This document shows positions 1 through 41,377 of a stretch of DNA of 41,377 nucleotides, one piece after another. The stretch is from Planctomycetia bacterium. Lineage in GTDB: Bacteria; Planctomycetota; Planctomycetia; Pirellulales; Thermoguttaceae. The position numbers and the translations under genes were made by a program. The stretch spans positions 1 to 41,377 of the forward strand of contig JAUNBK010000027.1 in the NCBI GenBank assembly GCA_030527105.1, in the 5' to 3' direction. The notes under the pieces were generated by a model, which searched no databases, was not told the origin of the DNA, and saw only the letters and a program-made list of their open reading frames with translations. Within the stretch, counting starts at the first letter, position 1, and each line of letters starts with the position of its first letter.

Positions 1-369
1 AGCGAGAGAGGAAAACACCGTACATTTTTCTCAAATATTGCAGAATTTCGCCCATGTTCAGGCACAGATTTTCGTCCAGCCAGGTCGACAATCTCTCTTT
101 TTGTACCGAAGTCAGACGCGCCACGCGACCACGATACAGCCTTTGTTTTAGGGCGTCAACGCCACCTGATTCCCACGTTTGAAAATGGTTGCGGACGGTT
201 TTTTCGTCCATCATCAGAACCTCCGCCACGTCGTCGACAGACCCGCCACACCCGAGCGGAAAAACGGCTTCGATTCTGTCTTTTCCTTCGCTTTTTTGTG
301 CGCGTGGCGCAATTCGTTCAATTTTTTTCTGTTAATCAATAATTTTCCATCTTCCAGCCCTGACTCCAT
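1..369 (-). pseudogene. IS630-family transposase, N-terminal part, frameshifted and cut by the window edge
   Basis: Reading leftward from ATG at 369, the first ~30 codons (…LNELRHAHKKAKEK) are in one frame. The family-like helix-turn-helix region continues in the -1 frame from about 290 to the window edge. There it reads DRIEAV…GGSVDDVAEVLMMDEKTV, then LYRGRVARLTSVQKERLSTW and LDENLCLNMGEILQYLRKMY. This resembles the N-terminal winged-HTH half of IS630-type DDE transposases (family knowledge; no search was run). The shift lies near an A6 run at about 290, so it may be decay or programmed -1 frameshifting, which some IS630 relatives use. The DDE core would lie outside the window. The upstream IS end (370-442) is nearly identical to the right edge of the window. 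Confidence 0.75.
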
Positions 370-442
370 TCGCAAAGTGGGGTATACTGGTCTTATCGTC
401 AAAAAGTCCGTGCGACTTTTGCGGGGATTTTATAGGAGAAGT
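370..442 (-). mobile_element. Terminal segment of the left IS630-type element
   Basis: This is the non-coding end of the IS between its outer TA and the transposase start. On the minus strand it begins TACTTCTCC, continues ATAAAATCCCCGCAAAAG, and contains a small hairpin (AAAAGTC/GACTTTT, 402-420). It then carries a TATACC box just before the ATG. The same ~65 bp, with a few substitutions, occurs at 41312-41377 in inverted orientation, which fixes this as a repeated end. IS630/Tc1-type elements duplicate a TA target, and the outer boundary sits on TA in a TATAATAC context. Confidence 0.7.
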
Positions 443-1088
443 ATTATAACTTGCGCCAAGGTCACATCGGCATCTGGACGACACCTCCAGTGTACCAGAT
501 AACGTTGGGGGAGTCAATGGTGGGGGATGGAAAATTATCGATTATTGGGTGCCTTCAAAAAAAGTTGGTGTTCCCCCCTCTCTGAAAGAGGCAACAATTC
601 CCCCTCTTTGAAGGAGGGCATCCTCGATTATTTGAAAATTTTGTCTGATTTGTGCTTTGAACACAATATGGAGACCGAAAAACGACAACCGGGCAGGATC
701 AATGCGCTCCCGAGTTTGCCACATTCTTGAAAAAAGTTCGACGTGCACCTTACTCATTCCGATACCTATTGCTGTGTCAAAAAGATAAACATTATTAGCG
801 AACGCCATGAGCATTTCAAAAAAGTTTTCTCTCAAGGGTTGGAATATCCGCCCCTCAAAACGGGAGTTTATCAAATTGACACAACACAATACAGGCGCAC
901 GAATGAATTTGGGCGTCCGTATTGGCAGAATCATCGAAAAAAGGCAAAACTTTTGATGCGTCAACTCGCCGTCGATTTTTTTCTCCCACTTTTTCGAGAA
1001 AATTGACTTGGGGGGGCTTTTGTATCCCGAACATCGTGGTAAAATAGGCGTCGATTGGAACGTATATTTCGAATCAGGGGTCAGACAC
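443..1088. other. Long non-coding stretch upstream of pyrB
   Basis: I see no supportable gene here. It holds two small adjacent hairpins (CCTCT…AGAGG around 578-592 and CCTCTTTGAAGGAGG at 603-617) and the short inverted-repeat element at 770-886. Open frames on either strand have no recognisable domain and run through that repeat. Confidence 0.5.
770..886 (-). mobile_element. Short inverted-repeat element, family R2, copy 1
   Basis: The 117-bp segment begins TGCTGTGTCAA and ends TTGACACAACA, giving 11-bp terminal inverted repeats with one mismatch. Its minus strand aligns with 39983-40142. Shared blocks are TGTTGTGTCAATTT, CTTGAGAGAAAAC, TTTTTGAAA, GTTCGCTA and TGTTTAT, ending in GACACAGCA. 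It has no coding capacity, so it fits a non-autonomous element (MITE). No transposase with matching ends is visible in the window. Confidence 0.6.
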
Positions 1089-2057
1089 ATGCAAACAGAA
1101 TTGCCTGAATTGGGCGAAATCCCAAAAGGATGGACGCGCAAACACCTATTGGGATTAGAAGATCTCTCTGGGGACGAGTTGAATATTCTTCTCGATAAAG
1201 CGCAAATCTTCCGAAACGCGTTCGACGAAGGACGCAGAAAGTTCTCTTTTTTGAACGGACACACAAGTGTCACTCTTTTTTTCGAGAATTCGACAAGAAC
1301 CCGAACCAGCTTCGCACTCGCCGCGCAAAGATTGAGCGCTTCGACCGTTGCGTTTGCGGCGTCCACAAGCAGCCTGAGCAAAGGCGAAACCGTGATCGAC
1401 ACCGCGAAAAACCTCGAAGCAATGGGGTGCGAGTCCATGATCGTGAGGCACAGCACGCCGGGGATTCCGAGGCTCCTCAGCGAAAACGTCGCGTGTTCGA
1501 TCATCAATGCAGGCGATGGTGCCCATGAGCATCCCACGCAAGGATTGCTCGACATTCTCACGCTGAGACAAAAATTGGGTTCGCTCGAAGGAAAAACAAT
1601 TGCGATCGTTGGCGACATTGCCCACAGCAGGGTGGTGCGCTCCAATATTTGGGGACTTCAGAAGTTGGGCGCGCACGTGATTGTGTGCGGTCCCGCGACG
1701 CTCGTCTCCCCGACGTGGAGGGAGATGAACGTCGAAATTTCCCACAGCCTTGACGCCATTCTGCCTCGTGTCGACGCGCTCAATATGCTCCGTATCCAGT
1801 TCGAGCGGCAATACACCAGCCCGTTCCCCTCGATTCGCGAGTACACACTCCTTTATAGCATTAATGGGGAGCGTCTGCGCCGTGCGAAACCCAACGTGCT
1901 CATTTTAGCGCCGGGTCCTATCAATCGTGGGGTAGAAATCACTCCCGACGTGGCAGATGGAGCGCAAAGTGCCATTCTTGAGCAGGTCTCCAACGGCGTG
2001 GCGGTGCGAATGGCGGTGTTGTGGCTCACGGATGGGGCGCGAAAATCCCAGCGTTAG
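1089..2057 (+). CDS. pyrB: Aspartate carbamoyltransferase catalytic subunit
   Basis: PyrB condenses carbamoyl phosphate with aspartate in the first committed step of cytosolic pyrimidine synthesis. The product is 322 residues, normal for the family. The carbamoyl-phosphate site FFENSTRTRTSF lies at about 64-75, followed by the SLSKGE loop, the HPTQ motif and a C-terminal APGPINRGVEI segment that marks ATCases. The open frame extends upstream to 1008. I chose ATG 1089 because AGGGGT lies 8 bases before it and homologous sequence starts just after. No pyrI or pyrC is adjacent. An inverted repeat (2083-2138) and a decayed palindromic repeat follow the gene. Confidence 0.95.
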   Translation: MQTELPELGEIPKGWTRKHLLGLEDLSGDELNILLDKAQIFRNAFDEGRRKFSFLNGHTSVTLFFENSTRTRTSFALAAQRLSASTVAFAASTSSLSKGETVIDTAKNLEAMGCESMIVRHSTPGIPRLLSENVACSIINAGDGAHEHPTQGLLDILTLRQKLGSLEGKTIAIVGDIAHSRVVRSNIWGLQKLGAHVIVCGPATLVSPTWREMNVEISHSLDAILPRVDALNMLRIQFERQYTSPFPSIREYTLLYSINGERLRRAKPNVLILAPGPINRGVEITPDVADGAQSAILEQVSNGVAVRMAVLWLTDGARKSQR

Positions 2058-2082
2058 CTTTTGGGTGGATTCTCCTTTGAAA

Positions 2083-2138
2083 GTCTTCAGGCAACCGAGG
2101 TTTGACGTTGAAAAACCAAACCTCGAATTCCTGAAGAC
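2083..2138 (+). terminator. Large inverted repeat after pyrB
   Basis: Arms GTCTTCAGG (2083-2091) and GAGGTTTG (2097-2104) pair with CAAACCTC (2117-2124) and CCTGAAGAC (2130-2138). The two perfect stems are separated by a symmetric bulge. It begins 26 bases after the pyrB stop, as a terminator or 3'-stabilising hairpin would, but no T tract follows. Confidence 0.5.
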
Positions 2139-2141
2139 CGC

Positions 2142-2245
2142 TTATACTCGAGTGCTTTAAAACTCCCGTCTTACGCAAAGTTTTAGGAGTCGTGTACGTA
2201 GCGCTAACGACGTACCGAAGCCAAAAATTCTAACGCGTCCAAAGG
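2142..2245 (-). repeat. Palindromic repeat family R1 (MITE-like), decayed copy 9
   Basis: The segment starts TATACTCGAGTGCTTTAAAA and CTCCCGT, as the IS-like end of other copies does. The middle retains GTACGTAGCgctAACGACG, and it ends AATTCTAACGCG. It overlaps the 3' end of the leftward glycosidase gene: on the minus strand ACGCGTTAG encodes its last two residues and stop codon. The core has diverged. Confidence 0.6.
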
Positions 2246-4284
2246 GGCAAAATCGCACCAGCAGCGCGTTCCGAAAGATCAAAAATCATAAATCCCTCGC
2301 ACCCAAGAGCGTCTGCCTTCTGAATTTGATCCATGGTGCCATCAGGAGTGAGTCTCCATTCCCCAATTCCCGGGTAGAGAGGGAACTTCGGCGGAACCAA
2401 CGTCTGCTGATGCTGCGTGAGTTGAGCGAACGTGCCCGTGTGCTGGGAGTAGTTCATCGGGCAGAGGAAATCGACAATCCCCTCGTGCGCCCATTGAGAC
2501 CAATTTTGTCCCACATTATGGTAACAACTTGGATAACTTTGGAAAACAGCAGCGGAAACTTTCACCTTCGGGTTAAATTTCTTTATCTCCTCGTGTGTTT
2601 TTCTCACGATACGCGTGATTTGTTCCGCACGCCACTTGAGAAATTTCTCCTCCAACTTAGGATTTTTGCGCGACATCACGTCTTGCGGCCAATTTTCGAC
2701 TCGAATCCCGGTTTCCTCTTCGAATCGCGCTCGACACCCCTCGCAAAAGCATCGCGCACCATTCTCATAGCGGATATAGTCGAAATGAACGCCATCCACA
2801 TCGTATTTTTGCGCGATTTCGAGCATCGAACGCCACTCTAAATCAAAATTATCAGGGTGCGAAGGGCAAAGCCACAACACTTCCTCACCCTGAGCGTTCT
2901 TCTGAAGCCTTCCTTCACGCCGCATTTTTTCGAGAAAAGCCGGGGCGCAATGGGATTGAAGGCGAAAATTCACCTTCCAAACGTGCACCTCCAGTCCCTC
3001 TTTTCGACACGCCTCGACACACGCCTTCAACTGATCCCCCCATTCCTCGAACGATTTCCCCGTAGGAATCAAGTCGCTTGGGTAGAGCGCCTCGCCCGCC
3101 CACAACATGTTGGGGAAGACTGCCGTGAAACCTGCCGCCTTCAACTCGCGCGCCGTCCGCGCCCAATCGCCCTTATACGCGCCCAAGCCGTTGTGGTTCC
3201 ACCAACCGCGGAAGGGGAGGCGAACGCTGTCGCGGATTTCAAGCGACTTTTCGCGAAGGCGTTCGGCGTGCGTCGCTCGGCAAAAATCCAAGCCCGCCAG
3301 GAGTCCTTCATTCTCGAAAATCTTCTCCGCCTCCACGCGAACCTTCTCTGCGTCCGAGATCGTCTCGTTCAAGATTGTTGTTGCGTGTTCTATGGAATTT
3401 GAAATGATAGTCTTTCTCAGATTTTCGTTTTCTGCAACGATTTTGAGAATGATATTCTCGTCGATCGGCGACTCGCGCAGGTCGCAATCAAAATGGGAAA
3501 ATATTTTGCCATTATCGCGGCAATAATCTCGAACAAATTCGATCGTTTTGGGGTTCATGTATTTCGTATAGTTGAGAACAATTACCAAACGATTCTGCAT
3601 GAGATTCACCCAATCCTCCTCTGAGGCGTCGACCGGGAGCGCTTGTCGGTCGTGAGAAATCCCCGCCGCATTCAACGGCTTGGCAAGAATGGTCGTATTA
3701 TTTATGCCCAACCAAAGCTCCTCGCCCGCATGATTTCTCGACGAAACAAAGAGGACGGGATCCTGAATAATTCGGAATTCGCGCAAAACGATCGCTCCGT
3801 CCTTACCGCTCAAGCGCCAGAACGAAACCCGCACTTTATCTATTTTATCCCAACCAATTGGCTCGCCCTCTGCGTGAAAATCCTTTTTTTGGAAAACGAG
3901 ACGACCTTTTTCGGTCGGCAGCCCACCCGTGCAGGAGAACCAACCGTTTTGGCTGTGGAAATAGAGCGACGTGTGCGCAAAAGCAGCGGGATTTTCGACT
4001 TTTACGCAAATTTCGAACCGATTCCACTGCGACAAATCAAGCGCAACTTTGCGATCGACGGAGATGCGTTCCACATCCGCTTTTTTCGAGAAATTCGCCT
4101 CGACGCGCAGTCCATCTGGAGTCTTTTGCAGCAGCATGCCCCCCGAACTCGAATCAACCCATGCGGAGGGATCGTTAAAATCGTCCAAAATGAGCACCCC
4201 CTCGCCCTGCGCATACACGCAAACGGCAGGAAGCGCGGCGAGCGCCCATAAAAATAGTGTCGTCCAACGGGAAAATGAGAGCAT
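2230..4284 (-). CDS. Exported GH10-like (DUF187 family) glycoside hydrolase
   Basis: This is a 684-residue exported protein. A signal peptide (FLWALAALPAVCVYAQ) is followed by a β-rich carbohydrate-binding-like region (about 25-190), and by a C-terminal TIM-barrel region from about 360. The barrel shows FRGWWNHNGLGAYKGDW, a helical segment rich in Trp/Asn, then VDGVHFDYIRYENG and FLCPMNYSQ. These are typical of glycosyl-hydrolase-like family 10 proteins (YngK-type). It probably cleaves an extracytoplasmic polysaccharide; the substrate cannot be told. ATG 4284 is chosen over the longer frame because AAAGGAG lies seven bases upstream and the signal peptide follows. The 5' extension would run into the palindromic repeat at 4331. 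The last codons and stop come from repeat copy 9. Confidence 0.8.
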   Translation of the reverse strand: MLSFSRWTTLFLWALAALPAVCVYAQGEGVLILDDFNDPSAWVDSSSGGMLLQKTPDGLRVEANFSKKADVERISVDRKVALDLSQWNRFEICVKVENPAAFAHTSLYFHSQNGWFSCTGGLPTEKGRLVFQKKDFHAEGEPIGWDKIDKVRVSFWRLSGKDGAIVLREFRIIQDPVLFVSSRNHAGEELWLGINNTTILAKPLNAAGISHDRQALPVDASEEDWVNLMQNRLVIVLNYTKYMNPKTIEFVRDYCRDNGKIFSHFDCDLRESPIDENIILKIVAENENLRKTIISNSIEHATTILNETISDAEKVRVEAEKIFENEGLLAGLDFCRATHAERLREKSLEIRDSVRLPFRGWWNHNGLGAYKGDWARTARELKAAGFTAVFPNMLWAGEALYPSDLIPTGKSFEEWGDQLKACVEACRKEGLEVHVWKVNFRLQSHCAPAFLEKMRREGRLQKNAQGEEVLWLCPSHPDNFDLEWRSMLEIAQKYDVDGVHFDYIRYENGARCFCEGCRARFEEETGIRVENWPQDVMSRKNPKLEEKFLKWRAEQITRIVRKTHEEIKKFNPKVKVSAAVFQSYPSCYHNVGQNWSQWAHEGIVDFLCPMNYSQHTGTFAQLTQHQQTLVPPKFPLYPGIGEWRLTPDGTMDQIQKADALGCEGFMIFDLSERAAGAILPLWTR

Positions 4285-4330
4285 TTTTAGTCTCCTTTGA
4301 ATAAAATTTGTTGAGTTTAACACTGTTTGA

Positions 4331-4440
4331 ATTATACTCACCGCCCTTTAAAATACCCGTTTTGCGCGACGCTTTGCGAGCCGTGGTGCGCAAGCTCCAA
4401 CGGCGGACGGAACGGGAAATTTCAACGCGAAGTATTATAA
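4331..4440 (-). repeat. Palindromic repeat family R1 (MITE-like), full copy 1
   Basis: A full-length 110-bp copy. The left end is ATTATACTC…TTTAAAATACCCGTT and the right end is AACGGGAAATTTCAACGCG followed by AAGTATTATAA, so the ends are inverted. The centre GCCGTGG…CCAACGGC forms an inner stem. It is over 85% identical by eye to copies 3 (21956) and 4 (27555). It sits between the divergent glycosidase gene and the AAA-ATPase promoter. Confidence 0.85.
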
Positions 4441-4584
4441 AATTCAGTTTGTCATTTCGTCGCAGCGCAAGGGAGGGTTGAGCGATTCACGCGCGAAAGA
4501 CCACACACTCCATAGTACATTTTGGCGAGATTTTTTCAAGCCCCTCCCTGGGAAAAAGGAGAAAATATTTTCGTCACGCGTCGC

Positions 4585-4613
4585 TTAACAACGATGTGAG
4601 ATAATGGTATAAT
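4585..4613 (+). promoter_or_regulatory. Sigma70-type promoter of the AAA ATPase module
   Basis: TTAACA (4585-4590), 17-bp spacer, perfect TATAAT (4608-4613). The expected transcript start near 4620 gives a leader of about 135 bases before ATG 4755. Confidence 0.7.
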
Positions 4614-4754
4614 GTCTGAACCTTGGAATTCATTTTTTGTAACGTTCCGTGTGGCGCGAATGCGAGCAGCGGAGAGGACGCAAATTTCAAGTCAGTTTAT
4701 CACAAACATGCGAATATTTTTTTGTCATCAGATCAAAACGACAAAATATTGATT

Positions 4755-5945
4755 ATGAAAATTGAACATATTGAAATTCACAACTACAGAGTTTTTAAGG
4801 ACGCCGTAGTTGACGACATCCCCAACTATGCCGTTTTCATCGGGAAAAATGGCGTTGGAAAAACGACTTTTTTCGACATATTTGGATTTCTTCACGACTG
4901 CCTTATAAATAACGTGCGTTATGCGCTCGATATGCGTGGCGGATTTGACGAAGTTGTCTCTCGCGATCAAAAGGGGCACATTGGATTTACCATCAAATTC
5001 CGACTGGAAGCTCGTGAGCCGCTTATCACGTACGAACTTCAAATAGGATTGAGCGAACGGGGGCACCCCGTTGTTCATTTGGAGCGCTTGCGTTTTCGCC
5101 GAGGCTCCCGTGGTGCCCCGTGGCTCGTTTTGGATTTTAGCAACGGTAAGGGTCGCGCCGTTGCGGGAGAAATTAAGTCGTACGAAGATGCGAAGAAGAT
5201 AGAAAACCGCACGGAACAAGAGCTTAATTCTCCCGATATTTTGGCGATCAAAGGGCTGGGACAATTCAAAGAATTTATTGCAGTTGCCAGTTTGTGCAAA
5301 ATGATTGAAGATTGGCATGTTTTTGATTTTCACATCGACGAAACCCGACAAAGAAAACCAAACGCGGCGCACACGAGTCTTTCAACCACCGGTGACAATC
5401 TCGTTCAAGTCACAAAATATCTTCGAGATCAATATCCTGATGATTTTCAAAATATTTTGAACCGCATGAAGGAGCGTATTCCTAGTGTCTCCAGCGTACG
5501 AGCTGAGGAGACGACCGACCACCATATCGTTTTGCAATTTCAAAACGAACACTTCAAAAATCCCTTCTTGTCGCGTTTCGTTTCGGATGGCACCATGAAA
5601 ATGTTTACGTACCTCGTATTGCTCAACAATCCCGAACGACATGCGCTTTTGTGCATTGAGGAGCCAGAAAATCAACTTTATCCCGATCTCCTCTCCATTT
5701 TGGCAGAGGAATTTCGCCGATATTCCCAGACGGGAGGGCAAGTTTTTGTTTCTACGCACTCCCCCGATTTCCTCAATGCGATCGAATTGGACGAATTGTA
5801 CTGCATATTTGTGCAAAATGGGTACAGCGTCATTCGAAAAATCTCCAAATCCGACCTCGTCAAAAAACTTTGGAAGGGCGGAGACCCGCTGGGTGATTTG
5901 TGGATTCAAAAAATTCTTATGGAGGAGGCGCAAAAAATAACATGA
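4755..5945 (+). CDS. AAA family ATPase (OLD/RloA-like, AAA_21 type)
   Basis: A 396-residue SMC/ABC-like ATPase. The N-terminal strand MKIEHIEIHNYRVF leads into Walker A GKNGVGKTT (about 30-38). The C-terminal half has Walker B LLCIEEPENQLYPDLL and an H-loop VSTHSPDFLNAI. This layout is that of solitary OLD-like ATPases, often paired with a TOPRIM-type or DUF4276/DUF4435 partner in phage-defence modules. The frame opens at 4623, but the preceding 44 residues have no family match and ATG 4755 starts exactly at the conserved β-strand. There is only a weak ribosome site. It overlaps the next gene by 4 bases (ATGA), implying translational coupling. The pair is bounded by R1 repeat copies 1 and 2. 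Confidence 0.8.
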   Translation: MKIEHIEIHNYRVFKDAVVDDIPNYAVFIGKNGVGKTTFFDIFGFLHDCLINNVRYALDMRGGFDEVVSRDQKGHIGFTIKFRLEAREPLITYELQIGLSERGHPVVHLERLRFRRGSRGAPWLVLDFSNGKGRAVAGEIKSYEDAKKIENRTEQELNSPDILAIKGLGQFKEFIAVASLCKMIEDWHVFDFHIDETRQRKPNAAHTSLSTTGDNLVQVTKYLRDQYPDDFQNILNRMKERIPSVSSVRAEETTDHHIVLQFQNEHFKNPFLSRFVSDGTMKMFTYLVLLNNPERHALLCIEEPENQLYPDLLSILAEEFRRYSQTGGQVFVSTHSPDFLNAIELDELYCIFVQNGYSVIRKISKSDLVKKLWKGGDPLGDLWIQKILMEEAQKIT

Positions 5946-6220
5946 ATGCAAAAATCATCTTTCTTGTGGAAGAACCTTCGATGGGTTTTTATTTGAAGGA
6001 AATTCTTCCACGAATCATTCCTTCCCAAATTCAATTTCAAATTGTGCCCCACCAAGGTAAAAGGTCTTTGCAAGGTTCTATCCCGAAAAAATTACTCCCT
6101 CGGTTCCAACAACAAGATGCCTCGCGCGTTGGGAAGTGCGCAAACATCGAGGAGAACACCTCGCCCAGCTTTCGTTGCTTCGTCGATGGTGTCAAGAAAA
6201 TTTGCGAAGAATTATCATAA
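5942..6220 (+). pseudogene. DUF4276-like partner protein with an internal deletion
   Basis: The 92-codon frame starts like DUF4276-type partners of AAA ATPases (KIIFLVEEPSMGFYLKEILP, then PHQGKRSLQGSIPKKL). It jumps directly to what looks like the C-terminal end of the same family (SPSFRCFVDGVKKICEELS). Full family members are about 200 residues, so I infer that roughly 100 middle residues, including the TOPRIM-like acidic centre, are lost at about residue 55. The frame stays open, so a short protein could be made, but it would lack the catalytic core. Family assignment is from memory of the N-terminal motif. Confidence 0.55.
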
Positions 6221-6320
6221 ATTATGCGCCTTAAAATCCGGCTTTCGCAACATCCCGCCCGCCGTGGTGCGTAGTTCCGACGGCGGACGGAAGCGAAAAT
6301 TTCGACGCGAAGTGCTAAAA
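6221..6320 (-). repeat. Palindromic repeat family R1 (MITE-like), copy 2
   Basis: It contains GCCGTGGTGCGTAG, TTCCGACGGCGGACGGAAG and AAATTTCGACGCGAAGTG. The left end (CGCCTTAAAATCCG) is recognisable but diverged. It fills the gap between the converging truncated DUF4276-like gene and lgt. Confidence 0.75.
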
Positions 6321-6337
6321 TTCCTGCGGACTGATTT

Positions 6338-7669
6338 CTAAACCGAATCCAAATCCGACCGATCTTTCCTCAGCAGCAACACACACTCGAGCGCAATCGC
6401 AACGAGAAAAACGAAAAGACTCACCCATTGCGAAATGCTCAATGCGGAACCCCAAACGCCTGTCTCGTCGATTCGCACCATCTCGATAATGAAGCGCCCC
6501 ACCGCATAAAGCGCGAGAAAGAGAACGAACACCTCGCCATCCCTCCGCACACCCATGCCGAGAGGCGCACGACGAAAATAGCTGTATAGCAAAAGGATTA
6601 TACATAGCACAAATGCATTCGCGCTGCTGTACAACTGGGTGGGATAAACCGGGAGACTCGTCGGTCCGGGTGAAGCGGTTGTCGTCCACGAAATGGGAAT
6701 CGACTGATTTTCGCGCTCGATGATCAAATCGATGCGTCCTTCTACGCGCGTTTTATAGATTAACGCTTCAATGATATCCGATTGGCTCGGTCGCTCTTGA
6801 TCTCCAAGTTGAACGATGCGATCCCCCTCGCGCAGCCCGTGTTTTTGCGCAAAACCATCCTTCTCCACCTCGGCAACGCGCGTTGGATCGAATAAACTTC
6901 CCTCCAAACGCATTCCGTAGAAGAAATCGTCGGGATCGAGTTGGATTTTGCCATCTTTAAGCTGCTGCTCGAAGGGAGGGCTGCCGGCGGGGAAACAAAC
7001 GCCGCACTCTGTGTGAGCGGGGTCGCAAATGCCGCCAAAACAACAGCCGTTGAGAAAACAACCGATTCGCCCAATCGCAAGCCCTAAAGCCATGCTGGGC
7101 GCGAGCAGATCGAACATGCGCAAAATCGGCAACTTTTTCGTGCGCAAAAAACAAAGGCCACCAAGAAGCCCACCGAAAAGGGAACCATAGACGACCAGCC
7201 CTCCGCGCGTGAAATTGAGGATGCCAGCAAGCGTTTGGACGAAGCTCTCTGTTTGGAATTCATCCCAATATTCGACAACATAAAATGCTCGCGCGCCGAT
7301 AATTCCAGGGATGCAGAGCCAGAGCGAAATGTCGAGGATATCTCCGGGCGTGAAGCCGAATTGCCGAGAGCGCCAAGCAGCAAGTCCCACGGACGTGACG
7401 ATGGCAAGGAGCATCATGGTGCCGTAGCTTTGAATCGCGATTCCTCCTTCCCGCCCGAGGCAAGGAAGTCCCCAGCAGACCACGCCTCCACAAAGTGCCA
7501 ACGTGAGAAGCGTTGCGGAATTTTCGCTCGTCCATTTCCCCTTTTCTTTTTTTATCGTGGCGACAACCATTAAAAGGAGTGCCGCAAGCCAAACGAAAAA
7601 GAGGATTCCCAGTCCAAAAAGAGGGATTCCACCGATCTCGTACGGAATATAAAAAAGAGTCTGATGCAT
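6338..7669 (-). CDS. lgt: Prolipoprotein diacylglyceryl transferase with an inserted PDZ-like module
   Basis: Lgt transfers diacylglycerol from phosphatidylglycerol to the lipobox cysteine of prelipoproteins, in the inner membrane. The 443-residue protein has several hydrophobic segments, GGLVVYGSLFGGLLGG, the Lgt signature GLAIGRIGCFLNGCCFGG and the late PVYPTQLYSS motif. Between the last two lies an extra stretch of about 100 residues (roughly 250-345) with KHGLREGDRIVQLGDQERP, which resembles a PDZ fold. Ordinary Lgt is about 260-300 residues. The start ATG 7669 has AAGGAC eight bases upstream. The gene follows panC by 12 bases. Confidence 0.88.
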   Translation of the reverse strand: MHQTLFYIPYEIGGIPLFGLGILFFVWLAALLLMVVATIKKEKGKWTSENSATLLTLALCGGVVCWGLPCLGREGGIAIQSYGTMMLLAIVTSVGLAAWRSRQFGFTPGDILDISLWLCIPGIIGARAFYVVEYWDEFQTESFVQTLAGILNFTRGGLVVYGSLFGGLLGGLCFLRTKKLPILRMFDLLAPSMALGLAIGRIGCFLNGCCFGGICDPAHTECGVCFPAGSPPFEQQLKDGKIQLDPDDFFYGMRLEGSLFDPTRVAEVEKDGFAQKHGLREGDRIVQLGDQERPSQSDIIEALIYKTRVEGRIDLIIERENQSIPISWTTTASPGPTSLPVYPTQLYSSANAFVLCIILLLYSYFRRAPLGMGVRRDGEVFVLFLALYAVGRFIIEMVRIDETGVWGSALSISQWVSLFVFLVAIALECVLLLRKDRSDLDSV

Positions 7670-7681
7670 AAAAGTCCTTTT

Positions 7682-8542
7682 TTATGAAAAGATGGCGTTG
7701 TCGATGAGCCGAGTCGCACCTGCGCGCACGGCAAGGAGAACCGCGACCGGGAGCGTCAGCGTTTCGCTCTGCTCCTCGAGCGTCTCGGGATGAACCAACT
7801 TGATGTACTCCACCGTTTGTTGCGGCACCGATTCGATGATACTTTGAATATTTTGTTTAATGGCGGAACAGGATCGCTCGCCTGCGCGAATTTCACGTTC
7901 GGCACCTTGGAGACTTTGGAAGAGCGTCGCTGCGTTTTTTTTCGCGTCTGGCGAAAGGTATTGATTTCTCGAACTGAGCGCCAATCCGCTCGACTCGCGC
8001 ACGATGGGACAAACGACGATTTCGATCGGAACGTCCAAATCTCGCACCATTTGTTCGATAACGCGCGCTTGTTGGAAATCTTTTTGTCCAAAAAAGGCGC
8101 AATCCGCAGACGACAACAAAAAGAGCTTGAGCACAACGGTCGCGACACCGCGAAAGTGCGTGGGTCTCGCGACACCCTCAAGCGGAAGCGCGACGCCACC
8201 CGTGACGACGTACGTGTCGAACCCCTCCGGGTACATCTCCGCTGGCGAGGGAGCAAACACCACAATATTGGCGTTCGAATTGAGGTGAGCAAGTCGCGCT
8301 AAATCCGACTCGAGCGTGCGTGGGTATTTGTCAAAATCCTCGTTTGGCGCAAATTGTGTCGGATTGACAAAGATAGAAACGATTGCACAATCGCACTTCT
8401 TGAGCGCGGCGTCGACGAGCGACAAATGCCCCTCGTGAAGCGCGCCCATGGTGGGGACCAGCCCGATTTTGAGCGCGTTCGTGCGACATTGCGCCGTCCA
8501 TTGCTTTAACTCCCGACGAGAGGAAAAAACTTTTGGCGTCAT
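7682..8542 (-). CDS. panC: Pantothenate synthetase
   Basis: PanC joins pantoate and β-alanine with ATP to make pantothenate, the precursor of coenzyme A. The 286-residue product shows the nucleotidyl-transferase motif VPTMGALHEGHLSLV, VSIFVNPTQFAPNEDFDKYP, FFGQKDFQQ and ALSSRNQYLS. I place the start at ATG 8542, where AAGGGAG lies ten bases upstream and homology begins. The longer open frame to 8596 would overlap the kinase stop. It sits in a leftward operon, kinase - panC - lgt, with gaps of 50 and 12 bases. panB and panD are not in the window. Confidence 0.93.
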   Translation of the reverse strand: MTPKVFSSRRELKQWTAQCRTNALKIGLVPTMGALHEGHLSLVDAALKKCDCAIVSIFVNPTQFAPNEDFDKYPRTLESDLARLAHLNSNANIVVFAPSPAEMYPEGFDTYVVTGGVALPLEGVARPTHFRGVATVVLKLFLLSSADCAFFGQKDFQQARVIEQMVRDLDVPIEIVVCPIVRESSGLALSSRNQYLSPDAKKNAATLFQSLQGAEREIRAGERSCSAIKQNIQSIIESVPQQTVEYIKLVHPETLEEQSETLTLPVAVLLAVRAGATRLIDNAIFS

Positions 8543-8592
8543 GAAAAAAAGCTCCCTTGAAATTATAACCATTTTACGCGAGGTAAAAAATG

Positions 8593-11208
8593 TCACATTG
8601 CGGAATTCGCACGAATCGCCTGCGCGGCATCCTCGTGTCGCTGCGCGTCTCGAGAACGTTTTGCCTTTCGGAAGATGCTCGCCAAATTCGTGTGGTACTC
8701 AATGTGATTTCGTTTGTTTGGGTCCTCTTGCAAGAGACGCTCATAGTCGCTTTTCGCTTCGACGTATCGTTCCAGGCGGAGAGAGCACTTCGCACGAAGT
8801 CGGCGTACCTCCACGTTTTGCGGCAAATAGGTGAGCACCGTGGAAAAATCTTTCCATGCTTGATCCACTACGTTTTGCCTGAGATAAATCTGCCCCCTCA
8901 GGGAAAGCGCCTCGTTATTCTCTGGGGCAAGATCAAGCGCCACTTCAATTTGCTCGAGCGCGATATCGTTTTGATTCATCCCAAAATACGTGTGCGCTCT
9001 TTGATAATACACTTGCACGTTCTTGGGGTTGATTCTCTCCACTTTCGCGAAATTGTCGAGCGCCTGCTGCGTCTCCCTGAAGACATCGCGAAGAAAAACG
9101 CCTTGGTAAATCAAGGCGAATTCGTCAGAGGGATCCATTTCCAACGCTTTCGCGAAGTCGTTTTTCGCGCGTTCGAACGGCTTCTCCATCGGATTCACGG
9201 AGGGATTTCGAAAATAAGCATACCCTCGACACGCGTAATTTCGCGCATTGTCCGGTTCCAACGTTATCAACTTCTCATAATCGGCAAGTGCTTGGGTGTA
9301 GTACGCATTTTTGTTTGTTGTGCGGCAGAGTTCACTCTGCGCCATCGCTCTTTGGCGGAGCACCTCGCGATTCTCCGGTTCCTCCTCCAGAATCATCGAC
9401 GCCTGTTCCACCGCCTGCAAATAATCCTGACCCTCCATGCAAAAGCGCAGAAGCGACTTCCGAAGCTCCAAATCGTTCGGCATACGACGAATCAACGCTT
9501 GGCACCCTTTTCGAGCAGAATTCCAATGTCCGGTTTTTTCCGACGCCTCGACAAATTTTTGCGTGAGTTGCACGTCTTCCGGGCACTCGCTTCCCTCCGC
9601 AAGCGCAGAAAACAAGGACTCCAACAAAGGATATGCTGCATCGTAATCTCCCGAGTCCGCCTTCGAAAACGCCTCTGCATAGCGCGCGTCCAGCGACGCA
9701 CTCTCCCTCTCGGCTTGCGACGTGGCAGAGTCAGCGTCTTCCGACCCTTCCAACTCGTCTTGCGGCGGCTCCTCTTCCTTCACGCTCGAGGAATCCTCTT
9801 CGTCTTTCGCCTCGTTCTCTATTTCGCGACTCGACTCGTGCAAATCCTCTTTTGACTCTTTTTCTGCAGCACCTTCATCCGTAGCTGGAGCGTCTTCGAC
9901 CGTCTCCGTCGTGGAATCTTCCGAGTCCTCCTTTGATGAATCGGCGTCCCCCGACGTTTTGTCTGGTGTTTCGCCAGAAGTTTCGTCAGAAGTTACGCCA
10001 GAACCCGGCGCTGCGTCGTCTTGCCCTGCGCCACTCGCCAAGTCGTCGGATCCTGCGGCGTCGGCAGGATCATTCTGCGCAACCTGTGGGTTTCGCGCGA
10101 CTTGATCGTCTTGCGGTTCACAAGATGGTATACCACCGAGGAAATAAAGGCTCCCCACCCCCGCCACGAGGAAAAAAGCGACCAAAACAATTGCGGGGAG
10201 AATCCATTTCGAACGCGGCGCGGTCGTCGGCTCAGCCTGCAACACTTTTTCGTCAGAAACGTCTGTGAGGGAAGGATCTTCAAGCGCTCGGATGAATTCC
10301 GAGCACGAAGAGAATCTTTCTCTGCGATTTTTCGACAGCGCGCGCAGAATCGCTCTGTTGGTATAATCCGAGAGTCCTTCAATGGGGGATGGGTCTTTGT
10401 TGAGGATTTGGAAGCCGAGGACTTGGATGTTCGTCGCAACAAACGGCAGGCGCCCGGCGAGAAGCTCATAAACCACGGCGGCGAGCGAAAATTGATCCGT
10501 CATTCCGTCTTGAAATTCCCCACTCCACTGCTCTGGAGACATGTAGGGGAGCGTGCCGGACGTGTCGAACTGGGTCTGAGTATTTGCCGCGACGCTGGTT
10601 TGAAGATCCGCGACAAGTCCAAAGTCGATAAGCTGCGCACCATCCGCTTCCTCGCGACTGATGAGGATATTCTGCGGTTTGACGTCGCGATGAAGGACTT
10701 TTTTGGAGTGAGAATAATCGAGCGCCTGCGCAATGGGGAGCAGAAGTCGAGTGACTTCGGAGACGGGGAATTCTGCGTGTTGTTTAAAATACTCCTCGCG
10801 ATATTCTTGGAGCATCATTCCGTCGATGAACTTCATGATGATAATCGTCCCGTGTTCTGGATCGTTCTTCATCCCATAAAGCGGACAGATGTGCTGGTGC
10901 TGTAGACCATGGATTTTGTGGAACATTCCTTTGACACGCGCCAGCTCCTCCTCGACGTTCTGAATGTTGGAGGCAATGGTCTTAATGACGACTTGTCGCA
11001 GAGGTTTTCCCTCGTAGACTTCATCGGCTTTCCACACTTCGCCCATTCCGCCCCTTCCAAGACGTGCCGTGAGAACATAGATATCACACAGGACGTCCCC
11101 GACGACCAGTTGATTTTTAGGCGCCTCAATCTCATGAGGATTTCCACTTCCACTAAAAACGACCGTCTCGTAGATGGAGTGTCCATCCGATTTCCCATCT
11201 TGATCCAT
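8593..11208 (-). CDS. Membrane Ser/Thr protein kinase with C-terminal TPR repeats
   Basis: An 871-residue Hanks-type kinase. Glycine loop LGRGGMGEVWKA is at 50-61, Lys in VVIKTI at 76, HRDVKPQNIL at 173-182, DFGLVAD at 195-201 and GTLPYMSPEQW near 218-228, so the catalytic residues are present. A transmembrane helix (about 335-358) follows, then a very acidic Ser/Asp/Glu-rich linker (about 365-510), and tandem TPR-like repeats to the C-terminus. With the kinase inside, the TPR half is outside the cytoplasmic membrane. ATG 11208 is preceded by GGGGAGG. Such kinase-TPR fusions are abundant in planctomycetes. Its signal is unknown, and the downstream panC and lgt do not suggest one. Confidence 0.92.
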   Translation of the reverse strand: MDQDGKSDGHSIYETVVFSGSGNPHEIEAPKNQLVVGDVLCDIYVLTARLGRGGMGEVWKADEVYEGKPLRQVVIKTIASNIQNVEEELARVKGMFHKIHGLQHQHICPLYGMKNDPEHGTIIIMKFIDGMMLQEYREEYFKQHAEFPVSEVTRLLLPIAQALDYSHSKKVLHRDVKPQNILISREEADGAQLIDFGLVADLQTSVAANTQTQFDTSGTLPYMSPEQWSGEFQDGMTDQFSLAAVVYELLAGRLPFVATNIQVLGFQILNKDPSPIEGLSDYTNRAILRALSKNRRERFSSCSEFIRALEDPSLTDVSDEKVLQAEPTTAPRSKWILPAIVLVAFFLVAGVGSLYFLGGIPSCEPQDDQVARNPQVAQNDPADAAGSDDLASGAGQDDAAPGSGVTSDETSGETPDKTSGDADSSKEDSEDSTTETVEDAPATDEGAAEKESKEDLHESSREIENEAKDEEDSSSVKEEEPPQDELEGSEDADSATSQAERESASLDARYAEAFSKADSGDYDAAYPLLESLFSALAEGSECPEDVQLTQKFVEASEKTGHWNSARKGCQALIRRMPNDLELRKSLLRFCMEGQDYLQAVEQASMILEEEPENREVLRQRAMAQSELCRTTNKNAYYTQALADYEKLITLEPDNARNYACRGYAYFRNPSVNPMEKPFERAKNDFAKALEMDPSDEFALIYQGVFLRDVFRETQQALDNFAKVERINPKNVQVYYQRAHTYFGMNQNDIALEQIEVALDLAPENNEALSLRGQIYLRQNVVDQAWKDFSTVLTYLPQNVEVRRLRAKCSLRLERYVEAKSDYERLLQEDPNKRNHIEYHTNLASIFRKAKRSRDAQRHEDAAQAIRANSAM

Positions 11209-11250
11209 ACGCTCGCCTCCCCTTTAGAGCTCTTGCCTTATTCCCGAACT

Positions 11251-11360
11251 TTTATACTCAATACTCGAAAACACACCTCTCACGACACATCGTGACGAGT
11301 TGTGCGCGGCTCCAGCAGCGGACTGCGCAATGGAATTCCACGCAGAGTTGCAGTAATTAT
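11251..11360 (-). repeat. Palindromic repeat family R1, strongly decayed copy 8
   Basis: Retains TATACTC at the left, then GTTGTGCGCGGCTCCAGCAG, CGGACTGCGCAATGGAATTCC, and a CGCAGAGTTGCAGTAATTAT end that corresponds to CGCGAAGTATTATA. The position-by-position order matches other copies, but identity is low. Confidence 0.4.
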
Positions 11361-11486
11361 CGCGAGGAGCGGTCTTTTTTCTCACTCGCGACTCACACTC
11401 CCCCCTATTTTAGCAAAGTCGGGGCGTCCTTGCAAGGGCTACCACCTAAAATTTTGCTTTTTTTCGATAATTCTGTCTAAAACCTC

Positions 11487-11515
11487 TTGAAAGAATCGTG
11501 TAATGATGTTATATT
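11487..11515 (+). promoter_or_regulatory. Sigma70-type promoter of the aldose epimerase gene
   Basis: TTGAAA (11487-11492), 17-bp spacer, TATATT (11510-11515), 45 bases upstream of the start codon. Confidence 0.65.
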
Positions 11516-11559
11516 AGGGAGAGTTTGAGTTTTTTCCAATTAATACAAAAGGAGTTTTT

Positions 11560-12717
11560 ATGAGCAAAATACCTGGTTTCATGATGAGTTTTGCGCTTCT
11601 TGCCGCTCTCTCTGCGAATGCGGAAGAGGTCGTGTCGTCCATCAAAGTCGAGGCGTGGGGAAAACTTCCCACCGGAGAAGAGGTGCAACTATACACTCTC
11701 GCAAACGAAAAAGGAATGTCCGTCTCGATTTCTAACTACGGCGGACTTATCACTTCGCTCATCGTTCCAGACAAAGATGGCAACCCCGGCGACGTCGTTC
11801 TCGGATTCGACACCCTTGAGGGATACCTCGCGGGCTCTCCCTACTTCGGCGCTCTCGTCGGACGATATGGCAACAGAATCGCAAACGGCGAGTTCGTTAT
11901 TGATGGCACGAAGTATAATGTCACCAAAAACGAAAACGGAATCACGAACATCCACGGTGGAAATGTCGGATTCGACAAGAAAATTTGGACCGTCGAGCCG
12001 GGCGAGAATGAGAAAGCGACTTGGCTCAAACTCTCCCTCGTCTCTCCAGATGGCGAAGAGGGTTTCCCCGGCAATCTCAGCGTCTCCGTGAGCTATATCC
12101 TCCCCAGAGAGCACAACTCGCTCATCGTTCTTTACACGGCGCAGACCGACAAAGCAACGCCCATTAATCTCACGCAGCACTCGTATTTCAACCTCAAGGG
12201 CGCGGGGAATGGCGACATTCTCGATCATATCGTCACGATTGATGCGGACTCCATCACCCCGGTCGACAAAACGCTCATCACAACGGGAGAATTGATGCCA
12301 GTCGAAGGGACTGCGTTCGATTTTCGCACCCCCACCGCGATTGGGAAGCGAATTGATGCGGATGAAGAGCAGATCAAAAACGGTGGCGGATACGACCACA
12401 ACTGGGTGTTGAACATGAGCGAGACGGAACCCGTCACGCGCGCGGCAATCGTCACGGAACCCACGACCGGGCGCAGGTTGGAAGTTTTGACGACGGAACC
12501 CGGCGTGCAGTTCTACTGCGGTAATTTCCTCGACGGTACGCTCAAAGGCAAGGGTGGCAAGGTCTATGGCAAACGCTATGGATTCTGCCTCGAGACGCAG
12601 CATTTCCCCAACTCGCCGAACATCGCGGCTTTCCCCAGCACGATTCTTCGACCGGGTCAGGAATATAAAACCGCAACAGTATTTCGTTTTTTGGTTGAGG
12701 GACAAACTGAGAAATAG
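11560..12717 (+). CDS. Exported aldose 1-epimerase (galactose mutarotase)
   Basis: A 385-residue GalM-type protein that interconverts α and β anomers of hexoses. It shows ISNYGGLITSLIVPDKDG, VGRYGNRIANG, the NIHGG substrate loop, the catalytic histidine region NLTQHSYFNLKG, and the catalytic glutamate in GFCLETQHFPNSPN. A hydrophobic leader ending in ALSANAEE indicates export, so it probably acts on sugars released outside the cytoplasm, perhaps alongside the exported glycosidase at 2230. AAAAGGAG precedes ATG 11560. galE lies 7 kb away in a separate unit. Confidence 0.92.
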   Translation: MSKIPGFMMSFALLAALSANAEEVVSSIKVEAWGKLPTGEEVQLYTLANEKGMSVSISNYGGLITSLIVPDKDGNPGDVVLGFDTLEGYLAGSPYFGALVGRYGNRIANGEFVIDGTKYNVTKNENGITNIHGGNVGFDKKIWTVEPGENEKATWLKLSLVSPDGEEGFPGNLSVSVSYILPREHNSLIVLYTAQTDKATPINLTQHSYFNLKGAGNGDILDHIVTIDADSITPVDKTLITTGELMPVEGTAFDFRTPTAIGKRIDADEEQIKNGGGYDHNWVLNMSETEPVTRAAIVTEPTTGRRLEVLTTEPGVQFYCGNFLDGTLKGKGGKVYGKRYGFCLETQHFPNSPNIAAFPSTILRPGQEYKTATVFRFLVEGQTEK

Positions 12718-12792
12718 TGTGTCGCTTTGATTTTTCTCGCATCTTCCCCCTCTCGCTGCGCGTGCGTGTGTGAGTGGGGGAATTTCCTCTTT

Positions 12793-15306
12793 ATGATTCG
12801 TCCTTATTATGCTAATTTATTAGATATGCTAAATTGTGCCCGTTGTCACTCTGGTGTTTCTTCTTCTCGTGCGACGGGAGGGCGCCGTCGTTTGGACCGT
12901 GTTTTCGCGAGTCTGGCGCTTGGCGCGCTCGTCTGGGCACTCGTGAATTGTCTCGCCCCTGCCGACGCTTTTGCGCAACGGCGTTCCAGCGCGCGACAGC
13001 AGCCCGACATCACGCCGAAGATGGTGCAAAACGCGATTTCTGGCGGCGTCGATTATCTCAAATCGCTTCAAAATCGCAGGGGAAATTGGAACGAAGAGGA
13101 AATTCACGTCGGTGGCATCTCATCGTTATGCACGCTCGCTCTTCTGAGCGCTGGCGAGACGCCCGACGATCCGCACGTTGCGAGGGCGCTTGAGTATCTT
13201 CGCTCCGTCGATCCCACCTCGGGACCGGTCGAAAGCACGTACGTTGCCGCGCTCCAAACCATGGTGTTCTGCATGGCGGAGCCGAAACGCGATGCGGGTC
13301 TCATTCGGCGCAACGTCCTTTGGCTCCAAAACACGCAAAAGACCGAGATCAAAGTCGGCGCGTGGGGCTATCCCTACGGCAACGGAGACCCTTCGAACTC
13401 GCAATTCGCCCTCTTGGCGCTCTACGAGGCGGATCGGCTTGGGCTGAGTATCGACCCCAAAGTTTGGCGAAACGCGAGCGTTTATTGGAGCAACACCCAA
13501 AATATTGATGGCTCGTGGACGTACAACTACCTCCCGCCCTCGGTTGGGCAGCAGGCGCCCGGCTCGGGGTCCATGACGTGCGCGGGAATCGTTTCACTCC
13601 TCATTGCGGGGGAGAAGTCGGAACTTGCGGACGCACTCATCCGCAACGGGGAATTTCTCCCCTGCCAGCGACAAAATACCGAAATTTCTCGCCGCCTCAA
13701 CCACGCTCAAAAGTGGATGGCGAAGCATTTTAGCGTCTCGCGCAACCCCGGCAACAAAGATTGGGTACTCTATTATCTCTACGGCTTGGAGAGAATGGGA
13801 CGTATGACGGAGCAGCGCTTCATTGGCGGGCACGATTGGTATCGTGAGGGCGTTGCGGAACTTTTGCGGCTATCCAAAACTGCCGAGCGGCGCGACCGTG
13901 TTCTCGTGTATTGGAAGGGGGCGTCGTCGAGCGAAATGATGGAGCCGATCGCAACGTCGCTCGCGCTCCTTTTCCTCTCGAAGGGGAGATATCCCGTCCT
14001 TCTCACGAAGGTGCAATTCACACAGGAGACGGAGGATTGGAACAATCATCGTCACGACATCCACAATCTTGCGCGCTACACGGAGGATGCGTGGAAGAAA
14101 TACGTCACGACGCAAAATGTGGATTTGGAGACAGCGACGACGGAAGATTTGCTCCTCTCGCCCGTCCTTTTCTTCTCGGGCACGCAGAGTCCTCTCCCGA
14201 AGGATGCGGCGCAGCGCAAAGCGTTTGGCAAGAAGCTGCGCGATTATGTGGATCGAGGCGGATTTATCCTGGCGGAGGCGGCGGCGCCTGGCGGATCCTT
14301 CGAGCGAGGGTTTCGCGAGTTGCTCCGAGAAATCTTCCCCGAAAAAGAGCATCGTTTGTATCCAATGCCGCCCGAACACCCCATCTGGCGCGCGGAGAAA
14401 ACGATTCAACCGCGCTTCATGCGTCCGATTTATTGCATGGATTATGGGTGTCGCACGTGTGTGGTCTTTGTGACTTCGGATCCGAAAAAGCCGCGCCCCT
14501 CGCTCTCTTGTTTGTGGGAGTTGGCGCCAGAAGCTCGACCCTCCGCGCCGCATAACGAGATCGTGAAAGACGAAATTCGCGCGGGATTAAGCCTCGGACT
14601 CAACATTCTCGCTTACGCCACCGACCGAACTCTCAAGACGAAAGAGGAGAGTTTTCTCGCGCAGCAAGCCGAAACGCCTGCCGACTCGCCCGTCCAACGT
14701 GGACGCCTCGCGATTGCCAACCTCCAGCACGGTGGCGGGTGCGAAGCGGCTCCAAAAGCGTTGCGGAACCTGCTTCTCAAAGCCTCCGACGCCCTCCACA
14801 CCAAGTCGGGCGTCCTTGCCGAGACCGTGTCGATTGCGTCCGACAGGATTTTCGACTTCCCCATTCTCTTCATGCAGGGGCGTTATGATTTTCGACTCAC
14901 GCGTGCGGAGAGGGTGCAGCTGCGCGCGTATTTGGATCGTGGCGGGCTGCTTTTCGTGAATTCGATTTGCGCCTCGCCCGCGTTCGACGCCGCATTTCGT
15001 CGCGAGATGGCGGAGATTTGCCCCGACGCGTCGCTTCGAGCCATTCCTCTCGACGATCCGCTCTACACGAACGCGCTGGGGGGATTCGATTTGCGCGGAA
15101 TTCGAACCCGTCGAGCAGAGAGCGGCACGACGGCGCAACCCATCCAACTCGAGGGCGCGCTCATCAACGACCGCTGGGGCGTCATTTATTCCTCGTGGGA
15201 CCTCAGCTGCGCCTTGGAGGACTTCAACTCGATGAATTGTCGAGGATACTCCACCGATGATGCCGCCAAAATCGGCGTCAACGTGATACTGTACGCGTTT
15301 TACTAA
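12793..15306 (+). CDS. Exported protein with prenyltransferase-like repeats and DUF4159 domains
   Basis: An 837-residue protein. After a long N-terminal tail, a signal segment (VFASLALGALVWALVN…ADAFAQ) leads to α/α-barrel-like repeats (about 75-370). Examples are ISGGVDYLKSLQNRRGNW, FALLALYEADRLG and SMTCAGIVSLL. The C-terminal half has two flavodoxin-like segments of DUF4159 type, each with a YVDRGGFILAEA or YLDRGGLLFVNS motif. This architecture is common in planctomycetes; its function is unknown. ATG 12793 is uncertain: ATG 12826 and the frame start 12727 are alternatives, none with a strong ribosome site. The stop is followed immediately by R1 copy 7. Confidence 0.8.
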   Translation: MIRPYYANLLDMLNCARCHSGVSSSRATGGRRRLDRVFASLALGALVWALVNCLAPADAFAQRRSSARQQPDITPKMVQNAISGGVDYLKSLQNRRGNWNEEEIHVGGISSLCTLALLSAGETPDDPHVARALEYLRSVDPTSGPVESTYVAALQTMVFCMAEPKRDAGLIRRNVLWLQNTQKTEIKVGAWGYPYGNGDPSNSQFALLALYEADRLGLSIDPKVWRNASVYWSNTQNIDGSWTYNYLPPSVGQQAPGSGSMTCAGIVSLLIAGEKSELADALIRNGEFLPCQRQNTEISRRLNHAQKWMAKHFSVSRNPGNKDWVLYYLYGLERMGRMTEQRFIGGHDWYREGVAELLRLSKTAERRDRVLVYWKGASSSEMMEPIATSLALLFLSKGRYPVLLTKVQFTQETEDWNNHRHDIHNLARYTEDAWKKYVTTQNVDLETATTEDLLLSPVLFFSGTQSPLPKDAAQRKAFGKKLRDYVDRGGFILAEAAAPGGSFERGFRELLREIFPEKEHRLYPMPPEHPIWRAEKTIQPRFMRPIYCMDYGCRTCVVFVTSDPKKPRPSLSCLWELAPEARPSAPHNEIVKDEIRAGLSLGLNILAYATDRTLKTKEESFLAQQAETPADSPVQRGRLAIANLQHGGGCEAAPKALRNLLLKASDALHTKSGVLAETVSIASDRIFDFPILFMQGRYDFRLTRAERVQLRAYLDRGGLLFVNSICASPAFDAAFRREMAEICPDASLRAIPLDDPLYTNALGGFDLRGIRTRRAESGTTAQPIQLEGALINDRWGVIYSSWDLSCALEDFNSMNCRGYSTDDAAKIGVNVILYAFY

Positions 15307-15307
15307 C

Positions 15308-15384
15308 AGGCGAGACGCTTGGCGAGACGCTTGGCGCATATCCGACGGCGGGCGGAATCGGAATTCTTAACGCGAAGTATTATT
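15308..15384 (-). repeat. Palindromic repeat family R1 (MITE-like), partial copy 7
   Basis: Keeps GACGCTTGGCG (tandemly doubled), ATCCGACGGCGGGCGGAATC and AATTCTTAACGCGAAGTATT. It lies between two convergent stops. On the minus strand the sequence ACTTCGCGTTAA encodes the last three residues (TSR) and the stop of pstS. Confidence 0.7.
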
Positions 15385-16452
15385 GATCGATTCCAGAATT
15401 TTTTCCGCGACTTCTTGCGGAATGGGGACGTAATGCAATTTGAGCGCGGAGGTGCCTCCCGACTCGAAGCACCATTGGAAGTACGCTTTGAGGTCGGCAA
15501 GTTTTTCCTCAGGCGTGTCGCTGCGCACTAAAATATACGTGACGCCAACGATCGTCCACGATTTTTCGCCCGGCTGGTTGGAGAGTGGTGTGAGAAATCC
15601 GGGCGCGCTCCAATCGGCATTCGTGGCGGCGGCTTGGAACGTGTCGAGAGACGGGGAAACGATTTTCCCATCCGCGTTTTCGAGGTCGGCACACGCGAGC
15701 TTCGCCTCGACGGCGTAGGTGTATTCCGTGTAGCCGATGCTGCCGGCGATTTTCGAAACGTTGTTGCACACGCCGGGATTTTTCTGCCCGCCGACTCCCA
15801 CCGGCCATTTGACGGAGGCACCCTCGCCCACTTTCTCCTTCCACTCTGGGCTGATGGCGCTCAAGTATTGTGTGAAAAGAAACGTTGTTCCGCTCGAGTC
15901 CGATCGATGCACGATTGTGATCGGCAAGTCGGGCAGCTGAATTTCTGGGTTTAGGGCGACAATCTCCTGCGCGTTCCACTTTTGGATTTTGCCCAAAAAA
16001 ATGTCCGCAAGCGTTTGTTTGTCGAGTTTGATCGTATTCTCGTTGAGATTGGGCAAATTGACGATCACAACGACGCCACCCGTGAGCATGGGGAATTGCT
16101 TCAATCCAAACTCTTCAAGCTCGGCGTTCTGGAGGGGATTGTCCGTTCCGGCAAAATCGATCGTGCCGGACTTGATTTGGCTGATGCCAGCGCCGGAACC
16201 GATGCTTTGATAATTGACTTGGATTTTTGCGTTGGATTGGGAGAATCCATAGCTCCAAGCCTGATAGACCGGAGCGGGGAAGGATGCTCCCGCGCCGTTG
16301 AGAGTCGCGCGAGACGAGGCGGACTCGCTGCAGCCGACCGAGAGCAAAAGCAGAAGCGTGAGCGCTATAATGGTGTGCGCTTTTGTTGGACGCTCTCTTG
16401 TTGAACGCGGTTCCGACGGCAGACGATTTGCTAAAATATTACGCGGAATCAT
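15367..16452 (-). CDS. pstS: Phosphate ABC transporter substrate-binding lipoprotein
   Basis: PstS binds phosphate outside the membrane for the PstCAB importer. The 361-residue precursor has a signal peptide ending in a lipobox (LLLLSVGC) around residue 40. The mature protein shows LNGAGASFPAPVYQAW, NYQSIGSGAGISQI, FAGTDNPL and VHRSDSSGTTFLFTQYLSAI, which line the phosphate site in this family. ATG 16452 has AAGGAG ten bases upstream; the frame runs open much further but has no family match. No pstC, pstA or pstB follows in the window. The C-terminal residues TSR and the stop come from R1 copy 7. A TATACT box (16515-16520, minus strand) may be its -10. Confidence 0.93.
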   Translation of the reverse strand: MIPRNILANRLPSEPRSTRERPTKAHTIIALTLLLLLSVGCSESASSRATLNGAGASFPAPVYQAWSYGFSQSNAKIQVNYQSIGSGAGISQIKSGTIDFAGTDNPLQNAELEEFGLKQFPMLTGGVVVIVNLPNLNENTIKLDKQTLADIFLGKIQKWNAQEIVALNPEIQLPDLPITIVHRSDSSGTTFLFTQYLSAISPEWKEKVGEGASVKWPVGVGGQKNPGVCNNVSKIAGSIGYTEYTYAVEAKLACADLENADGKIVSPSLDTFQAAATNADWSAPGFLTPLSNQPGEKSWTIVGVTYILVRSDTPEEKLADLKAYFQWCFESGGTSALKLHYVPIPQEVAEKILESINNTSR

Positions 16453-16871
16453 AAGGTCTCCTTGTTTTCTTGTGCCCTCAATTTCGAATTGGAGCGGATT
16501 CAAACAACGCGCGTAGTATAGCCGAAAGATGTTTTTTGGATGTGGAGAAATCGTTAGTTTCGTGTTAAAGTTTCTCGTTTTGTATGGATAGGTGAGTAAT
16601 TCTCGCCAAATTGCAATAAAAAAGGGGAAAATTTCTTCCCACCCCCTTGAAAAATTGGGGGAAATGACGCATACTTGTGGTATATGGGAGGGTGTTTTTC
16701 GCCCAGAACCAGAACAAACCGGCACTCCGTTGTCCATATTGGTGCTCAAATGGATTTGGAGTTTCATAAAAAAGTGAGGGGTCGTGGCGCGCAACTCCAA
16801 CGGCGGACTCAGGGCGGAAATTCTAACGCGAAGTACCATAAAACCTTTTGAGGAATTACGAGGATATATAA
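16453..16871. other. Divergent intergenic region, pstS and FGE-like gene
   Basis: Contains the likely pstS -10 box and R1 copy 6 (16764-16843). No gene is supportable; the small open frames have no start signals or recognisable domains. Confidence 0.5.
16764..16843 (-). repeat. Palindromic repeat family R1 (MITE-like), partial copy 6
   Basis: Contains GTCGTGGCGCGCAACTCCAA, CGGCGGACTC, GGCGGAAATTCTAACGCGAA and a GTACCATAAAA edge. It ends 28 bases before the FGE-like start codon, so it lies in that gene's 5' region rather than at a 3' end. Confidence 0.7.
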
Positions 16872-18359
16872 ATGAACAGCAGTCTTTTGAAAACATGTGT
16901 GTTGCTTTTGTCGCTTTTCGCGTTTTCGGGAATCTTTTCGACGCCAGTTTTTGCGCAGGAGGGGGAAGATACCGCTGCCGCGCAGGAGGCGGAAAAACCA
17001 AAGACGAAAAAAAGGACGACGAAAAAGAAGTCCGCCTCCGCTTCGGCTGAGAAAAAATCCTCTGCATCTGCCGCGCAGGACGAAGAGACGGGCGAGAAAC
17101 CCGCCGCTAGGAGAACGACTCGAAAGTCGTCGTCTGCCGCGAGAAAAACGCGTAGTAGTGTCAAAAAAGCGGACGATTCGGAAAAATCCGACGTTGATGC
17201 TGACGTGGATGCTGACGCAGAATCTGGCGCTGACTCCGCTGCCGACCAGGAGACGCTAGACGAAAGTGTAGAATCTCCCAGCGAGGAGCCTGCCGAGGAT
17301 TCTGCCGATGGAGTCGTCGAGGAGACCGCCGGGGAAACTACGGCGGATGCCGATGGTGCCGCCACTCAAGCCACGACCGAGGGCGCCGAGGAAGGTGCTT
17401 CTGGAGAAACACAGGATAGCGAAGCGGCAGCGGAAGAGAGCGCAAAGGCTCCAACGGCGCGACGCACGACCCCCGCACGAAGTGTGCGCCCGCTCCTCAA
17501 ACAGGGCGAAACGGCAGGGCAGCAGGTCTCGATCACGATTCAAAAGGTCCCCTACGTCTTTTGTTGGTGCCCTGCCGGGACGTTCAAAATGGGCGCGCCC
17601 GAGTCGGAACCGGGATACACCGCGCAGGAGCAGCTGCACGACGTCACGATATCGAAAGGCTTCTGGATGCTTCAAACCGAAGTGACGCAGGCGATGTATG
17701 AGAGCATTCTGAACGAGAATCCAAGCTATTATGCGCCGAAGGGGTTTGGTGCTGCGGCAATTACGGGAGAGGACAAGCAACCGATGGACACGTCTGCCTT
17801 CCCCGTGGAGCGTGTGCGATGGGGAGATGCGGTTCGTTTTTGCGAGGAACTCTCCGCCGTCACGGGAGTTGATTTCGTTTTGCCAACGGAGGCGCAGTGG
17901 GAATATGCGTGTCGTGCCGGAACGAATACGCCGTATTATTCCGGGACTTCTATTTCGTATAGCGACGCGAATTTCACGGACTCTGCCGACATTGACAACG
18001 CGATCGGTCGAACGCAGCAGACAGGGAAATTCCCTCCCAATCCGTGGGGGCTGTACGACATGATGGGGAATGTTGACGAATGGTGCAACGACATCTTCAA
18101 TGCGGGCTACTACGCCACTTCCACACCGCAGGATCCCCAAGGCGCGGATCGATCAGCAGACGAAAAGGGTGCCGAGATGACGCAGGCGCGTGTCTTGCGT
18201 GGCGGACATTGGAAAATGAACGCATACTATTGTCGAAGTGCCGCCAGAAATTTCCGCGAGGAAGTCGTCAATAATGGACACCGATTCGATGGTTTTCGAA
18301 TTATTTTTGTCCCTCAGGATCATACCGAGGCGGACGCTGGCGGGCAGGCGGCGGAGTGA
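16872..18359 (+). CDS. Exported formylglycine-generating-enzyme-like (SUMF1) protein
   Basis: A 495-residue exported protein. A signal peptide (LLSLFAFSGIFSTPVFAQ) is followed by a Lys/Arg-rich stretch (about 40-100), and then by an acidic Asp/Glu/Ala-rich stretch (about 100-195). The FGE-sulfatase domain runs from about 215 to 485: CWCPAGTFKMGAPESEPG, WMLQTEVTQAMYESI, VDFVLPTEAQWEYACRAGT, NPWGLYDMMGNVDEWCND and a final GHRFDGFRIIF. True enzymes convert a sulfatase cysteine to formylglycine with a Cys pair. Many bacterial relatives are binding or scaffold proteins, and I cannot assign activity. GAGGA precedes the ATG. A strong hairpin follows at 18384. Confidence 0.88.
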   Translation: MNSSLLKTCVLLLSLFAFSGIFSTPVFAQEGEDTAAAQEAEKPKTKKRTTKKKSASASAEKKSSASAAQDEETGEKPAARRTTRKSSSAARKTRSSVKKADDSEKSDVDADVDADAESGADSAADQETLDESVESPSEEPAEDSADGVVEETAGETTADADGAATQATTEGAEEGASGETQDSEAAAEESAKAPTARRTTPARSVRPLLKQGETAGQQVSITIQKVPYVFCWCPAGTFKMGAPESEPGYTAQEQLHDVTISKGFWMLQTEVTQAMYESILNENPSYYAPKGFGAAAITGEDKQPMDTSAFPVERVRWGDAVRFCEELSAVTGVDFVLPTEAQWEYACRAGTNTPYYSGTSISYSDANFTDSADIDNAIGRTQQTGKFPPNPWGLYDMMGNVDEWCNDIFNAGYYATSTPQDPQGADRSADEKGAEMTQARVLRGGHWKMNAYYCRSAARNFREEVVNNGHRFDGFRIIFVPQDHTEADAGGQAAE

Positions 18360-18383
18360 GGAAATAAAGGATTGTAGTGTTGT

Positions 18384-18412
18384 GGGAAAGTGGGCGTAAC
18401 GCCTTCTTTCCC
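18384..18412 (+). terminator. Hairpin after the FGE-like gene
   Basis: GGGAAAG (18384-18390) pairs with CTTTCCC (18406-18412). Inside, GGCG pairs with CGCC around a 3-base loop. It starts 25 bases after the stop codon. There is no immediate T run, so termination is likely but not certain. Confidence 0.55.
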
Positions 18413-18498
18413 CAAGTTGATATGTATTTTAGGGTATATTCGGGACAAAATTGAGTGTGAGTGGCGTAATATCCACAAAATTTGTGGCACGCTATTCC

Positions 18499-18526
18499 TT
18501 GACGTGTTTTATTCTTGTGCTATAAT
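18499..18526 (+). promoter_or_regulatory. Sigma70-type promoter of the thioredoxin-like/galE unit
   Basis: TTGACG (18499-18504), 16-bp spacer, perfect TATAAT (18521-18526). It is about 84 bases before ATG 18610. Confidence 0.75.
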
Positions 18527-18609
18527 AGAAGGTGGTTTCACTCTGTTGCGAAGTTGGTGTTTTATCGCGACAAGAGCTTTTTTCAAGAAACAAGGAGGAA
18601 ACGAGGCAA

Positions 18610-19647
18610 ATGCAACGGGCAGTCTGTTTTTTAGCGCTTATCATTCTCTGCGTCGCCCCCGTGCGCGCGCAGGAAAGTTTTAGCTGGTTGGAGGGTAAGT
18701 CCCCCATTTATGGCACGATGGTCGAGACCAATCGGCTTCGTGGAAAAGTCGTGCTGATGATTTATTGGGGGATCAATTGCCCTCCATGTCGCGCAGCCAT
18801 GGTGAAAGTTCGTGACGCGCAGGCGATGTACGGTCCCACGCAGAAGTTTTACGTGATTGGCTCGCATATGCAGCCGCCGTCGGATAAGGTTCAGGAGTAT
18901 CTCACGTCGAAACAGGTGAATTTCCCCATCTTCCAATCGATCATGCACCCCAAGGCACCCGTTTCGGGTGGTATCCCGCATGGAGTCCTCATCGATAAGT
19001 CGGGAGAGGTCGTTGCGACAGGGCACCCCGTGGAGCTTCTTGGCAAAGTCCCAGCGTTGATCGCCCAGAGTCCGCCCCCCGGCATCGGTGGTTTGAGCGA
19101 GTATGGTCTCATTGGGAATCCGCTCTCTGACGTTAATTTGGGCGAGATGAAAGGTTTGACGGGCTATTTCCAACCTGGAAGACCTTGGTCCGCGCCGTAT
19201 CGAAAAATCACGGCTGCGTCGAAAAAGAAGGATGCCGACGAGTTTGCGTCCACGATTTTGAGCGCGATTGATTCGTTCATTTTGGAGGAGATTCGCAAGC
19301 AGGAAGAGTTGGCGAAGGAGAAGCCGGCAGAGGCGTACGCGTCGCTGTCCGTTTTGTTCCGTTCCGCCAAGGGCACGCCGAAAGGAAAAGACGTCCAAAC
19401 GCTTCAAAAGGAGTTGGGGAAGGATCCCAACGTGAAAGCGCTCGCGACTATTCTCCTCAGTATCACGGAGTTCGACACATTTTCGCTCGAAATGGACGAG
19501 AAAACCCGAGAGAAGAAGGGGAACCAACTTGTCAATTTGCTCCAAAAATTTCTTGGCAAGAAAGATTTGGACGAAAAACTCCGCCGAGAGGCTGAGGCGG
19601 CGCTCGAAATCGTGAAACAAATCGCGGGCGCCGAGAACCAAGGCTAA
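18610..19647 (+). CDS. Exported TlpA/ResA-like thioredoxin-fold protein
   Basis: A 345-residue exported protein. A signal peptide (AVCFLALIILCVAPVRAQ) precedes a thioredoxin-like domain (about 20-170). This carries the redox motif INCPPCRAAM, a cis-proline region GGIPHGVLIDKSGEVVATGH, and TlpA-type strands. The remaining 175 residues are helical and charged, and I do not recognise them. It may reduce or exchange disulfides outside the cytoplasm. ATG 18610 was chosen because the signal peptide starts there and AAGGAGG lies eleven bases upstream. galE follows 44 bases later, probably on the same transcript. Confidence 0.85.
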   Translation: MQRAVCFLALIILCVAPVRAQESFSWLEGKSPIYGTMVETNRLRGKVVLMIYWGINCPPCRAAMVKVRDAQAMYGPTQKFYVIGSHMQPPSDKVQEYLTSKQVNFPIFQSIMHPKAPVSGGIPHGVLIDKSGEVVATGHPVELLGKVPALIAQSPPPGIGGLSEYGLIGNPLSDVNLGEMKGLTGYFQPGRPWSAPYRKITAASKKKDADEFASTILSAIDSFILEEIRKQEELAKEKPAEAYASLSVLFRSAKGTPKGKDVQTLQKELGKDPNVKALATILLSITEFDTFSLEMDEKTREKKGNQLVNLLQKFLGKKDLDEKLRREAEAALEIVKQIAGAENQG

Positions 19648-19691
19648 AAAATACGGAGAGCCGTTAAGCATACTTTTCAAGGAGAATCGTC

Positions 19692-20675
19692 ATGAATATT
19701 CTAGTCACGGGTGGCGCGGGGTACATCGGAAGTGTCACGGTTGAGAAACTCGTCGAGGCTGGGTACGATGTCGTCGTTTTCGACAACTTATATCAAGGGC
19801 ATCGGCAGGCGGTTCATCCAAAAGCCGTTCTCGTTGTGGGCGATTTGGCGAATCCCGTCGCAATTGACGAGGTGATGAAGAAGTACCAACCCGCCGCCGT
19901 CATGCACTTTGCCGCATATTCGCTCGTGGGCGAGTCGGTCGCGAACCCGATGAAATACATGGGCGAGAACGCCACGAACGCCGCGAATCTCCTGAGAAGT
20001 ATGCTCAACAACAATGTGAGTAAATTCATCCTCTCCAGTACGGCAAATCTCTTCGATAAGCCGCAAAACATTCCGATCACGGAGGCAGAGGCGATTATTC
20101 CCGGCAGTCCGTATGGTGAGTCGAAAGCAATTATCGAGCGGTTCCTTTATTGGTTGGATCGTCATCTTCAATTTCGGTACACGGCGCTGCGCTACTTCAA
20201 TGCGGCGGGAGCGTCCAAAGAGCGTGGTGAGGATCACTCCCCCGAGTGCCACCTCATTCCTCTCGTGTTGGAGGTTGCGCAAGGGAAGCGCGAGAAAATC
20301 TTCATCAATGGCGACAATTATCCCACCCCGGACGGCACCTGCGTGAGGGATTATATTCACGTTGCCGACTTGGCGCAGGCGCATATTCTCGCGCTTGAGA
20401 ATATGCTTCGCGGAGGCGCGAGCGATTGCTACAACCTTGGCAATGGAGAAGGGTATTCCGTGCTGGACGTGATTGAAACGGTGCGAAAAGTGACGGGGCA
20501 TCCGATCCCGACCGAAATTGCCCCACCGCGAGCGGGCGACCCTGCCACGCTCATTGCGGGGAGCGACAAAATCCGCGCGGAACTCGGGTGGAAGCCTCAA
20601 TTCCCTGCGCTTCGTGAGATTATCCAAAGTGCGTGGGATTGGAGGCAAAATTTCCCCAACGGATACGAAAATTAA
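19692..20675 (+). CDS. galE: UDP-glucose 4-epimerase
   Basis: GalE interconverts UDP-glucose and UDP-galactose with bound NAD. The 327-residue protein begins with the Rossmann motif [10 protein letters not shown] (5-14). It has [12 protein letters not shown], the serine region [12 protein letters not shown], the catalytic YGESK (Tyr/Lys pair in [13 protein letters not shown]), [10 protein letters not shown] and a late [13 protein letters not shown]. The segment after SSTA reads NLFDKP rather than the common AVYGEP, a mild divergence near the active site. AAGGAG lies eight bases before ATG 19692. Confidence 0.95.
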
Positions 20676-20706
20676 GCAGATTTTATACCATTTGCGGGAT
20701 TCTCTC

Positions 20707-20735
20707 TTGCGCTTTCTCGGCAAAACGGGTATACT
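20707..20735 (+). promoter_or_regulatory. Sigma70-type promoter of the lipoprotein/queD unit
   Basis: TTGCGC (20707-20712), 17-bp spacer, TATACT (20730-20735). A small hairpin CCATTC…GAATGG (20740-20757) follows in the leader. Confidence 0.6.
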
Positions 20736-20796
20736 ACCGCCATTCCCTGTAGAATGGAGGTCGTCCCGTTGCGCACGTTTCGCAAGAAAGAATCCC

Positions 20797-21462
20797 ATGC
20801 CTTTTAACACAATTCCGCAATCGAGTGCTTTCCGCGTCTGTCCAACAGAATGGGCGGCGTGCGTGGTGCTTTGTGTCGTTTGCGCTCTCTTTGTGGGTTG
20901 TGCCTCCGTGAAAAAAGCGCCGTATGGGACTTTCGTCGCACACGAAACTTCCGTCGATGAGGGACCGCTCGTGATTCCCGATGCGGATCCTTTCCAAGTG
21001 TGGGAGACCGTCGTCGATGTGATTCGCGTCTATTTCGACAAAATCGAGACCGAGTATCCGTGCCAGCGCAACGGCGAAGTGATTACGGAGGGGCTGCTCA
21101 AAACGCGTCCCCAGATCGGCGCGACGTATTTCGAACCGTGGCGGCGAGACACCGTCAATTTGGAGGAACGCAAGGAATCCACCGTGCAGACGATTCGTCG
21201 AACCGCGCGCGTGAGGGTGCGACACATGGGGGACGCTTACGCCGTTGAAGTCCGCGTCGAGAAGGAGTTGGAAGACCTCGTCAAACCAAGCTACGCCCTC
21301 CTGCCGTCCGCAACCTTTCGGCTCGATACGCAAATTCCCGAGAGGAACGACCCGATTGCCGTGCAGGATTATACGGCGGGTTGGATTCCTCAGGGGAGAG
21401 ACTACGAGTTGGAAAAGGAAATTTGTCGTCAGCTTCAAGCCCGATTGGGTGCCGTGCGATAG
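20797..21462 (+). CDS. Putative lipoprotein of unknown function
   Basis: I do not recognise this family. The 221-residue product has a hydrophobic leader with a lipobox (VCALFVGC, cysteine near residue 35). The mature part is soluble and charged: FQVWETVVDVIRVYFDKIET, then a β-rich middle (RRTARVRVRHMGDAYAVEV) and a C-terminal helix. The open frame extends to 20518 inside galE. ATG 20797 is preferred because it lies after a good promoter and directly before the signal sequence, although its ribosome site is weak. queD follows 32 bases later. Confidence 0.75.
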   Translation: MPFNTIPQSSAFRVCPTEWAACVVLCVVCALFVGCASVKKAPYGTFVAHETSVDEGPLVIPDADPFQVWETVVDVIRVYFDKIETEYPCQRNGEVITEGLLKTRPQIGATYFEPWRRDTVNLEERKESTVQTIRRTARVRVRHMGDAYAVEVRVEKELEDLVKPSYALLPSATFRLDTQIPERNDPIAVQDYTAGWIPQGRDYELEKEICRQLQARLGAVR

Positions 21463-21494
21463 CGGCGCTCATTTCTTCTTGTTTAGGGGGAACG

Positions 21495-21902
21495 ATGCCT
21501 CAATTTATCATTTCGCGCCAAATGGATTTTTGCTATGGACATCGGCTCCTCAATCATGGTGGGAAGTGCCGATTTCTTCATGGGCACAACGGTCGAGTGA
21601 AAATTTTCATTCGAGCCGCCACGCTCAATGAGGACGGCATGGTTATGGATTTTGGGCAAATTCGCTCTTCGGTTGAGAAGTGGATCGACGAAGAGTTGGA
21701 TCATCATACGCTTTTATGTCGGCGCGATCCGTTAGCGCAAATTCTCATGGACGCGGGTGAGAAAATCGTCTTGTTGGACGAGAATCCGACGGCAGAGAAC
21801 ATCGCGCGTCTCATCTTTCGAAAAGCGCGCGAGTTGGCGCTCCCGGTCGTGAAAGTCCAAGTGTGGGAGACGCCCAAATGTTGCGCCTCCTACGTCGATT
21901 GA
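21495..21902 (+). CDS. queD: 6-carboxytetrahydropterin synthase-like protein
   Basis: QueD converts dihydroneopterin triphosphate to 6-carboxytetrahydropterin, an early step to the tRNA base queuosine. At 135 residues it has normal family length. Zinc-binding His16 (YGHRLLNH), the catalytic Cys25 and His29/His31 (KCRFLHGHNGRV) are visible, as is the late glutamate in VWETPKCCASY. A 6-pyruvoyl-tetrahydropterin synthase role cannot be excluded. AGGGGG sits four bases before ATG 21495. No queC, queE or queF is in the window. Confidence 0.9.
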   Translation: MPQFIISRQMDFCYGHRLLNHGGKCRFLHGHNGRVKIFIRAATLNEDGMVMDFGQIRSSVEKWIDEELDHHTLLCRRDPLAQILMDAGEKIVLLDENPTAENIARLIFRKARELALPVVKVQVWETPKCCASYVD

Positions 21903-21955
21903 GGTGTTGAGACGGGCGATTGAGACAAATCCACGCCCGCCGTTTCGGTTTATTC

Positions 21956-22062
21956 TATACTCTTTCTCCTTTAAAATTCCCGTTTTACGCGACGCTTTGC
22001 GAGCCGTGGTGCGTAGCTCCAACGGCGGACGGCACCGGAAATTTCAACGAGAAGTATTATAT
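21956..22062 (-). repeat. Palindromic repeat family R1 (MITE-like), full copy 3
   Basis: A complete copy. The left end TATACTCTTTCTCC plus TTTAAAATTCCCG is close to the IS630 end. The core GACGCTTTGCGAGCCGTGG and CTCCAACGGCGGACGG follows, and the right end is AATTTCAACGAGAAGTATTATA. It lies between the convergent queD stop and the stop of the leftward gene at 22067, only five bases away. Confidence 0.85.
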
Positions 22063-22066
22063 TATT

Positions 22067-23077
22067 CTATTTCGTCGTACCGTCGTTTTGAGATTCCTCA
22101 GTTGCTTTGCGACGGACGGCGACGCGCTTCAAAAAATCATCCGTCACGTCCGCTGGAGGAATGGATGGTTGGTATTGAAATATTTGTGGGTCAAAATTGC
22201 TGTTGGGCGTGAAGTTGTCGAATGTTTGCGAGAGAATTTCTCGTCGATCGACCGAGTTTTCTCCCTTTTTTTCTTCCTTCCAATAAATAAATTGAAACGG
22301 AAAAAACGTCTCCTTATCGAGGCAAATCGTCACCCCGTCGGGGATTTCGGGCATGAGCGCGGCGGGGCGGTCTTTGTAGATCGTGCGTCTCGCTGCGTCT
22401 TTCAACTTCCCATGGAGCAAATAATAGCTCCCCAACGGTACCACAATCTCCTCGGGCGGCAAAAAATCAAAATGCTCCCACAGATCCACCAACGTGTTTT
22501 CGAGACTCTTTTGACCAAACCACGGTGGTTTTATCGCGGAATAAAGCCCCGGCTCCACCTCATACGCCTCCGCAAGACGATTGAGATCCGCGTAAAAAGC
22601 CGTCGATGGTTCCGACAATTCCTCCGAAAGCGCATAAAAACGGTCGCTCATCCAAAGCCGGCGGTTGAATGGGTCGATTATCACGATCGAGCGATAAGAA
22701 AGTTCCCCCATTTGGCACGACATTTCGTAACGCAGACTCGCGACCGATTCGTCGTAGGGGTCCTTCTTTTCTTGGTACGCGCCATGACCAACGAGTTTTT
22801 TGCCAAAAAGAGAGCATTGGAGGGTGAAAGTCGCGTCGATTCCACGACAACCACGTACTTGAGCAATCGCAAGATCGAGGAAATTGTAAGACTCTGCTGA
22901 TTCTACAGGGTGTTTGGATTCGGCAGCTTGCGTCGATTCTGGTGGGAGTGTTTGAGCGAGCACGTACGAGTTGAACGCTGCCAACAAAAACAAAAGGAGA
23001 AGACGAAGGGACAGCTTGCCTCTGTTTTTTCTCCATTTTGCCCAATCTTCCTCGAAAAAAAATATTTTGTTCCACAT
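22067..23077 (-). CDS. Exported protein of unknown function (LolA/DUF1571-like layout)
   Basis: A 336-residue protein. A basic N-terminus and hydrophobic segment (LSLRLLLLFLLAAFNSYVLAQ) indicate export. The mature part alternates β-strands and acidic loops: GIDATFTLQCSLFGKKLVGH, SIVIIDPFNRRLWMSDRFY, VTICLDKETFFPFQFIYW. That layout recalls the LolA-like exported families of planctomycetes, but I cannot name it with confidence. ATG 23077 has no clear ribosome site, and no better internal start is visible. Confidence 0.65.
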   Translation of the reverse strand: MWNKIFFFEEDWAKWRKNRGKLSLRLLLLFLLAAFNSYVLAQTLPPESTQAAESKHPVESAESYNFLDLAIAQVRGCRGIDATFTLQCSLFGKKLVGHGAYQEKKDPYDESVASLRYEMSCQMGELSYRSIVIIDPFNRRLWMSDRFYALSEELSEPSTAFYADLNRLAEAYEVEPGLYSAIKPPWFGQKSLENTLVDLWEHFDFLPPEEIVVPLGSYYLLHGKLKDAARRTIYKDRPAALMPEIPDGVTICLDKETFFPFQFIYWKEEKKGENSVDRREILSQTFDNFTPNSNFDPQIFQYQPSIPPADVTDDFLKRVAVRRKATEESQNDGTTK

Positions 23078-23204
23078 TTGTCAATTTGAACGAATTTGCA
23101 AAAGAAACGAGTTGTAATGTCCGAAATAACCATTAAGGAGATGTACCCTGCCTGAGGTGGGGGACATCGTTGGCGGAATGTTTTTGACGACCGGGTTAAT
23201 TATA

Positions 23205-23232
23205 CCCTATAGAAGAAAATTTTACTATAGGG
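23205..23232. promoter_or_regulatory. Perfect inverted repeat, possible operator
   Basis: CCCTATAG (23205-23212) and CTATAGGG (23225-23232) are perfect inverted half-sites around a 12-base AT-rich centre. It lies in the 296-bp gap between divergent genes, 21 bases after a TTGACG hexamer (23184). The 20-base centre-to-centre spacing would suit a dimeric regulator; no regulator is encoded nearby. The rest of the gap shows no gene. Confidence 0.4.
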
Positions 23233-23373
23233 AAGTTTCGAAAACTTTGGGAAAAAGTCAAAAATGTTCGGAGAAGATAGTGTGAATTCATTCAACGGGC
23301 GTACCTTGCCTCGCGGAGGCGCGTTCGGAAGCAGGATGCTTTACAAAACGAAGGAGTCTGATAGGGGGACAAA

Positions 23374-24306
23374 ATGAGAACCTGTTTGGCAATGTTTTTA
23401 AGTCTTTGCGTCGTCACCATTTTGGTCGGATGCAGGGAGCAGACATTAGGTCCCTACACAAAGGGTACTTATGATTATGCAGGACCAGTAGCTCCAGCGG
23501 CAGCGGGACCGGGCCCTGGTGTGATTCAAGGAACTGGTCCTGGTGTGATTCAAGGAAGTGGAAGTGGCGCATATGGGACGACTTTGCCGCCAGCCGCTCC
23601 TCAAACGTCGCAAATCGCGTTTGTCGGTCCGTCTGGAGCCACCCTCCGATGGGACGTTACGGCGCAAGGGATGTTCGATTCGGAACCGATGGTCTGCCCT
23701 GGTCGTCAAAATTTCCCTCAGGGAGGAATTTATAGACTGAAGCTCACGGACATTCCGGGACACCCCGGCATGGAGCTTTATCCCACGTTGGAAGTCGCGC
23801 CAGCTATGCCGAGAACTCAGGCGTTTCTCGCGCACAGCATGATTCCCGTGAATTTCACGGAGGAAGACCTCCAGCAAGTCCGGAGTGGCAATTTCGTCAC
23901 GAAAGTTATTTATCTCCCGGACCCTGAGTTCCAAGAGTTGGCGTTGGCGGTCGGAACTCCCGACACGATCGTGAGCACTCGACTCGATCCGGGTGTGGAT
24001 CCCATCTCCGAGGCGGATCGTCGCGGTGCCATTTTGGGAATCATTCGCATCGGAAACAAATCGGTTGATGCGGAAGAACTCGCGCTCTCTGGCGGCATCG
24101 TTACGAACGATGGATCGGTCTTGGCTGGAGGAGCACCTGATGCAGCGCCTGTGGGAGGAACAACCCCTTCCAACTATATCTCTGGCGTCACGGGACCCGA
24201 GTACGGCACGCCGATCACGCAGACGCCTCATGGATATCCCGGTCCCGTCTCTTTGCCCGAGGGCGAAAGGGCAAGGAGCCGCGCGACGTATCCTACGAGA
24301 CAATAA
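23374..24306 (+). CDS. Putative lipoprotein, paralogue of the next gene
   Basis: A 310-residue lipoprotein precursor (SLCVVTILVGC, cysteine 20). A Gly/Pro-rich spacer holds a duplicated PGVIQG segment, encoded by an 18-bp direct repeat (about 23516-23553). The central domain (about 85-230) contains YRLKLTDIPGHPGMELYPTL, a helical LQQVRSGNFVTKVIYLPDPE and AILGIIRIGNK. The C-terminal tail is Gly/Pro-rich and low in complexity. The central domain is also in the gene at 24471, so the pair arose by tandem duplication. Such secreted pairs occur in planctomycetes; function unknown. A GGGGG ribosome site is just before ATG 23374. Confidence 0.8.
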   Translation: MRTCLAMFLSLCVVTILVGCREQTLGPYTKGTYDYAGPVAPAAAGPGPGVIQGTGPGVIQGSGSGAYGTTLPPAAPQTSQIAFVGPSGATLRWDVTAQGMFDSEPMVCPGRQNFPQGGIYRLKLTDIPGHPGMELYPTLEVAPAMPRTQAFLAHSMIPVNFTEEDLQQVRSGNFVTKVIYLPDPEFQELALAVGTPDTIVSTRLDPGVDPISEADRRGAILGIIRIGNKSVDAEELALSGGIVTNDGSVLAGGAPDAAPVGGTTPSNYISGVTGPEYGTPITQTPHGYPGPVSLPEGERARSRATYPTRQ

Positions 24307-24394
24307 GGATTCGGTTGATTGGGTCGAGATTAGGATTGCCGACGGGGAGCTTTCCTCGTCGCGCTCTTTTTTTCGAGGCTCCGTTTCGCGATTG

Positions 24395-24425
24395 TATATA
24401 ATATTCGCGTTAGAATTAGAAGTAC
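24395..24425 (+). repeat. Solo end of palindromic repeat family R1, fragment 10
   Basis: TATATAATATTCGCGTTAGA matches the TATAATACTTCGCGTT end of R1, but the rest of the repeat is absent. It lies 89 bases after the upstream stop, in the orientation usual for 3' copies. Its TTAGAA (24410-24415) is placed to act as a -35 box. Confidence 0.5.
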
Positions 24426-24438
24426 GAATGGGTATAAT
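24410..24438 (+). promoter_or_regulatory. Promoter overlapping an R1 end
   Basis: TTAGAA (24410-24415), 17-bp spacer, perfect TATAAT (24433-24438). The -35 lies inside the R1 fragment, so the repeat may have donated it. Confidence 0.55.
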
Positions 24439-24470
24439 GGGCGAAAGCTCGCGTGAACGAGGGAACCAAC

Positions 24471-25115
24471 ATGAAGTTGTTTCAATTACGAGATAGTATG
24501 TTTCCGGCGGCGTTTTTCTGCCTGCTCGGATTTGGGATGTCGGCGTGGGCGCAGGACCCCTTACTCACGGACGAGGTTTATTATCAACACGTGAAAATCG
24601 TCGCACCAGAAGGCGTCCAAATCGCTCCTGCTGCCGACGGTACTTTCATTCCCACGATGGAGGCTCCGCAGATTTATGCGTTTCAACTCGGCAAAACTTA
24701 TCGCCTCCGGGTCATTAATATTTCCCTTTTTCCTGGGGTAGAATTGTATCCGACGATCGAAATCGTGGACAGAACGCATCCCCCCGTGGGTGAGGAAATT
24801 CGCCATGCGGTCGTTGTGGAGTTGGCTCGGGAAGATTTGATCGCCGCCATCAGTGGAAAGTTCGTCAAGCGCATCATCTATATCGAGGATCCAGAGACCG
24901 CTTTGCCCGTCGCTCAAACGTCCGAATTGGGGCAAGGCTATTTTGACGTCCCCGCTGAGACCGACGCGTACGCGATGGCAAAAACCTTGGGCAGACCTAT
25001 CGTCATTTTGAGGATCGGAGGGAGAGCGCCCGAGGAGGACGAGGTGGATATGTCCTTTTTGTTCGATTGTCCTCCATTTTTGCATTATCCCCCGCAAGCT
25101 CCCGTCGCGCCTTGA
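24471..25115 (+). CDS. Secreted protein, paralogue of the preceding lipoprotein
   Basis: A 214-residue protein. A signal peptide (FFCLLGFGMSAWAQ) is followed by a domain matching the central part of the previous gene: YRLRVINISLFPGVELYPTI, a helix LIAAISGKFVKRIIYIEDPE and IVILRIGGR. It has no lipobox cysteine, no Gly-rich spacer and no long tail, so it is a minimal, probably soluble version. ATG 24471 is favoured over 24453 by GAGGGA eight bases upstream. Function is unknown. Confidence 0.78.
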   Translation: MKLFQLRDSMFPAAFFCLLGFGMSAWAQDPLLTDEVYYQHVKIVAPEGVQIAPAADGTFIPTMEAPQIYAFQLGKTYRLRVINISLFPGVELYPTIEIVDRTHPPVGEEIRHAVVVELAREDLIAAISGKFVKRIIYIEDPETALPVAQTSELGQGYFDVPAETDAYAMAKTLGRPIVILRIGGRAPEEDEVDMSFLFDCPPFLHYPPQAPVAP

Positions 25116-25127
25116 GAGCGCCCCCCC

Positions 25128-25155
25128 TTGCGGAAATATCGATTTCTGCTATAAT
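25128..25155 (+). promoter_or_regulatory. Promoter of tRNA-Asp
   Basis: TTGCGG (25128-25133), 16-bp spacer, TATAAT (25150-25155), 26 bases before the tRNA 5' end. Confidence 0.65.
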
Positions 25156-25180
25156 GAGGCGTATCAATGTTACTTGATGA

Positions 25181-25254
25181 GGGGACGTAGCGCAATTGGT
25201 TAGCGCGTCGGCCTGTCACGCCGAAGGTTGCGGGTTCAAGTCCCGTCGTCCTCG
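25181..25254 (+). tRNA. tRNA-Asp (GTC)
   Basis: A complete 74-nt cloverleaf. Acceptor GGGGACG pairs with CGTCCTC (one G-U), the discriminator is G, and the anticodon GTC is at 215-217 in the loop CTGTCAC. The T arm is GCGGGTTCAAGTCCCGT. No CCA is encoded. Confidence 0.95.
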
Positions 25255-25315
25255 TTAAGCTGTGCGAGTTGGAACGCGCGGCTTTTTTTGTGTTTCCTCT
25301 ATCTTGCGGTGTTCT

Positions 25316-25732
25316 ATGGTTGCGAACGTTTGGTACAAAGACGGTCTCCAATTCGAGTGCGCTCAGTGTGGCGCGTGTTGCGGTGGTGCCCCTGGCTATG
25401 TTTGGATTTCTGACGACGAAATTGATCGTGCTGCGGAGAAACTCGGCTTGAATTTCGACGAGTTTGAAAACCAATTCGTGAGAAAGGTCGGGAGACGAAA
25501 GAGTCTTATTGAGTTCCCAAACGGCGATTGTGTCTTTTTTGACAGGATTCATCTCGACTGCCGAATCTACGATGTGCGTCCGATTCAGTGTCGAACTTGG
25601 CCTTTTTGGGCGTCGAATTTGGAGTCGTGCGAGGATTGGGAGAAAATCTCTCGGACGTGCAAGGGATGCAATCGAGGAACGCTCCACTCGCTGGACGAAA
25701 TTGAGGAGCAAAAGGTGTTGAGAGACATGTAG
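25316..25732 (+). CDS. YkgJ-family cysteine cluster protein
   Basis: A 138-residue protein of the zinc/iron-chelating YkgJ (UPF0153) type. It has the signature CAQCGACCGGAPGYVW near the N-terminus, DCRIYDVRPIQCRTWPFW in the middle and CKGC near the end, so the expected metal ligands are present. Its biochemical role is unknown in the family. ATG 25316 is chosen because the cluster motif starts shortly after. The open frame begins just after tRNA-Asp, and the ribosome site is weak. Lnt starts 37 bases after the stop, possibly on the same transcript. Confidence 0.85.
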   Translation: MVANVWYKDGLQFECAQCGACCGGAPGYVWISDDEIDRAAEKLGLNFDEFENQFVRKVGRRKSLIEFPNGDCVFFDRIHLDCRIYDVRPIQCRTWPFWASNLESCEDWEKISRTCKGCNRGTLHSLDEIEEQKVLRDM

Positions 25733-25769
25733 GGCAGGGTACTTCAAGCGAAACAGGACGAGGCATGAA

Positions 25770-27497
25770 ATGAAGACGAAAGCAGATTCTGCGGGAGGTT
25801 TTGTGCGTTTTTATCTCCTTCTCGCGGCGGGCATGGTGTGCGCGTGGCTTGCGTTCCCACCTTTTGGGCTGCCTTGGGGGGGCTTCGTCTCCCTGTCGTG
25901 TTTTGTCGCGGCGGCGTTGCGAGAACCCCGACCTCGTTTCGCGTGGCTCGCTCTTTGGGCTGTCGGGACGCTCTTCTGGCTCTTTGAAGTCCATTTTTTA
26001 CGCTATCCTCACCCCATCAACTACCTGCTTGTCTTCCTGCTCGCGCTCTATTTGGGCGCGTATATTCCAATTTGGAGCGGGCTGCTCCGGTTTTTCGTCA
26101 AAAAAGTCTCTCCCGCGCGGAGGGTGTGGGCGATTCTCTTTTTCGCGCCTTGTTTGTGGGCGGCGTGCGACGTCGCCAGGGCGTGGATTGTGGGGCTGCC
26201 CGTCTCGGGCGCGTGCCACGCGTTTTATCGAGTCCCGATCATGATTCAGACGGCAGATATCCTCGGCGAGTGGGGAACCAGCGCGATTTTCATGCTGATT
26301 TCGACCTGCGCCGCGCTTCTGGTCGTGCCGCACTGGTCGCCTGCGCCGAAGGCTGCCGCCACGCGAATGATCGCTTTGGGTGTGGGAGTCGTTGCTCTCG
26401 GATTCGTGCTATCGTACGGTTTTTTCCGACTGCATCAGACGAACGAGAATCCTCCGCGTGGGCGAATTGTGCTTCTGCAGGGGAATGTCCCTGCCGCGCT
26501 TGAAGTCACGCCCGAGTTGCGCCGTGCGACGGACGAAACATATGATCGCGTGCTGCGTCTTGCGGTCGAGGCGTGCGAAAAAGAGGGTAAGAATGCGGAT
26601 TTGGTCGTTTTCCCCGAGTCGATTTATCGTGAAATGGTTCTTTTCGCGCAGGAGAAGCCGTGGCAGCCCGAGGGACTTGTGAATCACGACGGCACGCCTA
26701 TGTCGTACGAGACGTTCGCGCGTCGATTACCCGAGGCGGTGGAGTACTCGCACCTCAATTTCCTCCAATGGTCGTCTCGCGCCAACGCCTCCGTTCTCTC
26801 TGGCGGCACGGTACTTTTTTACACACAAGACGACGTGAAAATCTACAATTCCGCCATTCTCGCCCCGCTCGGCGCGAACGAAATCCAAAGAGACGAGGGC
26901 ACCTACGGCAAAATGCACCTCGTCATGTTTGGAGAATACATTCCCTTTATGGACTTTCTCACGCGACTTTGTCCCACATTGGAGGAACTCGCGCCGATCG
27001 GCAACACAACGCCCGGCGAGCGTCCTAAAGTGTTTTCGATACAAACGAGCGATGGTGATCGGTTGTCGATTTGCCCCAACATTTGTTTCGAATCCGTGAT
27101 GGGTCGCCTTATACGCAAGCAAGTCGCGACGCTTCGCGAGGCGGGGCAGAATCCCGATTGTCTCATCAATCTAACAAACAACGGCTGGTTCGGCAGATCT
27201 CACGCGCAGGAGCTTCATCTTGCGTGCGGCGTCCTTCGCGCCGTGGAAAATCGTCTCCCGCTCCTCGTCTCGGCAAACAACGGCATCTCCGCCGCCATCA
27301 CGAGCAACGGCGTCATTGAGCAGGAAGTCCCCCCTAGAGAGGAAGGCTTCCTCCTTACCACCGTGCAAAAAGACGATCGGCGGACGTTTTTCACTCGATT
27401 TGGCGGCGTGGCGCAGCTTCTCCCGTTCCTTGCGCTCGTGGCGTGCTGGGGAGTCTTGTCCGTCCGAGGCAAATCAAACGTTCCGCAAGTTGAATAG
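25770..27497 (+). CDS. lnt: Apolipoprotein N-acyltransferase
   Basis: Lnt adds the third acyl chain to the N-terminal cysteine of lipoproteins in the inner membrane. The 575-residue protein has an N-terminal block of hydrophobic helices (about 12-220), then a nitrilase-fold domain. The catalytic triad is visible: Glu283 in VVFPESIY, Lys381 in GKMHLVMFGEYIPF and Cys439 in PNICFESV. LTNNGWFG and VSANNGISA are also typical. A C-terminal helix follows. Its presence with lgt implies triacylated lipoproteins and a diderm envelope. ACGAGG lies nine bases before ATG 25770. Confidence 0.93.
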   Translation: MKTKADSAGGFVRFYLLLAAGMVCAWLAFPPFGLPWGGFVSLSCFVAAALREPRPRFAWLALWAVGTLFWLFEVHFLRYPHPINYLLVFLLALYLGAYIPIWSGLLRFFVKKVSPARRVWAILFFAPCLWAACDVARAWIVGLPVSGACHAFYRVPIMIQTADILGEWGTSAIFMLISTCAALLVVPHWSPAPKAAATRMIALGVGVVALGFVLSYGFFRLHQTNENPPRGRIVLLQGNVPAALEVTPELRRATDETYDRVLRLAVEACEKEGKNADLVVFPESIYREMVLFAQEKPWQPEGLVNHDGTPMSYETFARRLPEAVEYSHLNFLQWSSRANASVLSGGTVLFYTQDDVKIYNSAILAPLGANEIQRDEGTYGKMHLVMFGEYIPFMDFLTRLCPTLEELAPIGNTTPGERPKVFSIQTSDGDRLSICPNICFESVMGRLIRKQVATLREAGQNPDCLINLTNNGWFGRSHAQELHLACGVLRAVENRLPLLVSANNGISAAITSNGVIEQEVPPREEGFLLTTVQKDDRRTFFTRFGGVAQLLPFLALVACWGVLSVRGKSNVPQVE

Positions 27498-27554
27498 TTT
27501 AAGACAACTTCCCAAACCTTCGCATTTCTACGAAACCTTTCACTCAAAATTTGT

Positions 27555-27666
27555 TTTATAATACTTCGCGTTGAAATTTTCGTTTCCGTCCGCCGTTGGA
27601 GCTTGCGCACCACGGCTCGCAAAGCGTCGCGTAAAACGGGAATTTTATAGGAGAACGGGTATATAA
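27555..27666 (+). repeat. Palindromic repeat family R1 (MITE-like), full copy 4
   Basis: Full length in the opposite orientation to copies 1-3. It starts TTATAATACTTCGCGTTG, has CCGCCGTTGGAGCTTGCG and CACGGCTCGCAAAGCGTCGC, and ends CGGGAATTTTATAGGAGAA then CGGGTATATAAC. The end segment is the closest of all copies to the IS630 end at 413-441. It lies between lnt and the IS5-type remnant, whose reading frame it terminates. Confidence 0.88.
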
Positions 27667-27929
27667 CAAAATCCGCGTTTTGCACTTGTTTTTTGTATTT
27701 CGTTCAACAAAATTCCCCCATTTTTTCGCATCAAAATCGTTAGTCGAAACATATTACACGCGAGGTTTTGGAACCGAATTATCACTCATGCACGCGCCAG
27801 ACCAATGGAGCAAATCTTTCGGCGCCCGCAAATGACTTGTCCATCTGGTGAGAAAACGTGTTCAATCCGACAACGAATCCGCGATTTCTCGCGATTTTCC
27901 TCCTTCTGCGCCTTTTTTTCGCACTCCAC
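27645..27929 (-). pseudogene. IS5-type transposase C-terminal remnant
   Basis: Reading leftward from 27929, one frame gives KKAQKEENREKSRIRCRIEH, then VF…GRRKICSIGLARA. A TGA follows at 27786-27788, then IIRFQNLACNMFRL and TILMRKNGG. The order K-S-R-I-R-x-R-I-E-H-V-F, I-G-L-A-R-A and N-L-x-x-N-x-x-R is the C-terminal signature of IS5-family DDE transposases. The in-frame stop and the missing upstream part mark it as dead. The frame finally stops at TAA 27645-27647, inside R1 copy 4. It sits between lnt and the GTPase operon. Confidence 0.6.
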
Positions 27930-27978
27930 TCCTCTGGAGACGAGTATAAAGTTTTTTGCCTACCGACAAGCGGCAATT

Positions 27979-29727
27979 TTACACAAAATTGGAATGGATT
28001 CTCCGAAGTAAGGACTTTAGGGAACTGAACGTACAAAATTTAGCTTTCGGCGACGCCAAATACGCACTGCTCACGAAGTATTCGACTTTTTGGAAACGCG
28101 TTTCAAGAATACTCACGAAATTGCACATATTGCAATCCAGAAGAAACTGGCGAACGAGACGACTTTGGGCTGTCGTCCACTGGTTAAATTCTCTCGAGTT
28201 TTTGAAAAGAATCTCCGTGTCAAGGTCTAAACACACCTTCTCGTTCGGAGAATCTGGACTTGTTGTCATTTTGCGTGGCGATTCAATGCGTCGCTCGCTG
28301 TTGGAGTCAGCGATAGCATCTCGTGAAACATCGAGAATCCCCCTATTTTCAAGGTGCGATAAGTAAATATCTGCTTTTGTCAAAACGACGCAAATCGGAT
28401 ACTTGAATCGCACATCCGACCGGCACCCCAACATGCGCTCCAACATAACGCAAAGTCTGCTTGCGGTAATTTCGGGGTGCTCTTGAGCCGTCCGAAAATC
28501 AGAAGGGATCCTTGGGGTCGGGAGGGGATTTTTCTTCATAAAAGACGTTTCGCAAAAAGGGTCGACGAAAAAGAGGATGCCGTCCAAATCTTCGCAATAG
28601 GAACAGGAGGGTCTATTCGGACTGTCACTAAATTCGTCCCCAGCCGAGTCGTAGAGATAACAAAGCGACGATGAGAGACCGTGGGGGGCGAGAATAGGAA
28701 CCGCCGCGGGAATCCGACACTGCGGAGTCGATTGGCAAGATACCATTCTGTCCATTGCACTCGAAGCATTGCGCATTGTTTTTTCTTGGTCGGCATCAGC
28801 AAATTGAATCCCACCCACGCGCGCCCCAGAACCGAACGTGAGCGCTCTTACAAGATAGGAAGTTTTTCCGCAGCCGTGGGAACCTGCGAGCATTATTTTT
28901 TTTACTGGATACTTGCCAATTCCCCGAATATTGAGGTTCCTCCCACATTCTGGGCAGGCTTTCGTGTAACGCCCGCGCCCCCAGAGATTGAGAGTGCTCA
29001 AATACGTTTGGCAAGATGGACACGGGACGCGAAAAATACCAGCAGAAGACGGCCTCAGTCGTTCAATACGCGTGCCGCAATTCGGGCAAGAATAGATCGG
29101 TCGCACACGCTTTCCACAGTCGGCATGGTGGCAAAGGAAAGTTCGATTTCCGAAGTGCGCGACCCACTCGAAAAAGAGGAGCGTCAGGAGCGAAACGAGC
29201 GAGACCGAAGCAATTCCAAGAGCGAGTCCGCCAGGCACCCAACCCCAATAATAAATTTGAATATCACTTGCCATTTGTGAAATATTCGCACTGAATAGAG
29301 AAAACGTTTCAAAAGTATCGACCGCTGCTTTGTCAAAAAATCCCCAAATATGAGAGCAAAGAGTGCTAACAATGCACATCCAAATGCCAAAAGCGATCAG
29401 ACTTCCGCAGCCCACGTCGGTATTCATTTGGCTGCTGTTGGAATTGCGTTCATTGTTAGAGATAGCGAAACAGCCGACCACCAGCCCTAAAACGATAATT
29501 AAAACACAAATGATCCAGTCGAGAATGTTTAGAATGCCCGCAACGAGAGCACCAATTGCATAAACGCAAGTCGAGCACATGGGGAAAATCACGAGCAAAC
29601 CGAGTGTAAGCATCCAACAGCAGATGAGGAACTTTGGATGCAACTGCCAAATGGGGGTAGGATTCAACGATCTTGTGGAATTTGACCTGAATGACGAGGA
29701 ACTCACACTGCTCTCCCAAAAATTCAA
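27979..29727 (-). CDS. Multi-pass membrane zinc-ribbon GTPase (double-GTPase type)
   Basis: A 582-residue protein. Four hydrophobic segments (about 34-52, 55-88, 105-128, 160-190) precede cysteine-rich zinc ribbons (about 199-262: CHHADCGKR…CPNCG, CPSC…CPECGR), and then a GTPase domain. That domain has P-loop GSHGCGKTS (282-290), a switch-like DSAGDEF (360-366), and LTKAD as the NKxD-type base motif. This matches the double-GTPase proteins paired with GAP1 in predicted conflict systems. The start is TTG 29727, overlapping the upstream stop as TTGA, which implies tight coupling. It is last in the seven-gene operon. It may transmit a signal at the membrane; the output is unknown. Confidence 0.75.
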   Translation of the reverse strand: MNFWESSVSSSSFRSNSTRSLNPTPIWQLHPKFLICCWMLTLGLLVIFPMCSTCVYAIGALVAGILNILDWIICVLIIVLGLVVGCFAISNNERNSNSSQMNTDVGCGSLIAFGIWMCIVSTLCSHIWGFFDKAAVDTFETFSLFSANISQMASDIQIYYWGWVPGGLALGIASVSLVSLLTLLFFEWVAHFGNRTFLCHHADCGKRVRPIYSCPNCGTRIERLRPSSAGIFRVPCPSCQTYLSTLNLWGRGRYTKACPECGRNLNIRGIGKYPVKKIMLAGSHGCGKTSYLVRALTFGSGARVGGIQFADADQEKTMRNASSAMDRMVSCQSTPQCRIPAAVPILAPHGLSSSLCYLYDSAGDEFSDSPNRPSCSYCEDLDGILFFVDPFCETSFMKKNPLPTPRIPSDFRTAQEHPEITASRLCVMLERMLGCRSDVRFKYPICVVLTKADIYLSHLENRGILDVSRDAIADSNSERRIESPRKMTTSPDSPNEKVCLDLDTEILFKNSREFNQWTTAQSRLVRQFLLDCNMCNFVSILETRFQKVEYFVSSAYLASPKAKFCTFSSLKSLLRRIHSNFV

Positions 29728-31091
29728 CGCAACGCATTAAAAATCAAAAAAGGAAGAAAAAAGAGCGCCAGTAGGCAACCTTTAGATTTCTGTTCCATCG
29801 GCGCGGAAGCGTAAGCCGCATTTTCCTTGTGCGCTGCTGTCGAGGATTCCGCTGCCGCCGGTTCCTTTGTAGATTCCTCTGGAGGTGCGGGTGTCTCAAA
29901 CCCTTGGATGATGAGTCGTTGAAAGTCCGGCATATTTCGAAGCTGAGCAATGGTGTGTTCATGAAGGATTCGATTGAGGAGAAGGTCTCGCTCCTCATTT
30001 CTGAGAACGTCGAAGCAGGTGAGTTGCTCTGAGAGCGAAAAGCGCCCAGACTGTGTGAGGGCAGTTGCCGCTACTTTGTTGATTTCAGGGACGGTGCAAG
30101 CGGTGCGGAGCTGCTTCAAATTCAAATTTGTCTGATGAAAACGAAATATCCAGAAAAATTGGAGCCACTCGACACTCTGTTCATAGCGATCCGGAACAGT
30201 TTTGAGAAAATCGAAGAAGAAATTCAATTTTCCTTCGCAAAAACGACAGATCAACTCGTCCCAGAACGGATACTGCGCCCTAGGCTCCTCCTCACTGCTC
30301 CCGCCGTCCTTCCGCCAATAGAACCTAAAATCTTGTCTTTGTCTGAGCGTTTTGAACACAAGTTCGTCTTGATCGGAATAATCTCCTGTTCCAGCAAAAG
30401 CTACGACCTCTTGGGAGATGGTCACGGAGGGGCTTTCGTAGGTGGAAAAGGTGAGGGAATTCCAATATTTTTGAGGGAAACAGCGCGTCAAGCCCCACAG
30501 AGCGAATGCCGACCGTTCGGGTTCGCAAACGAAGACAATTTTTTGGTCAGGTGTTTTTGAGAACCACGCTTTGAGAAGAAACCTGAAGATATCGATATTC
30601 TCAGGGTCACGATTGAGAAAATCGACAAACGATTGGTCATTGATGATTCCTTTTTGAAAGCTGCTGTCCTCCAATTCAGGCAAAATTTCAGGAAAATCAT
30701 TCTCGTCCTTTATGACCCAAGAGGGACTTCCCCAAAGTGAAAGCACATCGTATGCCGTCCATTTCTCGGGGAGCGAAGTGAGTACATGCGCGAAGTAGTT
30801 TCCCTCACGACTCGTTTCTTGGTCGGGGAGAGCGTCGCAAATATGCACAACAACCCGACCAACGGGTGAATTGCAGAGCTTCAGCGAAACGGGCGCATTT
30901 TGGAGAATCGCCTCACGAGACATCTTCTTTTCGAGAAACGGCTGAATCGAAATAGAATAGAAGCAAAGTTTTTTAATCTGCTCCGCCTCTGTACCGCTAA
31001 TACCTTTAGAAATGGCGCGAGGGCGGTCGCCGCCGGCACCACGTACAACACTTTTTCCCGCGCAACAAAATGTATAATAAATTTGCTTCAT
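29724..31091 (-). CDS. GAP1-like GTPase-associated protein with C-terminal membrane anchor
   Basis: A 455-residue protein. The first 130 residues fit the GAP1-N2 domain: MKQIYYTFCCAGKSV, a GISG turn, a mid FYSI strand, VGRVVVHICDALPDQETSRE and GNYFAHVLTSLP. The middle (about 140-390) is helical and may correspond to GAP1-M. The end has an Ala/Glu/Pro linker and a hydrophobic tail (CLLALFFLPFLIFNALR), which looks like a tail anchor. Family knowledge links GAP1 to paired GTPases in conflict systems; here GTPase genes sit on both sides. It overlaps both neighbours by four bases (ATGA and TTGA). Confidence 0.72.
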   Translation of the reverse strand: MKQIYYTFCCAGKSVVRGAGGDRPRAISKGISGTEAEQIKKLCFYSISIQPFLEKKMSREAILQNAPVSLKLCNSPVGRVVVHICDALPDQETSREGNYFAHVLTSLPEKWTAYDVLSLWGSPSWVIKDENDFPEILPELEDSSFQKGIINDQSFVDFLNRDPENIDIFRFLLKAWFSKTPDQKIVFVCEPERSAFALWGLTRCFPQKYWNSLTFSTYESPSVTISQEVVAFAGTGDYSDQDELVFKTLRQRQDFRFYWRKDGGSSEEEPRAQYPFWDELICRFCEGKLNFFFDFLKTVPDRYEQSVEWLQFFWIFRFHQTNLNLKQLRTACTVPEINKVAATALTQSGRFSLSEQLTCFDVLRNEERDLLLNRILHEHTIAQLRNMPDFQRLIIQGFETPAPPEESTKEPAAAESSTAAHKENAAYASAPMEQKSKGCLLALFFLPFLIFNALR

Positions 31092-32347
31092 GATTTCATA
31101 TCCTCTTTTGTTTGCAAATGTCCAAGTTTATTAAGCAGCCAGAAGAGCGAGTCCGCGACATTAATCGGCTCAATGGATTCAATCGGCTGATTTTCGACCG
31201 GAGTGCGCCCAAGCGACGCCATTCCAAAGAATTGAATATTTTGAAAATTTGCCTCAACATCGCTAATGAGTCGCGGAGCGTTCTCCAGCAGAAAATGACG
31301 AAGGTGCCCCGAAACCTCTTGCGCAGACTCTGCGTCAAACCCATCTTCGTGTTTGTGATCGTGAAAGACGGAAGGCTCCAACCCCTCCACGTTTCGGAGG
31401 AGATCGAATTTCGAAATAACGACCGCCAAGGGAGTTTTTATTTTCCGCTCAGGGAGAGCGCCTTGTCGTTCAAACGCCCTCCGAATTTGCGCGACCACAA
31501 CATCATCCGAAACCCCCTCCTTGACGAGGGTGGATTCGTCAAGCTCTTGTATGATTTTCCCTCGAATCCTTTGATAGGAAAGCGGGTCGAATAGCGCGAT
31601 AATCCCGGACGCTCGCGCAAGGTAGCGTGCATAAAGCGCTATCGCCTCGGGGCTGTCCATATCCTCGCCAGCAGCGTCGAAAAGCACCAAATCAACCGGT
31701 CGTATATGCGAAAAAGGATGAAGAATTCGTTGTTTCCAATTGAATTTCGTCAGATTCAATCGATAAATCAATGGAATCCGGATTTCTCTATTCTGAACGG
31801 CAGAGCGCGTCGCGGGAACTGCGATCGGATTCCGCGCAGATTTAAGATACTGTCCATAACGGTATCCATAAAGCGAGGAGGAATTAACCGTCGAGAGTGT
31901 TGAAATCGAAAACGTTTCGAGCGAAAGCAAATTCAATCCCACCTCCGCCGAATAGCGATTGCCCAAAGCATCAATCAAAACCCCGAAAAAATTGCTTTTC
32001 CCTGACGCTCGATACCCCGTGACCGCGATGATGTCCGTGCTTTTCCCATTATTTGTCATTTGGCTCGGCAAATCCATGTGGCAATGAGGGCAAATTCGCC
32101 GGACGATACGCCTTCCTCGCTCACGAACCTTCGGAAAATAAAAATAACGAATCAAGTTAAGAAAACCCGTAGGTGGCGGTTCTACTGGTCGCATCATCAC
32201 GGCTTGGTCAAGATCCAAAAATTTTTGAACAACCTCGTCGTTTTCATATTCGTCGCTCGAAATCACACGAAGCGGAGCGTGCCCCGGTCGAAAATACTCG
32301 AAGCAGAAGGGGCACAATAATCTTTTCCATGGTCGTATGAATGGCAT
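31088..32347 (-). CDS. Zinc-ribbon GTPase of the double-GTPase type, soluble partner
   Basis: A 419-residue protein. An N-terminal split zinc ribbon (CPFC near 12-15, CPHC near 86-89) leads to a GTPase domain with P-loop GYRASGKS (111-118), DAAGED (224-229) and VISKFDLL as the base-specificity motif. It has no membrane segment, in contrast to the GTPase at 27979. The two form a plausible pair of the kind found with GAP1. Its stop overlaps the GAP1-like start by four bases. Target and trigger are unknown. Confidence 0.75.
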   Translation of the reverse strand: MPFIRPWKRLLCPFCFEYFRPGHAPLRVISSDEYENDEVVQKFLDLDQAVMMRPVEPPPTGFLNLIRYFYFPKVRERGRRIVRRICPHCHMDLPSQMTNNGKSTDIIAVTGYRASGKSNFFGVLIDALGNRYSAEVGLNLLSLETFSISTLSTVNSSSLYGYRYGQYLKSARNPIAVPATRSAVQNREIRIPLIYRLNLTKFNWKQRILHPFSHIRPVDLVLFDAAGEDMDSPEAIALYARYLARASGIIALFDPLSYQRIRGKIIQELDESTLVKEGVSDDVVVAQIRRAFERQGALPERKIKTPLAVVISKFDLLRNVEGLEPSVFHDHKHEDGFDAESAQEVSGHLRHFLLENAPRLISDVEANFQNIQFFGMASLGRTPVENQPIESIEPINVADSLFWLLNKLGHLQTKEDMKS

Positions 32348-32373
32348 GATGTCTACACTCCATTGAATTGGGT

Positions 32374-33741
32374 TTATCGTTCTTTACATATCTGTTTTCG
32401 ACTTTGCGGATCGGTTCCCAATGAGAAGAAAACGCGGTTCCCCACGCGCACTTCGCTAAATATCGAAACGAATATGCAAGCGTCAAAATCGATCGGAATA
32501 CGAGCCGGATGATTGATGGAGAGTCGTTGCTCCGTGCGCTGAATTCCCTGCCCCACATCCTCGGCAGAAGCGGCAAAACGGTCCTCACGAACGACAATTC
32601 GGATTTTCCTCACCTTCACGTCCGCAGACCAAGAAAGAGCCACGACAAGTTCCCCATTCTCTGCGTCGAAATAGGCGTCAAACATCGTCGCGTCGTCTGG
32701 TCCGCCCAACGCAATGATTTCTCCACACTGGAACCATTGCTTAAACGGCTTGATCGGGAGAAGATGAATCGTTTCATAACGAGAATCGTCCGGGAGTTTG
32801 CGCCACGAGGCGGAACCTGCGCGTTGATCCACATCTAAGCGAAACGTTGGGTGCCTCCCCACATCGTCTCCAAGAGTCTGCAATTCGGACTCCCAGATGA
32901 ATCGTCCCTGCCATTCTTTCGCCTTGGAGGAATCCACAACGAGAAACCTCAAAGGTTGCCCCGTATCTGGAGTCCAAAGGAGTTTCACCGCAGAGGCGTC
33001 TTGCTCACGACGGACTTGCGGCGTTTCTCCCGATTTTGCCAAAGGTTCCCATGTATCGCAATAAGGGAGGCTTTCCAACAGCTCGACAGGGAGGTTTTGT
33101 GCCGCAATTTCTCGGAAGATCGCGCCACACGGCTCCGTCCCCAAAAGCATGAGGTGGGGCAGAGAATCGAACAAACGGATTGTCCTCGCGAGAGCCTCTT
33201 TCTTGAAAGACGCCTCATTCTCGGAGGGCTTTTTTTCCACCACCGGAGCGATCGGCAAAAGTTTCCACCCGATTGTTTCTCCGTATTTGACAATGGCGAG
33301 AAGATCGGGACTCCATCTGGAGAAAGTCACTCCGCAGTCGGCAAGCTCGGACGCTGCGGAACAGACAAAGGAAAGGAAATCGGTCTCCTTATCTTTCGGC
33401 ACGGTATCTTCTGGGTCGTTCTTATCGAACAAACGATCGGCAGCTTCAAAAACAGCAAAAGCAATATTCTGTTTTTGCCCCGTCCTCAGGCATTGAAGCG
33501 CGTCGGAGCAATTTTTTGTCGACTGCTGCCATTTTTCCCAGGTTTTCGCAATGAGCGCATTCTCCGGTGCCACGAGAAACCAGATGTCACGACAAGATTC
33601 CTCTGCGGAGCCAAAACCATCGGAATCAAGCGACGAGCGGAGTATTCCCGAAAAAATGCGAACGTTTTGATAGGCACCAAGTGCAGCAAGCCTCTCCACC
33701 GTTGTAGAGGAATCAAGTGGCAACGTTTTGGAATTGTGCAT
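32374..33741 (-). CDS. Operon protein of unknown function
   Basis: I do not recognise this 455-residue protein. The N-terminal half is helical with a strand-helix order (DIWFLVAPENALIAKTWEKW, NIAFAVFEAADRLFD). The C-terminal part (about 260-455) is β-rich with aromatic and charged strands (ELVVALSWSADVKVRKIRIV). It has no signal peptide, membrane helix or P-loop. The phrase FEAADRLFD resembles FEFADRLYS of the AAA protein upstream, so its N-terminal half may be a relative of that protein's degenerate N-terminal domain. Its start overlaps the AAA stop by one base (TAATG). It lies 26 bases before the soluble GTPase. Confidence 0.65.
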   Translation of the reverse strand: MHNSKTLPLDSSTTVERLAALGAYQNVRIFSGILRSSLDSDGFGSAEESCRDIWFLVAPENALIAKTWEKWQQSTKNCSDALQCLRTGQKQNIAFAVFEAADRLFDKNDPEDTVPKDKETDFLSFVCSAASELADCGVTFSRWSPDLLAIVKYGETIGWKLLPIAPVVEKKPSENEASFKKEALARTIRLFDSLPHLMLLGTEPCGAIFREIAAQNLPVELLESLPYCDTWEPLAKSGETPQVRREQDASAVKLLWTPDTGQPLRFLVVDSSKAKEWQGRFIWESELQTLGDDVGRHPTFRLDVDQRAGSASWRKLPDDSRYETIHLLPIKPFKQWFQCGEIIALGGPDDATMFDAYFDAENGELVVALSWSADVKVRKIRIVVREDRFAASAEDVGQGIQRTEQRLSINHPARIPIDFDACIFVSIFSEVRVGNRVFFSLGTDPQSRKQICKER

Positions 33742-35651
33742 TAATTGAGTCCTCGGACGGTGAGTTTTCCATCATTGATTCCAAGAAACAGCGTGCTGCC
33801 TTCCGAAGGCGCGTGGTCGAAAATCCACCCTGCGAGAGGCTGTTCGATTTTTTCTTCCATCCGTACGCGAATGCGCCGACCTCCATAAAGCAGGTTGTCT
33901 CCTTTCTTCATCAGTTCCATGATCCACCGACACAAAGCAGATTCCTCCGCCTTCGGCGTCTGTGTCCCATCCGAAGTTTCATACGCGAGCGTATATTGCT
34001 TCGCAAGGGCGGAACGCTCGAGGTTGCGCATGAATTTGGCGAAAATTCCTCGAATGTGTGTGGGACGCAAAATGTCGAAAACAAGAATGTTGTTGCCAAG
34101 ACGATTGAATATCTCTGGACGACCAAGTTTCGAGACGAAATGGTTCTGAACCTCCGAAAAGTAGTGGTCCCAAATCTGCTGGTAGCTTGGCGCGGAGTCC
34201 GAGATTTGATTCAAATTTGTCTTGTTGGAGAGCGTCTCAGAGCCGATATTGCTCGTAAAAATGATGATCGACTGCGAGAGATAAACGGTCGAACCTTTCC
34301 CATCGGTGAGACGACCATCCTCGAGGATTTGAAGGAATTTGTCCATAACTTTTCCGTTTGCCTTCTCGATTTCGTCGAAGAGTAGGATACTAAACGGATT
34401 TTCTCGAACATAATTCGTGAGTTGCCCACCCTCCTCGTATCCGACGTATCCGGGTGGCGATCCGGTCAGTTTTTCTGCCGCATGGCTTTCGGAATATTCG
34501 CTCATGTCGAAACGTCGCATTCGATTTTCGTCTCCGAAGATCAATTCTGCCAACGATTTTGCAAGTTCCGTCTTTCCGACGCCAGTAGGTCCCACGAAAA
34601 AGAAGATTCCCTTCGGCTTTCCCCCTGCGTAGCTGGACGACTGCGACATAGAAACGCCAACGTTCGCGAGTTTGAGCATATTAACGATACTTCGCACCGC
34701 CTCATCTTGACCAATGACGCGCCGAGTGATTTCGTCAAATGCGCAGCGAATTTTCTCCTGATTGAAACTTTCCCACGGATCTTCCGTGTCGCCGTAGCGA
34801 TAATAAAAGATAAGCTCCTTGATTTCTCGCGCGTTGCGAGCAAGTCGACTCTCGTTTTGGGCCGTTGCGGAAATCGAAATCATATCGGAAACCATGAGAC
34901 CATCTGTATTTTCCACGAACGCACGCACAATTTTTTCTTTCTCGCGTTCGTCGCACTGCACCTCTGGCGCAATGAAACGATTCATGAATTGGCGAAAAAA
35001 CTCCTCACGTTCGCTATTCTCCGGGCACGGGATTCGCACAGGTTCAATGGCTGGGTGGTCTTGATAAAACCAGGCAGGAACGGACTGAAGCGATGACGCG
35101 ATGAAGATCATTGCGTTTTGCCGACCTCCCAATTCCTGCGGCAAGCGAATCGGCGGCTTGGAGGCATTCTCTAGAGCATGATCCCGAGCTTGCACAAGAT
35201 TTCGAATCAAAACCTCAGGATTGATCCGACGGGTTTTGGGGAGGGTCTTCTGGAGGAGTACGAGCAATTTCCGTTCCTGCTCATTCTGCTGCTGCGGAGA
35301 GGAGTAGAGTCTGTCCGCAAATTCGAAAACTGCCGCAACGGGAGATTCTTCCTGCTCAGCCAAGATATTGCAGATTTCTGCCGTGCAATTCAGAGTGTCT
35401 AGGCTGTCTAGACTTTTGGGGAGGCGAAAATCCGTCGGTTCGACGTGGGCGTTTTCCGCAATGTTGAAGTGAACGATGCCAGAGTAGCCGCAGTCTAAAA
35501 AGTAATGATCCAACGTTTTTTCAAGTCTGTCGTATCTACTTCTACTTCGATATCGATCGTGAATATTCCCATAGAGAAGGACGTGCTTTCCTCGCCGAAG
35601 CTGCTTGTCCATCTGCGTTATCCAGTTGTTTGGGGAGGTAGGATTGGTCAT
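33741..35651 (-). CDS. ClpB/ClpA-class AAA+ unfoldase with degenerate N-terminal half
   Basis: A 636-residue protein. The N-terminal ~300 residues (GKHVLLYGNIHDRY…AVFEFADRLYS…NAMIFIASSL) have the order of an ATPase domain but no P-loop. The C-terminal half is a Clp-class AAA+ module: VIGQDEAV, Walker A GPTGVGKT (354-361), FDMSEYSESHA, pore loop GYVGYEEGG (401-409), Walker B LLFDEIE (423-429), sensor IIFTSNIGSE and GRPEIFNRLGNNILVF. No peptidase-binding loop is evident, so it resembles a disaggregase or remodelling enzyme more than a protease subunit. It follows the coiled-coil gene by 161 bases, most of it an R1 repeat. Confidence 0.85.
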   Translation of the reverse strand: MTNPTSPNNWITQMDKQLRRGKHVLLYGNIHDRYRSRSRYDRLEKTLDHYFLDCGYSGIVHFNIAENAHVEPTDFRLPKSLDSLDTLNCTAEICNILAEQEESPVAAVFEFADRLYSSPQQQNEQERKLLVLLQKTLPKTRRINPEVLIRNLVQARDHALENASKPPIRLPQELGGRQNAMIFIASSLQSVPAWFYQDHPAIEPVRIPCPENSEREEFFRQFMNRFIAPEVQCDEREKEKIVRAFVENTDGLMVSDMISISATAQNESRLARNAREIKELIFYYRYGDTEDPWESFNQEKIRCAFDEITRRVIGQDEAVRSIVNMLKLANVGVSMSQSSSYAGGKPKGIFFFVGPTGVGKTELAKSLAELIFGDENRMRRFDMSEYSESHAAEKLTGSPPGYVGYEEGGQLTNYVRENPFSILLFDEIEKANGKVMDKFLQILEDGRLTDGKGSTVYLSQSIIIFTSNIGSETLSNKTNLNQISDSAPSYQQIWDHYFSEVQNHFVSKLGRPEIFNRLGNNILVFDILRPTHIRGIFAKFMRNLERSALAKQYTLAYETSDGTQTPKAEESALCRWIMELMKKGDNLLYGGRRIRVRMEEKIEQPLAGWIFDHAPSEGSTLFLGINDGKLTVRGLN

Positions 35652-35716
35652 GCCTTTTGCTCCTCACTTTCTGCTGTGTTTCTCGAATGCGGATTTGTGC
35701 CGATAACGCCGAGGCA

Positions 35717-35820
35717 TTATTCTATGTAAAAATTTCGGTTTTCTCGAAGTGTCAGGTTCCAAGGTGCACAAGTTCCAACGGCGGACGGAACCGGAAATTT
35801 CAACGCGAAGTATTATAAAT
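35717..35820 (-). repeat. Palindromic repeat family R1 (MITE-like), copy 5, inside the operon
   Basis: The right half is intact (GTTCCAACGGCGGACGGAAC, AAATTTCAACGCGAAGTATT). The left half has diverged but keeps an AAAAATTTCGG motif. It fills most of the gap between the coiled-coil and AAA+ genes. On the minus strand its outer TATA edge supplies the TAA stop of the coiled-coil gene. Confidence 0.75.
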
Positions 35821-37492
35821 AGCGATGTTTCGTCTCGTGAGCTTCCGCACTCCAAGTCTCTTCCGTGACGGGTCCCTCTGAATTCGGAAGGTCCTTCGCT
35901 CCTTTGCGAATACGATCGGGATTTCCCTGCCACGTGGGCGCGCCCGCAACGATACCAAACGGACGGAGTTTCGTGGTGACTTCCTGCACGATTCTCTTGC
36001 CATCGTCATTCTCGACAATCGGCTGCCCCTGCTCCCTCGTTTTCTTGATCGGGTAGCCATCAAAACGATAATTCACGGGCGCGCTCTCCGAGTGCGGAAT
36101 CGTGATCGTGATGCTTTCTTTTCCGCTTCCCGACCTTGATTGGGGCACGAGTCTCAAAATCGTTTCGGACTCATTCGGACCAGACACCGCAGGTTCGTTT
36201 TGCACGGAACGGATCGTGAAACCCATCTCCGGCAAAACGGATCGCAGCGAGCGCACAATATAGTTTCGGCGCTCAAACTCGCGCTGTTTTATTCCTGCCG
36301 AGGTGAGCATTGTTTCAAACTGGTACTTCCAACTCTCGATATCATTTTGAATCGTTTCGAAATTGCCATTGTCGACTTGCTGGCTCATTTTTTCGAGCGC
36401 GGAATGAAGATACTCCAAGTCGGAGGCGCTCCATCGTTTCACGATTTCCGTTGAGGCAAGCGTCAGCATCTGCTCCAACTCCTCGATCTGCGGGAGAAAC
36501 TCCGCACGAATTTTCTCATTTTGCGCCTGTCGCTCATTTTGAATCTGGAGAGATTCCTGAATTTTCACCAAAAATGGCTCGAACAATTTTTGAAACTCTG
36601 CCAACTCCCTCTCCAATGCGGGAATTTGATGGGCGGCTCTTTGGTTGCGGATGAAATGATCCATTCTTTCCAGTTGCGCAACGGTCGTCGACTCCCACGT
36701 CTTTGCCACCTCTCGCGAAACCGGCAGCGAGTTCCAGAGCGCGTCCAAGAGCAGAGTCCCCCTCGAGTAAGCTGCCTCGCTTCGAATTTGCCCCGATATC
36801 TGAATCTGCCAAGCAGACCACTGCCGGCAAACGGTAGAGAAATTTTGAAGCGTCGCATCATTTAATCGCGCACGCAGCGTCTCAAGCTGCCGTAAGAATT
36901 CCGCGCTCTTTTCGCCAGCATTCGAACGAATGAAATCCTCCGTCTGTTGAATCTGAGTCCGAATCTCTGCGCGCTGCGTGTCCAATTGTTTCTTAAGCGT
37001 CTTGAGATTCTCGAGGCGCTTCTGTTTTTTACGCAGCTCCTGCGTCGCGCGCACAAGCTGTTCCAACGTCATTTCGGGAGCCTTTTGCAAAATGGCACCC
37101 ACCTCCTGCGCGAACTCGTCCAATCCCTCGTCTCGAAACGCCACCTCTCGCACGAACGACGCGATCTGACGTTCAACCTGCTGCGCCGACTCTGAAGTCT
37201 CTTTCCGCTGGCGGAAGAGTCTCTCTGCCATCATGCGTTCCCGAATTGCCTGCTGTTCCTGCTGGTACTCTTGATATTTTCGGACGCCATCTGCGGCAGC
37301 CTGCCCCGTCGCGACAAGGGCTTCTCCCGCGAGCCTGGTGCCTTTGATAGCAACCTTCCCACCATAGAAAGCGAGCACTCCGGTCACAGCGGCTGCCGCC
37401 GTCGCCACCGCCAGCAGACCAAGAACTGCGGAACCCGCTAATTCGGCACCGGTATCCGCCACCGCAACGACTGTATCTTTGCTCCCGCTCAT
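35813..37492 (-). CDS. Membrane-associated coiled-coil protein
   Basis: A 559-residue protein. A Gly/Ala-rich hydrophobic N-terminus (AELAGSAVLGLLAVATAAAA, about 14-45) looks like one or two membrane segments. A long Gln/Glu/Arg-rich helical region (about 55-400) with heptad-like spacing follows (QELRKKQKRLENLKTLKKQL). A small β domain (about 410-500: GFTIRSVQ…ITITIPHSES…YRFDGYP) and a polar tail end it. I know no named family. In an operon with an unfoldase and GTPases it may be a scaffold or filament former. It starts 14 bases after the radical SAM stop. Confidence 0.72.
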   Translation of the reverse strand: MSGSKDTVVAVADTGAELAGSAVLGLLAVATAAAAVTGVLAFYGGKVAIKGTRLAGEALVATGQAAADGVRKYQEYQQEQQAIRERMMAERLFRQRKETSESAQQVERQIASFVREVAFRDEGLDEFAQEVGAILQKAPEMTLEQLVRATQELRKKQKRLENLKTLKKQLDTQRAEIRTQIQQTEDFIRSNAGEKSAEFLRQLETLRARLNDATLQNFSTVCRQWSAWQIQISGQIRSEAAYSRGTLLLDALWNSLPVSREVAKTWESTTVAQLERMDHFIRNQRAAHQIPALERELAEFQKLFEPFLVKIQESLQIQNERQAQNEKIRAEFLPQIEELEQMLTLASTEIVKRWSASDLEYLHSALEKMSQQVDNGNFETIQNDIESWKYQFETMLTSAGIKQREFERRNYIVRSLRSVLPEMGFTIRSVQNEPAVSGPNESETILRLVPQSRSGSGKESITITIPHSESAPVNYRFDGYPIKKTREQGQPIVENDDGKRIVQEVTTKLRPFGIVAGAPTWQGNPDRIRKGAKDLPNSEGPVTEETWSAEAHETKHRYL

Positions 37493-37506
37493 TCGTCAAT
37501 TCCTTT

Positions 37507-38172
37507 CTAACTGATCACAATCCCGTGAGCACGCATTTTCTCTCGATACTCATCCCGAAATCCCGGTCGCGGAGGGATGCCCGTCCACTGCGGAACACCA
37601 CGCTCATCAAACTCGAACTCCACCCCTTGCCCAGGTTCCGAGAGACGATTCTCGTACTCCCGATATCGATCCGTCAAAAAATGGACACACTGATTCCGCG
37701 ACCCTCTCCAAAGTAGGTCGGCATGAAGTTCCTGCACATAGGGACCATCGACAAGAACGTCGAGTGCCTCAAGGAGTCGCTTCTGTGCTGGAGTCCCAAA
37801 CTCCTGAAGCCGAGAGAGTCGGTCGCCCGTGAAACAAAAAAACGAGAAATCTTCCCGACTCTTTCGGATCATCTCGACCAAAAGAACCAGCCCCTCAGCC
37901 TGTTCCATAGGCTCGCCACCACTAATCGTCAGCCCTTCCAAATCTGGCGAGTACAAAAATCGATCCGCCAGATCCACAACGTCCATCTCAAAACCGAGAG
38001 AAAAATCATGCGTTTCTGGAGCCGTACAGCCGGGGCAATTTCTCGCGCAACCCTGCACCCAAACGACACCGCGTACACCGGGTCCCAGCACTTCGCTGCG
38101 AAGTACATACCGAGCGAGGCGCAATCTCGCGACAAGGCTCCCACTTGTTTGAAACACTGCGTGAGTGGTCAT
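37507..38172 (-). CDS. NrdG-like radical SAM protein
   Basis: A 221-residue protein. The 4Fe-4S cysteine motif CARNCPGC (Cys42, 46, 49) follows GVVWVQG. The SAM-binding GGEPM is at 85-89, and DVLVDGPYVQ is typical of the NrdG activase-like group. Classical NrdG activates the anaerobic ribonucleotide reductase NrdD, but no nrdD is present here. The gene is first in an operon of GTPase, GAP1 and AAA+ proteins, so its substrate is probably an operon partner. ATG 38172 has no clear ribosome site. A TTG at about residue 17 is an alternative. Confidence 0.82.
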   Translation of the reverse strand: MTTHAVFQTSGSLVARLRLARYVLRSEVLGPGVRGVVWVQGCARNCPGCTAPETHDFSLGFEMDVVDLADRFLYSPDLEGLTISGGEPMEQAEGLVLLVEMIRKSREDFSFFCFTGDRLSRLQEFGTPAQKRLLEALDVLVDGPYVQELHADLLWRGSRNQCVHFLTDRYREYENRLSEPGQGVEFEFDERGVPQWTGIPPRPGFRDEYREKMRAHGIVIS

Positions 38173-38550
38173 AAAAACGGCTTTCGATGATTTTTCGAGC
38201 GGATATTCTGTGTGAAATTAAGATCGAGTAATATGACAGTTCGCGTTGGGAATTTCGCCCTGAATCCGTCGCTGGCGCGACACACCACGACCCCCACGCC
38301 TCGCAAACCGAGGTACGAAGTTCAGGTACAGACAGATCGTCAGGATTTCACGCGAAATGACACCAGCCCCCCCTTGCCTTCGCGCGCCATACAGGAGATT
38401 GGAGACACTTTCAATCGCCCAGAATTCGGAAACGCCCTTAAAGCCACGAACGGCGGAAACTGCCGCTCGAAAGGACACATCCTCCCCAAGGGAGGGGGCG
38501 AATCTCCCTTATTCAGACTAAGCCAATCGACCAAAAGACGCGCTATAAAA
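38173..38550. other. Region between tRNA-Ser and the seven-gene operon
   Basis: Holds R1 copy 11 and several short GC-rich hairpins (for example GAACGGCGGAAACTGCCGC near 38447). The operon promoter must lie here or earlier; I see no convincing -35/-10 pair and no gene. Confidence 0.45.
38228..38320 (+). repeat. Palindromic repeat family R1 (MITE-like), decayed copy 11
   Basis: AGTTCGCGTTGGGAATTTCG is followed by CCGTCGCTGGCGCGACACAC, CACGA and CCTCGCAAACCG in the same order as the intact copy 4. It has the same orientation as copy 4. It lies just upstream of the seven-gene operon. Confidence 0.55.
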
Positions 38551-38633
38551 CGGAAGACACGGGACTCGAACCCGCAACCCCGGTCAGGGGCATCTCATTT
38601 CCAATGAGACCGCTAGCCATTCGCTTATCTTCC
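38551..38633 (-). tRNA. tRNA-Ser (GGA)
   Basis: An 83-nt class II tRNA. Acceptor GGAAGAT pairs with GTCTTCC (one T-G), and the anticodon loop TTGGAAA carries anticodon GGA (38600-38602). The long variable arm includes CCCC…GGGG, and the T arm is GCGGGTTCGAGTCCCGT. The discriminator is G and no CCA is encoded. A leftward promoter lies just upstream. Confidence 0.93.
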
Positions 38634-38647
38634 TCAAACGTGCTTCA

Positions 38648-38675
38648 TTTATACCCGAAATTTCTTTTTTTTCAA
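38648..38675 (-). promoter_or_regulatory. Promoter of tRNA-Ser
   Basis: On the minus strand: TTGAAA (38670-38675), 16-bp spacer, TATAAA (38648-38653), 14 bases before the tRNA 5' end. Confidence 0.65.
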
Positions 38676-38712
38676 GTCCCCCCGAGTAGGAATTCCTGTA
38701 ATATTTTTTATT

Positions 38713-39138
38713 TTAGAGGAAATTTCCGCGCCGATTCGCCTTCTTTTGGGAGTTTCGCGCCTTTTCGTCCAGACGTCTGGCGGCGGCTCCCTTGCTAGGA
38801 CGCGTGGGAATCCGTCGCTTCTTCTCGTGAAGCGCTCGACGAAGCATATTTGCCAACTTCTCGAGACAATCTTGTCGATTGCGCGGCGCGGCGCGCGTGA
38901 GGGAACTCGTGATATGCAACTCCCCCTCCTTGCTAAAATGGGAAGGATAGAGCAAACGCAACCGTTGAAGCGCCTGTTCCCGAGTGGCAAACACCGCGCT
39001 TTTATACGGATTCCACACCAAAAGCGCCTTGCTCGATACTTTATTGACGTTCTGCCCGCCGGGACCACCACTGCGACAATACGTGATTGTAATCTCCGAC
39101 AGAGGAATCGCGATATCTTCCGTTATTTGTAAGCTCAC
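38713..39138 (-). CDS. arfB: ArfB/YaeJ-like peptidyl-tRNA hydrolase (RF-1 domain)
   Basis: ArfB rescues ribosomes stalled on mRNAs lacking a stop codon by hydrolysing the peptidyl-tRNA. The 141-residue protein has the catalytic GGQ in [19 protein letters not shown], the typical RF-1 strands and a Lys/Arg-rich C-terminal tail that enters the mRNA channel in this family. I chose the GTG at 39138: it overlaps the leuD stop as GTGA and has AGAAGG seven bases upstream. A GTG at 39156 is an alternative. It lies in one leftward unit with leuD. Confidence 0.85.
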
Positions 39139-39722
39139 GAGTTCGCCTTCTCCCACGCAGCAATTTCGGGTTCGTGCTCGAGCGTGAGACCAATATCGTC
39201 AAGCGCCTCGAGCAGGCAACGCTTTCGAAATGCATCCACCTCAAAAGAGAGCGCGAGTCCGTAGGCGTCGGAGAGCGTCTGCCCCTCCAAGTCGACCGCC
39301 ATTTCGTAGTCGGGATAGCGTGTCGCGCGCTCAAACAACTCCTGAACGATCTCCTCCGAAAGAACGATAGGGAGCATCCCATTTTTGAATGTGTTGTTGT
39401 AGAAAATGTCCGCGAAGCTGGGTGCGATCAGGACGCGAAAACCATAATCCGCCAACCCCCACGGTGCGTGTTCGCGACTGGAGCCAGAGCCGAAATTGCG
39501 GCGCGCGAGGAGAATCGTCGCGCCTCGATACTCCGGCTTGTTCAACTCGAAATCCAGATTCTCCGTTCCGTCCTCATTGAAGCGCCAATCATAAAAAACA
39601 AACTGTCCGAATCCAGACCGTTCAATGCGCTTAAGAAACTGCTTCGGCATGATCTGATCCGTATCCACGTTCGCGCGATCCATCGGCAAGACCACGCCAG
39701 TAAATTTTTGAAATTTTTCCAT
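39135..39722 (-). CDS. leuD: 3-isopropylmalate dehydratase small subunit
   Basis: LeuD forms, with LeuC, the enzyme that isomerises 2- to 3-isopropylmalate in leucine synthesis. The 195-residue protein shows [34 protein letters not shown] and [15 protein letters not shown], the standard swivel-domain motifs. GAGGAG sits eight bases before ATG 39722. leuC is not upstream, which is unusual since the two are generally adjacent. It must lie elsewhere or have moved. The arfB-like gene overlaps its stop. Confidence 0.94.
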
Positions 39723-39908
39723 CTAATCCACTCCTCTAAATTGACAGCTTGGCAGTTCCGACGATTCTCGCATTCAAGTCCGCGCGCCACGCAAACGCCC
39801 CACTACGGACTTCCCATTATACCCATTTTTCGCGAAAAAAACAGTCCCCCTAGCAAAATTGACGAGGAGCGGCGTGCCCTCAAAAAAGTTTACGTTCGAG
39901 ATTCTACG

Positions 39909-40168
39909 GAGCCGAGAACGAAGGGCGTAGCCCGTAGTTCTGGACGGAAGGGAGAATCGCTCGGCGTTTCATCTGGAGCTACTGTTGTGTCAATTTTAAA
40001 ACACAATCGTGTTGGCTAGCAATTTTCCAGCCTCTTGAGAGAAAACATTTTTGAAAATTTGTTTCCTCTCAAACACTCCTTCAAAAAACTTTTTGACCGC
40101 TCACTTCGTTCGCTATTATTGTTTATTTTTGGGGACACAGCACTACGCTGCGCTCCGTTCTCGGCTCA
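39909..40168. repeat. Outer inverted arms around the R2 element
   Basis: GAGCCGAGAACGAAGGGCGT (from 39909) is inverted at 40144-40168, where the minus strand reads GAGCCGAGAACGGAGCGCAG. The arms lie outside the R2 copy. They may be the ends of a larger degenerate element into which R2 inserted. Confidence 0.4.
39983..40142 (+). mobile_element. Short inverted-repeat element, family R2, copy 2
   Basis: Starts TGTTGTGTCAATTT and ends GACACAGCA. CTAC lies directly on both sides and could be a 4-bp target duplication. It shares several blocks with 770-886 in inverted orientation, plus about 40 extra bases in the middle. The 9-bp ends match with one mismatch. It is non-coding. Confidence 0.6.
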
Positions 40169-40413
40169 GGTGGATCAAAACATCCTTTTTGCCTATTTTA
40201 ACCACCAAAATTTGAAGACCCCCAAGGAGCGTGTGTGGGCGGTCTGGTGTCTCCTCAAACTTTGACGTTCTACTCCCATGCCAACTTCCAAAAAAATTCG
40301 TTTCCCTGAGAAACCTTTCGCACAAAATTCGTTTTTGCAAAATTCACATTTAGTCGCAAATTTTGGTGGATTTTAAGGTCTCTTCCGTCGCACGATTGAG
40401 AAGAATGCGTGAT

Positions 40414-41289
40414 TCAAAAAAAGAGCACGCCAAACACGCACACGTCGATGATCGGGGGCAATATCATCCACCAAAAAATGTATGACTTTAGTGTTTCATC
40501 CAAATCTGAGTCCGTATTCCCCGTGAGCCAATACGAGAAATGAAGCAAAAGAAACGGGATAAGGAGCACAAGAAAAAACCAACTCATCGGGTAAAAAGAG
40601 AAGTTGGCGTTTTCAATAAGCGAGAAGAAAAACTTCATGCCCACAGGGCAGCACACCCCGACGAGAACGACTCCAAGGTAGAGCGCGAGCCCATGACACA
40701 ATGCCTCCCAACGCCAGCGATTTGGTAGGCGCAGAACTCCCTTGTCCTCCAACACCTGCCGCCACGTTTCGCGTGTCGCTTCCGAAAAACCAAGTGGATA
40801 AACGCACTGTTGGTGATAAAGGCGTCGCGATTGTCCGTCCGCCAAATCGCTCGAGCGAAAAACAAGTTCCAGCACTGGCACGCTTCGCCACGGAAAAAGA
40901 GGGAATCTCCAGCTATAATTGTTGCACGACACGCTGTTTTCCACAAAGCCCTGCCGCCAGCGACAATCTTCGAGAAGAACAGAACTTTGCGCGCTGCCAA
41001 CAAACGACTCCTCATCGTGATTGAAACGCTCTGAAAATGTGAATTTTCCATCCAGAAGCTCCACATCGTACCCCGTTAAATGCTTCCTGAAGTTCAAGCA
41101 GCCTTGAGCGAGAGCAACGAGTGGATACCCAATGCCAAATATCAGGCAAAACCAGATTCCGTTCCAATTTGAGACGGGGAAAAAGACCATAAAGGCGAGA
41201 GTCCCGAGCAAAATCGCCCACAAAAGCGCACAACTCCCTCGTGAGAGGACAAAATCATTGGTGGAAAAATCAACCGATTCCCGGAGCAT
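40414..41289 (-). CDS. Membrane protein of unknown function
   Basis: I do not recognise this 291-residue protein. Two hydrophobic helices near the N-terminus (about 20-64: ALLWAILLGTLAFMVFF, GIWFCLIFGIGYPLVALA) are followed by a soluble central domain (about 70-190) with many Trp, Arg and Cys. Three hydrophobic segments end it (about 203-225, 235-260, 270-291). The soluble part (VPVLELVFRSSDLADGQSRR) is not a known enzyme motif. Its start codon is only 22 bases from the IS630 end at the right edge, so its promoter may lie in the IS. Confidence 0.65.
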   Translation of the reverse strand: MLRESVDFSTNDFVLSRGSCALLWAILLGTLAFMVFFPVSNWNGIWFCLIFGIGYPLVALAQGCLNFRKHLTGYDVELLDGKFTFSERFNHDEESFVGSAQSSVLLEDCRWRQGFVENSVSCNNYSWRFPLFPWRSVPVLELVFRSSDLADGQSRRLYHQQCVYPLGFSEATRETWRQVLEDKGVLRLPNRWRWEALCHGLALYLGVVLVGVCCPVGMKFFFSLIENANFSFYPMSWFFLVLLIPFLLLHFSYWLTGNTDSDLDETLKSYIFWWMILPPIIDVCVFGVLFF

Positions 41290-41311
41290 TTGTGTCTTCC
41301 AGCGTTATATA

Positions 41312-41377
41312 CTACTTCTCCAATAAAATTCCCGCAAAAGTCGCACGGACTTTTTGACGATAAGATCAGTATACCAC
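41312..41377 (+). mobile_element. End of a second IS630-type element, cut by the window edge
   Basis: TACTTCTCC, then ATAAAATTCCCGCAAAAG and GACGATAAGATCAGTATACC match the minus strand of 374-442 almost base for base. The transposase ATG would lie just past the last base of the window. The element points out of the window, as does the one at the left edge. Confidence 0.75.

Follow-up and report, generated by a model that had tools for sequence, protein, structure and literature searches.

Gene content and junctions of the operon

The DNA stretch analysed (hereafter the window; 41,377 nucleotides from a Planctomycetia bacterium, contig JAUNBK010000027.1) carries seven open reading frames on its minus strand, running from a small radical SAM gene to the gene of a membrane GTPase (Table 1). 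Their coordinates and gaps agreed with the seven co-directional, tightly joined genes listed beforehand in a first-pass annotation. In transcription order the gaps are +14, +161, -1 (TAATG), +26, -4 (ATGA) and -4 (TTGA) bases; four junctions (+14, -1, -4 and -4) thus lie within 14 bases, and genes 5 and 4 overlap by 1 base. The TTG start of gene 1 is a mechanical ORF start and is uncertain. Two of the intergenic gaps contain short ORFs, one being the stretch of 161 bases that separates genes 6 and 5. The G+C content of the operon (50.2%) is close to that of the window (51.6%). By eye, the flanking genes resemble the housekeeping genes for Lnt, ArfB and LeuD; together with one tRNA-Ser, they do not have the look of a defence island. 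A genomic island at the tRNA-Ser (38551-38633) was considered and found to be unsupported: the G+C content is even, and no tRNA was found at the related loci L082-L085. A promoter and terminator scan gave matches throughout the region and was uninformative.

Table 1. Genes of the operon, in order of transcription
Gene	Product	Coordinates	Strand	Length	Basis
7 (first)	small radical SAM enzyme, NrdG-like	37507..38172	-	221 aa	
6	coiled-coil protein	35813..37492	-	559 aa	profile match in other loci
5	AAA+ protein	33741..35651	-	636 aa	AAA_2 match, motif scan, alignment
4	fast-evolving protein	32374..33741	-	455 aa	orthologues in relatives, no Pfam match
3	soluble zinc-ribbon GTPase, DO-GTPase2 group	31088..32347	-		motifs, orthologues over PF19993 cut-off
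2	GAP1-N2 protein with C-terminal hydrophobic tail	29724..31091	-		PF20013, hydropathy
1 (last)	membrane GTPase with zinc ribbons	27979..29727	-		hydrophobic segments, P-loop and TKAD

The operon is of the GAP1-N2/DO-GTPase kind that Kaur, Burroughs, Iyer and Aravind (2020; PMC7159879) predicted. In the GAP1-N2 section of that paper, the main themes are tubulin, HSP70/GrpE and kinase/PP2C; an FNIII-repeat component also figures in such systems. As described there, GAP1-N2 follows a zinc-ribbon GTPase, the GAP1 protein has a membrane tail and the linked genes vary. Gene 2 matched GAP1-N2 (PF20013) with 44.2 bits (cut-off 24) and ends in a hydrophobic segment (residues 436-454), as the first-pass annotation had proposed; by the same test the GAP1 protein of L082 has no such tail. 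The two zinc-ribbon GTPases of that annotation were borne out by motifs and, for the soluble one, by its orthologues. Gene 3 has a P-loop, a Walker B motif, SKFD and two CxxC motifs, and gene 1 has a P-loop and TKAD, its zinc ribbons being below cut-off; both remained under the DO-GTPase2 (PF19993) cut-off of 27 bits (18.7 and 19.4 bits, respectively). The orthologues of gene 3 in L082 (27.6 bits) and L083 (38.2 bits) exceed it, and many of its 125 database matches contain PF19993, among them P0007, with 55% identity. The gene 3 product of L084 has GKG at the P-loop position requiring GK[ST]. Hydropathy analysis of gene 1 showed four N-terminal hydrophobic segments and no C-terminal one, while the second GTPase of the published systems has four N-terminal membrane helices plus one at the C-terminus (PMC7159879, same section). 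In the Pfam comparison of the window's own proteins, GAP1-N2 was above its cut-off, and DO-GTPase2 and GAP1-M (16.0 bits, cut-off 24) were below theirs.

The gene 5 product matched AAA_2 (169.6 bits), its best NCBIfam match being the second half of ClpB (249.9 bits). Its N-terminal half has no P-loop, while the ClpB-D2-like C-terminal half has Walker A and B motifs, a GYVGY pore loop, an arginine finger and sensor 2, as in the ClpB/Hsp100 disaggregases. A motif scan found the same single P-loop in the AAA+ proteins of the window, L082, L083 and L084. The pore loop and ClpB-like second half of the earlier "ClpB-class" label are thus real, but the protein is not ClpB: it keeps a P-loop in its second ring only, and its score is far from the whole-protein ClpB equivalog cut-off (1232.1 bits). 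It is likely to be a protein-unfolding motor.

Gene 7 matched Fer4_12 (115.5 bits, cut-off 22) and has CxxxCxxC and GGEP motifs, both retained in L082, L083 and L084. In this it resembles NrdG and other glycyl-radical activases; however, its score against NrdG TIGR02491 (100.6 bits) is under the cut-off (126.1), its recurrent neighbours are AAA+ and coiled-coil genes, and none of the seven operon proteins is an NrdD-like class III ribonucleotide reductase partner. The gene 6 product begins with MSGSK and contains a Gly/Ala-rich hydrophobic segment (residues 22-40), in line with the hydrophobic coiled-coil protein of the first-pass annotation; it ends in an alpha/beta domain with a DGY motif (AlphaFold model, mean pLDDT 75.0). 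The DGY glycine is retained in all 11 sequences of the coiled-coil alignment. The idea that gene 7 oxidises this glycine was dropped: the residue is not conserved in coiled-coil proteins of the helicase type (see below), where FDNYKG-, FDNYRG- or FHQYKG-like stretches replace the motif, leaving the radical enzyme without an assigned substrate site. A small peptide substrate encoded in the first of the two gaps was also set aside, as the L082 junction has no room for one.

Gene 4 was counted among the seven genes by the first-pass annotation and left uncharacterised. It has orthologues in L082 and L084, weaker ones in L085 and L086, and a marginal one in L083 (E 7e-4 against a profile built without L083). 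Its C-terminal part is common to a degenerate-kinase fusion at locus L098 (E 4e-8 with a four-sequence profile, 1e-3 with L083 omitted). It had no Pfam match, a PDB search with its profile came back empty, and Pfam detected no FN3 in gene 4 or its counterparts of L082-L085. Protein database searches returned no relative of gene 4, and one of gene 6, among about 8000 scored candidates each; genomes hold more. Profile comparisons for gene 4 as a vWA protein, an AAA relative or an FHA protein were empty, and its predicted structure, modelled alone, had a pLDDT of 34.9. A weak likeness to kinase C-lobes (E 0.0015, probability 17%), to which the L098 fusion adds some support, suggests that gene 4 may encode a decayed-kinase sensor or adaptor.

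Recurrence of the gene set among relatives

Two further genera of the family (L082 and L083) carry all seven genes in the order seen in the window, although in L083 gene 4 matched weakly and the other six clearly; a congener (L084) has six of them, gene 1 being absent. The recurrence of the ordered set in other genera indicates that the operon is more than a chance arrangement. The flanks of the four loci share one weak pair (21% identity), located 7 kb from the window operon. The first-pass annotation had looked to recurrence with variable flanks for support and to a lack of GAP1/GTPase genes beside the other genes elsewhere for refutation; the former is what these loci show, and in all three the genes for the radical SAM enzyme, the coiled-coil protein and the AAA+ protein co-occur with GAP1/GTPase genes. 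Genes 1, 2, 4 and 6 diverge fast. Among 60 relatives, strong matches to gene 3 (E<1e-20) and to the AAA+ gene (E<1e-40) were present in nine genomes each and coincided in seven (Fisher p 3e-6, with thresholds chosen post hoc and relatedness uncorrected). In the genus of the window, two of eight genomes (its own included in the eight) had no match to both gene 3 and the AAA+ gene. In a sample of 246 genomes from across the phylum, GAP1-N2 and the AAA family occurred at one locus in the genome of the window only. Three congeners (G254, G255 and G256) carry the AAA gene on a different contig from the GTPase/GAP1 genes, so that linkage in cis is not required.

The radical SAM/coiled-coil/AAA+ module elsewhere

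Without a detected GAP1 gene, a module of radical SAM, coiled-coil and AAA+ genes was found in six phyla, next to kinase/FHA/vWA genes, a Mokosh-like helicase or, in cyanobacteria, DO-GTPases. The earlier proposal of a larger operon in which a radical SAM enzyme and an unfoldase are coupled to paired GTPases therefore stands as regards the coupling, but the module is independent, present in several phyla and associated with other partners. Of 18 loci found by the N-terminal half of the AAA+ protein alone, the radical SAM gene was present in 15, the coiled-coil gene likewise in 15 and the two together in 13, the coiled-coil counts being by construction for loci that had seeded the profiles (L005, L016, L021, L006, L007 and L074, chosen by eye, and others picked with a three-sequence profile). 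As a control, two ClpB loci of one genome had no radical SAM gene within about 20 kb of each; one of them (L091) gave a weak coiled-coil profile match (E 3e-5). The hydrophobic N-terminal segment of the coiled-coil protein was present at the four loci with an adjacent GAP1 gene (4/4) and in none of 26 open frames of coiled-coil proteins from loci without a detected one; at L094 and L096, where the coiled-coil protein is detached from the GTPase/GAP1 genes, it also has no hydrophobic segment.

In two cyanobacteria the module cluster itself contains DO-GTPases above a Pfam cut-off, and a third has them near a looser version of the cluster. The Geminocystis DO-GTPase has, within 5 kb, a dCTP deaminase annotated as anti-phage and a dGTP triphosphohydrolase. 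The GTPase label required at least two changes on both the AAA and the radical SAM trees, several partner labels being provisional in the former and revised for the latter, in which loci with a single partner (L012, for example) still bear the kinase/vWA label. Partners were labelled with small local profiles, in some cases built from the very loci labelled, with Pfam backing for part of the proteins; the phosphatase label rests on how L005 is annotated, the L021 member having no Pfam match.

Possible roles of the operon

What is new in this operon is the coupling of GAP1/DO-GTPase genes to the radical SAM/coiled-coil/AAA+ module. The GAP1-N2 section of Kaur et al. (PMC7159879) names neither a radical SAM gene nor an Hsp100-like motor, and literature searches found no description of a system of this type. 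A role in biological conflict is a prediction. We give an even chance to an anti-invader system in which a membrane GTPase/GAP1 switch triggers AAA+ remodelling of a radical-modified coiled-coil effector. Gene 4 and the membrane GTPase would sense infection or membrane damage, and GTP turnover of the two GTPases, restrained by the tail-anchored GAP1, might set the threshold. The coiled-coil protein, primed by the radical SAM enzyme, would then be pulled on or reassembled by the AAA+ protein, probably without proteolysis, and its hydrophobic N-terminus could enter the cell's own membrane, halting growth of the infected cell. In favour of this reading are the GAP1-N2 score, the recurrence of the ordered set with other flanks, the correlated presence of gene 3 and the AAA+ gene, the cyanobacterial DO-GTPases and the hydrophobic segment of the coiled-coil protein beside GAP1. 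Against it stand the housekeeping-like flanks, the single shared locus in the 246-genome sample, the separated halves in three congeners, the coiled-coil proteins of L094 and L096 and the L082 GAP1 protein without hydrophobic segments, the GKG of gene 3 and the missing gene 1 in L084, the poorly kept DGY glycine and the GTPase scores below cut-off.

A housekeeping complex for envelope stress or the cell surface, in which the membrane GTPases and GAP1 signal damage to the envelope, a coiled-coil scaffold is maintained by the motor and invaders play no part, seems rather unlikely. It would account for the hydrophobic stretches of genes 1, 2 and 6 and for the housekeeping-like neighbours in the window, and one report, in a passage on a DO-GTPase gene in PspF operons, mentions membrane-related stress (PMC11237479). 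The patchy presence within the genus, the lack of common flanks, the fast divergence of genes 1, 2, 4 and 6 and the module's places next to an MkoA-like helicase and close to an anti-phage deaminase argue against it. That two unrelated operons, a GAP1/DO-GTPase cluster and a radical SAM/coiled-coil/AAA cluster, merely abut is improbable. The halves do stand apart in relatives (L086 and L088 versus L094 and L096), and in various phyla the module has no detected GAP1 gene near it; however, the gene order is kept in three further genomes with differing flanks, the presence of the halves is correlated among relatives, genes 5 and 4 overlap, and the module is separately paired with DO-GTPases in cyanobacteria. 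A RiPP-like cluster, with gene 7 maturing a small peptide that the other genes regulate or export, is also improbable: the 161-base gap does hold short ORFs and Kaur et al., in discussing FtsH ternary systems, proposed radical SAM modification of a peptide effector (PMC7159879), but in L082 only about 25 bases separate genes 6 and 5 (the L083 and L084 starts are uncertain), and no export or RiPP peptidase family was above cut-off among the seven genes.

The predicted anti-invader system might be one version of something broader. We propose, tentatively and with some doubt, that the radical SAM enzyme, the coiled-coil protein and the P-loop-less/ClpB-like AAA+ protein form the shared engine of an unnamed immune class with lineage-specific NTP triggers (DO-GTPases with or without GAP1, kinase/FHA/vWA proteins or a Mokosh-like helicase): the radical enzyme would arm the coiled-coil protein and the motor would release it, into the membrane in the GAP1 version. 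If so, bacteria would use one protein-remodelling engine with interchangeable GTPase, kinase or helicase triggers, GAP1-N2 systems would gain a testable output (a motor and its coiled-coil substrate), and GTPase-gated immunity would gain radical chemistry. Versions of the engine are plasmid-borne in named cyanobacterial strains, among them Geminocystis NIES-3708 and Calothrix PCC 6303, and in named gammaproteobacterial ones, which makes the predicted defence role of DO-GTPase/GAP1 systems directly testable.

Known systems overlap with the operon in part. PADLOC-DB 2.0.0 gave partial matches only, to the C-terminal half of the AAA+ protein and to a coiled-coil stretch (LmuB, the sole match of gene 6), and none for gene 7. 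The module adjoins an MkoA-like (Mokosh) helicase on a Moellerella plasmid, and at other loci as judged by a local profile, and DolB shares a ClpB-like domain with gene 5; the MkoA and DolB models, however, cover only the helicase or the C-terminal part of the AAA+ protein. Plasmid clusters of DUF1257, DUF2997, AAA and radical SAM genes in Paenibacillus and Paenarthrobacter encode a related radical SAM protein, an AAA protein and a small DUF2997 protein, although the Paenibacillus AAA gene is from another, IetA-like, family. By eye only, the C-terminus of the helicase-type coiled-coil proteins resembles DUF2997.

Anatomy of the seven-gene operon

The seven genes follow one another at intergenic distances of +14, +161, -1, +26, -4 and -4 bases along the direction of transcription (see table). 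Gene 2 matched GAP1-N2 with 44.2 bits (curated cut-off, 24), while its GAP1-M match fell below the cut-off, as did the DO-GTPase2 matches of genes 1 and 3. A motif scan found the GTP-binding motifs of both GTPases to be intact; among protein database matches, the nearest relatives of the gene 3 protein that bear a name belong to Thermoguttaceae bacteria and other Planctomycetota, so the window probably stems from that family (Thermoguttaceae). Gene 7 contains the motifs CxxxCxxC and GGEP, and scored under the NrdG cut-off. Gene 5 had been described in the first-pass annotation as a ClpB-class AAA+ protein with a pore loop. Motif scanning and alignment located Walker A and B motifs, a GYVGY pore loop, an arginine finger and sensor 2 in its C-terminal half, the N-terminal half being devoid of a P-loop. 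The pore loop was borne out; the protein is a relative of the second ring of ClpB, not ClpB itself (249.9 of 1232.1 bits).

Features of the operon and of associated loci (L082 and L083, loci from two other genera of the family; L084, congener; window coordinates unless a contig is named)
Feature	Coordinates	Strand	Length (aa)	Transcription order	Identity to window, L082/L083/L084 (%)
Seven-gene operon	38172 to 27979	minus
Gene 7, radical SAM		minus	221	first	53/50/60
Gene 6, coiled-coil protein		minus	559	second	35/22/31
Gene 5, AAA+		minus	636	third	62/43/56
Gene 4, no family assigned		minus	455	fourth	26/23/28
Gene 3, soluble GTPase		minus	419	fifth	54/40/43
Gene 2, GAP1		minus	455	sixth	35/32/36 (L083 over 233 columns)
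Gene 1, membrane GTPase		minus	582	last	28/26/absent
tRNA-Ser (GGA), a short way upstream of operon	38551-38633	minus
Ser/Thr kinase-like domain protein (local profile E 1.6e-27)	8593-11208	minus	871
L058, second GAP1-N2 system, own genome	G000:C42:1500-15164, 4911-13665
L084/L097, GAP1-type and helicase-type modules	G258:C16, about 43-72 kb
L098, AAA gene and kinase-like fusion	G260:C492, 3-6396

Recurrence in relatives and separability of the two halves

Gene 3 was searched for in 60 relatives, the window's own genome among them. Matches were obtained in 13 at E 0.001, nine of them at E <1e-20; apart from the window's own genome this left eight strong matches, and the gene surroundings of each were compared. 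L082 contains all seven genes in identical order. The same order is found in L083, where gene 4 is marginal (E 7e-4 against a profile made without L083; that test returned E 8e-45, 4e-37, 1e-111 and 4e-33 for genes 1, 2, 3 and 6 of L083). L084 has six of the seven, lacking gene 1, and its gene 3 reads GKG where the P-loop has GK[ST]. The remaining loci were less complete: L085 combines gene 4, gene 3 and GAP1 with a short GTPase and a radical SAM gene, its stretch being free of coiled-coil and AAA genes; L086 has the first three of these; L088, gene 3 and GAP1; L087, gene 3 alone, with a contig end close by; and L089, two GTPases without the module formed by the radical SAM, coiled-coil and AAA+ genes. 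None of six window flanking genes was found in the eight loci. When all flanking ORFs of at least 100 aa were compared (window, 124; L082, 38; L083, 22; L084, 25), a single cross-match appeared, between the window and L084 (21% identity); its distance from the operon is ∼7 kb in the window and <1 kb in L084. Recurrence of the set with variable flanks, proposed earlier as a test, is seen in these relatives, apart from this one weak flank match.

The N-terminal half of the AAA protein matched in 17 of the 60 genomes at E 0.001, and in nine at E <1e-40. Strong gene 3 and strong AAA matches coincided in seven genomes, five of which belong to one genus; 49 had neither, two had gene 3 without AAA (G259, G278) and two the reverse (G167, G260). 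Fisher's test gave p 3e-6 for this co-presence, with thresholds set after the lists had been seen and relatedness uncorrected. In two genomes (G254, G255) adjoining coiled-coil and AAA genes (L094, L096) lie on a different contig from GAP1, with no radical SAM gene within the stretch. In G256, the AAA gene (L095) is accompanied by no recognisable coiled-coil gene, and the radical SAM gene lies beside GAP1 (L085). Judged from gene content, the halves of the operon are separable yet travel together. In G258, the contig with the GAP1 operon carries a second, helicase-type module ∼9 kb away. The two are separated by AAA_15 and N6-methylase genes and together form a defence-island-like cluster (L084/L097).

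Hydropathy analysis revealed four hydrophobic segments in gene 1 and a hydrophobic tail on gene 2, the latter shared by L083 and L084 and absent from L082. The coiled-coil protein has a hydrophobic segment close to its N-terminus in all four loci with GAP1 alongside (window, L082, L083, L084), and also in P0002, a database protein taken without its gene context. Where no GAP1 was detected in the locus, 26 coiled-coil open frames were compared and not one reached the hydropathy threshold of 1.6, two being near it (1.57 and 1.55) and one a fragment; nor was it reached by the detached proteins of L094 and L096, whose genomes have GAP1 elsewhere. Gene 6 would fit a membrane-directed effector, a fit short of proof. 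Coiled-coil proteins of different families in the module often start with MSG (14 of 26 open frames searched for this start; examples are in L003, L005, L011, L014, L016, L019, L021-L023, L026 and others), frequently as MSGPK or MSGSPK, with unalike middles; this N-terminus may serve for recognition or modification.

The module and its partner genes in other phyla

A tblastn search of plasmids with the AAA protein matched 2263 records, 15 covering at least 80% of the query; a radical SAM gene was present in the same cluster in all five matches opened, which were among the best 20 of the 2263. A genome scan with the N-terminal half alone found 18 loci in Cyanobacteriota, Bacillota, Pseudomonadota, Armatimonadota and a UBP7 bacterium, six groups if the window's phylum is counted. 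A full radical SAM match was present in 15 of the 18, a coiled-coil match in 15, and both in 13. The former was missing from L013 (whose contig begins a short way upstream), L014 (where a second contig of the genome, L076, carries the gene) and L028 (weak fragment only); the latter, from L018, L025 and L028. A GAP1 profile built from the window, L082, L083 and L084 found no match in these other-phyla loci nor in L052 and L054-L057, further loci compared. Among 246 genomes sampled across the window's phylum, GAP1-N2 was detected in 19 and the AAA family in 21 (strongly in six); the two shared a locus in the window's genome only, and the five other strong AAA loci all had radical SAM and coiled-coil genes. 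This sample holds one other family member (G167), so L082-L084 lie outside it.

Partner genes were labelled with local profiles, supplemented by Pfam matches for some of the proteins. Nine Bacillota loci had FHA and phosphatase genes (8/9) and a kinase gene (6/9). Seven GTPase-free loci from Cyanobacteriota, Armatimonadota and UBP7 (L011, L012, L013, L015, L017, L019, L020) had kinase (6/7), vWA (6/7) and FHA (5/7) genes. Helicase and PIN genes accompanied the module on three gammaproteobacterial plasmids (L006, whose helicase matches MkoA, L007 and L074); in the window's phylum, a helicase was present at four loci, one with a PIN profile match, and there are two further helicase loci. By eye, the helicase-type coiled-coil proteins have a DUF2997-like C-terminus. 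On Paenibacillus and Paenarthrobacter plasmids (L073, L075), a related radical SAM gene adjoins an AAA gene and a small DUF2997 protein; in L073 the AAA gene is IetA-like and DUF1257 is also present.

GTPase-centred systems are described by Kaur et al. 2020 (PMC7159879) as nearly completely absent from cyanobacteria. Geminocystis NIES-3708 has three DO-GTPases, one scoring 45.8 bits for DO-GTPase2, one 46.0 bits for DO-GTPase1 (DO-GTPase2, 36.5) and the third below the cut-off; a dCTP deaminase annotated as anti-phage and a dGTP triphosphohydrolase lie at most 5 kb from the cluster. In the L014/L076 MAG each of the two contigs carries DO-GTPases (the one that was scanned scored 44.4 bits), and the gene order of Geminocystis suggests that these contigs probably represent one operon. 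In Calothrix PCC 6303, the radical SAM gene is ∼7 kb away from three DO-GTPases on the opposite strand (56.8 and 53.9 bits for the two scanned), accompanied by a different tandem AAA protein, an Hsp70 gene and a coiled-coil protein recognised by eye only. In trees of the AAA and radical SAM proteins (32 rows each), the window shares a clade with kinase/vWA loci; since the two cyanobacterial GTPase loci lie elsewhere in that clade, the GTPase label must have changed at least twice. The second GAP1-N2 system of the window's genome (L058) encodes proteins of 826 aa (GTPase-like; local profile E 9e-6), 776 aa (kinase-like) and 1298 aa (GAP1-N2), the last of which reaches the contig end; no match to the radical SAM or AAA module was found in this stretch.

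Proposed mechanism and gene 4

We class the operon as a variant among the GAP1-N2/DO-GTPase systems; a possible separate class formed by the module would be the novel part. The anatomy is read directly from the genes; as the most likely mechanism we infer a chain of steps in which genes 4 and 1 would sense, GTP turnover under GAP1 control would set a threshold, gene 7 would prime, gene 5 would remodel and gene 6 would attack the membrane. Thresholding and effector deployment are predicted for GAP1-N2/DO-GTPase systems by Kaur et al. (PMC7159879); a motor and a radical enzyme as output stage would be an addition made here to that prediction. Searches of the open-licence PMC literature gave no paper recognisable as a description of radical SAM and ClpB-like genes together with GAP1 or DO-GTPases.

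Gene 4 had no family match in Pfam, PADLOC, PHROGs or PDB, and Pfam detected no FN3 in it. Its C-terminal part resembles the C-terminus of a 506-aa protein of L098 (E 4e-8; 1e-3 with L083 out of the profile), encoded directly after an AAA gene of the gene 5 family. The N-terminal part of this protein is related to kinases (22.5 bits, under the Pfam cut-off, 31.7), and HGGVCP stands where kinases usually have the catalytic motif HRD. Gene 4 may correspond to the FNIII-repeat component of GAP1-N2 systems, preceded by a decayed kinase. L098 also encodes a 226-aa protein without a Pfam match, which appears ubiquitin-like and E2-like by eye, and an NYN-domain protein.
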